From the NCBI GenBank assembly GCA_948144175.1, contig CANXME010002524.1, positions 1-64,000 on the forward strand: a stretch of 64,000 nt of DNA, written 5' to 3'. The DNA comes from Closterium sp. NIES-65. Taxonomy: Eukaryota; Streptophyta; Zygnematophyceae; Desmidiales; Closteriaceae. Position numbers and translations under genes: made by a program. Below, in pieces: positions 1 to 64,000 of the stretch (within the stretch, counting starts at the first letter, position 1; each line of letters starts with the position of its first letter). The notes beneath the pieces were generated by a model. The model saw only the letters and a list, made by a program, of their open reading frames with translations, had not been told where the DNA came from and searched no databases.

Positions 1-3000
1 CGCTTGAGCATGATTCATGACCAGAGACCCTTATGAAGTGCCACCTCTGCTCCCTCTGCTCCCTCCTCTGCGTCCAATCACCCCACATCCCGCCCCTTCT
101 CCATACTCTCGTGCTGCTGCGTTGAAGCCACGTAATGCTGTGCGTCCATTCGTCCCTCCCCTCAAGCTTCTTGTGCCTTCCAATCCCCTCCCTTTTCCCA
201 GCTACCACTCAGAGCACGAGCTGTTGCGCTACCTTCACCGCCTGCAGGCGAAGGACCTGTTGCTCGTGCACTCCATGATCGCCCTACATTGCGTTCCCTG
301 CACCACCACTCCCCACTCGCTCCTGGAATCCCCGCTCAACTCCCATGTGCCTGCTTTCCTTTGCCTTCTCCCCCTCCCTCCCCCCACCCCACAGCTACCA
401 CTCGTAGCACGAGCTGCTGCGCTACCTGCACCGCCTGCAGGCCAAGGACCTGTCGCGCGTGCACTCCATGATCGCCCTACAATGCGTTCCCTGCACCACT
501 CCCCACTCGCTCCTGGAATCCCCGCTCAACTCCCATGTGCCTGCTTTCCTTTGCCTTCTCCCCCTCCTTCCCCCCACCCCACAGCTACCATTCGGAGCAC
601 GAGCTGCTGCGCTACCTGCACCGCCTGCAGGCCAAGGACCTGTCGCTCGTGCACTCCATGATCGCCCTGGGCTCCTGCACCATGAAGCTCAACGCCACGG
701 CCGAGATGATCCCCATCACATGGCCCGAGCTCGCCAACATTCACCCCTTCGCACCCCTCGACCAGACCAACGGCTACCAGGTATGTCTTTCTCTCTCCTG
801 CTTTGGGAAAATTACGTCTGAATGCACTCTCTTGTGGTTCTGAGGCCTCTTGTGCGGGGCTCGTGCACCATGAAGCTTGTGCACTCCATGATCGCCCTGG
901 GCTCCTGCACCATGAAGCTCAACGCCACGGCCGAGATGATCCCCATCACATGGCCTGAGCTTGCCAACATCACCCCTTCGCACCCCTTGACCAGACCAAC
1001 GGTTACCAGGTACACAAGCCATTCTCCATTTTTGGTGCAGGCCTGAACCTCTGAATGCCTTCTGTTGTGGTTCTGAGGCCTCTTCTGCTGGGATTGGGGC
1101 TCAACGCCACAGGTGAGATGATCCCCTCCCCACCACACAGCCCGATTTCGCCAATATAAAACCGTTTCCCTGCAGCCCAACGTGGGTGGTTCTGCTCGCT
1201 GTGCAGTTCTGCTCCTCCACCTATTCGCGCACTGCTCAACCCCCTCAATCTGCCCTGATCACTTCCACCCCTCACCCCCCCTCACCGCCCTTCACCACCT
1301 CTCACCACCACAGGAGATGTTCAACGACCTGGGAGCCATGCTGGCAGAGATCACAGGCTTCGACTCCGTCTCCCTGCAGCCCAACGCGGGTGCTGCTGGC
1401 GAGTACGCGGGTCTCATGGCCATCCGCGCATACCACCAGGTAGGGGCCTCCGGGTACTAGTAGTAATAAATGTACTGCTGGGGGAGTACATCTGTCATGT
1501 CTACACCCGCCCACACTCTTCTTCCTCCATCTGTCATATCTACACCCGCCCACACTCTTCTTCCTCCATCTGTCATGTCCGTTTTCTCTAGCTCCCCCAG
1601 TCCCCTGGCGTCTCAACCACAAGCAGTGTGTGCATCATTCTGGTGCCCACTGCTTTCTTTTGCCCCTCTCCACTCCTGACCCGTCTGTTCCCACCTATAT
1701 CGACTCGACACCCACCTCTCATCTCTTGCACTGCAGTCCCGTGGCGACCACCATCGCAATGTGTGCATCATCCCCGTGTCGGCGCACGGCACCAACCCGG
1801 CGAGTGCCGCCATGTGTGGCATGAAGATCGTGGCTGTGGGCACTGACGACAAGGGCAACGTCATCAACCCCTCTCCTTCCTCCCTTCCCTCCCTCCTTCC
1901 AGAACCCACCTCCCACCCCCTCCCAGACTAAAAGACGTAGGTATTGACACTGCTTTCCTCCCCTCCCCTCCCTGCCCCTCCCCTCCCCTCCCCTCCCTTC
2001 CCCCTTTTCCCCCTCAACCCCTCGCAGTCCCGTGGCGACCACCATCGCAATGTGTGCATCATCCCCGTGTCGGCTCACGGCACCAACCCGGCGAGTGCCG
2101 CCATGTGTGGCATGAAGATCGTGGCTGTGGGCACGGACGACAAGGGCAACGTCAACATCGCTGAGCTGAAGGCCGCTGCTGAGAAGCACAAGGACGACCT
2201 CGCTGCCCTCATGGTGAGTGTGTGGGGGGGCTTGTAGCCAGGTCAGGGTAATGTGTCCCTCGTTGCTGGGGTAAAATACCTTAGGCACTCTGAGGCACGA
2301 AGACGGTGGCTGTCGGCACTGACAACAAGGGCAACGTCAACATTGCTGAGCTGAAGGCAGCCGCTGAGAAGCACAAGGACGACCTCGCCGCTCTCATGGT
2401 GAGTGTGTGTTTGGGAGGGACGGGGGCGGGCGTGTTGAAGTGGGTATTAGGCACTGGTAACATCGCTGAGCTTAAGGTAGCCGCTGAGAAGCACAAGGAC
2501 GACCTCGCCGCCCTCATGGTGAGTTGGTACGGCTTACGCGCTAGCTGCGTGGGAGCTAGCTGCTTATGCCTGCTCTTCTCTCCTCCCCTACTCCCCCTTG
2601 GTCCCCCTCCCTCCTCCCCGGCCTCACTCCTTCCTTCCCTTCCGCTCCCCTCCTTAGTTCTCTCCTTGTCAGTCAGTCCCACTCTTTTTCTCTCAGCCCT
2701 TTAAGTTCTTTTCCCGTTTCCCATGTGCATGACCACGTGCACATGGCCCTACGTGTTTGCAGATCACGTACCCATCGACCCACGGAGTGTACGAGGAGGG
2801 TGTTGACGAGATTTGCCGCATCATCCACGCCAACGGTGGCCAAGTGTACATGGATGGCGCCAACATGAACGCTCAGGTGAGTCTTGAGCAGGGAGTTGAG
2901 ACTAACGCACTAACCTGAAAGCACCAGTCAGATGAGAACATCAAATATCTAGGCCAGTCCTCCAGTCTTGTTACACACCCATGGGTAACCCACTTGGTGA

Positions 3001-3143
3001 CCCTTTTCCACCTATTCTCCTCTCCTCATTCCCCCCCTTTCTTCACCCCCTCCTCTCCCTTCCCTCTCCCGGCAATACATCTTTTTTTCTCTATCTCCCT
3101 ACAGGTTGGCCTCACCAGCCCGGGCCACATAGGGGCGGACGTG

Positions 3144-3175
<32 letters not shown>

Positions 3176-5565
3176 TCCCCACGGAGGAGGCGGTCCTGGC
3201 ATGGGCCCCATTGGAGTCAAGGCACACCTTGCCCCCTTCCTGCCCTCCCACCCTGTGGTGAGTTGTCTTTTGCTCCCCTTAACGATGTGGTGCCTCCTAC
3301 CCACCCTCTGTTGAGTTATATTCCTCTTCATCTTTTCCCCTAGCCACGGTCTGCATTCCAAACGATGCCTCATGGCTCAATTGGCATGCACATGGGCGCC
3401 GTTGTCAGTGCTCCCAGAGCCCATCCCACTCACCCACATTGGAACATCCTTCTTCCACTCTCTCTCCTCCTTCCTTACCACCGCTCCCGTTCGCCGTCAC
3501 CCTTACCACTCGCTCACAAGCTTCTTCCACTGTCCTCCTACCCCTCCCCTCCCCATTGGAGGCATCCCCACTGGAGGCATCCCCCCTCCTCCCCCTGGCT
3601 CGGTGGGCAAGCAGATGGGCGCCATTGCCGCTGCTCCCTGGGGCTCTGCGCTCATCCTGCCCATCTCCTTCATGTACCCTCGTGTTGACTAATGTTATGC
3701 CTCTCCACCCCTCCCCACCCATCAGATACCAACTGGAGGCATCCCCCCTCCCCCTCCCGGCTCGGTGGGCAAGCAGATGGGCGCCATTGCTGCCGCCCCC
3801 TGGGGGTCTGCGCTCATCCTGCCCATCTCCTTCATGTACATCGCCATGATGGGCGCCCAAGGACTCACTGACGCTTCAAGACTTGCCATCTTGAACGCCA
3901 ACTACATGGCCAAGAGGCTTGAGGTGGGTGGGATGATTTCAAGTTGGGACATCTTGAACGCTAGCTGCCTATAGGGGTCTGTCAGCTCATCCTGCCCATC
4001 TCCTCATGTACAACGCCATAATGTGGGTGTATGCCGCTTCCTGGTGCAGCGTACCTCTTAAACCACTTCCTGGTGCTGTTCAGTTCAGGCGCACCAACCA
4101 CACCGGCTGGTTGGAGCCCTTGTCCTTCTCCTCCTCACCTCTTCTTCCCTCCATCTCTCTGTCTCCCCCAACCCTTCCTGCAGAACCACTACCCAGTGCT
4201 GTTCAGGGGAGCTAATGGCACCTGTGCTCACGAGTTCATTATCGACCTCAGGGGATTCAAGGTGGGTCTCAGGTGAAACACCAGGTGACACAGCAGGTGG
4301 AAACTCCATCTTTCTCCCTTGGGGTGAACAAATTGGACATTCCATTTCCAACTGATATCTCTTTTTTTCGGCAAGGGTGACCTCAGTCATTGCTAGAGTG
4401 ACCTCAGTCCTTGCCCCAGATACAGAAACAATCCGGATCTCATCCCATGTTGATCCCTCCACCAGGGCACAGCACGCATTGAGCCGGAGGACGTGGCCAA
4501 GAGGCTGATGGACTATGGCTTGTGTAGCTTCATGAAGTAATATGATTTTAACCCACTGTACTCCCTCCACCAGGGCGCGGCACACATTGATCCAGAGGAT
4601 GTGGCGAATCGACTGATGGACCCCTAGCTAGGTAGACCTCAGTACTTGCCCCAGACTAACTCAACAATACTGATATCTCAAACCCGTGTATTCCCCTATT
4701 CCCTCCTCCAGGGCACGGCGCACATCGAGCCAGAGGATGTGGCCAAGAGGCTGATGGACTATGGCTTCCATGCGCCCACCATGTCATGGCCCGTGCCCGG
4801 CACTCTCATGATCGAACCCACCGAGTCCGAGAGCAAGGTGAGCTGATGATGAGAGGAGGGCGAGGCTACGTGGGTGGTGAGGGGTACTGCAGGCCATAGG
4901 CTGATGGACTATGGTTTCCATGCACCCACCATGTCGTGGCCCATGCCCGGCACTCTCGTGATCGATCCCACCGAGTCCGAGAGCAAGGTGAGTTGGTGTG
5001 TGGAGTTGAGGGTGTTCTGTTGCCAAAGGGGGATTCTCATGTCGGTAAATACATGCTACTGCCTTTTTCATGCATGCTTTCATGGTTGAAAATCTGCTCT
5101 GAGTTTATGAGATGACGCTTGTATAGTCTGGTTTGACAAGTAGGGGCGCAATGGCACTGCTCACACATGCATTCATGTTCCTAATTAACTCTACTTCCAC
5201 CCTTACCCTTCCGTCCCCTGTCCCCTGTGTCCTTCCCTTACCCTTTTTCCACACTTATGCCTATCACCCACGTTCTCCAGGCCGAGCTGGACCGTTTCTG
5301 CGATGCAATGATTGCAATTCGGGAGGAGATCCGAGCCATTGAGGATGGGAAGGCAGACAAGGCCAACAACACACTCAAGAACGCCCCCCACCCCGCCTCT
5401 GTGGTGATTGCTGACGAGTGGACCAAGCCCTACCCACGCGAGCAAGCAGCCTTCCCCGCTCCCTGGGTGCGAGCTGCCAAGTTCTGGCCCACTACAGGTC
5501 GCATCGATAATGTGTACGGTGACCGTAACCTGGTGGCAGTTTTGCCACCTGCAGATTCGGCATAG
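1..5565 (+). CDS. GLDP: Glycine decarboxylase P-protein, 3' half (gene enters from the left edge)
   Basis: This is the PLP-dependent P-protein of the mitochondrial glycine cleavage complex, which decarboxylates glycine in photorespiration. Only about the C-terminal half is present. Complete exons read by eye are 585-780, 1314-1439, 2028-2213, 2763-2876, 3105-3257, 3726-3923, 4184-4261, 4712-4837 and 5281-5565 (stop TAG). All have GT-AG borders and fit in phase. Family hallmarks are [44 protein letters not shown], the PLP-lysine motif [18 protein letters not shown] (3105-3257), [12 protein letters not shown] and the C-terminal [15 protein letters not shown]. Introns are very pyrimidine-rich. 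They carry diverged partial copies of most exons, annotated separately; one of these has an in-frame stop, so they are not all usable. The call is secure. Which copies are spliced in is inferred from completeness. Confidence 0.95.
190..1150 (+). repeat. Exon echoes around P-protein exon 585-780
   Basis: Two upstream partial copies start at about 201 and 394 and precede the complete exon at 585. They form a tandem array of about 190-bp units, each with a pyrimidine tract, a CAG acceptor and the first part of the exon ([17 protein letters not shown]). The second copy has a stop in place of the Glu codon. Downstream, 868-1010 repeats the donor-side part ([20 protein letters not shown]) with a GT donor after it, and about 1095-1150 is a more decayed piece. 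Upstream copies keep the acceptor side and downstream copies the donor side. Confidence 0.85.
1737..2520 (+). repeat. Exon echoes around P-protein exon 2028-2213
   Basis: An upstream copy at about 1737-1865 repeats the acceptor-side two thirds of the exon ([19 protein letters not shown]) and stops inside it. Downstream copies at about 2300-2398 and 2459-2519 repeat the donor-side part ([20 protein letters not shown]), and both keep a GTGAGT donor. The complete exon lies between them. Confidence 0.85.
3380..4100 (+). repeat. Exon echoes around P-protein exons 3726-3923 and 4184-4261
   Basis: About 3384-3420 and 3556-3690 copy the acceptor-side part of exon 3726-3923 ([20 protein letters not shown]). 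About 3940-4020 holds decayed pieces of its later part. About 4057-4100 is a decayed upstream copy of exon 4184-4261 (reading LNHFLVLF beside the true NHYPVLF). Confidence 0.7.
4464..4990 (+). repeat. Exon echoes around P-protein exon 4712-4837
   Basis: Two upstream copies (about 4464-4520 and 4573-4625) repeat the acceptor-side [14 protein letters not shown] part. One downstream copy (about 4897-4988) repeats the donor-side part, [14 protein letters not shown] to ESESK, with a GTGAGT donor. The pieces differ from the complete exon by scattered substitutions, so they are old relative to their neighbours. Confidence 0.85.
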
Positions 5566-6710
5566 GAGCAGTTCCGCTTGGTTTTGAGAAGGGGTTACCA
5601 TTTTGTTGTTTCATTTTTTTAGGTTCGATTACAGAAGTATTCGTACCCTGTCCTTGAATACACCTGCTCGTAAAATGATGATATCTGCATTTATTGTGGG
5701 CCGTCTACTTATGCATTTGAATTTGTACTTAGACCAGCTAAGGCAGTATTCGTAACATGCAATAACGCATCCTTGTCCACCAAAGTGCACGGGCGGTGAG
5801 AGCCGTTGTTGAAGTGCGTGCGATGTGGTGAGGGAACCGTGGTGCTGGTTTGGTGACCGGAGGCTCGGGAACCAATAGTGCGAGAAGCTGCTTGTGCGGT
5901 TGGGTCAAAACAAAGGAGGTGTGGAAGACTTTTCCCTCTTGTAACATATCCGGCATTCCGAGCATGTTGCTGAACTAGGGGCAAACCACCAATACGGGAG
6001 CTTCGTCTTCTCGCATGGCGGGAAAAGTTCATGTCGTACCTCTCCGTTTGGCGTTTTTCCCAAACCTTGGGGTCTCCCTTACCTGCAACGAACCTCGCCC
6101 AAACCAGCACTTTCGTCCGTGATAGCGGCACACTCGGTACGTCCGCCCTTGGCTGCGTTGGCAGTTGGGTGTGGCAGGCTGGAAGGCTGGAAGCGGGGCC
6201 TCGCCTTGCCGTGACCTCTTTACAGTACAAGGTATTCCCTCTGCGCTCACGTCCGTGCTTGTCTTGAGGCAAATAAGAGCCAACCCTACCTAACCGCGAT
6301 GGAATGCAGATAAACCGTTATACCACACAAAATCTCGCATCAAACGGCCTTCAAGCGATCATCCTTCCCAGCCCTCGGAGAGCTGTGGTGAGGAGAGGGG
6401 AGGGGGTGAGAATCGAGATGTTTCATTGGCTGTGAGCTTTCTGCACTGCCCTGCTTGCTGCTGCTGTTACTGCAGGGGTGGTTTCCGCTCCAATCAAGCT
6501 GTCTATCCACTCCTAGCAACCTTAGGACATAGCTCTGGGTTAGGGGTTTCAACTCGAGCAAGCTGGAAGTGTTTCGAGCTAGCGCATACGAGATCGTAGT
6601 GGTAACACCTAAGGCGGAAGAAGTACAAACCATTTGCATTAGTTTTTTTTCCGAGGGATAGGCGTTTCTGCAGATTCCCTTAGGTTAGGTTTGCCACCTC
6701 GTTGGTCAAC
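5566..6710. other. Intergenic: P-protein 3' end and SAPS upstream region
   Basis: This holds the 3' flank of the P-protein gene and the 5' flank of the SAPS gene. I see no convincing gene in it. Open frames on the minus strand (such as 5709-6272) have no recognisable motif. Confidence 0.5.
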
Positions 6711-9700
6711 ATGTTTTGGCGAGTAGCGGGCCTCGCTGCAACCTCACCGGTCAGTCCGTAGCCATTTCTCCTGATCGCAGTTTTAGCTTCGTGACCCTCA
6801 GAATCTTACAGGTGTGCTAGTTTTATTTTCGTATTTCCAGGTTGATTTAATTCTTGACAGAGATCAGTATACCCTTGAGGAGCTACTGGACGAGGATGAT
6901 CTTATTCAGGAATGCAAGTCTCTGAACAACCGGCTTGTGAACTTGTATGTATTATAATCGAAAACTTCGGCTAGTTTTGACGCGATGGCGCAACGTTTCT
7001 CACCGTAGGTTTCCCGGGACATGCCTGTTTTCAGCCTTAAAGGGAAGCCGCAAATCGAGAAGATGATCCGATATGTGGTGGAGGCACCTCCCGACGATGG
7101 AGATGCTAAGCGGACATTCAAGTATGCGCGGCGACATCCGTTCTTAGCTTAGGGTGAAGTTTGTTGAGAGTACTCAGACGATCTTCTAATTTGCTTGCAG
7201 ATTCCCGTTCATTTCGTGCGAAGTCTTTACATGCGACATTGATCAGATATTAACGACAGTGGTCGAGGAAGAAGAGGTATTTGTTACTTTGATTGTTTCT
7301 CAATGTCGGAAAAGTAGGATATTGTTACTTCGATCTATGAGGATGTAGCTGCGGTGAATAAGCGCTGAAGTTACCGTTCTGATTAAATGCAGATTATGGA
7401 TCTGCTTTTCTCCTTCACAAATCCAGATCGTCCGCACTCGAACCTTCTAGCAGGGTACTTCAGCAAGGTATGCGTATAAGCTTTATGGAGACCAGCGTGC
7501 CTTGAAAATTGCTTTGTATTTGGTGCCTTTGACTGCCGTTGTTTTAATAACTCCTTGTTTCTTCGTCAGGTGGCTGTTTCGCTCCTTATCCGAAAAACTC
7601 CAGAAGTGATGGCATACCTTCAGGTGCGTGTCACATTTTCTTTATTAATGCTTTCTTTCGCTTCATGATTCATTCGTTTGCTAACGAATGTCGTGCATGC
7701 TGCATGCCGACCTATTTTTTTTCCAGAGGCACCCAGAGGTTCTAGATAACCTGATTCGACTGATTGGGATCACATCCGTAATGGAGGTACGTATCCGTAT
7801 GGGAGAATTTGAGCCGACGCAAATTACCGCTTTCTTGTACAGGAGAACCTGCAACTCTTAATTTCTCTGTTTATGTCGTGCATATTGATATAACGGCGTG
7901 TGCATTGCGTACTGATCAGGTCGTGATGAAGCTTGTAGGAGCAGACGACCAGATCATGATGTATCATTCCGACAAGCTGGAATGGCTGGCTGAGACGAGC
8001 CTACTGGACACATTGCTGTCTCAACTTAGTGCTCAGGTAGCGTTGCAGCCACTTTCTCTCGCCGTCACGTTCACCCTTCTTCGCGTATTAATTTTCATTC
8101 TATGGATTTCGAACATAGCGTTATTTTTTTTCGTTCTGTCTCGCAGAGCTCCTCAGATGTTCATGCGAACGCGGCCGAGTGCCTGTCAGCCATCGCGAGA
8201 ACAGCCCCATCCGCATTGGCCGCTCAGTTGTCAACCCCCAAGTGAGCATTCGTTTTTTTGTTAAAATCTTATACATTGATATTGATCTATCCTTACTCAC
8301 GTACGCTGGAAATGTGTGATTTGTGCGTTCAGGTACATTGGGAAGTTTTTCGAGCATGTGCTGGAAGGCCCGAGATCGATGACATCCGTCATCAACTCCC
8401 TGTCCGTCTGCATCACGTTACTCGACCCAAAGCGCGCACCGCCTCCTGGCGTCATGCGCAACCAGCTCCAATATCAGCTGCAGACCCAGCAGTATCAGCA
8501 GCAGCAGCAAGTGATCTCTGTGGAGACCGTGGAAGGGATGGTTCAGCGACTGGGTAAGCAGCCGGAGCGAGACAGTCAACGTTGCATCTTGTGTAGTTTT
8601 AGTGTTAGAGCAGTTGAGAACTAGTTTCTGGTTCATTTCCGTCGTGCCTTGCATGGAACCTGTGTCTGTTTCTGTTTCAGGCGAGTTGATTGGCATTCTA
8701 GACCTTTCAAACGACGACAAGGTCCTCCCAACAACCTATGGAGAGCTACGGCCGCCGCTTGGCATTCACCGTCTCAAGGTACAGGGATCAAAGCCAGCTT
8801 GAAGCGTATTTTATTTCCTCCTGTTGGTATCCCCTGCTTGTCGTCTCCTTTATTCATGATTTCTTCACCTGCTTATTGCCTTGACAGATTGTGGAGTTCA
8901 TTGGAGTGCTTCTTGGCACCAACAGCGAGCTTGTGCGCCTGGAGCTTGTGAGGCTAGGCGGCGTGCGCACATGTTTGGATCTCTTTTTCAGGTGCACATT
9001 TTCCCCAAATCGATGTCATCCCCACCCTCCCCTCTTCCCCCACCCCCTCCCCCCTCTTTCCCCCGTTTCCCCATTTCCTGTCGTTGTCATGCTCACATGG
9101 CACCGTAATCGTTCACGTTTTTGTCTCTCTCCATCTAAAACTTACTGAGTTTCTGCTTGTTTTACCTGCCATGACTTTCGATCTGCGTTATTGCTCAATT
9201 CCTATTTCCAGATTTCACTTCAACAACTTTCTGCATCACCACGTGGAGAGGATGGTCATGGCCATTCTGGAGAGTGGAAGCTCGTTGCTGCTGGATCACC
9301 TTTTCGTGGAGTGCGACATGCTCAACCGAATCATGACCGCCTATGACGACCCCCATGCGCCAGATTCACGCCCGGAGGTACGCATTACCGCCCCCTCACT
9401 CCCATGTTAGCCTGCCGTTGTTGCTCGCCTCTTGGGCGTAAGCGTTTCCCTTGCGTGTTGTTCTTTTTTTCTCTTACAAGCGTTGCCTTGCGTCTGTGTG
9501 GCTGGCTGCAGCCAAGAGCTGCGTCAGCGAGAGTGCCTGCTCGGAGCGGGTACATGGGCCACCTGACGAGAATAGCCAACAGGATCTGCCAGCTGGCAGC
9601 GTCAAACTCGCAGATCGAGGCTCACGTTCAGGCATGTGCGCATGAGCATGTGATTTAATGAATGACCCTTCGGGTGCATGCATCAGGTGGGGATCCATGT

Positions 9701-12700
9701 GGGCGCGTGCATGCATGTCGTGTATGTGCACATTCAGGCGTTAGCATTGAAACAACACGCTAAAGTGAGCAGGAACTGAAGGGTCACGTGTTGACATTAC
9801 CATTACAAAAGCACGTTCAGAGAACCAGGATGTGAAGGGGTAAGGCTGGGATAGTGGCGCTGTGTATCCTGCTGGTTGTGAGAGTAATGGGAGGCCCTTC
9901 AATTACAACAATATGTTGAGGAAAGTGCTTTAAAGCTTCGACTGTGTACTATATGGCTGACTACCTTCGCAGTAGCTAGCGTTGATAGATTCGCTAGCAG
10001 CTTTGTATTTTGTGATCCGTGTCTTGTCCTCCTCATTAACGACCTGCCCTGCCCTGCTCCAACCAACCCCCCCCCCCCCCTTCCTCCCCCCCTCCTCTCT
10101 CCCCCTTCTCCCGACTCCCGCCTCCCCCGTTTCCTTTGCAGGCGAATCCACGGTGGGCGGATTGGCAGAAGAAAGTTCTCAGAAAACGCCTTTTGCTCGA
10201 GAATGTCTACCAGTGGTCTTGCGGGTACGCCTTAGTCTGCACCCCATCTCTCCTTGCGTTCTGCCACTCTGTCCAACCAAAAAGTTCCATAGTTTCGTGG
10301 CAACATCTGTTGATTCCCCACCCTCTCAGACTTAAATAATGCAACAAGTTGCTACTGCTGCCAGCCTCTCTGCATTACATGAATCTTCACCACGTGCCGC
10401 CATCTCCTCCCACCGTATCCCACACATTCCCGCCGGTTTGCCAGCCAGCCAGTAGCGCAGGACGACTTCAGAACTCATCACATGCCCCTGTTCCCCCCCA
10501 CCTTATCCCACCCATTCCCGCCGTTTTGCCAGCCGGCCAGCTGCATTGGACGACCGGCCAGGCGACAGTGATGACGACGAGTTCAACAGCCGCGACCGGG
10601 ACTTTGACATTTCCACCATCTCGCTCACAGGAGGCTCGAACGCCAACAGGAGCTATGGGCAATACGCATACGGGCAGTCACTGCTTGACTCAGACGACGT
10701 GGAAGAGGTATGATATCGCCTCGCCTTTTTTAGCTTCAAGACAGCTCAGTAATCGCCACTATGCTTCCTCCCCTTGTCTTGCTTCTGCTTTATTCTTCTT
10801 CCCTCGCTTCACCCCCACCTCCTCTCCCCCCCCTTCCCCACTCCTTCTCAACCACCCCCCCCCCCATCCCCTCTTTCTTCTCGTCTTGCTTTGCATTTCA
10901 TTGCTTTGTTGGTTTTACTATACCTGTCATTCTTTCCTCCACTTCCTTGGGTCCCCACTCTTGTCCACCCTCCTCTTTCTCAACTCAGCCTGTGTTTTTT
11001 CTGTTGAAGCGCTGTCACTTGCTTGTTTGCCTGTTGCTTGCTTGATGGTCGCTGCTGCCCCTCTTCCCTCTCGCCGCGCTCTAGCTCTTGCTCCGATGTA
11101 GCACCACCTGCTGCTGCATCTGCCACGCAATGCAAGCCAGCAGCAGCTTCAGTAGCGACAGCCGCAGCAGCTACTCATCCTTGTGCCAGGGGGTTGTGCT
11201 TGCTGTTGTGAACTGCATGTGGGGCTGTTACTCGCTCTGGTGTGGCGCGTCTCCGTTGCTCTCAGGGCCACGAGCTCAGGGATCCCGTAAGTGCTCCTCT
11301 CCACCTCCCTTATCCTCCTCTGCCCCCTCCTCTCCTCCCTCACCTCTTCCTGTCCCCCACCTCATACCCTTGCCCGCCCTCACCCTACCCACCCCTTTAT
11401 CTAAAGCGTTATACCTGAGGTATGCCTTCTGTGTTTCGTCGCCTGTTTTTCAATATGCTGTGCCGATCTTGACTGTTTCCTTATGCTTTTGTGCTACTTC
11501 AGCTGTGCTTGTTGTAGCAAGCGAGCTGTTGTGTGAGCACATCCACAATTATCTAATTGCACTTAGAGAAAGGGCGTACTGAGGGCATAGAACAGACAGT
11601 GTGAGTGGTTGTCTTGGCAGCAGACTTCAATCAGTGTATCCCTCTCTTGCCTCTCTTGCAGTATGACGTGGACCTCGTGAAGGCGGAGCAAGAAATCGAG
11701 ACATTGACCCTCACTGAGAATGCTCCCACAAGGTAGGTACTTTAACCCTGTGTTTGTGTTTTTTTTGTGGCATGGCCTGCAGCCATTTGGTCCATATCAA
11801 TGCTCGTCTGCATTTCGCATACCCTCATGCAAGCATATTCTCATTCAAGAGGACTGCGTGTCCTCTCTGAAAGTCATGTTCATTCCCATCACATTGTCTA
11901 CCTTTCCTTTTGAGATGTAACCGTTTGGTAGACTGCTAGCTAAAAAAGGCACCTTTTTTTCTCGTTTGCACTCTACTGTGTGTTTCAGTGGTGAGTCTAA
12001 GCTGCTGCCCACGCCTGCAGCAGAGGAGCCTGACAAGCCTTTGTCCAGCGACAAGCCTGAGGGTGATGACGCTGCAGATGACGAGGAGGAAGGCGCTGAG
12101 CAGACTGGCACTGATGAATCCGGTTTCAAGTGAGCATGCTGTGTTTCTCTCTGTCTGGACATGTCTCTTTTCCATGTCACTTGTCCTTGTCTACACTTAA
12201 TTCAAATCTACCCCAACCACACCCTTCCGCCTGTCGTCCTTCAAGTTTTTATGTGTCCACCCTTGTCAATGCTGTCATTCAATTTGTCTTTCTCCTCGTG
12301 TGCATCCAGGCCGTTGCTGCTGGACGGTCCCAGCAGCCTGTTCACATCATCAGAGGCAGCACAAACCGCATGGGTGGCGTTCCAAGAGGAGCAGCAGCAG
12401 ATGGCAGCAGCGGGTGATGGTGGAGAGGGTAGTGCAGTAATAGCTGAAGAGGCAGCAGAAGGGTTGGCTGAAGGGGCAATTGAAGGGGCAGCTGCAGGGG
12501 AAGCTGAAGTGGCTGTGGTATCTGCCGCAGCTGAAGAAACAGCATCTGAAGTTACAAGAAGCAGTGAAAGTTCTGGTGCTGTTACTGTCACTGACGAATC
12601 ATCTGGGGTTGTTGCAGCAGAAAGCATTGAGGAGTCAGGCAGTGCTGGTGCTGATGTCCCACCAGCAATCACTCAAGAATCGAGTGTAGAGTCAGGAAGC

Positions 12701-13174
12701 ACCCAGCAGGCTGTGGACGTTTTTGAGAGTTCACCCTTTGTTGCAGCTTCCACGCCAGAGGCAACAACCGAAGAAACTGCTGCAGCGCAATCTGACGATG
12801 TCACAGCTGCTGCACTCACAGAGGCTTCAACAGCCGCACTGACTGACCCTACTTTAGGTGAAAGCACATCTGAATCCCCGGATGTCGACACAACAGCAAC
12901 TAAAGTTCCCGTAGTAGCAGGTGCTGTAGCAGAGACAACAACTGGCGAGGTAATCTCAGGTGCAGAAGGAGAAATCAGGGGTGCTGGGGAGACGGGTGGA
13001 GCAGGAGGGCAGCAAGTCACCCGGGGAGGTAATAGTGAAGGGCAGGCAGGAACAGAAGCTGATACTAGCTGTGGATCTGCTGCTGCAGCTGTGGTGTCGA
13101 CATCAGCTGTAGAGGTCCAACCAGAATCAGCAGATAGCAAGGCGCCTGTTGCTGATAGTGAATCGGCACAATGA
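6711..13174 (+). CDS. SAPS-domain protein (SIT4 phosphatase-associated / PP6 regulatory subunit family)
   Basis: SAPS proteins are regulatory subunits of SIT4/PP6-type phosphatases. The start MFWRVAGL at 6711 matches the family N-terminus. I read 19 exons: 6711-6749, 6841-6941, 7035-7121, 7201-7276, 7393-7467, 7570-7623, 7727-7786, 7920-8036, 8147-8241, 8333-8553, 8681-8778, 8888-8991, 9212-9377, 9512-9631, 10142-10224, 10569-10707, 11662-11732, 11989-12129 and 12310-13174. They sum to 904 codons including the stop, with every phase consistent. Motifs include YTLEELLDEDDLIQECKSLN, LPTTYGELRPPLGIHRLK, FHFNNFLHHHVE and MGHLTRIANRI. The last exon adds about 250 residues of Ala/Glu/Ser/Thr-rich, acidic low-complexity tail. 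The intron after 9631 appears to use a GC donor. The acceptor at 10569 is the least certain border. Confidence 0.92.
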
Positions 13175-15202
13175 GGTGGAAATTCATCCGCAAATTTGGA
13201 GTGACTGCCAACGAATTCTTCACCGTGCCATCATCAGGCTTCTGCTTGCTATCGCCCCCTCTAGCATAGCTTTTTGCCAACTAAAACCAGCAATTGCGTT
13301 GGCCCATTCCTGCTACATGGGTGTTGTCTGGTGCTGGTTCTTGTATGCCAGCAAGCCTCTTGAGCTAAAAACACTGTCAAGCAGACAGGAGACAAAGTCG
13401 GCAATAGGTTATTTGAATGTTAGGCTCAGAATGCTCATTTGGTATTACCCAAGGCAGCTGAGCAATGTAGGGTACCCCACATGAAAATGGTTACATTGTT
13501 TGGTGCATGATGACTGTTGCTCGACTGCAGTTTGCATGGATGGGTGGGTCACTTCGGGGCCGTACTGTAAATCTCGCGACCCGAATTGCGAGGTGCATAG
13601 ATAAACCTAAACAAGAGGCGACGAAATCGTCTTAGGGTTGCGAAGCATTTTACGTAACGATATGTACACAATTTTTTACATTTTACATAACGACATGTAC
13701 CGTACACAATTTTCTACAAGTGAGAATACTTTTATAAAAACCTGTGGTAATTGACATTTATAGCAACGACTCGAAAAACAGCTTCACCATGATTCGAACC
13801 TACGACCTTCGTACCCAACGCCTTTCTCCTACCGACTGCACTAGCGCTACTGCAAAGAGAAGCAACATAATAATCTAGATTACATAAAGTAACGACGAAT
13901 CTGACACTTTGTTAGGGTTGGCTCTTCCTTTCTTTCTCCCTCCCTTCCGCTCGCTGGTTTAGCTCCCCGCTACTCACGCCCCACCTACCCGTTCCTACTA
14001 AGGTGAGAACAACTCTACCTTACCGTTTCAAGTAGAATTAAGTTACCTGATTTCTAGCGAGACTAGCATGCGTTAATCTCGTACATAGTTGTTTACTCTT
14101 ACCCTGGCCGCGTTTTAAAAAGATAGTTTGATTAAGCCTATGTTCTAGGTTCTAGGTATTCGTTTTCTCTTTCTCTTTTCTTCTCGCCAGTGGAGCTTGT
14201 TCTTTTGCCTCACGCTACTTACGGTCCACCTACCACTCCAAGGTCAGAAAGTTTAAGATGTCATTTAGAGTTGTTAGCTCATGGTAAGATGTAAGCTCTT
14301 ATTGTCGTCATTTACTTCCTATTCTTAGTTAGCCCTCCCTTTCCTACTTCCTCTCGTTCTGCTGACGGGCTACGGGACTTCCGCTAGGTAAGCTCCTAAC
14401 TTGCAACTTAAACGCGTTCGATACCTGTTAGGTCGACTTAATTCTAACACAGGACGGCTTAGATCTAAACTAGGTCGGCTTAGATCTTGTTTTTACACAT
14501 GTTTTTTTTCGAAATCGTAGAAATCGTAATTTATTGAACACTCTCTCTATCTCTCGTTCGTTCTCGCTCGTTCTCTCTCTCGTTCTCTCTCTCTCGTCCT
14601 CGTTCTCTCGTTCTCTCTCTCTCGTTCTCGTTTTCTCTCGTTCTCTCCCTCTCTCTCGTTCTCGCTCTCTGTATTCGTTATATTCTCTTCTTTCGTTTAC
14701 TGTCTCGGTATTTTGTTCCTCTATTCCCGTTCCTTATTTTCGTTTTATGCCTCGTTAGATTCTTCTCCATGCTCTTTGTCAAGTCTAACCATTCAATGCT
14801 CACGGCGTTTTTCTTAGCCCTTGTATTGATTCATTTGTTTCTTCGTTATTCCTGTTTCTCTTCATTTCATCACACCTTATGCCTTTTTTCTGTTTTGTTT
14901 GTTGTACCGGCTATTCATTTCCGTTCCTCCTTTCCACTTCCTAAACCCGTTTGTCAGGGGCCTTTCCGGTCAGGAACGCGATTTCAATCCAGAAAATGCG
15001 TATTGGTCACTAGGATTTATCGTATTGTCCTTTTAACATTGATTTACTTGTTATGTAGTTCGCGTCGCGTGTATCTCGTGTTTTTTGGCTGGGTTTGCCG
15101 GAGCTCGTGTTTTTTATTGTGTGAATGTGTTTGTTCGTGTGAGTGCATTCATCTCATCTGTCATTGCAATATCAATGCATGTCTGTCAATTTTAAAAAGG
15201 GG
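13175..15202. other. Intergenic with SINE-like unit and CT-rich tract
   Basis: This holds the SAPS 3' flank, a tRNA-related unit (separate entry) and AT-richer sequence with no recognisable gene. A CTCT/CGTT-rich simple tract covers about 14530-14690. Short similar blocks near 13969-14004 and 14205-14250 (CCACCTACC followed by AAGGTSAG) hint at repeated non-coding exons, but too weakly to call. Confidence 0.5.
13560..13862 (-). repeat. tRNA-derived SINE-like unit or tRNA pseudogene
   Basis: Read on the minus strand, about 13850-13781 resembles a tRNA gene. It has an A-box-like stretch (GCTAGTGCAGTCGG), then GGTCG, then the B-box GGTTCGAATCA at 13800-13790. The anticodon arm is several nucleotides short and the T stem does not pair well, so it is not a working tRNA. 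The following 200 bp (13780 to about 13560) are AT-rich, with two similar ATGTAC...ACACAATTTT...TACA blocks. That layout fits a SINE with a tRNA head and unrelated body. Its ends are not defined by a visible target duplication. Confidence 0.4.
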
Positions 15203-15207
15203 GTTCA

Positions 15208-15336
15208 TGTCAGATTTATATGACATAGTTGTTGTAGGCTATAGTGGGGTAGCACATATGGGGTACAGGGTTTCTAGGGTTGTATTTGTACCCATCTTTC
15301 CTTAGTCATTTTCATCCCTGTTCGTTTATTCTCACA
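15208..15336 (+). repeat. 5' LTR of copia element A
   Basis: 129 bp, TG...CA ends, identical by eye to the copy at 22154-22282. Preceded by GTTCA. Confidence 0.93.
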
Positions 15337-15350
15337 TGGTATAGAGCGGG
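15337..15350 (+). promoter_or_regulatory. Primer-binding site of copia element A
   Basis: TGGTATAGAGC directly abuts the LTR. It resembles the usual copia TGGTATCAGAGC site complementary to initiator methionine tRNA. Confidence 0.75.
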
Positions 15351-15469
15351 TCCTTCTACGGACCGGTTTTTTTTTTTTTTTTTTTTTGGGCCCACCGAAG
15401 CGCCCCCCCGAGGCGCGATCCTTTTTTTTAGCGACCCCTCCGGTCGCCATTTCCCCTGCGGCCCCGCCG

Positions 15470-16010
15470 CCTTCACTGACGCGGCCCCGCCGCCCTCTCT
15501 GTCGCGGCTCGGCCGCCTGCTCTCACGCGGCCCCGCCCCGGCTCCTTCGCGGCCCCGCCGCCTGCTCTCGCGCGGCCCCGCCCCGGCTTCTACGCGGCCC
15601 CGCCCCGGCTTTCACGCGGCCCCGCCGACGGCTTCGTCGCGGCCCCGCCCAGGCCCTTACGCGGCTCGGCCGCCTGCTCTCACGCGGCCCCGCCCCGGCT
15701 CCTTCGCGGCCCCGCCGCCTGCTCTCGCGCGGCCCTGCCCCGGCTTCTACGCGGCCCCGCCCCGGCTTTCACGCGGCCCCGCCGACGGCTTCGTCGCGGC
15801 CCCGCCCAGGCCCTTACGCGGCTCCGCCGCCTGCTCTCACGCGGCCCCGCCCCGGCTCCTTCGCGGCCCCGCCGCCTGCTCTCACGCGGCCCCGCCCCGG
15901 CTTCTACGCGGCCCCGCCCCGGCTTTCACGCGGCCCCGCCGACGGCTTCGTCGCGGCCCCGCCCAGGCCCTTACGCGGCCCCGCCGCCTGCCCCCGTCGC
16001 GGCCCGGTCT
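15470..16010 (+). repeat. 157-bp GC-rich tandem repeats in the leader of copia element A
   Basis: About three copies of a 157-bp unit made of CGCGGCCCCGCC-type blocks. Anchors starting GCCGCCTGCTCTC recur at about 15512, 15669 and 15826. It follows a run of about 23 T at 15367. It lies between the LTR and the main frame; long frames through it are proline/arginine-rich low complexity. Confidence 0.85.
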
Positions 16011-16601
16011 CCTCCTGACGGCTCCTGCCGTCCCCCCTTCTACCGGCCCCGCAACTGCATCTGCTGGCCCCGCCGCTGCACCTACCGGCCCCCCACCACC
16101 CACCCCCCCCTTTTCCCGTCGCCCGTCGCGGCTCCTTCGGGGGCCGCAAGCGGCCCCCTCAGGTCGCCTCGACAGGCGACGGGAGAGGCCAGCAGAGGTG
16201 TGGCAGGTGTGTGGCCTCCCCTGCTTCTCCTCCTCCTTCATCTCCCACTGCAGCAGCCGAGCCGCTCACCTGCAGCAGCCGAGCCGCCCCACAGCCGAGC
16301 CGCCGGGTCGCTTAGCTGCTGAGCTGCAGTTGCTGCCGAGCCGCCCTGCCGCCGAGCCGCCGAGTCCCCGAGCTACTGAGCTGCAGTTGCTGCTGAGCCG
16401 CCTTGCCGCCGAGCCGCCCGAGTCGCCCGAGCCGCCGAGCCGCCGAGCTGCCGAGCCGCTGAGTCGCCGAGCCTACTCTTCCCACCACTGGTGAGCTCTT
16501 GCCCTGCTAGCACACTGCGCGTCGCCTGCTTGTCTGCCTGCCTGCCTTTTGGCTTGCCTGGCTGCCTGCCTCCCTGCTGCTAGTCCTGCTCCTGCTTCTA
16601 C

Positions 16602-19600
16602 TTGCGGAGCCAAATGCAGCCCCAGCGACGCCGGCGTGAGTCCCTCACGCCCCAGCAGCTGCGTGAGTGGTACGCTGGTTGGGGCTGTAGGGGTGGCGAC
16701 GCTACTCCTACTACCACTCCTGCTGCTTCTACTCGTGGTGGCGGCCAGATGCAGCTCCCGCGACCCTCTCCCGTGTCTCTCACGCCTCGCCAGCTTCGTG
16801 AGTGGTACGCTCAGAGTGGAGGGTCTCTCAGTGCTGTTCGCTGCTCGTACGTGATTCGCACTGGTACTCGGACTGGTCAGCCTTGTGGGACACGTAGTCA
16901 TACACCGTCCCGCTGCTTCGCCCGTCTGAGCGACGCCTGGCGTACCGTGTTTGGCGACGAGGCTGAGCTTCCCGACTGGGTGGAGTTGCTTAGGCAGAGG
17001 GTAGATATATATGCTCTTGACTATGATGCTATTCTCACTGCCATGTATGCATTGCCTACTAGTACTGACCGTGCCGGTCACCTGTGCGTCCCGCCTGACC
17101 CAGGTATAGGACCTGCTGCTCTAGCTACTGGTGAGGCTGCTGCTCTGGGTGCTAGTGAGTCTCCTGCTCCAGGTACAGGTACGGCTGCTGCTCTAGGTGC
17201 TAGTGAGTCTGCTTCCTCAGGTGCGGGTGAGGCTGCGCTCTCAGGTACCGCGTTGGCTTCGGCCTCCCTCACCTTTACACTTGACTCTGGGGCTTCTCGC
17301 TCCTTCTTTCGGGACCGCACCACACTCACGCCGCTTGGTCGGCCGGTTGCAGTCTCCCTGGCTGACCCCTCTGGGGGTCCTGTCCTCGCTCACTTCTCCA
17401 CTGTCCTCCCGTGTCCGGCTGCCCCCTCGGGCACCCTGTCTGGCCTGTACCTCCCCTCGTTCTCGACGAACTTGGTGAGTGGTGCAGACCTACAGGATGC
17501 GGGGGTTCACCAGTTCACTCCTGCGAGTCAGCGGGTGACCCACTGCACGGACGCACGCACAGGCCGGCACCTGGCCACGTTCTCGCGTCGGCCGGGGTCG
17601 AGCCTCTACACCCTGACCACTGAGTCTCCTCCTGTCCCCGCGTCCGGTCAGGTAGCAGCGTCGGGTCAGGTGTTTGCTGCTGCGTCCAGGTCTGGTCCTG
17701 AGTCTGCCCCCTGTACTTGTCGCCTCCTGTCTCACGAGACTCTCCTGTGGCACCACCGTCTTGGCCACCCCTCCTTGCCCCGTCTTCGGAGCATGGCTTC
17801 CCGTGTCCTTGTCTCTGGTCTTCCCCAGTCTCTCCCTCCTCTCCCCTCCGGACCAGGACCTTCCTGTGTCCCTTGTGTCGAGGGTCGCCTCCGGGCTACT
17901 CCTCACTCCTCCCACTTCCCCCCGACAGAGGCTCCCCTGCAGACGCTTCACATGGATGTGTGGGGCCCAGCCCCCGTCCGTGGGCAGGGTTACGAGCGCT
18001 ACTTCCTGTTGGTGGTTGACGACTACTCGCGTTACACCACAGTCTTCCCCTTGCGCAGCAAGGGTGAGGTCACTGTGGTGCTGATCGACTGGATCCGCGA
18101 GGCTCGTCTCCAGCTCAGGAAGAGCTTCGGCTCGGACTTTCCTGTTCTGCGTCTGCACTCTGACAGAGGCGGAGAGTTCTCTTCCCGCCTTCTGCGAGAC
18201 TACTGTCGTGCACGGGGGATCCGCCAGACCTTCACGCTTCCGGACTCACCACAGCAAAATGGGATTGCTGAGCGCCGCATTGGCATGGTCATGGATGTCG
18301 CTCGTACGTCCATGATGCATGCGGCTGCCCCCCATTTTCTGTGGCCGTTTGCGGTGAGGTACGCGGCGCATCAGCTCAACCTTCACCCCCGGGTCTCTCG
18401 GCCTGCGATGTCCCCAGTCTTGCTGTGGACGGGGAAGGTTGGCGATGCGTCTGTGTTCCGTGTCTGGGGATCTCGGGCGTTTGTCCGCGACTTGTCTGCG
18501 GACAAGCTGTCCCCTCGTGCTGCTCCCTGTGTCTTCCTTGGCTTCCCCACTGACGCCCCAGGGTGGCAGTTTTACCACCCCTCCTCTCGTCGTGTTCTGT
18601 CCTCCCAGGACGTCACGTTCGATGAGTCAGTCCCCTTCTACCGTCTCTTCCCCTACCGCACTCCTTCCCTCCCCCCTCCCCCGGACTTCCTTGTGCCGGT
18701 TCCCCCCCCGGTAGACCCCCTCCCCCCTCAGGTTCCTGCCCCCTCAGGTGTGTCCCAGGTAGACGCCGTTGACCCGGTCGAGGTTACTGGTGACTCTGGT
18801 GCTGCTGCGGGTGCTGAGCCTGGGGGTGCTGACTCTGGGGGTACTGTGCGCGGGGGTGCTGAGCCTGGGGGTGCTACTGCTGGGGGTGCTGGGCCTGAGG
18901 GTGCTACTGCGGTGGGTGCGGAGCCTGGGGGTGCTGAGCCGGGGGGTGCTGTGCCTGGAGGTACTGGGTCTGGGGGTGCTGGGTCGGGAGCTGCTGAGCC
19001 TGGGGGTGCTGTGCTGGGAGCTGCTGAGCCTGGGGGTGCTGCGTCTGGAGCTGCTGAACCTGGGGTTTCTCCTGCTGCTGCGTCTCGCCGGGAGCCCCTC
19101 TCTCCACAGGAGCTGCGCGAGTGGTACGCTCGCCGCTGCAGGCGTGCTGCTGAGTCTGGAGGTGCTGCTGGAGCTGGAGCTGGAGCTTCTTCGACCGTCG
19201 AGGGTGCGGGTGCTGCCGGTCCTGGAGCTGCTGGACCTGCGGGTCCTCCTGGAGCTGGAGGTGCTGAGGGCGTTGGTGCTGAGCCTAGTGCTGTTGGTCC
19301 TGCCGCTGGAGGTGTGGGTGGCGCTGGTGCTGTCGCTGAGGGTGCTGGTGCTGTCCCTGCTGCGTCTGGAGCTGCTGAGCCTGGGGTTTCTCCTGCTGCT
19401 GCGTCTCGCCGGGAGCCCCTCTCTCCACAGGAGCTGCGCGAGTGGTACGCTCGCCGCTGGAGGCGTGCTGCTGAGTCTAGAGGTGCTGCTGGAGCTGGAG
19501 CTGGAGCTTCTTCGACCGTCGAGGGTGCGGGTGCTGCCGGTCCCGGAGCTGCTGGACCTGAGGGTCCTCCTGCAGCTGGAGGTGCTGAGGGCGTTGGTGC

Positions 19601-21947
19601 TGAGCCTACTGCTGTTGGTCCTGCCGCTGGAGGTGTGGGTGGCGCTGGTGCTGTCGCTGAGGGTGCTGGTGCTGTCCCTGCTGAGTCTGGAGCTGCCGCG
19701 CGGCCTCGGCCGTACTTCGTTCCGCTCCTACAGCAGGTTCTTGGTCTTTCTCCTTCGGTAGAGTGTCCACAGCCTGTCCAGTCGCAGTCACTGTTGGAGC
19801 CTTCCTCTCCTCTGCCTGCTCCCTCTCCTTACACTGGTCCTACTGGAGGTCTTGCTGAGCGTCGTGAGCCTGCGTCTCGTCCCGCGTCGCCTGTTCGTGC
19901 TGCTCGCGCTAGTGGTCGCGGTTCGCGTCAGCGTCCTCCTCCTGTCCCTGGCACGCACCGGATGTCTCTGCGTCCGTCCACTGCTCCTCTGCGTGCCCCT
20001 CTGCCTTCTCCTCCTGAGTCCTCTCTTCCTGCGCTTGCCGACCCTGAGTCAGACTCTCTTCGCGCTGCCAGTCCTACTGTCACGCGTCTGCTTGCTACTG
20101 TCGTCACTGACCCCTCTTTTGAGTCCACTGCTGCGTCTGCTCTAGTCGCTGAGCTCGTTGACTTTGCTGCTCGCTGTCGTCTCGACTACGCTGCTGGTCT
20201 TGTTGCTGAGTCTGCGTCTGTCTGTCCTCCGTCCGTCGGGGGTGAGTGTGCTCTTGGCACGGACGTCCTAGAGGACAGACAGGAGGAGTTACAGTGTCTA
20301 GCGGCTGCTTCACCTCATCTCGCGTCTGTACTACTTGCCCCTGAGGGAGACCCGGATGCATTAGACATCCCGACTCCGCGTTCTTACGCGGAGGCCGTAG
20401 AGGGTCCCTACTCCTCTCAGTGGCAGGCAGCTATGGATGCAGAGATGGCTTCCTGGAAGTCCACAGGCACCTACGTTGACGCAGTTCCCCCTCCTGGGGC
20501 GAATATCGTCAGTGGCATGTGGATCTTCAGGGTGAAGCGGCCGCCGGGCTCTCCACCTGTCTTCAAGGCGCGGTACGTTGCTCGTGGCTTCAGTCAGCGG
20601 CAGGGAGTTGACTACTTTCAGACCTTCTCTCCCACCCCGAAGATGACCACTCTTCGGGTGCTGCTGCACATAGCCGCTCAGCGCGACTACGAGCTTCACT
20701 CTCTTGACTTCAGCACTGCGTTCCTGCAGGGTAGCCTGCACGAGGAGATCTGGCTGCGCCGTCCACCTGGCTTCACTGGGACTTTCCCTCCTGGCACCCA
20801 GTGGAGCCTCAGACGGCCAGTCTACGGTCTCCGCCAGGCACCGCGTGAGTGGCACGACACACTGAGGACTACGCTTGCGGCTCTTGGGTTTGCTCCTTCT
20901 ACTGCTGACCCGTCGCTGTTTCTGCGCACCGACACCTCGCTGCCGCCGTTCTACATCCTCGTGTACGTCGACGACTTGGTCTTTGCCACAGCGGACACTG
21001 CTGGACTCGCCTACGTGAAGTCCGAGCTGCTGAAGAGACACACGTGCACAGACCTGGGTGAACTGCGCAGCTACCTTGGCTTGCAGATCACTCGGGACAG
21101 AGCACGCCGCACCATTACCTTGACTCAGTCACACATGGTGCAGCAGGTCCTTCAGCGCTTCGGCTTCACGTACTCCTCGCCTCAGGCCACTCCTCTACCT
21201 ACTCGCCACTCACTCTCAGCTCTGCCTTCGGATGAGTCCGTAGAGTCGAGTGGTCCGTATGCAGAGCTTGTTGGCTGCCTCATGTACCTGATGACCTGCA
21301 CACGACCTGACCTTGCATACCCTCTGAGCATTCTTGCACGCTATGTTGCTCCTGGGAGACACAGACCGGAGCACATGGCTGCAGCGAAGAGGGTATTGCG
21401 CTACCTGTGCAGCACGTCGGGCATGGGGCTAGTGCTTGGAGGGCGGAGTCCAGTGGTCCTTACCGGCCACGCGGACGCTTCTTGGGCTGACGACCAGGCT
21501 ACGCAGCGGTCGTCACAGGGTTACACCTTCAGCCTTGGTTCCGGCTCTGTCTCGTGGCGGTCTACTCGCTCGTCTTCGGTTCTCGGCTCCAGTTGTGAGG
21601 CTGAGATCTACGCCGGGGCCATGGCTGCACAGGAGCTTCGCTGGCTCACCTACCTGCTGACTGACCTTGGAGAGCCGCCTCGTTCTCCTCCAGTGCTGTA
21701 CGTAGACAACAAGGCTATGCTGGCCTTGTGTCGAGAGCAGCGCTTGGAGCACAGAACGAAGCACATTGCTCTCCGCTACTTCCTTGCTCGTGAGCTGCAG
21801 CAGCGTGGTCAGTTGCGACTTGCGTACGTGGCCTCTGAGGCCAACACTGCTGATGTGTTCACCAAGGCACTCGCGCCTTGTGACCATCAGCGCTTTTGCA
21901 CCCAGCTGGGTCTTGTGCCTGTCTTGCCTCACTTGCTCTCCTCTTGA
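16602..21947 (+). CDS. Copia element A polyprotein
   Basis: An open frame of 1781 codons within element A. Order: a short N-terminal part with a CX13CX4HX4C knuckle (about residues 79-103), aspartic protease (LDSGASRSFF, about 227), integrase zinc domain (HHRLGHPSLPRL) and core (HMDVWGP, LHSDRGGEF, SPQQNGIAE), then a Gly/Ala/Glu-rich spacer with an internal duplication of about 310 bp, then reverse transcriptase (FLQGSLHEEIW, LVYVDDLVFA) and RNase H (GHADASWADD, SCEAEIYAGAMAAQE, NTADVFTKAL). A motif of the type LSPQELREWYARR occurs four times, twice at the N-terminus and twice in the spacer. The part upstream of the protease is short compared with typical copia gag. Confidence 0.92.
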   Translation: MRSQMQPQRRRRESLTPQQLREWYAGWGCRGGDATPTTTPAASTRGGGQMQLPRPSPVSLTPRQLREWYAQSGGSLSAVRCSYVIRTGTRTGQPCGTRSHTPSRCFARLSDAWRTVFGDEAELPDWVELLRQRVDIYALDYDAILTAMYALPTSTDRAGHLCVPPDPGIGPAALATGEAAALGASESPAPGTGTAAALGASESASSGAGEAALSGTALASASLTFTLDSGASRSFFRDRTTLTPLGRPVAVSLADPSGGPVLAHFSTVLPCPAAPSGTLSGLYLPSFSTNLVSGADLQDAGVHQFTPASQRVTHCTDARTGRHLATFSRRPGSSLYTLTTESPPVPASGQVAASGQVFAAASRSGPESAPCTCRLLSHETLLWHHRLGHPSLPRLRSMASRVLVSGLPQSLPPLPSGPGPSCVPCVEGRLRATPHSSHFPPTEAPLQTLHMDVWGPAPVRGQGYERYFLLVVDDYSRYTTVFPLRSKGEVTVVLIDWIREARLQLRKSFGSDFPVLRLHSDRGGEFSSRLLRDYCRARGIRQTFTLPDSPQQNGIAERRIGMVMDVARTSMMHAAAPHFLWPFAVRYAAHQLNLHPRVSRPAMSPVLLWTGKVGDASVFRVWGSRAFVRDLSADKLSPRAAPCVFLGFPTDAPGWQFYHPSSRRVLSSQDVTFDESVPFYRLFPYRTPSLPPPPDFLVPVPPPVDPLPPQVPAPSGVSQVDAVDPVEVTGDSGAAAGAEPGGADSGGTVRGGAEPGGATAGGAGPEGATAVGAEPGGAEPGGAVPGGTGSGGAGSGAAEPGGAVLGAAEPGGAASGAAEPGVSPAAASRREPLSPQELREWYARRCRRAAESGGAAGAGAGASSTVEGAGAAGPGAAGPAGPPGAGGAEGVGAEPSAVGPAAGGVGGAGAVAEGAGAVPAASGAAEPGVSPAAASRREPLSPQELREWYARRWRRAAESRGAAGAGAGASSTVEGAGAAGPGAAGPEGPPAAGGAEGVGAEPTAVGPAAGGVGGAGAVAEGAGAVPAESGAAARPRPYFVPLLQQVLGLSPSVECPQPVQSQSLLEPSSPLPAPSPYTGPTGGLAERREPASRPASPVRAARASGRGSRQRPPPVPGTHRMSLRPSTAPLRAPLPSPPESSLPALADPESDSLRAASPTVTRLLATVVTDPSFESTAASALVAELVDFAARCRLDYAAGLVAESASVCPPSVGGECALGTDVLEDRQEELQCLAAASPHLASVLLAPEGDPDALDIPTPRSYAEAVEGPYSSQWQAAMDAEMASWKSTGTYVDAVPPPGANIVSGMWIFRVKRPPGSPPVFKARYVARGFSQRQGVDYFQTFSPTPKMTTLRVLLHIAAQRDYELHSLDFSTAFLQGSLHEEIWLRRPPGFTGTFPPGTQWSLRRPVYGLRQAPREWHDTLRTTLAALGFAPSTADPSLFLRTDTSLPPFYILVYVDDLVFATADTAGLAYVKSELLKRHTCTDLGELRSYLGLQITRDRARRTITLTQSHMVQQVLQRFGFTYSSPQATPLPTRHSLSALPSDESVESSGPYAELVGCLMYLMTCTRPDLAYPLSILARYVAPGRHRPEHMAAAKRVLRYLCSTSGMGLVLGGRSPVVLTGHADASWADDQATQRSSQGYTFSLGSGSVSWRSTRSSSVLGSSCEAEIYAGAMAAQELRWLTYLLTDLGEPPRSPPVLYVDNKAMLALCREQRLEHRTKHIALRYFLARELQQRGQLRLAYVASEANTADVFTKALAPCDHQRFCTQLGLVPVLPHLLSS

Positions 21948-22153
21948 CTTCACTTGTACTGAGACATATATATATGCCTGCTCTTGTTTGTCTAGTTTTA
22001 TATATATGTCTGTACTCCTGCATGTGAACTGGCCTCTGGCCCTACTCTTGTGCTCGGACTGTGTGGTGACTTTGTGATCCACCCTGAGCTTGCTTTGCTT
22101 TGCTTGACTGGTCTTGTGACCCCTTGTTCTCCCCCACTTTGCCTATGGGGGTG

Positions 22154-22282
22154 TGTCAGATTTATATGACATAGTTGTTGTAGGCTATAGTGGGGTAGCA
22201 CATATGGGGTACAGGGTTTCTAGGGTTGTATTTGTACCCATCTTTCCTTAGTCATTTTCATCCCTGTTCGTTTATTCTCACA
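22154..22282 (+). repeat. 3' LTR of copia element A
   Basis: 129 bp, identical by eye to 15208-15336. Preceded by the CCTATGGGGGTG polypurine tract and followed by the GTTCA target duplication. Confidence 0.93.
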
Positions 22283-23184
22283 GTTCATTTCTATCATTTC
22301 TCATTGGTTCATTGGCGCACTCAGTGACTCGTGTGTTTGCCACTTCGAACTGGATTTGATAGAGTGAACCTCTTTTTTAGAGTTAACAGATTGTATTTTT
22401 TCATGTGCTAGTTGATTATTCAAAGATTTTGCTATTGACCTCCCCCCCATGCTAGGCAGGGGATGGCGATAGCTTAGTTTTTGGGTTGTTAACTGTCACG
22501 CATTTTATCATGTGCATGTGCATTATTCATCACATAACACATGCATTATATACATCATTCTATGCATTATGCATTGTATAGCATCATTTATGCATTACGC
22601 ATGCACCTCTTCATCATTACACAACATCATCTAACAGTAACATATAATGCAAACAGTACAGCAAATCTCCACTAAACAATTGCAAAATATTCATATGGAA
22701 TAATGCACTATGAACAGTACCGTATTCAAAACTGCTCAACATGCATACAGTATGGGAAGGGTAGTACTGTAGTTGACAAATTTTATTTTCATGATTTTTT
22801 TTAAAAAATATTAACATGAAAATAAAATTTGGCAAAATCGATCGTAAAGGGTTGCTTCGCAACCCAAAAAAAAACTTGAGAAAGCGGTGAGGAGTGGCGA
22901 AGAAAACAAATTTGATTAAGTCACATCTCTCGTCACAACCGAAAACTAACAGAATTCCTTGTCAACTTTTTAACATTAACAATTTGGGCCATGGCCTTTC
23001 ATCGAGCTTGGACTGCTCTCCCTAACAACTCATGGTTTCGGTACATTACAGCCTTTGGCTGCAACGTATATACAACATAAAGCAGTACCAGCTCTGCACG
23101 AAGCATGCACCGCAAAACCAGACAGACATCCATGTACTGTACAGCGACAAACCAGGAAGACAGTATTGCACCATCTAATCAACT
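22283..23184. other. Intergenic, AT-rich, with a long hairpin
   Basis: This is the flank of copia A and the 3' flank of the histidine kinase. No gene is seen. A perfect 16-bp inverted repeat (AAATTTTATTTTCATG at 22778-22793 and its complement at 22815-22830) brackets a T/A-rich loop. A small GGGTTGC-TTC-GCAACCC hairpin follows at about 22849-22865. Confidence 0.6.
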
Positions 23185-26100
23185 TCAAAATTCACTGGTA
23201 GACTCGTTGGTTGGCTTTGGAAGAGCGTGCGATCGGCATACGAGCCGCAACAGGTCATTCAACTTTGAGGCATTTAGCTGCAAGCATATTCCACCCCAAC
23301 AGTGAAAATACATACCCATTAGTTTAGCGAAAGTAACAACTTAAACAGGCCAAAACATCAGAAGTACCGTAACTCACAGGTTTGCTCATGTACGAATCCA
23401 TCCCTGCATCAATACACTTCATTCCATCTCCAATAAGAGCTTGTGCAGTCATCTGCAAAAGGACGCACACTTATTAGCTTGTGCCATGCTGACAGATCAA
23501 CATTGGTCAAAACACCATCTGCAAGCATTACTGCGATGATTGGAGTGTGGTGGTTCTTCGTAGACTCGTAGTCCCGAATCCTCTTGGTTGCCTGTAGCCC
23601 ATCACAAACTGGCATTTGGACCTATATGTGCACAGCAGAATAATGGACATAAATAAAAAGCAGAGTCAATGAGACCAAGAATGTATGGCACATGTAAGGA
23701 AGAACAGAAGGTTCTAGGACTTACATCCATTAATATAACATCAAAGTCATCTGTCTGAACCTTCTTCACAGCTTCTTCTCCATTACTGGCCAGAACTGCT
23801 TCATGCCCCCACTTTCGCAGAAGAGTCAATGCCACCCGTTGGTTCACAATGTTATCTTCTGAAACCAAGACCTTCAAGCTCTTGTCACTTGCAGCTGCTG
23901 CAGCAACCTCATCCGAAGTAGCTGAGTTTGTGGTGGACATCCGATCCTGCAGCAGCAACAGCATTGCAAATAAGCTTCACTCATCTGGAAAAGAAACAGG
24001 CAACCCTCCAGAGAATGAAAACAAGAGCCCATGAAGAAATCATTACATGCAGAGGGAGATGTTCTGCCTGCTTGACCCTTCGAACAAGCACTTCCCGTTT
24101 CACAGGCTTGGGAGCATAATACGTCACACCAAGATCCTTGCACCTGTTCATATGGCAAAAATCAGCGACCGAGGTGGCAAGAAACCATGCAAAGAAAAAA
24201 AAAATGCTCACTTACAAAGACTTGTCATCGGTACTCCCAGGTGTCAATAACACAACAGGGAGCACCTCATCCCTTGCGGATTCCTGCGGCCCATCAGTTG
24301 AGCTGGAAAGAGACGCCTGGCTGCACTCCTGCATCTGCATTACTTCACGGTTGGCTCTCAAATCCGCGAAGCCAGCCCCTGTTTTTGATTGCTGCCGATG
24401 CCTGAAGTGAGGAACTTCTGAAAACGCCTTGTTCCCTTCCCGCGAAAATAGTGAATCTGGCGTGAGTGGCTCAGCAAAGTCCTCAATGTCCTGCACAGCA
24501 CTGCTCCTGTTGGCTCCATTCTGAAATCGACATCCGGACTTGTCTAAACGAAGCAGACTCTGCCCTTTGACATGGTTAAGCAGCCACTTGCAGTCGACAG
24601 GAGAGGACCTTGGGCTGTTGTCCCCATCACCCACTTTCGAATCGACAATCAGAAGGGTGTAAGGCAGCTCATCATACAGTGCTCTTTGAAGCTTTTCCAG
24701 AGCCGAGATCGCATCAGCAGCTTCATCCGCCTTCACATCCAATTTCTGCACAAAAAAACAGGTAACCAAATAAAACATATCAACTTATAAGAAATGGCAC
24801 ACATGCAACCGTTCGGTACTATTGGTCCAAAGTCAGAATGTTAACAATGGACAAACCCTACCTCGAGAGTCGAAATGATAGACTTCCTGGTCGATTCATT
24901 CTCATCCACAACCAAGACACGCAGATGGTTGAATTTCGGGCACAAACAACCGCATGGAACCAGCTTTGGTGATGGGACAATCTTGGCGGGTATGGAGAAC
25001 TTGGCAGTGAAAAAGAATGTCGAGCCTTGGCCTTCTTCGCTCTCAACCCACATATGCCCACCCATGGCATTGGCCAGGCGTGATGAGATCATCAACCCCA
25101 GACCCGTCCCTCCATACAACCTGAATAACCCAACAAGTTTCTTGAGCGAATGTTGAAAACGGAGAAACACTGATTGTGAAAGGTCTCAGAATGACTGGTG
25201 TTCACCTTGAGTCTGATGCGTGGACTTGACTGAACGCTTGAAACAAAAGTGATTGTTTTGCCTGGGGTATGCCAATCCCTGATAGAAGACGTAAGCATAA
25301 TGGTTATCCTCAGGGAAATTTGTTGCAACTAGATACCCAATGCAGTGAAGACATACGGACCTGTGTCTTTAACCGCAAAAAGAACCTCTGCCACACGATC
25401 ACTAGCAGAGACCAGAATTGCTGACAGCAAAACTTCTCCCTTGTCGGTAAATTTGATACCATTTCCTGCAGAAACATCACTGACCAGCATGATAACATCT
25501 TCATCGCCAGAGATTGTGAGAGTTAAACGCAACCATTGCTTACCCACGAGATTGATGAAGATCTGAAGAAGCCGTCCAGGGTCACCCAAAAGAACTTCAG
25601 GCATATCTGGGGACTTCAGCCATGATACAAGAGTGAGCCCTTTCTTCCTTGCCTTGGTTGCAAGGACTGATACGGCGTGCTCCATCTGTAGAAAATGCCA
25701 CATAAACCAAAATTGAGAAGAATTGAACTTCAACAGAGGCATGTTAGAAGAAGGCAAAAAGTACCTGGTCTTCTAAGGAAAACTCAATATTCTCCAGATC
25801 CATCTTCCCGGCCTCGATTTTGCTGAAGTCCAAGATGTCGGCGATCAGACGCAGAAGGTGCTTTGCAGAATACAAAGACTGCACCACACGAAAAAAGAAC
25901 AAATTGATTCCAGGCCCAACAGAATCAACAGGTAGCAAATCTTGCTCAACTCAACTTAAGAAACTCTTACCAGCTCAAGATACTCGACCTGTTCGGTGCT
26001 AAGGGGAGTATCCAAACAAAGCTCTGTGCAATTGATGATGCCATTCAGGGGTGTTCTGATTTCATGCGACATATTTGCCAAAAACTCGGATTTTGCCTTG

Positions 26101-29100
26101 TCTGCTGAGACTGCCTGCTCCTTCGCATCCTGAAGCTGTAACTCAATCTTCTTTCTCTCCTCCACCTCAGCAGACAAACCCTCGTTCAAAAGCGCAAAAT
26201 CCCGAGTCCGCTCCACTACCTGATGAAAAAAAGGTTCCTCGAAATAAACAAATGTACAGCAAGTTCAGGCGGGAAGGGGAAAACAGACCGGAAACAGGAT
26301 GGCACACCTTTTGTTCCAAAGTTGAGTAGGAAGAGGAGATTTGATCGGCCATGTAATTGAAGACACAGCAAAGCTCATCAATCTCATCCTTCAAGCAGCC
26401 CCGTCGACCGTGGGCTCTTGCACTGTAATCACCACGAGCAAGTTTGCTAGCTGCGTCACCAAGATCCATGATTGGATGAGAGAAATACTGCAAAATAGCA
26501 GGATTGAACATCGTCAGGCGTTAAGTATGATGAAAAACTTACAGAACAGCAAACATATAGGCGCTGTTATACCTTGGCCAGTAAAAATGCTGCCAGAATT
26601 CCCAGAACAAAAATGCAAGACATTGAAATAAGAATAATCTTTTCAAGCTTCTTGGTTGACGAGTATGCTTCTGATTTGTCAACTGTGGCTGCCAGACCTG
26701 CAGGACCGCATGAAAAGCAGTATTGAAATATGGTAGATGGAACAGACAGAAGATGAGTGCAGCAGAGAACGCAGGCCTAGAGAGGTAATGAAGAACCATT
26801 GCATACCCCAGTTATCATAACCAATAGGTCGGTAGGAAGCTATGACTTGAACTCCACGAAAGTCAAGTGATAGAATTCAAGAGTAGTTGAATAATGAGCC
26901 ATGGAGGCTCTATAGTACAAGCATGCAAGCAAGAGAGGGGTGAAGAAGGAGCAAACCCTATTGGCCACTAAGTTGGCCAATGGGGGAGATGCCTTGTGGA
27001 GTAGGTAACCCCACAATGTTGCTAGGTTGTGATTGGTAGGCCTTAGGACCAAAAGTTAGCAAGTGCCAACCAAGGACCAAGACCAAACCCAACCTTGACC
27101 AACCACAAAATGTGGTTGGAGTGTACACCCAACCCCCCAAGAACATAAAGAGCTACACCATTCTAGCCTATGTATGTTGTGTATAAGATACAGTTACAAC
27201 ACAACCCCCCAACATGCATAAGGCTAGAAAATGGAATCAGGAGGCCGCCAAAACCGGAGGAGGGGTGAGGCCAAGGAGGCGCAGAAGGAAGGAGTGGGAC
27301 GCCTGGGGAAGGGCTTTGGTGAAGATGTCAGCGAGGTTGGCCGCCGAGTCGATTTTGCCAAGGCGAAGATGGCCGGCCTCAACGAGTTCACGAATGAAAA
27401 AATAGCGGAGCTCAATGTGTTTGGAGCGCCCATGATACACAGCATCCTTGGTGAGGTGGATGGTGCTAGCGTTGTCACACCAGATGGTGGGACAGCGTGG
27501 GGGGGCTCCAAGCTCATCAAGGAGGAAGGTGAGCCAGCGCGCCTCCTGCGCGGCCATGGTTGCAGCGTAGAGCTCTGCCTCGCAGGAGGAGAGGGCGACG
27601 GCAGAGGAGCGTGTGGACCGCCAGCTGATGAGGCCGCTGCCTAGAGAGAAGCCATAACCCTGAGAGGACCGCCGATCCGGTCGAGAGTCAGCCCAGGAAG
27701 AGTCGCTGTAGCCGTGGAGGAGGGGTGGGGAAGGGCCGCCAAGGGTAAGGACATAGTCCTTGGTGCCACGAATGTAGCGAAGAACGCGCTTGGCGGCCTG
27801 CCAGTGCTCCTCCGTATGCTTGCCAGCGCCAACGAAGCGAGCGAGGACGCTGATGGGGTAGGCAAGGTCAGGGCGAGTAGAGACCATGGCGTACATGAGA
27901 GAGCCGATGAGTTCAGGATAAGGATGGGAGGAAGGGGAGGGAGAGGAGGGTGGGGAGAGGTGGTGCCCGACCGAAAGGGGAGTGGGCTGGGGGCTACCGC
28001 GCGCCATTGCAAACCGTTCTAAGACCTGCTGGAGGTAGTGGCCCTGAGAGAGAGAGATGGTGCGGGCGGAGCGGTCGCGAGTGATGGTCATGCCGAGGTA
28101 GTGCTGCAGCTCTCCCAGGTCTTTGCACTTGAGACGGCTGCCCAGCTCCGTCTTGACAGTCTCGAGCTCGGCAGGATCGGCAGTGAGAAGAATCATATCG
28201 TCAACATAGACGAGGATGTAGAAGGGGGAGGGGGAGGTGCGGAGGAAGAGGCTGGCGTCGGAGCGGGAGGTGCGAAACCCAAGCTCGACAAGGGTGGCAG
28301 CAAGCTTGGCATGCCATTCCCTGGGAGCCTGGCGGAGCCCATACACTGGGCGGCGCAGCTGCCAGACAGAGTCAGCGGGGAAGGGGAGGTGGAAGCCCGC
28401 TGGGCGCTCCATGTAGATCAGTTCACGTAGTACGCCTTGCAGGAAGGCGTTGGAGACATCCATCGAGTGGATCTCCATGTTGAGGCGAGCGGCGAGGTCG
28501 AGGACGGCGCGAACGGTAGCAGGTTTGGCGGTGGGGGAGAAGGTGTCGAAGAAGTCAAAGCCATACCGCTGCGTGAAGCCCTTGGCGCAATACCGGGCCT
28601 TGTAGACGGGCGGTTCTCCTGGCAGCTGCTTGACGCGAAACACCCACTTCCCCTTGACCACGTTCGTAGAGGGGGGAGGGCGAGGGACATCAACGAAGGA
28701 GGAGTTGGCAATAAACGCCTCGAGCTCCTTGATGATGGCGGCGAGCCAGAGCGGGGCGTCGGGACAAGCCATGGCCTCCTCATACGTGGTTGGGATGAAG
28801 GTGGAGGGTGCGGAGGAAAAGGCGAAGACTGGTGTTCCAGAGAGGTCAGAGGTGATGGGAAGGAGGGAGGGGTCAGAGAGGTGGAGGTCAAGGAACTCCT
28901 CATGGGAGTCCTCAGAGAGGGAGGTGTGGAAGGCGCGGATGACCGCAGGTGCCGCTGCTGGTGCCACTGTTGGTGCCGCCGCTGCTGGTGCCGCTGCCGA
29001 GGCCGCCGCTGCCGCTGCACTCGCCGCTGCTGGTGCCGTTGCACTTGCCGCTGCTGGTGCCGCTGCACTTGCCGCTGCTGGTGCCGCTGCTGGTGCCGCT

Positions 29101-31309
29101 GCGGTGGCTGCTGCTGGAGCTGCTGCTGCTGCCGCTGCTGGAGAGGTAGTAGAGGGGGCGGGTGCATGAGGGGCTTGATGCAGGACAGCCTGGAAGAAGT
29201 GGTGAAGAAGGGGGGAAAGAGGGGGGAGGGTAGAGGTAGAGAGGGTAACAGGGGGCGGTGCACCAAGAATACCGTCGCATGACCTGGTGTGAGGATACCG
29301 GGTGAGTGTGGTGCGGGGAGGGGGGGAGGGAGGCGAGGGTTGGGAGGGAGGGGGAGGAGGGGCACCAGGGGAGGAGTGAGCGGGGGAGACAGGGGAAGAC
29401 AGGGGGTCCGGGTCAAAGATGTCACCAGACGAGGGAGGGGCACCGTGGGACTGGGGGGGCGGTGGGGAAGGGGGTGGGAGGATGGGGGGAGGAGGGAGGA
29501 GAGGGGGAGGGGTGGTGTCAGACCAGACAAGGGGACGAGTCAGAGGTGGGAGTGGGTCAGTGGACGGAGGAGAGGAATAGTATGAGGTGGATTCGTCAAA
29601 GACGACATCCCTGCTGCGAATTAGTCGACCGGAGGGGGGGTGGAGGAAAAGATAGTCGGGGGAAGAGGGGTTATGACCAAGGAAGATGCAGGGAAGGGTA
29701 CGAGGGGCAAGTTTTCCTAGGGAACGGGATCGGTCAGATGGGTGAATGAGGACATATGCCTTTGAGCCCCAGACCCGAAGAGGGGAGACATCGGGTTTGT
29801 CCTTTGTCCATAGCTCAGTGGGGGTGGTGGAGGGGAGGAGGGGGTGAGGGTAAAGGTTAGTAAGGAGGGCGGCATGAAGGAGGGCGTAGCCCCACAGAGA
29901 AGGGGGGCAGGAGGCGTGGACAAGGAGACACCGAGCCGTTTTGGTGATCTCCCGAACACGGCTCTCAGCGACACCGTTCTGCTGTGGGGAGTGAGGGAGG
30001 GTGTAAGTCTGAAGAATGCCGCGGGACTGGCAATAGGAGGAGATCTGGTTGTTAAGGAACTCACCACCACCATCAGAGTGGAGGCGGCGAACAGGGCGCC
30101 CAAAGTGGGTGTTTGCCTGTTCGAGCCAGGCAATGATCGCAGTCGGGGCGTCCGCCTTCGTCCGAAGGAGAGAGACGGACGAGTACCGACTGTGATCATC
30201 GACGAGCACGAGGAGGTAGCGATGGCCTTGGCGAGTGGGGGAGGGGTTAGGGCCCCAGAGGTCCATGTGAACAAGATCAAGTGGCTGGGCTGCAGCGGAG
30301 GGGGAGCTCCGGTGCGGCTGCTGCTTGAGCTTGCTCTGAACACAGACGACGCAAGGGGGGGCAGGGGACTTTGGGAGGGGAGGGAGGGAGGAGGGGAGAC
30401 CGTGGAGGAGACCGGAGGATGCAGAGGAGCGCAGAGTGGCGAAGTTGGGGTGACCTAGCCTGTGATGGAGGAGGATAGCAGGGTGGGAGAGGGAGCGACA
30501 TGAGCAGTCAGAGTCAGGGGGGCGGGGGGGGACGGGTGGGTTAGTGGGAGGGAGGGGAGGAGGGGGGAGGAGGAGGGGGGGGGAGGCAACTTGGAAGGTG
30601 AAGGGGCGAGGAACCCGAAGGGTGTATAGACGAGAGCGGTGACAGTAGGGAATGCGGGCGAGGAAGCGACCTGTGGAGGTTTGGAAAAGGTCACAATGGT
30701 TAGCACCTCCTGGGGTGACAGTGGTGATCATGGATTGTTGGAGGGACCTTTGGGAAAGGAGGTTAGTGCGAAGGGAGGGAATGTGAAGACCTGTGACGGT
30801 ACCTGAGGGAAAGAGAGGACAGGGAAGGGTGGACGTGTTGTGACAGGGGATGGAAAAGCTGCTGTCAGCGCCGAGGAGGGACGTGGGTGTGGGGAGAGGA
30901 TGGAGTTTGCCAGCATCGCGAAAGACATTGTCAGTGGCTCCACTATCCAGGACGAACTCAAGGGTGGAGGAGGGTGAGGCGGAGTACTGAATGGAAGTTT
31001 CATTAGTAGCAGGCGCATACATAGGGGATGCAACAGAGGGAGGCTGACTAAGCAGACCAACAAAGCCAGAGGAGGGAAAGGGGGTCACACTACCACCTGT
31101 GGACGGCGCAAGGGAGGGACCGGAGAGGTGGGCCGCAGAGGCTGCATTCCCAGCGGTCCAGCCGGGAAACGGTTGCTGCTGGGGGACAGGAGGAGGAGGG
31201 AGGAGAGGAAGCTGAGGCTGGAGGTCGAGCTGCTGCTGGAGCTGCTGAAGCTGCTGCTGGAGCTGCTGAAGCTGCTGCCCGTACTGCTGCGGTCCCTGCT
31301 GTTGTACAC

Positions 31310-31364
<55 letters not shown>

Positions 31365-34300
31365 ATGCTGCTGCTGCTGCTGCTGCTGAGAGGGGAGAGC
31401 AAAGGCCTGGTGGGCCTGGGAGGAGGAGGAAGGAGCGTAGAGGGGAGAGGTGCGAACGTCGAGGGGAGTGGGGCGGGGATTAAGGGCGGACCAGCGAGGA
31501 GGGGTGCCAGAGTTCCCACGAGCGAACCACTCATCGCTGAGTGCCTTAAAGCACGTCTCAGTTGCATGAGTGGTTTGGTTGCAGCGTTGGCCTCGGGTGG
31601 GGCCGTAAAGGGGAAGATACTGACAGGGTGGGAAGGCCGCTGCTGCACCACGACCCGCACCACCACGACCGCCAGAGCCGCCTCGACCACCTCCACGCCC
31701 ACCTCCACGCCCCCCTCCACGTCCGCCTTTGCCGCTGCGCTGCTGTGCTACCGCGGCAGTGGAGGAGGAGTGGCGAAGGATTTCTGCCTCGGTGGTGATA
31801 ATCCACTGGGCAACTTGAGCGGGAGTGTCATGTTTGGAGAGGAGTTGCATATAGGCCAGCTTGTGGGCATCGAAGGCAGGAGTGAGGCCTTCGAGGAGGT
31901 GGCAGCAGATGACGGTGTCAGGGTAGGTAACACCAAGTGCTGCAAGGCGGCGAGCAAGGTCAAGGACGCGGCGAGTAAAGGCGGCTGCGCCGGCAGTGGA
32001 ATCCATGGTGATGGATCCAAAGTCCTTGATGAGGGCATAGAGGGTGGCGATGTCCTGTCGGTCAAAGAGGTCGACAAGCAGTTGCCACAGGTGGGAGGAG
32101 GAGGTGGGTGAGAGTTCTCGCTTGAGGGAGGAGGGGATAGTGGCGAGGAGGATGGCGAGAGCTCGGCGGTCAGCAATGCGCCACGCAGCGATGTCGGAGG
32201 TGTAGCTAGCGAGGCGTGTAGTGTACGTGGTGAGTTGGGCGTGGTAGTCGCGGTGACGGGCAGCAGCCTCGTCGTAGGCGCGCTTGTCGTCCTCATAGCG
32301 CAGTTGACGGCGAAGGTGGTCGTTGAGTGTGTTGCGGTAGGCACGGATGGCAGTTTCCACGCTTTGAGGATTGTTGACATCCGGTGCGAAGGAGGGAGGA
32401 TCACCAGGGGACTCGGGCTCAGGTCCGGGCTCATCAGGAGGAGGTCCGGTGGGGGCAGAAGGGGCGATGGGCTGGAGTCCGCCTTCCTCCTGGAACACGA
32501 CGGAGCGGAGTGTATAACCACTGACGATGACCGAGGAGAGCAACACCTCGACGGAGTGAGCATAGGAGTGCCAGTTGGCGGCCGAGTTGTCGCCGAGCAG
32601 CTCGAGGGCGTCAATGGTCGCTAGATCGACCGAGGAGTCGGATGACGCCATGACGGCGGAGGGGTGAAGGCGCCGCTGCTGCTGTTGGTATTGGTGCCGC
32701 CGCTGCTGCTGCCGCCGCCGATGCCGCTGCTGCTGCCGCCGCCGATGCCGCTGCTGCTGCCGCCGCCGATGCCGCTGCTGCTGCCGCCGCCGATGCCGCT
32801 GCTGCTGCCGCCGCCGATGCCGCTGCTGCTGCCGCCGCCGATGCCGCTGCTGCTGCCGCCGCCGATGCCGCTGCTGCTGCCGCCGCCGATGCCGCTGCTG
32901 CTGCCGCCGCCGACGCCGCTGCTGCTGCCGCTGGTGCCGTTAGGGGTGGAGTAGGGGGAGGAGGTAGAGGGGAAGAGAGGCTGGTGCGGAATTGCGGGGA
33001 GGAATTAGGGTTTCGAGGTCGTGGAGATCGCGGGCAGGCGAACGCGACGGCGGGCAGATCAGCCGCGGCTGCGCGCCAGCCGTCCACGTCGGCGCAGGGG
33101 CGTCGACGGCCGCGCGCTGGCCGTCCGTGGTGGCGCGCGGTTCTTTCGTGGCCGCGCGCTGGCTGTCCGCGTCAGCACGCGGCTCGTCGGCGGGGCCGCG
33201 CTGGCAGTCCGCGTCAGCGCGCGGGTCGTCGGCGGGGCCGCGGTGGCCGTCCGCGTCAGCGCGTGGGTCGTCGGCGGGGCCGCGCTGGCCGTCCGCGTCA
33301 GCGCGCGGGTCGTCGGCGGGGCCGCGCTGGCCGTCCGCGTCAGCGCGCGGGTCGTCGGCGGGGCCGCGCTGGCCGTCCGCGTCAGCGCGCGGGCCGTCGG
33401 CGAGGCCGCGCTGGCCGTCCGCGGCAGCGCGCTGGTCGTCGGGGGTCGCGCGCTGGCCGTCCGCGGCGGTCGCAGGTCGTCCGCGTCGCCGCGCTGGTCG
33501 TCCGCGTCGGCGCGGAGGTCGGACGCGTCGGCGGGCAGATGGAGGCGTGGCGGCGGGAGGAAGGATTGCTGCCACGGGGGAGCGGATAGGGGCTGCGGGA
33601 GGGAGGATAGAGGCCGCGGGAGGGAGGATTGAGGCCGCGGAGGAGGAGATCTACGCCGCGGAAGGCTAGATCTGAGGTGCGGGAGGCGGAACTGAGCCGC
33701 GGGAGGCGGAACTGAGCCGCGGGAGGCTAGATCTGAGGAGCGGGTGGGCGGATGTAGGTCATAGTCCGCTAGGGTAAGGGAGCGGGGAGGGAATTACAAC
33801 ATGAGGATCGAGGGAAGGTGGCGTGAGCCATTTGGCTCTGATACCATGATAGAATTCAATAGTAGTTGAATAATGAGCCATGGAGGCTCTATAGTACAAG
33901 CATGCAAGCAAGAGAGGGGTGAAGAAGGAGCAAACCCTATTGGCCACTAAGTTGGCCAATGGGGGAGATGCCTTGTGGAGTAGGTAACCCCACAATGTTG
34001 CTAGGTTGTGATTGGTAGGCCTTAGGACCAAAAGTTAGCAAGTGCCAACCAAGGACCAAGACCAAACCCAACCTTGACCAACCACAAAATGTGGTTGGAG
34101 TGTACACCCAACCCCCCAAGAACATAAAGAGCTACACCATTCTAGCCTATGTATGTTGTGTATAAGATACAGTTACAACATCAAGCCCTTCAAAGTAGCC
34201 AATATGGCCTTCTGCTGCCATGAAGGCAACCCCCTTGTATGTCGTATTCATAACAGAAGGAGCCTTTACAGGAGGAATGATGAAATTGACAAGGTTCTCG

Positions 34301-35311
34301 TTCTCAGCGAGATAGGCAACGACAAGCTGTCCTGTGGATTGAAGCCCAGTCTCATCTTGCACAATTCGCTTAAACTTCTTGGCATCGAGTTTGGCCACAA
34401 TAATTCCGCAAAAGACTTCCTGAAAGGTAACAAAAAAGTGACAACAAACTTTGACCACCAACAGCGACAGATTGAAACGAGATTACAGTACAAAACGGGA
34501 AATCAATCAGTGCACCTGGTGGTAGATGGGAGCTGCAACATCGATTAGCAGCGTATGATTGTACCCAACGTACGGAATCCCGGACCACGCTGACGTGTTT
34601 CGGTTCCTGACACTCAGAGCCCGTCCGTGCAAGCGTTTTGGCAGTGGTTTCACATCAGCTGGATGTGTGCTGGAGAACAACAGTCCGCCATCATTGCTGT
34701 AAGCTCCCAAGGACATGACATCAGCTGCACTCATTACGGCAGAGTTGAGATCCTCGGTGCCCTCTTTGCTGTTACTCTTTGTGAGATTCACCTCTCCTTG
34801 CATGTGCTTGAGAAGAAAAGACGAAATGACGACACGAGATGCGATCAGTTTCACTGTGTCTTGATTCCCCGTGATGTAACTGAGTATCTGCCAGATAACA
34901 GCACGAGCAACATTAGAAAAACAAACACCACTTCGAGCGGCCGTAGGCTTAAAAAACCAGACATCTATGAAGGTGCACCTGTTCTTGCCGAAGGCTAGCA
35001 ACGATGCTGAGCCTTTCCCGTATCTCTTCCGTCAATGTTGCCTTTGACAGCCTCCAGAGGACGATGGCAGGAATCCCCGAACAGATCAGAACCAGAGCAC
35101 CCACGAAAAAGGTCAGCTTCACCCAGATTTTTGGCTGGAACCTACGCCGTGGCACACGAGGTGGACTTTGAGCCACGCCATCTGCAAGAAAGGTAAACGA
35201 ATGTTTCATGTGAGCATCCGTACTGAGCGATCGCGCACAAACGACTGGTAACGAAAAGCCAGTGCACTGACTATGGGGAATCTCAACCGATGTAGAGTCC
35301 TCGGAACGCAT
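23185..35311 (-). CDS. Hybrid sensor histidine kinase (dCache-HAMP-HisKA-HATPase-REC-REC), split by copia element B
   Basis: A membrane histidine kinase of phosphorelay signalling. Order on the minus strand: start about 35311, first membrane helix ([17 protein letters not shown], about 35110), dCache-like sensor, second helix near 26620-26580, HAMP (about 26500-26340), coiled coil, H box [17 protein letters not shown] (about 26090), N box, KDTG/IGIP, G2 box GGTGLGL (about 25110), then receiver 1 ([34 protein letters not shown]) and receiver 2 (LVSEDN, VILMDV, IIAMTAQAL, YMSKPL). The last exon is 23277-23185. Both receivers keep their Asp, Thr and Lys positions. The sensor exon is interrupted by a 7.3-kb copia element after TCAAG; host coding sequence is open on both sides of the insertion. 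Architecture and two receivers recall plant AHK1-type osmosensor kinases, but that assignment is tentative. The first exon is the weakest part. Confidence 0.88.
26868..27201 (-). repeat. 3' LTR of copia element B
   Basis: 334 bp, one visible difference from the copy at 33847-34180. Flanked by TCAAG. Confidence 0.94.
27237..32651 (-). CDS. Copia element B gag-pol polyprotein
   Basis: An open frame of 1804 codons. Order from the N-terminus: UBN2-type gag ([14 protein letters not shown] to [17 protein letters not shown]), Gly/Arg-rich basic stretch, CX13CX4HX4C knuckle ([19 protein letters not shown]), poly-Gln encoded by a CTG/CAG run at about 31305-31390, protease ([12 protein letters not shown]), integrase ([35 protein letters not shown]), a Pro- and Ala-rich spacer, reverse transcriptase ([23 protein letters not shown]) and RNase H ([36 protein letters not shown]). 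Full length for the family. Confidence 0.94.
32690..32930 (-). repeat. 24-bp CTG/CCG tandem repeats in the leader of copia element B
   Basis: About nine copies of a 24-bp unit (CTGCTGCTGCCGCCGCCGAT plus GCCG) lie immediately upstream of gag in element orientation. One minus-strand frame reads it as poly-alanine. Confidence 0.9.
33150..33480 (-). repeat. 42-bp GC-rich tandem repeats in the leader of copia element B
   Basis: About six copies of a 42-bp unit containing GCGGGGCCGCGCTGGCCGTC and GTCAGCGCGCGGGTCGTCG lie between the primer site and gag. The layout parallels the GC-rich leader array of element A, though the unit is different. Confidence 0.88.
33835..33846 (-). promoter_or_regulatory. 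Primer-binding site of copia element B
   Basis: On the minus strand TGGTATCAGAGC directly follows the LTR end. This is the standard plant copia site for initiator methionine tRNA. Confidence 0.93.
33847..34180 (-). repeat. 5' LTR of copia element B
   Basis: 334 bp, nearly identical to 26868-27201. Followed on the plus strand by the TCAAG target duplication. Confidence 0.94.
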
Positions 35312-36866
35312 CTTGCGATCGTAAGCTTGGCACCAAACGATCCTTCCCTGCTTTATCCTTCAAGACGAGATTGACCTGGTTAGTCTTGCTAAGCGCACCA
35401 GGGATCGAGCCTCCTATTCGACGAAGCCACACTCGCGAAAGAAGAAATACGGGCCGTGGCATGCGCAATAAAAATGGGTAACAGGGGCTACTTAGATCAC
35501 AACTTACTGGATGCGACCTCGGTGCAGCCTTCAGGATTTGCAAGACAGAAAGGAAGGGCTTCATGGTGCTCAGGTCGTCAACAGCGAATCTTGCTTCCTC
35601 GCTATGGTTGTTGATTTGCAGGGACATCGAAGCTTGAAACGTGATGGCTACGCAACAACATCACCAGATTATCTCTCCAGGGGACGCCTCAATAGCAAGG
35701 ACGGCAACTGACGACTCTTTGCAGAACGGCTGCAAGTTCTATTGACTTCAAGCGGTAGACTAGGTTGCTCGAACATCATTCAGGCTTAAGTGGCGACGGT
35801 TGAGGTCAGCTATGCAAATGGATGGCTCTACTAGATTGCTTTTACAAACCTAATCATTGCCTCGCCTCCTGCACACCGTTCGACGGTGCTTCTGTGGGGG
35901 CGGCCGCTGTACGCGTTTTACTTAAGGTAAGTGTGTGCACGTGACAGGTAACAGCTTGGTCAAGCGAATGACATGCAGACGCCTGATCGAGTTGGAATTC
36001 ACCGAGAATTGCTCGAATTCGTATTACTGGGCGGAATTCTTGACAGCACATCTGTTTGAAGGGGTAGCGCCTCAGATTTGGAAGAGTAGTCCGACCAGGG
36101 CTGTCGATTGGTCTGGGCCCAACCCGTACGAAGCTGAGCTGCCTCGAAAACAGCCCTGAGCTATCCGGGAAGCGGACGTAATTTCAGGGCATTTATATAT
36201 CCCGCTCTGAGAATGCATGCGTAATATAGCTAAGTTATTCAAGCTAGACATACACTAAGAGCAGAGTACGCTAGGGGAACGTGGGGGGCTGGTGTTGTTG
36301 GGGGAGTGGGAGAGGGACAAGTTCGCGGTCTAAGGTCAGGAAGAAAGGGGGAGAGGGGAAGGGGGGTGGTTCTTACGGGAATCCGGGGGAGCCCCAAAAC
36401 CTGTCCGTTAGGAATCCGGGCTGGGGGAAAAACCAACCCTGAAAATCTCCGAGATGAGCTAAAACTAACCCTGAATTCTCAGGGAAAACGGACAAATGTC
36501 CGTGACTCGGCAGGCTTGAGTCCGACCTCCAGAAGTGCAAGCCCAGACCCAAGGGTCAACGTTGTTTAGGTATTACCCGCAGTTCATTATGTAGAAATGG
36601 TACATTTTATTAGCATCAGCTAACTCTGAAAAGCTGATGCTCGAACTTGGTAATTACTTCAGGAACAGTAAAAATCAGGAGACGCTTTTCTGTGTGTGCA
36701 CGTCCTGCACTAGAATCCATAATTGATATGGATGAGAAGGCAGGGTATGTATTGGTATATGCAAGGGCTGCCTTTTTCCTTGCTACTGCTACTCATTTGC
36801 AATGCTAATTGGGTGTCAAGCCTTGCGCCCACGGGGCCATTGTTGAGAACAGCAAGTCACTAGCCC
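35312..36866. other. Intergenic upstream of the histidine kinase
   Basis: Contains the 5' flank (and possibly a non-coding or short coding first exon near 35510-35627) of the kinase and the 3' flank of the plastid-protein gene. No other gene is recognised. Confidence 0.5.
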
Positions 36867-37874
36867 TCAAGCATTCCGCATCAAGTACTCATCTACATTC
36901 GCCTTGATGGCGCTCAAAGCACCTTCCGAAGTGAACTTCATTCGGTCATCCTTCACTGTAATCAGCGCCTTAGCCTGAAACGCATTCGCGTATGCGTTGG
37001 GGTTGCAGAATACCTCGATAAAAACGTCGCCGTTACTGACATCCCCAGCGTGGCGATATTCCATCGTGGTCCATCTCTGTGGTCGGGTGGCCTTCTCCTT
37101 CTCCCGGAAGGTTTGCAGGAGGGTGGATATGGCAGCGTCGAGAGCCTTAGCTCTCTCCACAGAGAAAGGAATGGAGAGGCTCGTTTCACCGATCTGAAAT
37201 GCTATGGGTGCTTCTGTTAGGGAATAAAGGGAGCGATACGTTGGGCGATTCGGGATGGAAAAAGGTTATAATATGCCGCCCACATTAGGAAGCAAACATC
37301 AGAACCTGCTTATCCGATTAACCTGCAAAACAGATAAGGCATGCAAAATGTGGCATTCTTTGTATGGACAAGATGGTTGTGACAGACGCTTGCCTCTTGG
37401 CTTGCTTGTTATCAGCACATAATCCCTAGTATCGAAAGGTCACATCACATTCATCCAATTTTGACAATTCTGTGTCCATATCATTCAGTTCTGACAGTCA
37501 CGTTCTCCATAATCTCCCCCGTCTCAAGGCACTACTCACCTGAGTTTGTCTAAGCCGAAAGTAGCAGTACATCAAGCAATAAACGTGTGTATCTTGTGTG
37601 CGATAGATTCTGCAAGTACTTCATCCTGGAACACAGAGAAATGCTCACCTTCGGCGGTCGCTTGGGAACGAACAACAGCGCGCCGAGCCACCCGACTGAA
37701 GGAGAGGCTCCGTGACTGCCTCCCACATGTTAGAAAGCATCGCCCGACTGAGGCTTGCGACAGGCTAAAGGAGCTGGAAGCCGGAGAACCTAGCTGCACT
37801 GTTTTTTTGCTGGTGCTGGTCGCTGCCGAAAAAGTTGCGCAACACGGAAGGGGAGTGGCGACTGCCTGTGCCAT
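36867..37874 (-). CDS. Predicted plastid-targeted protein of unknown function (190 aa)
   Basis: Two exons, 37874-37649 and 37213-36867, join in phase across a GTGAGC...ACAG intron and give 190 residues. The N-terminal 70 or so residues are rich in Ser, Ala, Arg and Thr and poor in acidic residues (MAQAVATPLPCCATFSAATS, later RVARRAVVRSQATAE). This is a typical chloroplast transit peptide. The mature part of about 115 residues is mixed alpha/beta in character (ETSLSIPFSVERAKALDAAI, RWTTMEYRHAGD, FQAKALITVKDDRMKF). I do not recognise the family. Codon use and clean splice borders support a real gene. Plastid import is inferred from composition only. Confidence 0.75.
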
Positions 37875-38378
37875 CGCGAGGAGAAATGACGTAGATCGGT
37901 TGAGCAGTAAGTCGAAAGCCTAACAACCTTGATTTACTCCTTAGGCTGAAGAAAGACGCAACGACAACAGGACCAGCGTTGAATCAAGAGCACTAGGTAA
38001 GCGGATTCTTGAATATTTGCTGCTGAGAAATTGGGTTCGCCTTGTCTTTGGGGAGGGGGTCGAGTGGGTGTGTTTTACGAAAAAAAAAGCTGCATTTGGG
38101 GTCGACGAGCCGCATGCTGACAGGGACCGCTCACGATCTGGACATAAGAAATGAACGGGTGACGCGTGGAACACACTGATCTGAGTGGAGTGAATGTGTC
38201 GGCACGGCACAGCTCACGTGTCATTCACGAACCTATTGATTCGCGAAAAGGAGACTCAAGAATTCTTCTCACGTTGTAGATAATCCTTGCTATACCTACA
38301 TCACACTTCTCAACTCGTGGAATATTTCACCAAGTTATAGTCATTTACACTCTGCATAGAAGACATCCATGCTACGTA
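37875..38378. other. Short intergenic region
   Basis: The 5' flank of the plastid-protein gene and 3' flank of the RTE1 homologue, both minus strand. Nothing else is seen. Confidence 0.5.
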
Positions 38379-40098
38379 TCAGGTGCTCCTCACCAGGCCC
38401 TTGAATCCGTATGTTCCAACAACAAACCACCCAACTAAAAGAGCTGAAAAGCCCAACCAAAAGACAACAAACGTAAGTCCTGCCGAGTGGATCCCGAGAA
38501 CCATCACTATTACGAAAGGTGCAAACGCCCCAATCATTGCTTTGTTGCTGACCCATTTACCACGGACAAACAGAAGCGCAGCAAGCTCCACCACATTCCA
38601 ATTCGCACTTCCGTTGTATGCCATCCGATTGAGGCAGCAAGCCACAAACGAGTGACAATTCGAGGTGAAAATATTGTAGAATGCATGCTGATATGTGCAC
38701 ACTGTTGCTGCCAAAGCCTGGTCCCAGCTCTGGGACGTGCCATAGTCAGCATGGAAAAAGGGTGTGCTGCAGATGTGCCCTGACAAGTTGGATGGCAGAC
38801 ATGCCTGGTAGGGGGGCATGCAGCCCAGACGGAAGGTGGGAAAAGATGCAATGCAGAGGGGAGGAGAGAAGGATGCAATAAAGAAGAAAGAAGGGGAAGG
38901 ATGGGAAGGATGGAATGCAGAGGGAAGGAGGAGAAGGATACAATGCAGAGGAAAGGAAGGGAAAGATGGAATGGAACGCAGTGGGAGGGAGGGAGGGGAA
39001 GGATGCAATGAACGGAAGGAGGGGAGGGATGGAATGCAGATGGAAGGAGGGGAAGGATGCAATAAAGAGTACAGGAGGGGAAGGATGCAATAGAGGGATG
39101 CAAACTCCAACGAGAGGTGTTGAAGTATGGAATGCAAACGGAAGGAGGGGAGGATACAATGCAGAAGGGTAGAGGGGAAGGATGGAACGCAAAGGGAAGG
39201 AGGAGAATTAAGGGACGTAGAGTGAAGGTGGAAAAGGATGAATGTAGAGGGAAGGAGGGTAAGACTTGAGCGCAGAGGGAAGGGAATGCAGAAGTGGGAA
39301 AAATGGACTGGAAGGGAACGACGCCGGACTTATGCGGTGGTCCAATCTGTGTGAAAATAGACAGAGTTCTGCATAGGCTTAAACAGGAGGTGATGCCAAG
39401 CTTGGCTGAAGTAGGAGGAGCGAGAACAGCTGAAGAGGGCAGTACAAGAGCCGAGTGAGGCTAGACTAGAGTGATGTGGGCCCAATCTTGCTTGTGAAAC
39501 AAAGGCCCACACACTGAAGAGGCCCGAACGTGGGGAAGGCGGAAGGGGAAGGGAGTATTGGGGCTGGTAACGGGCGTGCGGACTCTAAACTCGGCCTAGC
39601 GGAAGAACAACGTACCTTAGCTGGGTCTAACTGGAGGTATCGCGACGCAGCTCCGAAGGCGAAATTGTCCACGCAGACGAAGTACGACCCTGCGAAGTCC
39701 AAAATGGTGCCGTCCTCCCGGCAAATCCCTAGGTGGCCGATGAACGGCACGAGCCACGCGATCACTGGCAGCGGCGTCCAGACCAGGCAGTAGGGAAATT
39801 TACCCGCGCTAGGGTTCACGGGAGGGAGATCGACTCGATTGACCAAGTAGCGATCGGCATGATCCGCATCTGGGTTTGGAATAGAGTTAATCACTGTAGA
39901 CGTGTTGTTTTTCTTGCTGCTGAATCTATGGCTTTCGCCATCGCTGACACCGTTATGGTGATCAGGGTAGGCTTCTGGATGTTGGGAGTAAGTATCTGAA
40001 TAGCTAATTGATAGCGCCGTGTGCTCGTTGGAGGTGTCAGGAGGGTTAGAAGGCAGCATGTCGTGGGTGCGGCTGGTGGCTTCCGTTGGTCCCTTCAT
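38379..40098 (-). CDS. RTE1: RTE1/TMEM222-family membrane protein (DUF778)
   Basis: Homologue of REVERSION-TO-ETHYLENE SENSITIVITY1, an ER/Golgi membrane protein that in Arabidopsis promotes signalling by the ethylene receptor ETR1. The animal relative is TMEM222. Two exons, 40098-39616 and 38804-38379, join in phase (AAG|GTACGT to CAG|GCA) and give 302 residues. Family motifs are [72 protein letters not shown] and [17 protein letters not shown]. The C-terminus has two or three hydrophobic segments. The N-terminal 100 residues are a polar extension longer than in typical RTE1. The 811-bp intron holds purine-rich repeats. Confidence 0.93.
38830..39290 (-). repeat. Degenerate purine-rich minisatellite in the RTE1 intron
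   Basis: Plus-strand blocks of GGAAGGAGGGGAAGGATGCA and AATGCAGAGGGAAGG type recur about a dozen times, with unit length drifting around 30-38 bp. On the gene strand this is an extended polypyrimidine region. Long frames over it on both strands are by-products of the repeat. Confidence 0.8.
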
Positions 40099-40961
40099 AA
40101 TAATCCCACTCTGTGGCTGAAGCGAGCGGAACTGCTGGCAAATTCCTCTGGTCTGATTCTGGGAATCTGGTGTAACTACGCAGTAATGCCGCCGTGAAAC
40201 AAGAAAGCTGAGGATTTATTTTGTGATGCGAGGTGCTCGGTTCTGCATGTGAGAGCGATCCCATAAACGCTGCCTCGATATTAGCCCCTCGCTGGTTTAT
40301 TGTCTATGTGGAACTGAGTGCTTTCGACGAGGGTCTTGCATAAACGCGCAAAACGTTTTTGCGAAGAAATGGTTGATGGAGCTCGACGGTGTAGCATGAA
40401 TGAGGATGTGTGACTCTTGTAACGAATGTCGGTCATGGGGTCAATCAATTCCTCTGCCCTCGATATAACAGGAACTCGTTCCCACAAACTTCGCCCCCTC
40501 GTTTAAGTGACACTCGTTCCCACTTGACATCCTGCCTTTGCCGAGCGAATCGCTTTTGTGTTGTGTCACGTGTGCTGCTGATTGGTGAATGGCTTGTGGG
40601 CGCTTGCTGCTTTCCTCAGGGCGTGTCGGTGCGTTTTCTGCAGTCCTCGTCGATTCCTTAAGTTCCAAGACAGTGAAGAAAAGAGGCACTGTATCATCGC
40701 TACTCATCCAGCTCAACCGTTTTGAAACGTACTAAACTCATTACTGAGAGAAAGAATCAAGTCAAGCATCCTTGGTTGTTTGCTTTCCCTTTCACCTTCA
40801 CACCCTCCCCAGTGTGTGGAGATTAGGTGGCACCTTACCAATTCCCCATTTGTCCCAGATCCCTAACACTGGTGTTTGTTGTTTATAGGAGAAACATACG
40901 TAATTCGGCGCTGATTGAGGCCTCACGAAATTAATTCATCGCTCCAGCTGGGAAATACAAA
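40099..40961. promoter_or_regulatory. Divergent promoter region between the RTE1 homologue and METTL24-like gene 1
   Basis: The two start codons face away from each other across 863 bp, so this region must hold both promoters. A 12-bp direct repeat ACTCGTTCCCAC occurs at 40474-40485 and 40512-40523 and is a candidate factor site. No clear TATA box was identified for either gene. Confidence 0.5.
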
Positions 40962-43900
40962 ATGGGCGCCTTGCTCCCGAACGAGTCGCCGTCGCCGTCG
41001 CCGCGTCGCCACGAGTCGCAGAAGCGACGTGCGAATCCGTACATCGTCGCAGGCGCGTTGCTGGTCGTCGCATTCCTGGGCGTCCAGTACAACTCGTCGC
41101 GATCATGCGACACGGAGCTGCAGCTTCAGCGACAGGCTCCAGACGACTCCCCGGGCCGGTTATCCGCGTTACAGCCGTACTACGCTAAGGCGCAAAGCGC
41201 GCTCGATTCGGAGCTGTGCCGCGCGGAAGCGGCATACGCGGCGAATAAGGCGCGTCGCGTGGCGTCGTTTAACGGCCTCCTGCAGCCGGCCGTGCTGTCC
41301 GTTGCTGATATGCTGACTAAGGCCATCGCTCCCATGTACCCCTGCCCGCGCGAACAACGGCTTGGCGTGTGGGGGGAAGGCGGAAAGGTGAGAAAGGAGG
41401 GGTGGAAGAGGGGAATGGGAAAGGGTAAGGCACTGGGGACGGTGGAAGAGGAGTGGAAGGAAAATTGGGGTCGAGAGGGCGCAAGAGGGTGCGAGAGGGT
41501 GCGAGAGGGTGCGAGAGGGTGCGAGAGGGTGCGAGAGGGTGCGAGAGGGTGCGAGAGGGTGCGAGAGGGTTCGAGAGGGTGCGATAGGGTTCGAGAGGGT
41601 GCGAGAGGGTTCGAGAGGGTTCGATAGGGTGCGAGAGTGGGCAAAGGGGAAATGAAGTGGGAGAGGGATGGGAGGGTACTGGGTGGGGAGGAAGGGAATC
41701 AGCTGGCCGTGCTGTCCGTTCCTGATATTCTCACCTATTGCTCGCTCCCATGCCATTGAAGTAGTGTGCTGAGGCGTCTCAAAACACTACTTCATTCACG
41801 TGGCTGTCCGGTTCCTGCTATCTATCCTCACTATGGCTATTGCTCCCATGCACCCCTGCCCTCTCTTTCCTCCCTCGCCGCCCACTGTCTTTTGTCCCCT
41901 TCCCATTCCCAAGTCCCATCTCCCCCTCTTCCCATCCCTTCTTCCGATTCCCCCTTCCTTTCTGCTTTGTCTTCATGCACCCAATCCTACCTTCCCCACC
42001 CTCCACACTCTTGTTCTCCGAGGTGACTTTTGAGTCGACTCAAAAGTCCCCTTCCTTCCGGCATTGTCTTCATGCACCCAATCCTACCTTTCCCTCCCTC
42101 CACACTCTTGTTCTCCGGCAGTTGGCACCCCACCCCTTTTCCTTCCTCATCCTCCCCACCTCACCCCCTTCCCCCCCGCTCCTCCTCCCCACACTCTTGT
42201 TCTCCGGCAGTTGGCAACCCACCCCTTTCCCCTTCCTCATTCTCACCCCATCCTCCCCCCCTCTTCTCCCCCCCGCTCCTCCTCTCTCCCTCTTGTTCTA
42301 CTGCAGTGGGTCTGCATGCTGCCAACTGCCTTCGAAAACAAACCTGTAGTCTACAGGTGCGTGCGTGGGGGTGGCGGCGAGGAGGTTTGGGGAGGGAGGG
42401 GTGTTGACGTGTCTGTGGGTGGGTGGTGAGTCAAGGAGGGAGAGTCAAGTAGGGAGGGTCGAGCGTGCCTCTTCCCCTGACCCAATCATGCTCTGCGGCA
42501 ACTTTTGAGTCGACTCAGTCAAGGAAGGAGGGTCGAGCGTGTGTCTTTCCCCCAACAATCTTGCTCTGCGCCAATGGGTCTGCATGCTGCCACCTGCCTT
42601 TTAAACCAAGCCCTATTGTGTACAGGTGCGTGGGGGTGGGGGAAAAGATGGGTGTTTACGTGTATGTGGGTGGGTGAGTGGGTAGGTGGGTGTTAGTTGG
42701 AAAAGAGGGGGTCGGGCATGAATTTCTCTCCCGACCGCCTTCCACTCCACCTCACCCCTTCCGCATCCACTCCTCCCCCTTTTTCCTCCTACACCTCCTC
42801 CCATTACGACCAAGCCAGTGTGGGCAGCAAGGAGAGCTACTCGTTCGAGAATGTGCCACATTCATCCCCTTCCAACGCCCACAGCAAGGGCGCTGTACCC
42901 CTCACCTCACCTTCGACCCATTCATTCCCAAGAGGCGCAGCAACGCATGCTCACTCTCCCCCTCCTTCTGTTCCACCCCCCTTCCACCCCTTCCCCTTAC
43001 ATACAAGCCAGTGTGGGCAGCAAGGAGAGCTACTCGTTCGAGGAGGACATTGCCAAAGCCACAGGGGCCATACCGCTCACCTTCGACCCCTTCATTCCCC
43101 AAGACGCGCAGCAACGCATGCTCACCCTTCCCCTGCTTTTTTTCCCACATACGCCCCTGTCCCACCAAACAGTGTGGGCAGCAAGGAGAGCTACTCGTTT
43201 GAGGAGGACATCGCCAAAGCCACAGGGGCCGTACCGCTCACCTTCGACCCTTTCATCTCCCAAGAGGCGCAGCAACGCATGCTCGCCCTGCCCTTCCTCC
43301 GTTACTTCCCCGAAGGCCTTTCGGGCAGAGCAAAACTTTCCAAGAACAGAAAGATGTTTCCGAGCTACACCTTTTCGACTCTGCCCGAGGTGAGAAGAAA
43401 GCGGGTGAACTAATCTTTAAATGCATGCTTTATAGAGAGTGTTTTACATTTTTTTTTATTTGTTTTAACTGATACTCGTTCAAGTGGTGACAGCAAGCCT
43501 TTTCAGATGAGTGGTGATCAGAGGCGATAAGGGGTGATAGGTGGTGACAAGGGGTTATAAGGTGTGATACGGGATGATAAGGGATGATAACGGGTGATAT
43601 GGGGTGATGAGGGGAGATGAGGGGACATAAGGGGCGATGAGGGGTGAAACGGGGTGATATGGGGTGACACAGGGTGGTACGTGGTCATGACTGGTGATGA
43701 GGGGCCTGGATTGAGCGAACAATAGGTGGGGGGAATGGTGGAATCAAGTTCCCCAACCAAACCCCATGTTTAAGTCCGCTTCTTTCGTCACCAACCCTTC
43801 TTCCCCTTTCCGACTTCCAGCTCATGGCCACTCACAGCAGCACACGTGGATGTGCTCAAGATAGACTGCGAGGGGGTTCACCCCCTTCCTACCCCTCTCT

Positions 43901-45139
43901 GTTCCTCACCCTGTTCTCTCTCTCTCCCCCACCCCTGGCTCATGGCCACTCACAGCACTGATTACATGGAAGTGCTCAGGATAGACTGCGAGGGGTTCAC
44001 CCCCTTGTTACCCCACTCTTTCCTCATTGCTCACCCCCTTCTCTTCCCCACCCCCGCAGCTCATGGCCATGCACAACACAGACTACATGGATGTGCTCGA
44101 GATAGACTGCGAGGGGTGCGAGATCGAGATGATCCGAGACCCAACCTTTCCTCCTTTGGCGCTCCTTTCCCATCCACCCCCCTTTCAGCTCATGGCCACG
44201 CACAACACGGACTACATGGATGTGCTCAAGATAGACTGCGAGGGGTGCGAGATCGAGATGATCCAAGACCTCGAGCAGGCCATGGGTGGCGATTCCAGGG
44301 CCGGGCTTGTGCGGTTCGGAGGGAAGCTTCCATTCGGCCAGCTGCTGGTGGAGTTTCACAAGTGAGTTCCTTTTATCAACAATTTAGTTGTGTCCATGAG
44401 TGTTTTTTTTTTTTTCCTTCTTCCTCCACCAATTTTGAGGTGCCTAAATTTTTTTTTTTTTAAAAGAGGCGCCTAAAAAATCCTCAATAAGTGGCGTGGC
44501 ACTTGAAAGATGAGGCCCCCGAGGAAGGTGGCTGCTGTGCTGCTGTACCCCCCCCCCAAACCACGCTCCCACTTCCACGATTAAAAAAAAACAAAAACCG
44601 TACCCTCTCGCTCATCTTCCTCTTCTTTTCCTCCTGATTTCTCGTTCCTTCTATCCATCCTGCCCCCGCTAAACAGGATCCATGTCCTTAAGTCACACTA
44701 CTCATCTACACAATTGAAAATCCCAGATACTATTTTTTCCACATCGAAATCGTGTCCTCACTCACTCTTCCCTTCTCCCTTCTCTTTTCCATCTCCGTTT
44801 TTTCCCCTTCCCCTCTACCCCTCCTGCCAATACAGGATCCATGTTCCCAAAGTCACGCTGCCTCTCATATACGCAATCGAGAACCTCGGATACCGTATTT
44901 TCCATGTGGAAATGAATCCGCTCTGTTCCAAGTGTATGGAGGTGAGCTTTATACACGAGAGCCTGGTGCAACCTTCTAGCGAGGATGCCTGCTACGTAGA
45001 GGATGGCAACGGGAGTAGCACCACCAGCAGCAGTGGCGGGGGCGACAGTGGTGGCAGTGGCAGCAGTGACAGCAGCAACAGCATGGGCAACAATGAGAAG
45101 CCAGAAACAAAAGACCAGCAGGAGCAGCAGCAGCAGTAG
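40962..45139 (+). CDS. METTL24-like methyltransferase-domain protein, gene 1 (type II membrane protein)
   Basis: Five exons in phase: 40962-41387, 42307-42356, 43173-43389, 44189-44361 and 44836-45139, giving 389 residues. The N-terminus is a short cytosolic stretch followed by a signal anchor (YIVAGALLVVAFLGVQYN). The luminal part has YPCPREQRLG, WVCMLPTAF and the methyltransferase-core-like DYMDVLKIDCEGCEIEMIQD and GQLLVEFHK, then ENLGYRIFHVEMNPLC. This pattern is that of the Methyltransf_22/METTL24 family; substrate unknown. The C-terminal tail is Ser/Gly- then Gln-rich. It is paralogous, exon for exon, to the gene at 55476-61142, but has one intron more (between 43389 and 44189). Introns carry echo copies of every exon and three junction palindromes. 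Confidence 0.87.
41480..41640 (+). repeat. Decamer minisatellite in METTL24-like gene 1, intron 1
   Basis: About 15 copies of GCGAGAGGGT with a few GCGA/TCGA variants, directly downstream of the exon 1 donor region. Confidence 0.95.
41698..41860 (+). repeat. Exon echoes of METTL24-like gene 1, exon 1
   Basis: Two decayed copies (about 41703-41753 and 41800-41855) of the donor-side part of exon 1 (the PAVLSVADMLTKAIAPM segment). They are separated by a palindrome at 41757-41794. Confidence 0.8.
41757..41794. repeat. Junction palindrome 1
   Basis: 38 bp. Outer arms of 11 bp (TGAAGTAGTGT and complement) pair perfectly, with core TGAG-GCGT-CTCA. It lies between two tandem echo copies of exon 1. 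Confidence 0.85.
42025..42048. repeat. Junction palindrome 2
   Basis: 24-bp perfect palindrome with core TGAGTCGACTCA. It lies between two tandem copies of an intron block (about 41955-42022 and 42049-42117, both containing TCTTCATGCACCCAATCCTA). Confidence 0.88.
42501..42517. repeat. Junction palindrome 3
   Basis: Core TGAGTCGACTCA with only the left arm extended (ACTTT). It sits exactly between tandem copies 42444-42500 and 42518-42575, both running GTCAAG...GGGTCGAGCGTG to CTCTGCG. Confidence 0.85.
42577..43160 (+). repeat. Exon echoes of METTL24-like gene 1, exons 2 and 3
   Basis: 42577-42626 is a downstream copy of exon 2, with a stop in the frame. About 42816-42940 and 43010-43135 are two upstream copies of exon 3 (VGSKESYSFEEDIAKATGA, then FDPFI and AQQRML). 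Both end short of the donor side of the exon. Confidence 0.85.
43508..43700 (+). repeat. GGGGTGATA-type minisatellite in METTL24-like gene 1, intron 3
   Basis: Roughly 17 degenerate copies of a GGGGTGATAW unit, 9-12 bp long. Confidence 0.85.
43820..44760 (+). repeat. Exon echoes of METTL24-like gene 1, exons 4 and 5
   Basis: Three upstream copies of exon 4 at about 43821-43875, 43939-43995 and 44060-44147 repeat its acceptor side (LMATH...DYMDVLKIDCEG). They get longer and cleaner towards the complete exon at 44189. About 44675-44755 is a decayed upstream copy of exon 5 (GATCCATGT...). Confidence 0.85.
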
Positions 45140-46177
45140 CAGCAGCAGCCTAAAATTCAGCAGGAGCAGGAGCAGGAGCAGCAGCAGCAGCAGGAGCAGG
45201 AGCAGCAGCAGCAGCAGCAGCAGCCTGAAATTCAGCAGCAGCAGCAGTAGAAAAAAATCGGGCAAGAACTGCAGTCGCAGCAAGAGCAGCAGGGAGGGGA
45301 GTGAGGAAGGGTTGCTTAGAAATACCATAAGCAGGATTAGTTCGAAGCCACTTCCAAGATTTGCTTTCCATCCTTCTCCAAGCATCCACCTATCTGCTCG
45401 TGTTGTGTGTACTGGTCACTGCAGCAATAGAGTGGTATCCGGTCTAAACATGTATGCCTAATAAGTAAGCAAAAAACAAGTAGCACCTAGCAAAAGCTTG
45501 GGATGTAGAGAATTGTTGGTTGGCTAAGACTATCCTAAACCCTATGCATCACTACAAGCGTACATGCAGGTGGTACTATATGAACATGCTTCTACACACC
45601 AAAAATAGCATTTCATGCAATAAGCGTACGCTCACAAGACCAAACCCAAAATGGCACTGACTGGATTGATTCAACCTGAGACAGGTTGTACTGCTAGGAG
45701 TATACACCCACCCTCTTAGCCTCGCTGACATGAACACAACTGGCTTACATCATACAAACAGCTATGGTACCAGCTTTGACACTGCAAGTGCTGCTTGTGC
45801 TCTATAGAGCACAGTTTTCGTTATGGAAATTTTGTCGGTTGAGTTGGTAGGCTTCTTTTCTGCCCATTAGGCCACTCACAGCCTTCTGAGCGACCTGCTT
45901 CGAGCCACCTGCTTTGCAACTTCTTTTAACTGCTTTCTCTTCGTAACACAGCAGCCACATCATCCCCTCATCCTCCCGGATCCCCCCCCCACATCCCTCA
46001 TTTCCCCTCCTCAAAAGAACAGCACTGCAACGGATCTGTCATCTCTGGAGTTGGCGTGTTTCTCTGCTGCCCACTTGGCCATGGCTTTCTGAGCCACCTG
46101 CTTCGCCAGCAGCGATCAACCCTTTCCTCCACTCCGCCCCATCCCCCACCCCTCCATTCCCCACCCCAATTTCTCCT
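45140..46177. other. Convergent 3' region with two decaying copies of the PP2C last exon
   Basis: Between the stop of METTL24-like gene 1 (+) and the stop of PP2C (-). A CAG-rich run (45120-45250) follows the METTL24 stop. About 46020-46110 and 45812-45930 are copies of the donor-side/terminal part of the PP2C last exon (QVAQKAVAKWAAEKHANSRD). The nearer copy is well preserved and the farther one strongly decayed. Confidence 0.75.
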
Positions 46178-49100
46178 TTAAAAGAACAGCACTGCTACAG
46201 AAATATCGTCTCTGGAGTTGGCGTGTTTCTCCGCAGCCCACTTGGCCACGGCTTTCTGAGCCACCTGCTTCGCTGCTTTGCTCTTGGGCCATGTGTTTGC
46301 CACTATCTCCACCACCTCTGCATTCGACAGCACGTCCCACACCTGGGGGGTGGGGTGGAGAGGGGTGGAAGGAGGTTGTGTGAGATTGTTCTGGATTGAG
46401 GGGGGTTGTGAGTGGTTAGCACATCATCCCAGGAGCCATGTGCTGCTCTGCTCTTGCGCCATGTGTTTGCCACTACCTCCACCACCTCTGCATTCGACAG
46501 CACATCCCACACCTGTCAAGGGGGATTAGAGAGAGGCTATGGGGAGTGGAGGGCGGTTGCTTGCGGTTGGCAAGCGCATCACGCACACTTGCAACTGGAT
46601 CCCATCACTATCGGAGCAGAACGGAGGGCTTAAAGCGACGGTGCAAATTTGCCACCCGAAACCCAAAACCCTGCCGAACTGTTACTGCGGATGAAAAGTG
46701 TCCGCACGAAATCCTGGTTTTAGCCAGCCAACACTTTCGCGCTGGCAAGCCTGGTACAAACAAAAACTTCTGAAACTGACCCCGCCAAAAGTGCACCGTC
46801 GCTTTAAGCGATCCGACCGAAGCCATGACCGCGAATTAATCATTGGGGCCAATGCTGCGCACGGTAACATCAGACCTGCAGATGAGCCCATGTGACTAGG
46901 CGATGCCCAAAAGGGACTTGCCACAGGATTCTGATAAGGACATACAGCTTGATCATACAAGGGCAAGCAAGACGAATAGAGCACTCACCCCATCCAAAGC
47001 CATGACCACAAACTGATCCTTGGGGTCTATGTTGCGCAGGGTGACATGCAGATGAGCCCATGCGATCTGCTCTGGGACATGCACCCTACCAGAACAGAAT
47101 GAACAACAGACAAAACCACTCACCCCGTCCGAAGCCATCAAAACGAACTGGTTGTTGGGGTCTATGCAGCGCACTGTCACATCTGTTCTAGAAGTGAGCA
47201 TCAAAACGAGGAGTACACACCGTCTAAGATGACGGAATGTAGCGATGGCTGAAGCTCAGGTTCCGATCTTCCGGCCTAAGTCGGCGGAAATGGAAGATGG
47301 CTTTGAAGCTTACGAGGAGCGGATCGAGGGCGAGTCGTGGGATCACGGTGTCTGTGTTTTCGAGCCTCCCTGCAGTTAGCAGCCCAAATTTCGCGGGTAC
47401 AAGGGCGTGAACGACTTGGTCATCGCCACGCCTATCGAACAGCGCGTGACGGGTAGCCGCAGCGTATTCGACATCTCTCGCATCCCAACTGACTCTCTAA
47501 CGGTCAAGAGCTTTCTGGCGAAAGAGGACTGCGGGAAGCACCATGGGACGACGATGACGGGAAAATCTGCTCTTATTGCAATGCTTGTATCGTTGAGGAC
47601 GCTTGCATTGCAGCTGCTGGTGCTGGTGTTGCCGCGGCGCAGCATGCTAGTCTTGGGAATGGCGGTGCTATGCCATCGGACGGAAGCAGCAGCGGAGAGC
47701 CGCATAGGTCGGAGCGTGGCAGGGGGCAGCGGTCGCAAGTGTGCAGGGAGGTGAGGCCGGGCGACTCGACGACGGTGACATCCAGCCGGCAGATGAGCCC
47801 GTGCGATTTGAGCTCAAAGTCGCCAAAGGCATGCGCCACTGCCAGCCCCGGTGAGCAGAATGAACAGACCACCCACTCACCCCATTTGAATTCATGACCA
47901 CAAACTGGTCGTTGGGGTCTATGCTGCGCACAGTAACATCCGGCCGGCAGATGAGCCCGTGCGATATTCTGTGCAGGGGCTTCTATCCTAGTTCGGACTT
48001 ACAACATGTTCCTACAAAAGTGGAAAAGGACAAATGCACTCACCCCATCCGATGCCATGACCACGAACTGGTCGTTGGGGTCTATGCTGCAAACATTCAC
48101 ATCGGGCCGGCAGATGAGCCAGTGGGACTTGCATCCTAACAGGCCGCCCACCCACTCACCCCGTCCGAACCCATGACAACAAACTGGTCATTGGGATCTA
48201 TGCTGCGCACGGTCACATCAGGCCGGCAAATGAGTCCGAGCGATTTGAGCTCAAAGTCCCCAAAGGCGCGCGCCACTGCCAACAGATGAGCCGTGGGGCT
48301 TGCTGCTCCTTGCATCATAAAAGGCCGCCCAACCACCCACTCACCCCATCCAATGCCATGACCACGAACTGGTCGTTGGGGTCTAGAGTGCGCACAGTCA
48401 CGTCGGGCCAGACGATGAGCCCGTGCAATTTGTTGTGCTAATGGACTTCTATCCTACGGGGGAATCGCCACTGGATGCTAGTCTGGACTTACAGCCTGAT
48501 TAGATAAAAAGCAGAGCACAGCGGATGGACCACTCACCCCATCGGAACCCATGACCACTCACCCCATCGGAGCCCATGACCACGAACTGGTCGTTGGGGT
48601 CTAGAGAGCGAACAGTCACATCGGGCCGGCATATGAGCCCATGGGATTTGAGCTCGAAGTCTCCGAAGGCGCGCGCCACTGCCAGCCCCGGCTCACTCTT
48701 TCCCGGCAGGAAGATTCTGTCGATGGTGTTCATGTAGTTGAGGACTTTCCCTCCTGCTTCCTGCACTCGTGCCTTCTCAGCTGCGATGGAGTGGTGGGGG
48801 GGACAAGATGGGACGGAAGGGGAGGGATGAGAGAAAAGGCGGGTAGATTCTGTCGATGGTGTTCATGTAGTTGAGGACTTTCCCTCCTGCTTCCTGCACC
48901 CACACCTTCTCAGCTGTTGAGGAGGGTGGGATGATGAGGGGGGGTTAGGGTGGTGGGGAGAGACAAGGAAGATTCTGTCGATGGTGTTGATGCAGTTGCC
49001 CGCCTCCTGCACCCGCACCTTCTCCGCTCTGATGGTGGGGAAGGGGGAGAGGCCGATAGATTCGACCGTCAGGGTAATTGACGGGGAGCTGGCGTACATG

Positions 49101-52100
49101 TAACCGAGCAGCTTCGTTCTGCTCATTCGGGGACTTTCGACTCTCAAAAGCCACTCTCCCCCACCTTCCCACCCCTCCTTCCCGCACCACACCCTCCTCC
49201 CCTTTCCACTCAGCTCACAGCATCTCACCGGGGTTGCTCGCCTTGTGGTCGATGGTCAGCTGAACAGCCTCTATGGTCGCCCTAATGTTTGCTCTCCTCA
49301 TTGGGGGAGTGACTCACCTCAGCACAGCATTAACCCTTTCCCGCCTGCCCACCCCTCTTTCCCATACCACACTTTCTCCCCTCCCACTTAGCTCCTTTCT
49401 CACCTGGGTTGCTCGCCTTGTGGTCGATGGTCAGCTGAACAGCCTCCATGGTCGCCCCAACACAGACCCTACTACTGTCTCCACTCCCCTCCCCCACACC
49501 CTGCTCTCACCTGGGTTGCTCGCCTTGTGGTCGATGGTCAGCTGAACAGCCTCCATTGTCGCCTCGCCGCATCACAGATCATACTCCCCTCGCCCCACAC
49601 CCTTCCCCCACATCCTGCTCGTCCACGCCACACCCACATTGTCTCACCTGGGTTGCTCGCCTTGTGGTCGATGGTCAGCTGAACGGCCTCCATTGTCGCT
49701 GCATCACTCTTGCCGTTGGGACCCCTGGCAATGCGAGCCAGCACACAGCGGGAATCCCCTATGTGTGCCACTATCAGCTCCGAGCCCTGAAAGACAGAAG
49801 GGGCGCGGGGCAAAAAGGGGAGTGCAGTGAGGAAAGGTGATCTCTGGCAGTGCGAGCAAGCACACAGTGGGAATCCCCTATGTGTGCCACTATCAGTTTC
49901 GATCCCTGAGAGACAGAAGGGAAGGGAAGAAACGGTGGTGTGGTGGCAGTGCGAGCGAGCACACAGCGGGAATCACCTATATGTGCCACTATCAGCTCCG
50001 AGCCCTGAGAAAGTGAGGTACGGAGGGGAGGGGAGGGTCGAGGAGGGAAGGGAGGGGAGGGTGAACGGGAGGGACGGGGACAAGGAGGGAATATGCCAAG
50101 GACAAGGAGCCCTGGCAGTGCGAGCGAGCGAGCACACAGTGCGAGTCCCCTATGTGCGCCATTACCAGTTCCGATCCTGAGTATGTGAGGCGGGGAGGCG
50201 AGGGAGGGGAGGGTGTGGCTGTTAAGGGGTAAGGAGCGAATGGGGGGCCATCACTCTTCCCGTTAGGAGCTCTGGCAGTGCAGGCGAGCACACAGCGTGA
50301 GTCACGCATGTGTGCCACTATCAGATCCGAGCCTTGAAACAAGGGGCACAGTGGAGAGTGTGTGGGCGGGGTAACGAGGGAATGTGGCCAGGAAACGTGA
50401 GTTCTGGCAGTGCAGTGCAGTGCAGTGCAGTGCAGTGCAGGGCAGTGCGGGCGAGCAGCACAAGTCTCCTATGTGCGTCGGTATCAGATCCGATCCTTGA
50501 AACGTGGAGTGGAGTGGAGTGGAGTGGAGTGGAGTGGAGTGGGGTGGGGTGGAGTGGGGTGGAGTGGAGTGGGGTGGAGTGGGGTGGAGTAGAGTGGGGT
50601 GGAGTGGAGTGGAGTGGAGTGCGTGTGTGACAAGAGAGAGCCCAGATACAAAGCAGCAGAGAGCGAGAAAAAGGTGTCTCACAAGACGTAGGGCAACAAT
50701 AGCAGTAGACCCACTGTCCCTGTTGTGGAACAGGTCCTTCCTCAACTCCTCATCAAGGTCCCCAAACACCCCACCGAACATCACCCAAAAAACCCGGCAC
50801 AGAGAGAGCAGCAGGTAGAGACAGAGAGAGAGATCACTCATGAGTGACGAGCCTGAGAGAGAGAGATCACTCATGAGTGACGAGCCTGAGAGTGAGAGAT
50901 CACTCATGAGTGACGAGCCTGAGAGAGAGAGATCACTCATGAGTGACGAGCCTGAGAGTGAGAGATCACTCATGAGTGACGAGCCTGAGAGAGAGAGATC
51001 ACTCATGAGTGACGAGCCTGAGAGTGAGAGATCACTCATGAGTGACGAGCCTGAGAGTGAGAGATCACTCATGAGTGACGAGCCTGAGAGTGAGAGATCA
51101 CTCATGAGTGACGAGCCTGAGAGAGAGAGATCACTCATGAGTGACGAGCCTGAGAGTGAGAGATCACTCATGAGTGACGAGCCTGAGAGTGAGAGACGAG
51201 AGAATTGACTCACGAGGCGGAGGGCGACGACTGCCGTAGACCCGCTGTCCCTGTTGTGGAACAGGTCCTTCCTCAGCTCCTCATCAATGTCCCCAAGTAC
51301 GCCCCCACACACCCGCACACAGCCACCCAGTGAGGAAAGTAGCAGCAGAACGAGAGGGAGAGAGAGAGAATCCACTCACGTGGCGGAGGGCAACAACAGC
51401 AGTGGAGCCGCTGTCCCTGTTGTGAAACAGGTCCTTCCTCAGCTCCTCATCAATGTCCCCAAACACGTCCCCAAACACCCACGCCCACACGTCCCACCCA
51501 ATGACCAGAGCAGCTGAGACAGAGGCACGACAAACCCACTTACAAGGCGGAGGGCGACAACTGCAGTGGAGCCGCTGTCCCTGTTGTGAAACAGGTCCTT
51601 CCTCAGCTCCTCGTCAATGTCCCCAAACACCCCGCCAAACACCCGCGCCCACACATCCCTTGCCGCAGCCCCGTCCACGTGGGCGAGCTCGTTCTGGGTG
51701 TGCTGCACGGCTGTGTTGAGTCGCTCTGGCAGCTGGTCGCGAGCTGTCTTGGACACGTAGTGACCGGATAGACCGTGCCCGTCAAACACCCCCACCAGCG
51801 CACTGCCTCGTTCCCCACTTGTGCTTGTGACTATCAGGTTCTGCGGGAAGGGTGGTGGGGCGTGGGGAGGGGTGGGGAGGGGTGAGGGGTTTATATGACG
51901 TGGGGTTGGGGGGATGAGGGGATGGGGAGGTAAGGCGCACACACCACACGTCCCTTGCCGCAGCCCCGTCCACGTGGGCGAGCTCGTTCTGGGTGTGCTG
52001 CACGGCTGCATTGAGTCGCTCTGGCAGCTGGTCGCGAGCTGTCTTGGACACGTAGTGCCCCGACAAGCCGTGCCCGTCAAACACCCCCACCAGCGCACTG

Positions 52101-53716
52101 CCTCTCTCCCCAGTTGTGCTTGTGACTATCAGGTTCTGTGGGTGCGTGGGGGGGCATGGGAAGGGGTGGGACGGAGGAAGGACAACCTGTGCCCGTCAAA
52201 CACGCCCACCAGCGCACTGCCTCTCTCCCCAGTTGTGCTTGTGACTATCAGGTTCTGGGGGTGCGTGGGGGGGCATGGGAAGGGGTGGGACGGAGGAAGG
52301 ACAGCCTGTGCCTGTCAAACACCCCCACCAGCGCACTGCCTCTCTCCCCAGTTGTGCTTGTGACTATAAGGTTCTGTGGTTGGGGTGAGGAGGAATGGGA
52401 GGGAGGTAGTGGCAGGTGAGGGTATGTGAGGGTGGGAGGAGCACCGGATGGGGGGGGAATAAGAAGTGGGGTTGATAGTGGCGTTCTCGGGTTGACGTGG
52501 CCGAATAAGCCATGCCTGTCAAACACCCCCAGCAGCGCACTGCCTCCCTCCCCTGATGTGCTTGTGACTATTAGGTTCTGTGGTTGGGTGGGGGGAGAGG
52601 AGTGCGAGAGGATGGGGGGGAAAGAGAGGCAGGGTGGGGAGGAAGGAGCGGGGTTGAGGGTGGTGGCTCTGATGGGTGGTCGTCTTCTCTCGAAGAGCAA
52701 AAACGGTCAAAAGAACTGCCTTGGAGACGAGTGGGTCGCCCGACAGATCATGCCATTTTGTTCGAGGTTGATTTTTAGAATTCTCAGAATCAACCTCAAA
52801 CAAAAAAGAACTGCCTTGGAGACGTGTGGCCCAACAGGTCGTGCCTGTCAAACTAGCGCATTCCCCCACCAGCGCATCTCCCACTCTCCGCAACTGTGTC
52901 TCACAGGATGAGATTACGCAGTTGAGTGGGCAGGTGGGAGCGGGGTAGGATGGGGGATGGGGGGGTGGATGGAATCTGGGATGGGGGTTGGGGAGAGGAG
53001 GGGTTGAGGGTGGTGGGTGGGACTGATAGGTGTCCATCCACTGGTGTGGGGACGAGCAAACACGGCCGAGTCTTAGACGTTCGCCCTTTGAATAACGCAG
53101 TTGCGGGACAACACTCACACTTCTGTCTCTCCTCACCTCTGGCAAGGGCTGGGCCGAGTCTTGACATACAACATCCAATTTACGCAGTTGCGGGTCAACA
53201 CTCAAACCTCTGACTCTCCTCACCTCTGTGGCAAGTGCTGAGTCTTGACATACACCCTTGAGGCCAGGCTGCACAAAGATCACCGAGTTCTTGGTGGATC
53301 CTGGCAAAGCAGTACGGGATAACACTCACACTTCTGGATCTCCTCACCTCTGTGGCAAGGGCCGAGTCTTGACATACGCCCTTGAGGCCGGGCTGCACAA
53401 AGATCACCGAGTTCTTGGTGGACCCTGGCGAAGGCATTGCGGGGGAGAAAAAAACGAGTAGAATGAGATGGATTTAGCTTCAGCTGGAGCTGATACTTCG
53501 AGCCCGGACGGGCACAGGACCAAAAAGATAAAAGAGACACAATTTTGAGAAAGAGACAACAGCTTTGAAGTAATCGTTCGCGTCAGACTGAAACGGGATC
53601 GATTCTTGCCATCATTCTTAACCGTCAAATGCTTGTCAAATAGTTACGAGCGGAGTAACAGAAGCCTCACCTACGTCTTTGTTGATAACCCCGTCTTTAG
53701 ATGATCCGTTTCCCAT
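46178..53716 (-). CDS. Protein phosphatase 2C, N-myristoylated, plant group-E-like
   Basis: Metal-dependent Ser/Thr phosphatase. Main exons: 53716-53671 (MGNGSSKDG, a clear N-myristoylation signal), 53424-53348 (IFVQPGLKGVCQDSALATE, the GxxQD metal motif), 51840-51544 (VGVFDGHGLSGHYV to DSGSTAVVALRL), about 49787-49648 (IVAHIGDSRCVLA to LTIDHKASNP), about 48790-48565 (EKARVQEAGGKV, GLAVARAFGDFELKSHGLI, LDPNDQFVVMGSDG) and about 46345-46178 (VWDVLSNAEVVEIVANTW to SRDDISVAVLFF, stop TAA). Metal-binding Asp residues are present in QD, DGHG, SDG and DDI. The motif set matches plant PP2Cs of the ARAFGDFxLK type. Each exon is surrounded by partial copies of itself, and one intron contains a JmjN fragment and another a MITE. 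Which copies are spliced is inferred. Confidence 0.88.
46435..46525 (-). repeat. Upstream echo of the PP2C last exon
   Basis: A copy of the acceptor side of the last exon (VWDVLSNAEVVEVVANTW), with a CAG acceptor, lying upstream of the complete exon. Confidence 0.85.
46628..46809. mobile_element. MITE-like element in a PP2C intron
   Basis: About 182 bp with terminal inverted repeats GCTTAAAGCGACGGTGCA (46628-46646) and its near-exact complement (about 46791-46809). The interior has no coding potential and is unlike the flanking exon echoes. No certain target duplication is visible. Small size and terminal inverted repeats fit a non-autonomous DNA transposon of unassigned superfamily. Confidence 0.65.
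46830..48420 (-). repeat. Downstream echoes of the PP2C exon ending SDG
   Basis: At least seven copies of the donor-side part of exon 48790-48565 (RPDVTVRSLDPNDQFVVMGS), at about 46840-46890, 46985-47050, 47120-47185, 47875-47955, 48030-48120, 48150-48270 and 48345-48415. Most keep a GTGAGT-like donor. The copies differ from one another by several substitutions each. Confidence 0.85.
47245..47740 (+). pseudogene. Fragment of a JmjN/JmjC (KDM4-like) histone demethylase gene, antisense in a PP2C intron
   Basis: From an ATG at 47245 the plus strand reads AEAQVPIFRPKSAEMEDGFE, matching the JmjN signature (P-x-F-x-P, acidic, aromatic). After a stop at 47377 the same frame continues with YKGVNDLVIATPIEQRVTG and TDSLTVKSFLA. 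In KDM4-type demethylases this is the linker after JmjN (compare DMVIPAPIQQVVTG...MTVKEF). Only the first part of such a gene is present; the JmjC catalytic domain is absent. The fragment sits between two PP2C exon echoes, in the opposite orientation. It could be a truncated retrocopy or a translocated gene start. Function is not expected. Confidence 0.7.
48835..49050 (-). repeat. Upstream echoes of the PP2C exon ending SDG
   Basis: Two copies (about 48840-48915 and 48960-49035) of the acceptor-side part KVRVQEAGGKVLNYMNTIDR, both upstream of the complete exon at 48790-48565. Confidence 0.85.
49220..50340 (-). repeat. Echoes of PP2C exon 49787-49648 on both sides
   Basis: Downstream copies at about 49225-49272, 49405-49455 and 49505-49560 repeat the donor-side MEAVQLTIDHKASNPG. 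Upstream copies at about 49835-49905, 49935-50005, 50110-50178 and 50265-50335 repeat the acceptor-side SELIVAHIGDSRCVLAR. The split by side is complete. Confidence 0.85.
50407..50440 (+). repeat. (GCAGT)n pentanucleotide tract
   Basis: Six to seven GCAGT units in a PP2C intron, inside an exon-echo region. Confidence 0.9.
50503..50627 (+). repeat. (GGAGT)n pentanucleotide tract
   Basis: About 25 units of GGAGT with GGGGT variants. Confidence 0.95.
50680..51480 (-). repeat. Downstream echoes of PP2C exon 51840-51544
   Basis: Three copies of the donor-side part (DEELRKDLFHNRDSGSTAVV) at about 50680-50760, 51215-51300 and 51380-51480. A 33-bp minisatellite lies between the first two. Confidence 0.88.
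50840..51202. repeat. 33-bp minisatellite, 11 copies, each with a 14-bp perfect palindrome
   Basis: Eleven near-identical 33-bp units, each with the palindrome TCACTCATGAGTGA and a GAGCCTGAGAG linker that varies only by AGAG/AGTG. The unit is a multiple of three and open on both strands (MSDEPERERSL on plus, SLSGSSLMSDL on minus), but it sits in an intron with no splice context. Confidence 0.95.
51955..52910 (-). repeat. Upstream echoes of PP2C exon 51840-51544
   Basis: Five copies of the acceptor side (NLIVTSTSGERGSALVGVFD, GHGLSGH). The longest is at about 51958-52138, shorter ones at about 52195-52255, 52318-52377 and 52500-52577, and a decayed one at about 52845-52910. Confidence 0.87.
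52764..52797. repeat. Junction palindrome 4
   Basis: 34-bp imperfect palindrome with arms GAGGTTGATT/AATCAACCTC and centre GAATTC. It lies between tandem copies at about 52709-52755 and 52801-52846 (AAAGAACTGCCTTGGAGACG...). It lacks the TGAG-N4-CTCA core of the others. Confidence 0.8.
53135..53424 (-). repeat. Duplicated 77-nt PP2C exon 2 plus a partial third copy
   Basis: 53424-53348 and 53300-53224 are both 77 nt with CAG acceptor and GTGAGG donor, and both encode STKNSVIFVQPGLKGVCQDS. About 53135-53175 is a decayed donor-side piece. Since 77 is not a multiple of three, only one copy can be used per transcript. Confidence 0.85.
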
Positions 53717-55334
53717 ATTGAACCGAGTATCGTCAGCTCTGAAGCGTGGGACGAATAAAACTGTACTCCAGCAACGACTGCTGAGGGGGGTGCTTCTTGC
53801 AGACTACTGCTCGCTAGTAACGACGGCTGACAGGGTAGTTCGCTATAATTACAGGTCAAAAACAGCTGCTATTCTTTTGACAAAAGCTGGAACGTAACAC
53901 TGCCCAGATGGCTGCAAAGCCTCTCGGAAAATGAATACTGGGCTGATACGCTCGGCAGAATGTTGTGTCAGGGATGGCTGGGTGAGAAAGGACACAGTTG
54001 TAAAAAAATAAATAAATAAAGGTTTTCTGGAGAAAGGACGAGTGAGCTGAGGAAACAATTACTACAAAAGCCGTGCAGACAAAACCGAACTCGAAGGTAT
54101 CAATAAGGTAGTTGACATGCCACGCATGTCGGAAGCAGGTACAGCGCGTATTCCAGCAAAGAATAAGTATTTGCAAGAATTCATTAACTAGGACATCAAA
54201 TAGTCCTTCAATGCGCTTGCGAAAAAAAGTACTGGAAACTGCTTACGTTTTCGCACTCAGCGATTAGAGGTAGTAACAGCTTAGTGATTCTTCAGGTAGT
54301 AACGGAATCGTGCAGAAGCGTCGGAGAGAAACGTCTGTGATCTGAATTCACACCCCGGTGCGCGTAGGCCTTCAATAGTTACCTAGGATGTTCGGATCAT
54401 CAATCTTGTACCTAGGAAACTCTGCGCTACTTACTAAGAGCTCAAATTTCATCCCTGTTGTCTCGGCAAAGTCAAGGTCGTTTCCGTCGCACAGCGTCGC
54501 AGGGAGAGTCTCAGGTAGTCGCGCATTCGGTCCCTCCCTGCATTCTTTCTGCTTGAAGGCATCGTCGTCAGGCAGCCAGTTTTTGCAGTCGCAGAACCCA
54601 AGCGACGTCCCCCTTCGTCGAACCTGGGTCAAATGACCAGTCCGCTTCCGTGCCGTGCCCTTTCAGATTCTCTCTGCGACGTTGACGATGCCAAGTCAGC
54701 GCGCGGTGTGCTTGACTTCTGTGACAGACGAATGTGAACAGTCGGTTAGCGAACGTGCATATCCTTCGCCGAACAACTCCTCCAGTTTATTGGCAGCTGA
54801 AATTCGCACAAACGCGCCTGATTGGTTAGCCGTCACCTTTCCACAACAGCTGGGAACCCCATATACGCCTACCTTGAATTAAGACAACTAGCTTTGAAAT
54901 GTAGCCCATGCTAATAATAGTGCTTGATTCTTAGGCTGCCATCTCAGCCACTAACATACCCTATACATATTAGGAGCACACATATCATCGTAACAGATGC
55001 AAACTTATTGTGTATGGCATGCTTTGATCACAACCTTTTGACGTGCATAACTTTCTACAAGGCTATAACATAGCATGATGAAAAAAGGTGGTTTCACAAT
55101 GAAACAATGCCAATTGAACCTGGGTACGATGCCGTACATCGATTCCGCGCGAGCAGAGGGGTTTGGGGGGATTACGCACCACCACTGTCGTCACCGCCAT
55201 CACCACCATCACCACCACCATCACCACCAGTAGCGCCTACACTACTACCACTGCTGCTGCAAGCTTCACCGCCGCTGCTGCCAGCGTCAGCACTGCTGCT
55301 GCCACTCTTTACCCCCGCTCCACACCCGGCAACA
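53717..55334. other. Intergenic between PP2C and METTL24-like gene 2
   Basis: The 5' flank of PP2C, AT-rich sequence and one possible small coding exon (separate entry). Nothing else is recognised. Confidence 0.5.
54372..54632 (-). CDS. Hypothetical 86-codon frame
   Basis: Minus-strand frame starting MTQVRRRGTSLGFCDCKNWL and containing CREGPNARLPETLP. Composition is balanced, not low complexity. A GTAACT sequence near its end could be a donor, making it a first exon, but no matching next exon is evident. Family not recognised; it may be chance. Confidence 0.2.
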   Translation of the reverse strand: MTQVRRRGTSLGFCDCKNWLPDDDAFKQKECREGPNARLPETLPATLCDGNDLDFAETTGMKFELLVSSAEFPRYKIDDPNILGNY

Positions 55335-55450
55335 TCATCGCAGGCATGGATGGAACTGCCGCAGCACAGCCCCACAGTCGAGGCTGAGAGGAGGCACCAC
55401 CAAGTCCTCGTGCACAAATGCCACCTCGATGCATGGTACATAGCGGGTTG
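55335..55450 (-). repeat. Downstream echo of METTL24-like gene 2, last exon
   Basis: A decayed copy of the later part of the last exon (NPLC...HR, then LDCGAVLR-like). It lies downstream of the complete exon, beyond the low-complexity tail. Confidence 0.75.
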
Positions 55451-55475
55451 GCCTTGGGGTTGGGGTTGGGATCAC

Positions 55476-57597
55476 TTATGCACCATCATCCCCTCCCCCT
55501 TCCCCTCCCCCTTCCGCTTCCCCTCCCCCTTCCGCTTCCCCTCCCCCTTCCGCTTCCCCTCCCCCTTCCGCTTCCCCTCCCCCTTCCGCTTCCTCTCCCC
55601 CTTCCGCTTCCCCTCCCCCTTCCCCTTCCCTTTCTCCTCCCTCTCCTCCTCCCGCTCCCCCTCCCCCTCCCCCTCCCCCTCCCCCTCCCCCTCCCTCTCC
55701 CCCTCCCCCTCCCCCTCCCCCTCCCTCTCCCCCTCCCCCTCCCCCTCCCCCTCCCCCTCCCCCTCCCCCTCCCCCACCTCCTCCCCCTCCTGCTGCCCAT
55801 CCCCCCCCTCCTCCAGGCAGCCACTGCGCAACATAGTCCGAAACCTGAGACCGCCGCAGCACACCCGCACAGTCAAGGCTCAAGGGCGGAACCACCAGGT
55901 CTTCATGTATAAACGCCACCTCGATGCACGGGTAGCACAGCGGGTTGGGCTCCACGTGGAACATGCGGTACCCCATGCCCTCCATGGCGTACAAGTAGGG
56001 AAGGGACTGTTGGGGTTTGTGCATGCTGGAAGAGGGGAGGGAGGTGGGGGGGGAGAAGGGGGGAGGGAGGACAGCGGGTTGGGCTCCACATGGAACATGC
56101 GGTTCCCCATGCCCTCCATGGCGTACAAGTAAGGGAGGGAGTGCTGGGGCTTGTGCATATGCTGTAGCATTGGGGACAGAGTCACAGAGGGGATGGGGGA
56201 AAGCAGGGGAGGGGGTCAGCACGGGTAGCACAGCGGGAAGGGCTCCACATGGAACATGCGGTACCCCATGCCTTCCATCGCATACAGGTAGGGCAGGAAG
56301 TGCAAGGGCTTGTGCATGGTGGGTTGAGTAAGGGAGGAAGGGCGGGAGATGGGGGAGAGAGAGTGTGTGAGCGAGGGCGGTAGACTGGGAAGGCGGTTCC
56401 ATCGATGCACGAGTAGCACAGCGGGTGGGGCTCCACGTGAAACATGTGGTACCCCATGCCCTCCAAGGCGTAGAGACGGGGGCTTGTGCATCCTGTGGTA
56501 AGGGGAGGAAGGGGAGGGGGGAGGGGGAAAAGGGGGATGTGGTGGGTTGGGCTCCACGTGCAACATGCGGTACCCCATACCCTCCATGGCGTGGAGAAAT
56601 GGGAGGGAGTGCTGGGGCTTGTGCATGCTGTTGTGTGGGGGAAAAGGGGTGGCAGTGGCACCAGGGAGGGGAACATGGGAGGGAGAGACTGTGAGGGGGG
56701 CACAGCAGGTTGGGCTCCACATGAAACATGCGGTACCCCATTCCTTCCATGGCGTAGAGATATGGGAGGGACTGCTGGGGCTTGTGCATGCTGTGGTAAT
56801 GAGGAAAAGAGGGGGCAGGGGATGGGAGGGAGGAACTAAAGCAAGAACGGGGTTGTGTGAGAAGCAGGCTTGAGATCAAACATGCATTTCCCTTCCCCCC
56901 AGTCACCACCACCTTTGCATCCCTTCCAGGAGTGTGTGAACACAAGATTTTACAGAGACTCACGTGTGAAACTCCACAAGCAGTTGCCCAAACAGCAGGT
57001 TCCCCCCATTTATCACCAGCTTCGCATCTCTTATGAGTGTGTGAAAAGTGAACACAAGAGGTTAGACCAACTCACTAAAGAAACACTCACGCGTGAAACT
57101 CCACAAGAAGCTGTCCAAACAGCAGATTCCCCCCATTTATCACCAGCTTCGCATCCCCCCTCCCCCTCCTCTTCCCCTCCTTCTCCTCCTCAGTCAACGC
57201 CCCTCCCTCCTTCCTCCGCCTCTCCACAAATTCCTCAGTCTCCCTCTTCATCCCCATAATAAACTCCTCCTCACACCCCTCACAGTCCATTTTCAGCACA
57301 TCCACATACTCATGCCCTAGTTTCTTCATCGCCTCTTGCAGAGTCATAAAGGTGATCCCGGGGTTTTCGTCTCGGAATTTTTCGAGGCTTGCTGCGCCGG
57401 CGATGGCTATTTCGTTGAAGTGGAGGAAGGGGAGGGCGTGCATGTGAGCAGTGGCGTTGGCGGAGAGGAATGGGTCGAAGGTGAATGGCTTGGTGTGCAG
57501 CGCAGCGCCGATGGCCTGCTCGAAGTCGTACTGCTCGTTGCTACCCACACTGGGAGAGGGGATGGGGGGGGGGGGGGGGGGGGGGGGGAGAGGGAGG

Positions 57598-57634
<37 letters not shown>

Positions 57635-60600
57635 ATGGAGGGAGGGAGGGAGACAGAGAGGGAATAATTTCGTTGAAGTGGAGGAAGGGGAGGGCGTGCA
57701 TGTGAGCAGTGGCGTTGGCGGAGAGGAATGGGTCGAAGGTGAATGGCTTGGTGTGCAGCGCCGCGCCCATGGCCTGCTCAAAGTCGTACTGCTCGTTGCT
57801 ACCCACACTGGGAGAGGGAGGGGAGAGGGGGGGGGGGCGGAGGAGGGGAGCAGAGTGGAGTTGAGGGTGTGGAGAGGACCTGTGGGACGCCTCAAGAGGA
57901 GAGCAGCGGCAATAGCCTTCTCAAGGTCGTACTGCTCCTTGCTGCCCGCACTGGGAGGAAAGGGGGGAAGCGGGGGAGGGGAGCAGAGTGGAGTTGAGGG
58001 TGTGGAGTGGACATGTGGGACGCCTCAAGAGGAGAGCAGCGGCAATAGCCTTCTCAAAGTCGTACTGCTCCTAGCTGCCCACACTGGGAGGTGGGGAGAT
58101 GGGGGAAGGCTAATGGCTCTGGCATGGTTTATGGCTCTGGCATGGCTGATGGTTCTGGCATGGCTGATGGCTCTGGCATGGCTGATGGCTCTGGCATGGT
58201 AAATGATTATGGCATGGGCTAATAATTATGGCTTGTGATGTGATCCTGGCATGGCGATTACCCGTCTCAGATACCCAATGCCATGGCATGGCGATGACCC
58301 ATGTCTCAGATACCCAATGCCATACCTGAACACAGCATTGTTGTGTGGAATGCTGGCGTGTCATACCTGCACATGGGATATTGAGCGCACCTAACCGGTC
58401 CTGAGTTGACTTTTGAGTTGACTCAAAAGTCAACAGGGTTGTGTGGAATACTGGCGTGACATACCTGCACATGGGATGACGAGCGCACCTAACCTGTCCT
58501 GCACTACACACGCCAGAGATTGTTGGTTGAGGTGGCTTTTCAGTTGGAGCAGGGTTCGGAGGCAACACTCCACACAGCTTACCTGATTTTTGAGGCGCCT
58601 CAAAAATAGTTGGAGCAGGCAGGGTTTTGAGGCAACACTCCACACAGCTTACCTGTACACTACAGGGTTATCTCGGATCGCAGTTGGAAGCATGCATACC
58701 CACTGAAGCGGAATTCAAGGAGAGGGAGAGGCAGGGGAGGAGAGAGAAGGGAGAGGGGAGGGAGGATTTTAGTTGGCAGTATGCATACAGCATACATACT
58801 GCAGTGGATAGAAAGGTGAGGGAGAGGCAGGGGAGGAGAGAGGAGGGCGAGGGGGGAGGATATTTGTTGGCAGTATGCATACAGCATACATACTGCAGTG
58901 GAAAGCAAGGTGAGGGAGAGGCAGGATGGGAGAGAGGAGGGAGAGAGGGGAGGGGGTTAGTAGTTGGCAGCATGCACACCCACTGCAGTGGATAGTAAGG
59001 TGAGGGAGAGGCAGGGGAGGAGAGGAGGGAGAGAGGAAGGGGGTTAGTTGGCATGGCAGCATGCATACACACAGTAAGGTGAGGGAGAGGAAGGGGGAGA
59101 GAGGGAGAGGGTTGGAAGGCAGCAGGCACACCCACTGCAGTGGAGATCAATTCAAAGTTAGGGGTGAGAAGCGGGGGCGAGGGATGGGGCTGCGAACGCT
59201 TCAGTGAGGTTCAGTGAGGTTCAGTGAGGTAAGGGGACGAAACGATCATCTCTGCGTTAACCAGTTAACCCTCCCTAAACTTCTTACACTCCCTGCATCG
59301 CCATCCCCTACCCATCCCCCTAGCTCCTCTCCTCCCCCTCATCCCCATCGCCCAACCGCCTCACCTTCCCATCCCCCCTTGCACCCGCTCTCTCCTCTTC
59401 CGGGCAAGGGTAAGTGGGCATGAGCACAGGCAGCAGCAGAGACGGGTAGGCAAGATAACCCCAACATGGACCTCCCCTTTCCCGCTGCTCACCTTCCCGC
59501 CATCCCCCCACGCAAACACTCGCTCCTCTGCGGGGCATGGGTAAGTGGGCATGAGCATTGAAAGACCGGCGGTGGAGACAGCAGAGGGGGGTAGGGGGTC
59601 ACCGAAAGAACCTTTTGAGTCGACTCAAAAGGCAGAGGGGGGTAGGGAGTAACCGAAAGATCCCAATCAATCCCTCCCCGGACTACCCTTACCTTCCCGC
59701 CATCCCCCCACGCGCCCACTCGCTCCTCTGCAGGGCAAGGGTAAGTGGGCATGAGCACAGACAGCAGCAGCTGCGGCAGGTCATATGCGTCCATGGGCCA
59801 CTGATCCCCGTTATGAGCTGCTTTTCTACGCTCTATATCAGCCTGTAAGGAGGTGCGGAGGGGAGCAAAGAGAAAATTGGCGGGGGGAGGGAGGGATGGG
59901 GGATGGGAACAGCAAAGCAGAGACGGCAGGTCGTGTGCGTGCATGGGCCACTGATCCCCGTTATGAGCTGCCTTCCTTCTATCTATGTCAGCCTGGGGGT
60001 AGGTGGGAGGGGAGGGGCGGGAGGAGGGGGGGAAGGGGGGGGGGAGGGGGGAGAGAGGGAGGCAGGGGAAATGGACAGCAGCAGCGAGTGCAGGTCGTGT
60101 GCGTCCATGGGCCACTGGTCCACGTTATGAGCTGCCTCCCTACGCTCTATATCAGCCTGGGGAGACGGGAGGGCACGTGGGGGCGAGGGGAGGGAGGGGA
60201 ACGGAGGGAGAAAGGTGGGGAAAGGGAGTCGGGACGGGAAGAGTAAAAAGGGTTGGAGGGGAGGGGAGGGGAGGGGGAATGGGGAGCAGCAAAGTACAGA
60301 TGGCAGGTAGCATTGCATGCATCCACGGATCACTAATCCCCGTTATGAGCTGCCTCACGTCTCGCTATACTGGCCTGCGCGATAAGAGGGAAACATGAGG
60401 GGGAGCAATGGGTGAGGAAAGGGGTTCGGGGGAAGAGGGGGGGGAGGAGGAGAGGGAGGAAGAGGGGGGGGAGTGTATAGGGGGGTTGTGGAGGATCGAG
60501 AGCAGCAGAGACTGCAAGACATAAACATGCGCCGAGGGAAACTAATCCCCGTTATAAGCCCCTTCCCTACGGTCCATGCTTGGCTGGGGAAGACGGGAAA

Positions 60601-61142
60601 GGGGGAGAAATGCTTTTGAGTCAGAAAAGCCACAAGCTTGCGACGCTTTTTTATTCTCAGTGTTTATTTCAGTTTTGTTTCAAATGTGTTTTGGTTGAAC
60701 ACTGCAATTGGCTGCATTGCGCCTGTGCGACCTTCTAATGCGTCCTTCTATAACGAGTGTAACATTCGATGCAACTGATCCTTACCCAATAAGCAGCCTC
60801 GGCTCGGCATAGCGACCATGCAATGTTGACCCCTTTAATGACGCCGGCTTCTAACGAGGATGCAGCGAAGGAGGATGCAAAGGCAGCAGAATCGCCCGAT
60901 CGTCGAGTCGCGTCAAAGCTCAATGCGGACGTGCCGTCAGTAACGGCATCGGAAGCGGCAACGTCGGTCGACAGAGCTTCGATTGGCTGGAATATTAGCA
61001 GCAGCGGTACGCCGAGCACGAGAATGGCGAATGCGACGACTACATACGGCTTTAATCTCTCGAATAGCTTCTCGTTTTGGTGCCATAAGTCGGAGGACGA
61101 GCCGCGGACGACGATATACGACATGGCGGTCCGTGGCTTCAC
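55476..61142 (-). CDS. METTL24-like methyltransferase-domain protein, gene 2 (type II membrane protein)
   Basis: Five exons in phase: 61142-60786, 59842-59693, 58702-58653, 57549-57091 and 56025-55476, about 521 residues. The N-terminal anchor is YVVVAFAILVLGVPLLLIFQ, then SLCRAEAAYW, ADIERRKAAHNGDQWPMDAY, MPTYPCPAEERVGAWGDGGK, WVCMLPTAIRDNPVVYR, VGSNEQYDFEQAMGAALHTK, VDVLKMDCEGCEEEFIMGMK, GQLLVEFHA and AMEGMGYRMFHVEPNPLC. It is the paralogue of gene 1. Exon 4 here is uninterrupted where gene 1 has an intron, and this gene splits the first exon instead. The last exon runs into a Gly/Glu-rich tail encoded by a purine-rich minisatellite, so the true stop is less certain. Every exon has echo copies; three junction palindromes are present. 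Confidence 0.86.
55486..55795. repeat. 310-bp polypyrimidine/polypurine tract
   Basis: On plus, about seven CCCTCCCCCTTCCGCTTC units followed by about twenty CCCCTC/CCTCCC units, with almost no purines. It overlaps the end of METTL24-like gene 2 and would encode its Gly/Glu-rich tail. Such tracts can form triplex DNA. Confidence 0.9.
56085..56800 (-). repeat. Upstream echoes of METTL24-like gene 2, last exon
   Basis: Five copies of the acceptor side (MHKPQ.SLPYLYAMEGMGYR and FHVEP.PLC) at about 56085-56165, 56220-56320, 56405-56490, 56540-56630 and 56700-56795, all upstream of the complete exon at 56025. Confidence 0.88.
56960..57035 (-). repeat. Downstream echo of METTL24-like gene 2, exon 4
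   Basis: A copy of the donor-side part (LLFGQLLVEFH with GTGAGT donor) downstream of the complete exon. Confidence 0.85.
57566..57660 (+). repeat. Poly-G and GGCA/GGGA simple repeats
   Basis: A run of about 25 G followed by GGCAGGCAGG and GGGAGG repeats, in intron 3 of METTL24-like gene 2. A strong G-quadruplex candidate, and a place where assembly may be unreliable. Confidence 0.85.
57665..58090 (-). repeat. Upstream echoes of METTL24-like gene 2, exon 4
   Basis: Three copies of the acceptor side: about 57665-57813 (long, VGSNEQYDFEQAMGA to LPFLHFNE), 57895-57955 and 58022-58085 (short, KEQYDLEKAIAAALL). Confidence 0.86.
58113..58205 (+). repeat. 18-bp tandem repeat in METTL24-like gene 2
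   Basis: Five copies of GGCTCTGGCATGGCTGAT with few differences. Confidence 0.93.
58405..58434. repeat. Junction palindrome 5
   Basis: 30 bp, arms GTTGACTTTTGAG/CTCAAAAGTCAAC, perfect except at the centre. It lies exactly between tandem copies 58339-58404 and 58435-58500 (TTGTGTGGAATRCTGGCGTG). Confidence 0.88.
58586..58607. repeat. Junction palindrome 6
   Basis: 22-bp perfect palindrome, core TGAGGCGCCTCA. It lies exactly between tandem copies 58541-58585 and 58608-58654 (AGTTGGAGCAGG to CACACAGCTTACCTG). Confidence 0.88.
58710..59135 (-). repeat. Upstream echoes of METTL24-like gene 2, exon 3
   Basis: Five or so short copies of the acceptor plus WVCMLPTN start of exon 3, each followed by the same AGAGGGAGAGGCAGGGGAGG-type block on plus. 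Spacing is 65-110 bp, all upstream of the complete exon at 58702. Confidence 0.82.
59360..59545 (-). repeat. Downstream echoes of METTL24-like gene 2, exon 2
   Basis: Two copies (about 59360-59440 and 59495-59550) of the donor-side part VLMPTYPCP.EER and WGDGGK with GT donors. Confidence 0.87.
59611..59632. repeat. Junction palindrome 7
   Basis: 22-bp perfect palindrome, core TGAGTCGACTCA. It lies exactly between tandem copies 59582-59610 and 59633-59661 (CAGAGGGGGGTAGGG to ACCGAAAGA). Confidence 0.9.
59915..60595 (-). repeat. Upstream echoes of METTL24-like gene 2, exon 2
   Basis: Four copies of the acceptor side (ADIERRKAAHNGDQWPM) at about 59918-59995, 60085-60160, 60295-60375 and 60505-60590. 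Preservation falls with distance from the complete exon at 59842; the two farthest contain stops. Confidence 0.86.
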
Positions 61143-61986
61143 GAAATGAGACTTGCTGACGGAAAGCTATGAATTTGAGAGATAGAAGGGCGGATTACGA
61201 GTAACAAAAACGGTGGCCGGCAAACGGACAGCTGCTCAGGAGAAGTATTTGAACAGATACGGATCGCCTGACTCGTCGGAGAAGCGGTACGACATTCTGA
61301 TGGTCTAGACCGCAAGGATAGATTACGCGATATTGTGGTCTATACTACCAATGCCACCGAGTACTGAAAAGAGAAACGAAAGCCATGGCGAGGTGCGTGT
61401 GGAGCGGCGGAACGATGCGGCGCACAGAAAATAAGGACCACTATCAGTGGCCCTCAGTGTCCTTGTCTTGACAGTCAACGGTCGCGAATTCTCTGACTGG
61501 ACTGGTAAGGACCCAGTTCGTATGGCGACAAAGAACATATATGGTGTCATCCTCGTTACAAATAATGCGTTAGCAAAATGACTTGGGTAAAAAACGTGAT
61601 ATGATTATGTAGGGGGTCTCAGAAAGGGGCAAAGTTGCGACTAGGGCCGCTTGTTGTGAATTCGGTCATTTCATTTCGTTTGCCACGGAGGCTGCATTCG
61701 TTGGCAACGTACTATGAATTGACTTACAGATACCTTCGTTCCTGTTGCCTCATACAACGTGTCATCGGCAACGTTCACCACCAGCAGCAGAAACGGAGGT
61801 ACAAGCAACAGCTACACAAAAGCAGTTTGAGATTCACTAATCAATGTTGTGACTGTACAAGGAGCAACCTCTATAACATCGAATGTCAATGGCCCGGCTC
61901 CAGTAGAAACTATATATAGCTATGGCTGTACGGTGGAGGTGACATGGGATAGGAGGGCTAAAAACGTTAGGAGAGGAGACGTAGCG

Positions 61987-62036
<50 letters not shown>

Positions 62037-62517
62037 GTCCTCTTGATATCAGGGTAAATCACCCTTATGGCCCTTACTAAAAGGGTGGGTTTAGGTGTTC
62101 ACCCTGATTTTACAGAGTTGTATTTTAGGGCACCCTTACAATATAAAGTGAATTTTTGTGTAACACTGATATTTCAGACCGACCTGGTGTACTCGCCCTA
62201 ATGACATCGAGTAGTGTTGGGTACCACCCTGATACAAATTTTTAGAGGGGGGGGGGGGGGGGGGGGGGTGGGGGGGGTTGATTCACCGACGTGATTTCTG
62301 CCGCGATTAGCGGCAATTTGCCCGAGTCACCAGAATTGCGCGTCGCCAAGACCGCTCGCGTCGCCACAGCCACAGTCCCGCAATTTGTACCCGTACCACA
62401 TGCATTTTGCCTGCCTGGCGGTGACACACAGCGCCACACAGGTGTGCATCGTCCAGGAGAGTCCTGCTTGGTCCCTTCCTCCCTCCCCACCAGACCCCCA
62501 CCCACCGACCAGCCGCT
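61143..62517. other. Intergenic upstream of METTL24-like gene 2
   Basis: The 5' flank of the gene, an (AT)n microsatellite at about 61988-62034, blocks with ATCAGGGT/ACCCTGAT inverted repeats at about 62047-62232, and a poly-G run at about 62247-62279. No gene recognised. Confidence 0.5.
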
Positions 62518-64000
62518 TGTCAGAATGAGGAATGGATGTTGCATTGATGTTGGTTGGGGTACATATGACAAACCCTAACTTCTGTACCCCCTAAGACAAA
62601 CCTCACTACAGGCTACAACATTTGACACACCCCCATAGCCTAAGTGAGGGGTGTCTAGCAAAAAAAAAAAAAAAAAAAAAGAGTACGGTCACAAGACCAG
62701 TCCAAAAGAAAACAAAGCTCAGAGTGGATCACAACGTCACCACACACTCTGAGCACAAGCAACAGTGGCCACAAGGCCAGTCCAAGAGATCACAAGTATA
62801 TATAGTAAGTGTACAGACGAAGCAGGCAATAAACTCAAGTCTACGCATGACTAGAACCTGTGTCAACAAGGCCTAACTGCACACAACACCTCTGGTGGTC
62901 ACAAGGCGGAAGCGCCTTGGTGAAGATGTCTGCAGTGTTGGCCTCGGACTCTACAAACTCGAAGCGAGCCTGTCCACGCCTCTGCAACTCTCGCAGAAGA
63001 AAGTACCTGACGTGAATGTGCTTCACTCTGCTCTCCAGTCGCGGCTCACGACAGAGGAGGATCGACGCCTTGTTGTCAGTAAACAAGGTCGGTGCAGAGC
63101 TCGGCCGCTCACCAAGGTCGGCGAGCAAGAAGGTCAACCACCGCAACTCCTGTGCCGCCATGGCACCAGCGTAAATCTCAGCCTCAGCTGTAGAGGTCGA
63201 GACAGAAGAGGAGCGCGTGGAACGCCAGGAAACAGCTCCAGAACCCAGACTGAAACAGTAACCCTGAGTAGACCTGTGAGTCTCAGCGTCGTCAGCGTAA
63301 GAGGAGTCACAGTGACCAGTGAGTACGACAGACTGCTGCCCTCCAAGAACTAGCCCCACGCCTGATGTAGTCGCTAGGTACTTCGCCACCCTCACAGCTG
63401 CCGTCCAGTGAACAGGACGGTGTCTCCCTGGCGCAACAAAGCGCGCAAGGATGCTGAGAGGGAAGGCGAGGTCCGGGCGAGTACAAGTCATCAGGTACAT
63501 GAGGCAACCCACAAGCTCTGCGTAGGGACCACTAGGCTCAAACGGCTCGTCAGGAAAGGGACCAGTGAGTCTGTGGTCAACAGCTAGAGGTGTGCGCTGT
63601 ACGGTGGAGTGCTGAAGCCCGAACCGCTGAAGGACCTGCTGCACCATGTGTGACTGTGAGAGTGTAATGGTGCGAGCGGCTCTGTCCCTGGTGATCTGCA
63701 GGCCAAGGTAGTGGCGCAGCTCACCAAGATCAGTGCACGTGTGTCTCTTCTGCAGTTCGGACTTCACGTCTGCCAAAGCAACCCTGTCCGAAGTGGCGAA
63801 AACGAGGTCGTCGACGTAGACCAGAACAAAGAACGGTGTGGAGCCACGACGAACGAACAGCGACGGGTCGGCAGAAGACGGCTGGAACCCAAGGTCAGAG
63901 AGGGTAGAACGCAGAGTGTCGTGCCACTCACGAGGGGCCTGGCGAAGACCGTAAACAGGTCGCCTCAGCCTCCACTAGGTCCCAGGAGGGAAATTGCCAG
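62518..64000 (-). mobile_element. Ty1/copia element C, partial (runs off the right edge)
   Basis: Minus-orientation relative of element A. A 110-bp 3' LTR (62518-62627, TGTCA...TGACA) is alignable with the 129-bp LTR of A. It has the same CTATGGGGGTG polypurine tract (62628-62640), then the 3' end of pol. Visible parts are the reverse transcriptase from upstream of LVYVDDLVFA and RNase H ([38 protein letters not shown]) to the stop at about 62841. About one break is visible in the part seen. The 5' half is outside the window, so age cannot be judged from LTR pairs. Confidence 0.9.

What the first reader, a model, noticed from the sequence alone, without database searches (positions are those of the whole stretch)
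41757..59632. Short palindromes sit exactly at junctions between tandem copies
Seven palindromes (41757-41794, 42025-42048, 42501-42517, 52764-52797, 58405-58434, 58586-58607, 59611-59632) each separate two adjacent diverged copies of the same block with little or no sequence left over. Six share the core TGAG-N4-CTCA, while the outer arms differ. Several palindromes are still perfect although the flanking copies differ at many positions. This suggests a sequence-specific step in making or stabilising the duplications (hairpin-capped ends, fold-back synthesis, or a tiny palindromic insertion that seeds duplication).
Basis: partly seen in the sequence, partly recalled or inferred. Interest (0 to 1): 0.93.

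Follow-up and report, generated by a model that had tools for sequence, protein, structure and literature searches.

The report
Tiny mobile palindromes duplicating their targets
The seven palindromes belong to a very abundant family of tiny hairpin-shaped DNA insertions in a green alga, and each insertion appears to copy the stretch of DNA it lands in, so the palindrome ends up sitting between two copies.

Summary
In detail: all seven palindromes lie between bounded direct repeats. The window is from a Closterium-like alga. In its 874-Mb assembly the exact 18-mer TTTTGAGTCGACTCAAAA occurs 13,080 times and TTTTGAGAATTCTCAAAA 2,601 times (reversed controls 0). In 312 kb read, 38 of 49 isolated sites sit between bounded duplications, against 9 of 247 shifted and 24 of 700 random points. 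Of 61 perfect palindromes (arms 9 bp or more), 56 carry the core and 54 have flanking repeats; the 5 without the core have none. One paralog shows one target copy and no palindrome; a second case shows the downstream junction only. So these are insertions of about 15-50 bp with long, variable target duplications (11-108 bp), some recent, some grown into arrays. No longer element was found. The machinery is unknown; my best guess is a LINE- or Penelope-type enzyme inserting a short self-complementary template. Ten literature searches showed no description.

The parts
41754..41802 (.). Inserted palindrome 1 (centre GCGT; core 41767-41784)
41711..41753 (.). Target copy, left of palindrome 1 (38/49 with right copy)
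41803..41851 (.). Target copy, right of palindrome 1
42021..42047 (.). Inserted palindrome 2 (AGGTGAC-core-GT, centre TCGA)
41951..42020 (.). Target copy, left of palindrome 2 (65/70)
42048..42117 (.). Target copy, right of palindrome 2
42502..42516 (.). Inserted palindrome 3, right arm truncated inside the core (centre TCGA)
42443..42501 (.). Target copy, left of palindrome 3 (48/59)
42517..42574 (.). Target copy, right of palindrome 3
52755..52803 (.). Inserted palindrome 4, AATT family with long arms; right arm shared with the insertion at L030:7102
52709..52754 (.). Target copy, left of palindrome 4 (38/46)
52804..52845 (.). Target copy, right of palindrome 4
58404..58437 (.). Inserted palindrome 5 (GTTGAC arms, centre TTGA); 58403-58434 recurs at 100% on eight other contigs among the listed matches
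58340..58403 (.). Target copy, left of palindrome 5 (58/64)
58438..58501 (.). Target copy, right of palindrome 5
58586..58607 (.). Inserted palindrome 6 (centre GCGC), abutting both copies
58542..58585 (.). Target copy, left of palindrome 6
58608..58655 (.). Target copy, right of palindrome 6
59613..59631 (.). Inserted palindrome 7 (core plus G, centre TCGA; the outer CC/GG may belong to the target)
59581..59612 (.). Target copy, left of palindrome 7 (29/32)
59632..59663 (.). Target copy, right of palindrome 7

Best explanation
SHOWN: the palindromes are members of a dispersed, high-copy family (core TTTTGAG-N4-CTCAAAA, N4 mostly self-complementary; arms up to about 23 nt, of which two sets, GAGGTGAC and the long AATT arms, recur between insertions). 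Each sits, as a unit of about 15-50 bp, between two copies of an 11-108 bp target block, and at least one paralog has one block and no palindrome. INFERRED: a break with widely staggered nicks leaves long single-stranded target ends; a short self-complementary nucleic acid (a hairpin RNA copied by reverse transcriptase, or a hairpin DNA) is copied or joined into the gap; filling in both ends makes the duplication. Arms of the same sequence on both sides, truncated independently, are easiest to explain if either end of a self-complementary template can be used, or if the copy self-primes. I favour a LINE- or Penelope-type reverse transcriptase/endonuclease acting in trans. Secondary: some insertions became [target-palindrome]n arrays, probably by unequal exchange.
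For: Copy number 13,080 and 2,601 for two exact cores, reversed controls 0. Bounded duplications at 38 of 49 isolated sites, against 9/247 shifted and 24/700 random points; at a looser threshold with arrays counted once, 51/62 against 64/361 and 87/700. All 4 core hits in 50 kb not centred on a known site, but on the same contigs, have repeats at the loose threshold, one of them weakly (65 of 83 positions). 56 of 61 perfect palindromes carry the core (array units counted singly); repeats at 54, none at the 5 without core. Empty site: L014:3972 against L011 (82%); partial: L013:6300 against tandem-exon paralogs at 76-80%. Target length median 43, IQR 28-67, 49 sites. Same arm consensus on both sides (33 sites), arm lengths nearly independent, r = 0.21 over 39 sites. 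A 14-nt arm shared exactly by two insertions. Half-site without its mirror is rare: 6 of 107 TTTTGAGTC, both strands, in 262 kb. 9 of 45 isolated sites have identical target copies, others differ by up to about 25%.
Against: No enzyme, transcript or RNA has been linked to the family, and no driver search was run. No target motif emerged from 33 sites. Junction microhomology (19 of 32 junctions, permuted mean 9.2) does not count: maximal extension of the repeat makes about 44-50% expected by my own estimate. In 3 of 19 young insertions the two outer arms are not fully complementary (4 of 52 pairs). Only one clear empty site; in the second the upstream flank hardly aligns, so it shows one target block joined to the downstream flank. 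The window site at 58.4 kb and L013:6300 otherwise gave only identical copies that keep the insertion. 11 of 49 isolated sites fail the bounded test, and tandem repeats are common here without palindromes. Most of the sample (L010-L029) was chosen because it held the exact core.
Confidence: 0.57

Rival explanations
1. Miniature DNA transposon (MITE): the two halves are terminal inverted repeats of a cut-and-paste element with almost no interior, moved by a DDE transposase.
For: Inverted-repeat structure, flanking duplications, high copy number.
Against: Duplication length varies from 11 to 108 bp, whereas such transposases make a fixed short one (established knowledge). Half-sites with an interior are rare: 6 of 107 stand alone; genome-wide AGGTGACTTTTGAGTC followed by a base other than G occurs 258 times, about four fifths of the 100 listed places being followed by A, which I read as CpG decay of the TCGA centre without having seen the next bases.
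Confidence: 0.09
2. Capture of preformed hairpin DNA fragments, for example cut from existing palindromes, as filler during repair of breaks with long overhangs, without a dedicated enzyme.
For: Repair of breaks with protruding 3' ends makes tandem duplications (PMC5730883, passages). Alike trimming of both arms. Composite inserts at L015:2577, L015:5032, L018:4519, L026:4210.
Against: Capture of any fragment should also insert other palindromes, but only core palindromes carry the repeats (54 of 56 against 0 of 5). Truncation into the core is rare: of 7 further 10-bp centres, two (window 42507, L029:495) look cut down; I did not search for non-palindromic inserts between duplications.
Confidence: 0.25
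3. Telomerase-like synthesis: both 3' ends of a staggered break are extended on the same short RNA template and the two identical ends are joined head to head, giving a palindrome.
For: Self-complementary centres (43 of 49 isolated sites), independent arm lengths, one head-to-tail repeat of a 17-nt half unit (L018:4519).
Against: Centres are coupled: TCGA, ACGT, GCGC, AATT make 80 of 92, mixed GCGT 2 of 92. The genome-wide count of a mixed centre did not complete. An asymmetric TTGA-centred copy recurs exactly, though CpG decay could explain that.
Confidence: 0.15
4. Palindromes inserted into, or arose at, junctions of pre-existing tandem duplications.
For: The genome has many tandem duplications without palindromes.
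Against: A paralog with a single target copy and no palindrome, a partial second case; shifted points next to the sites are rarely at bounded duplications (9 of 247).
Confidence: 0.06
5. Assembly or library artefact.
For: The assembly holds identical second copies of the 461 bp at 58260-58720 and of L013:6140-6480.
Against: Target copies differ by 0 to about 25% between loci, which an artefact would not produce; several related cores.
Confidence: 0.02

Closest known systems
Mobile palindromic GC clusters of yeast mitochondria (GC42 and relatives; PMC4478555, passages seen)
   Same: Very short, palindromic, mobile, multi-copy, flanked by a putative target duplication, mechanism unsettled, merged and shuffled copies.
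   Different: Mitochondrial; duplication of only AG or ACT; here duplications of 11-108 bp in an 874-Mb assembly, with an unrelated core sequence.
Mitochondrial double-hairpin elements and palindromic repeats of fungi and algae (PMC7218506, passages seen; Paquin 2000 only as a citation there)
   Same: Optional short palindromes taken as mobile.
   Different: Organellar; the passages I saw mention no target duplications.
Penelope-like retroelements with palindromes at inverted junctions (bdelloid rotifers; PMC3846280, passages seen)
   Same: 18- and 38-bp palindromes, target duplications, self-priming proposed by the authors; a possible enzyme source.
   Different: Those palindromes are part of elements with pseudo-LTRs of about 190-220 bp; target duplications given in the passages are 8-10 bp or absent; no such element was looked for here.
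Tandem duplications from repair of staggered breaks (PMC5730883, passages seen)
   Same: Overhangs filled in give direct repeats.
   Different: No conserved insert; here the junctions carry the same core.
MITEs and TIR transposons (established knowledge)
   Same: Inverted repeats and target duplication.
   Different: Fixed-length duplication and an interior; neither seen here.

Membership tests
Cut-and-paste TIR transposon / MITE | Target-site duplication of fixed short length | tested here: not met
   11-108 bp, median 43, 49 sites
Cut-and-paste TIR transposon / MITE | Longer relatives with the same terminal inverted repeats around an interior | tested here: not met
   6 of 107 half-sites stand alone in 262 kb; genome-wide, 258 hits of one half-site not followed by G, of which 100 were listed, about four fifths with A; surroundings of those hits not read
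LINE/SINE-type retroposon (target-primed) | Variable-length target duplications | tested here: met
LINE/SINE-type retroposon (target-primed) | A 3' tail or one fixed end with 5' truncation | tested here: not met
   Both sides truncate alike around the centre; no tail
LINE/SINE-type retroposon (target-primed) | Transcript serving as template | not testable with these tools
   No RNA data; Rfam at gathering scores found no family in the window
Penelope-like element | Reverse transcriptase with GIY-YIG endonuclease and pseudo-LTRs | not tested
   The genome search tool was mostly unreachable and no driver search was run
Mobile palindromic cluster (mitochondrial type) | Short palindromic mobile unit in an organelle genome | tested here: not met
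   Unit is met, location is not: sites lie in an 874-Mb assembly; the window's own sites share a contig with gene-like frames and Ty1/copia frames
Insertion with target-site duplication (any mobile element) | Paralogous empty site with one target copy | tested here: met
   One clear locus, one showing the downstream junction only; none found for the window locus tried

The most novel reading that the evidence does not exclude
A new class of nuclear mobile element: a palindrome of about 18-50 bp, with no coding capacity and no longer form, that has spread to over 15,000 exact-core copies and makes long, variable target duplications, by a dedicated nick-and-copy machine that treats both arms of a hairpin template alike. 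It would be among the smallest mobile units known and a steady source of local tandem duplications.
Probability: 0.4. Interest if true: 0.93.

Novelty: new variant of a known kind. Interest (0 to 1): 0.86.

Why it matters
If right, very short sequences without genes can spread through a nuclear genome by insertion and leave a tandem duplication at each landing site. That gives a concrete, countable cause for a share of the small tandem duplications in an alga related to land plants, shows how minisatellite-like arrays can start, and gives a ready assay (find what nicks and copies the core) for a transposition mechanism that fits none of the standard classes tested here.

Tried and rejected
Chance: rejected. 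Re-paired flanks as a control (71 of 83 sites against 3 of 245) proved too lenient, because local tandem repeats are common; replaced by shifted and random points and the bounded test. Preserved palindromes: rejected. Junction microhomology: first P below 0.001, then withdrawn because the permutation ignores maximal extension of the repeat. Target-site motif: none seen with 33 sites. TIR element with interior: not found. Hits outside the alga: CTTTTGAGTYGACTCAAAAG gave 0 in viral contigs and 5 in prokaryotic contigs, all without flanking repeats; unrelated. Long-range target copies to explain the 15 sites (of those with up to 2 mismatches) below threshold: no alignment abutting the core within 900 bp. 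Protein-level empty sites in another strain: reading frames listed, not pursued.

Genome-wide counts for any N4 centre, for ACGT, GCGC and the mixed TCGT centre, and an empty-site search for L027:4354, were asked and not answered.

Full report
SETTING. The window is eukaryotic. The only homologue (E up to 0.001) of a gene fragment at 57090-57491 (- strand), among 33 candidates, is a protein of Closterium sp. Naga37s-1, 86% identical. The window also holds two Ty1/copia polyprotein frames. The assembly has 874,075,685 bases in 2400 contigs, the window being C2226:1-64000.

OBSERVATION. In a scan for zero-loop palindromes, six of the seven, one 18-bp palindrome at 45796 and an (AT)n stretch stand out; palindrome 3 fell below that scan's score because its right arm is cut short. 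All seven are flanked by two copies of a target block, T, bounded on both sides. Four exact TTTTGAG-N4-CTCAAAA sites occur in the window where resamples give none; two of the other palindromes have 2 mismatches to it and the truncated one 3.

GENOME-WIDE. The exact core with centre TCGA occurs 13,080 times and with centre AATT 2,601 times; the reversed control patterns occur 0 times. The patterns are self-complementary, so each place is counted once. Among the places listed (only the first of each count), C6 has 11 in 154 kb, several in an array, and C10 has 3 in 2.03 Mb, so the spread is uneven. Some are arrays with constant spacing (37, 63, 64, 77 bp); those I read (37, 64, 77) are [T-palindrome]n.

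FLANKS. I read 20 stretches around listed sites (198 kb), 5 stretches on the same contigs not centred on a site (50 kb) and the window: 311,827 bases. Of 92 core hits with up to two mismatches in the first 198 kb, 80 have one of four self-complementary centres: TCGA 55, ACGT 12, GCGC 7, AATT 6. With arrays counted once, 51 of 62 sites have abutting direct repeats at score 12 or more, against 64 of 361 points shifted by 500-900 bp and 87 of 700 random points. The background is high because this genome is rich in tandem repeats. When the repeat must also be bounded on both sides, 38 of 49 isolated sites pass, against 9 of 247 shifted and 24 of 700 random points (Fisher P about 2e-29 and 2e-37). 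In the 50 kb not centred on a site there were 4 core hits, all 4 with repeats at the looser threshold. A complementary test starts from palindromes: of 61 perfect ones with arms of 9 bp or more, array units counted singly, 56 have the core, 54 have flanking repeats, and the five without the core have none.

INSERTION, NOT JUST DUPLICATION. Joined-flank queries from 83 sites with repeats were compared with the 21 sequences then held. Two sites gave spanning hits: L012:4041, which lies in a satellite array and tells nothing, and L014:3972, whose paralog in L011 (82% over 102 bp) has one T of 20 bp and no palindrome. A genome search with L013:6300 (T 60/60 identical) found two identical copies with the insertion on C1658 and C347, and tandem-exon paralogs at 76-80% in which a single T runs into the downstream flank without the palindrome; their upstream flank hardly aligns, so this is half of an empty site. 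The window locus 58260-58720 gave only an identical second copy, on C2039.

ANATOMY. T has median 43 bp, interquartile range 28-67, range 11-108 (49 sites; flanks of 120 bp cap the upper end). Inserts are 19-48 bp, median 27, in the 39 sites with arms of at most 16; the window adds 15 and 49. Outward from the core both sides follow roughly the same consensus, C-A-G-T-G-G-A, that is GAGGTGAC before the core and its mirror after it (33 sites). The two arm lengths are nearly independent (r = 0.21). The AATT-family insertion at 52755-52803 and an unrelated one at L030:7102 share the 14-nt right arm TCAACCTCAAACAA exactly, so these arms belong to the element and not to the target. Truncation rarely reaches into the core. 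Four inserts are composites of more than one unit (L015:2577, L015:5032, L018:4519, L026:4210).

AGE. Over 45 isolated sites the two T copies differ at 185 of 2238 positions and the core pairs mismatch at 26 of 405; 9 pairs of T are identical. The palindrome decays with its flanks, and some insertions look recent. Half-sites not followed by G are followed by A at about four fifths of the 100 listed places of 258, as decay of the CpG in the TCGA centre would give; the number followed by G was not counted.

MECHANISM. Variable, long T suggests two nicks far apart on opposite strands, later filled in; repair of breaks with protruding 3' ends is known to give tandem duplications (PMC5730883, passages). 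What is special here is the constant insert. I think a reverse transcriptase with endonuclease copies a short self-complementary template into the break. Penelope-like elements of bdelloid rotifers have 18- and 38-bp palindromes and the authors infer self-priming (PMC3846280, passages), which makes them a candidate source, untested here. Rivals are hairpin-DNA capture and telomerase-like extension of both ends. None of these steps has been shown.

KNOWN OR NEW. The nearest published things I saw are mobile palindromic clusters of mitochondria, with target duplications of AG or ACT (PMC4478555, passages), and fungal or algal mitochondrial palindromes (PMC7218506, passages). Ten literature searches, judged from their listings, showed no description of this family in Closterium or of nuclear palindromes with such duplications; the library is open-access only. 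The Closterium genome paper in the library (PMC10407611, abstract and 12 of 28 passages) reports 47-64% repeats; those passages do not mention palindromes.

LIMITS. The genome search tool answered 5 requests; counts for other centres and further empty sites are missing. The sample is mostly site-selected. No RNA, read or strain data were available.

Noticed in passing
window 43818-44246, 51208-51659, 52062-52376, 53197-53433, 57772-58090, 58717-59072: Tandem duplications, several with exon-like reading frames (PP2C-like and methyltransferase-like by eye), hold none of the palindromes: a second duplication process, or one whose insert is gone.
   Followed up: partly
window 41000-46500 (+) and 55500-61200 (-): Two inverted gene-like regions, both methyltransferase-like by eye (P0001, homologue of one, carries Pfam PF13383), both with tandem copies and palindromes; the first 41 kb of the window, with copia frames, has no core hit with up to 2 mismatches.
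   Followed up: partly
window 58260-58720: An identical 461-bp copy lies at C2039:1629363, so part of the window is duplicated in the assembly (second haplotype or duplicate contig).
   Followed up: no
L013:4991-5156, L021:6135-6320, L028:4898-5171, L029:4831-5134: Arrays of [target-palindrome] units with mostly 37-77 bp period, as if an insertion can seed a minisatellite.
   Followed up: partly
L012:4041-5642: A 28-bp satellite with a palindrome near one end.
   Followed up: no
window 42028, 59613 and elsewhere: In one frame the TCGA core reads FESTQ(K) and has no stop, and being self-complementary it does so on both strands, so insertions can leave a frame open.
   Followed up: no
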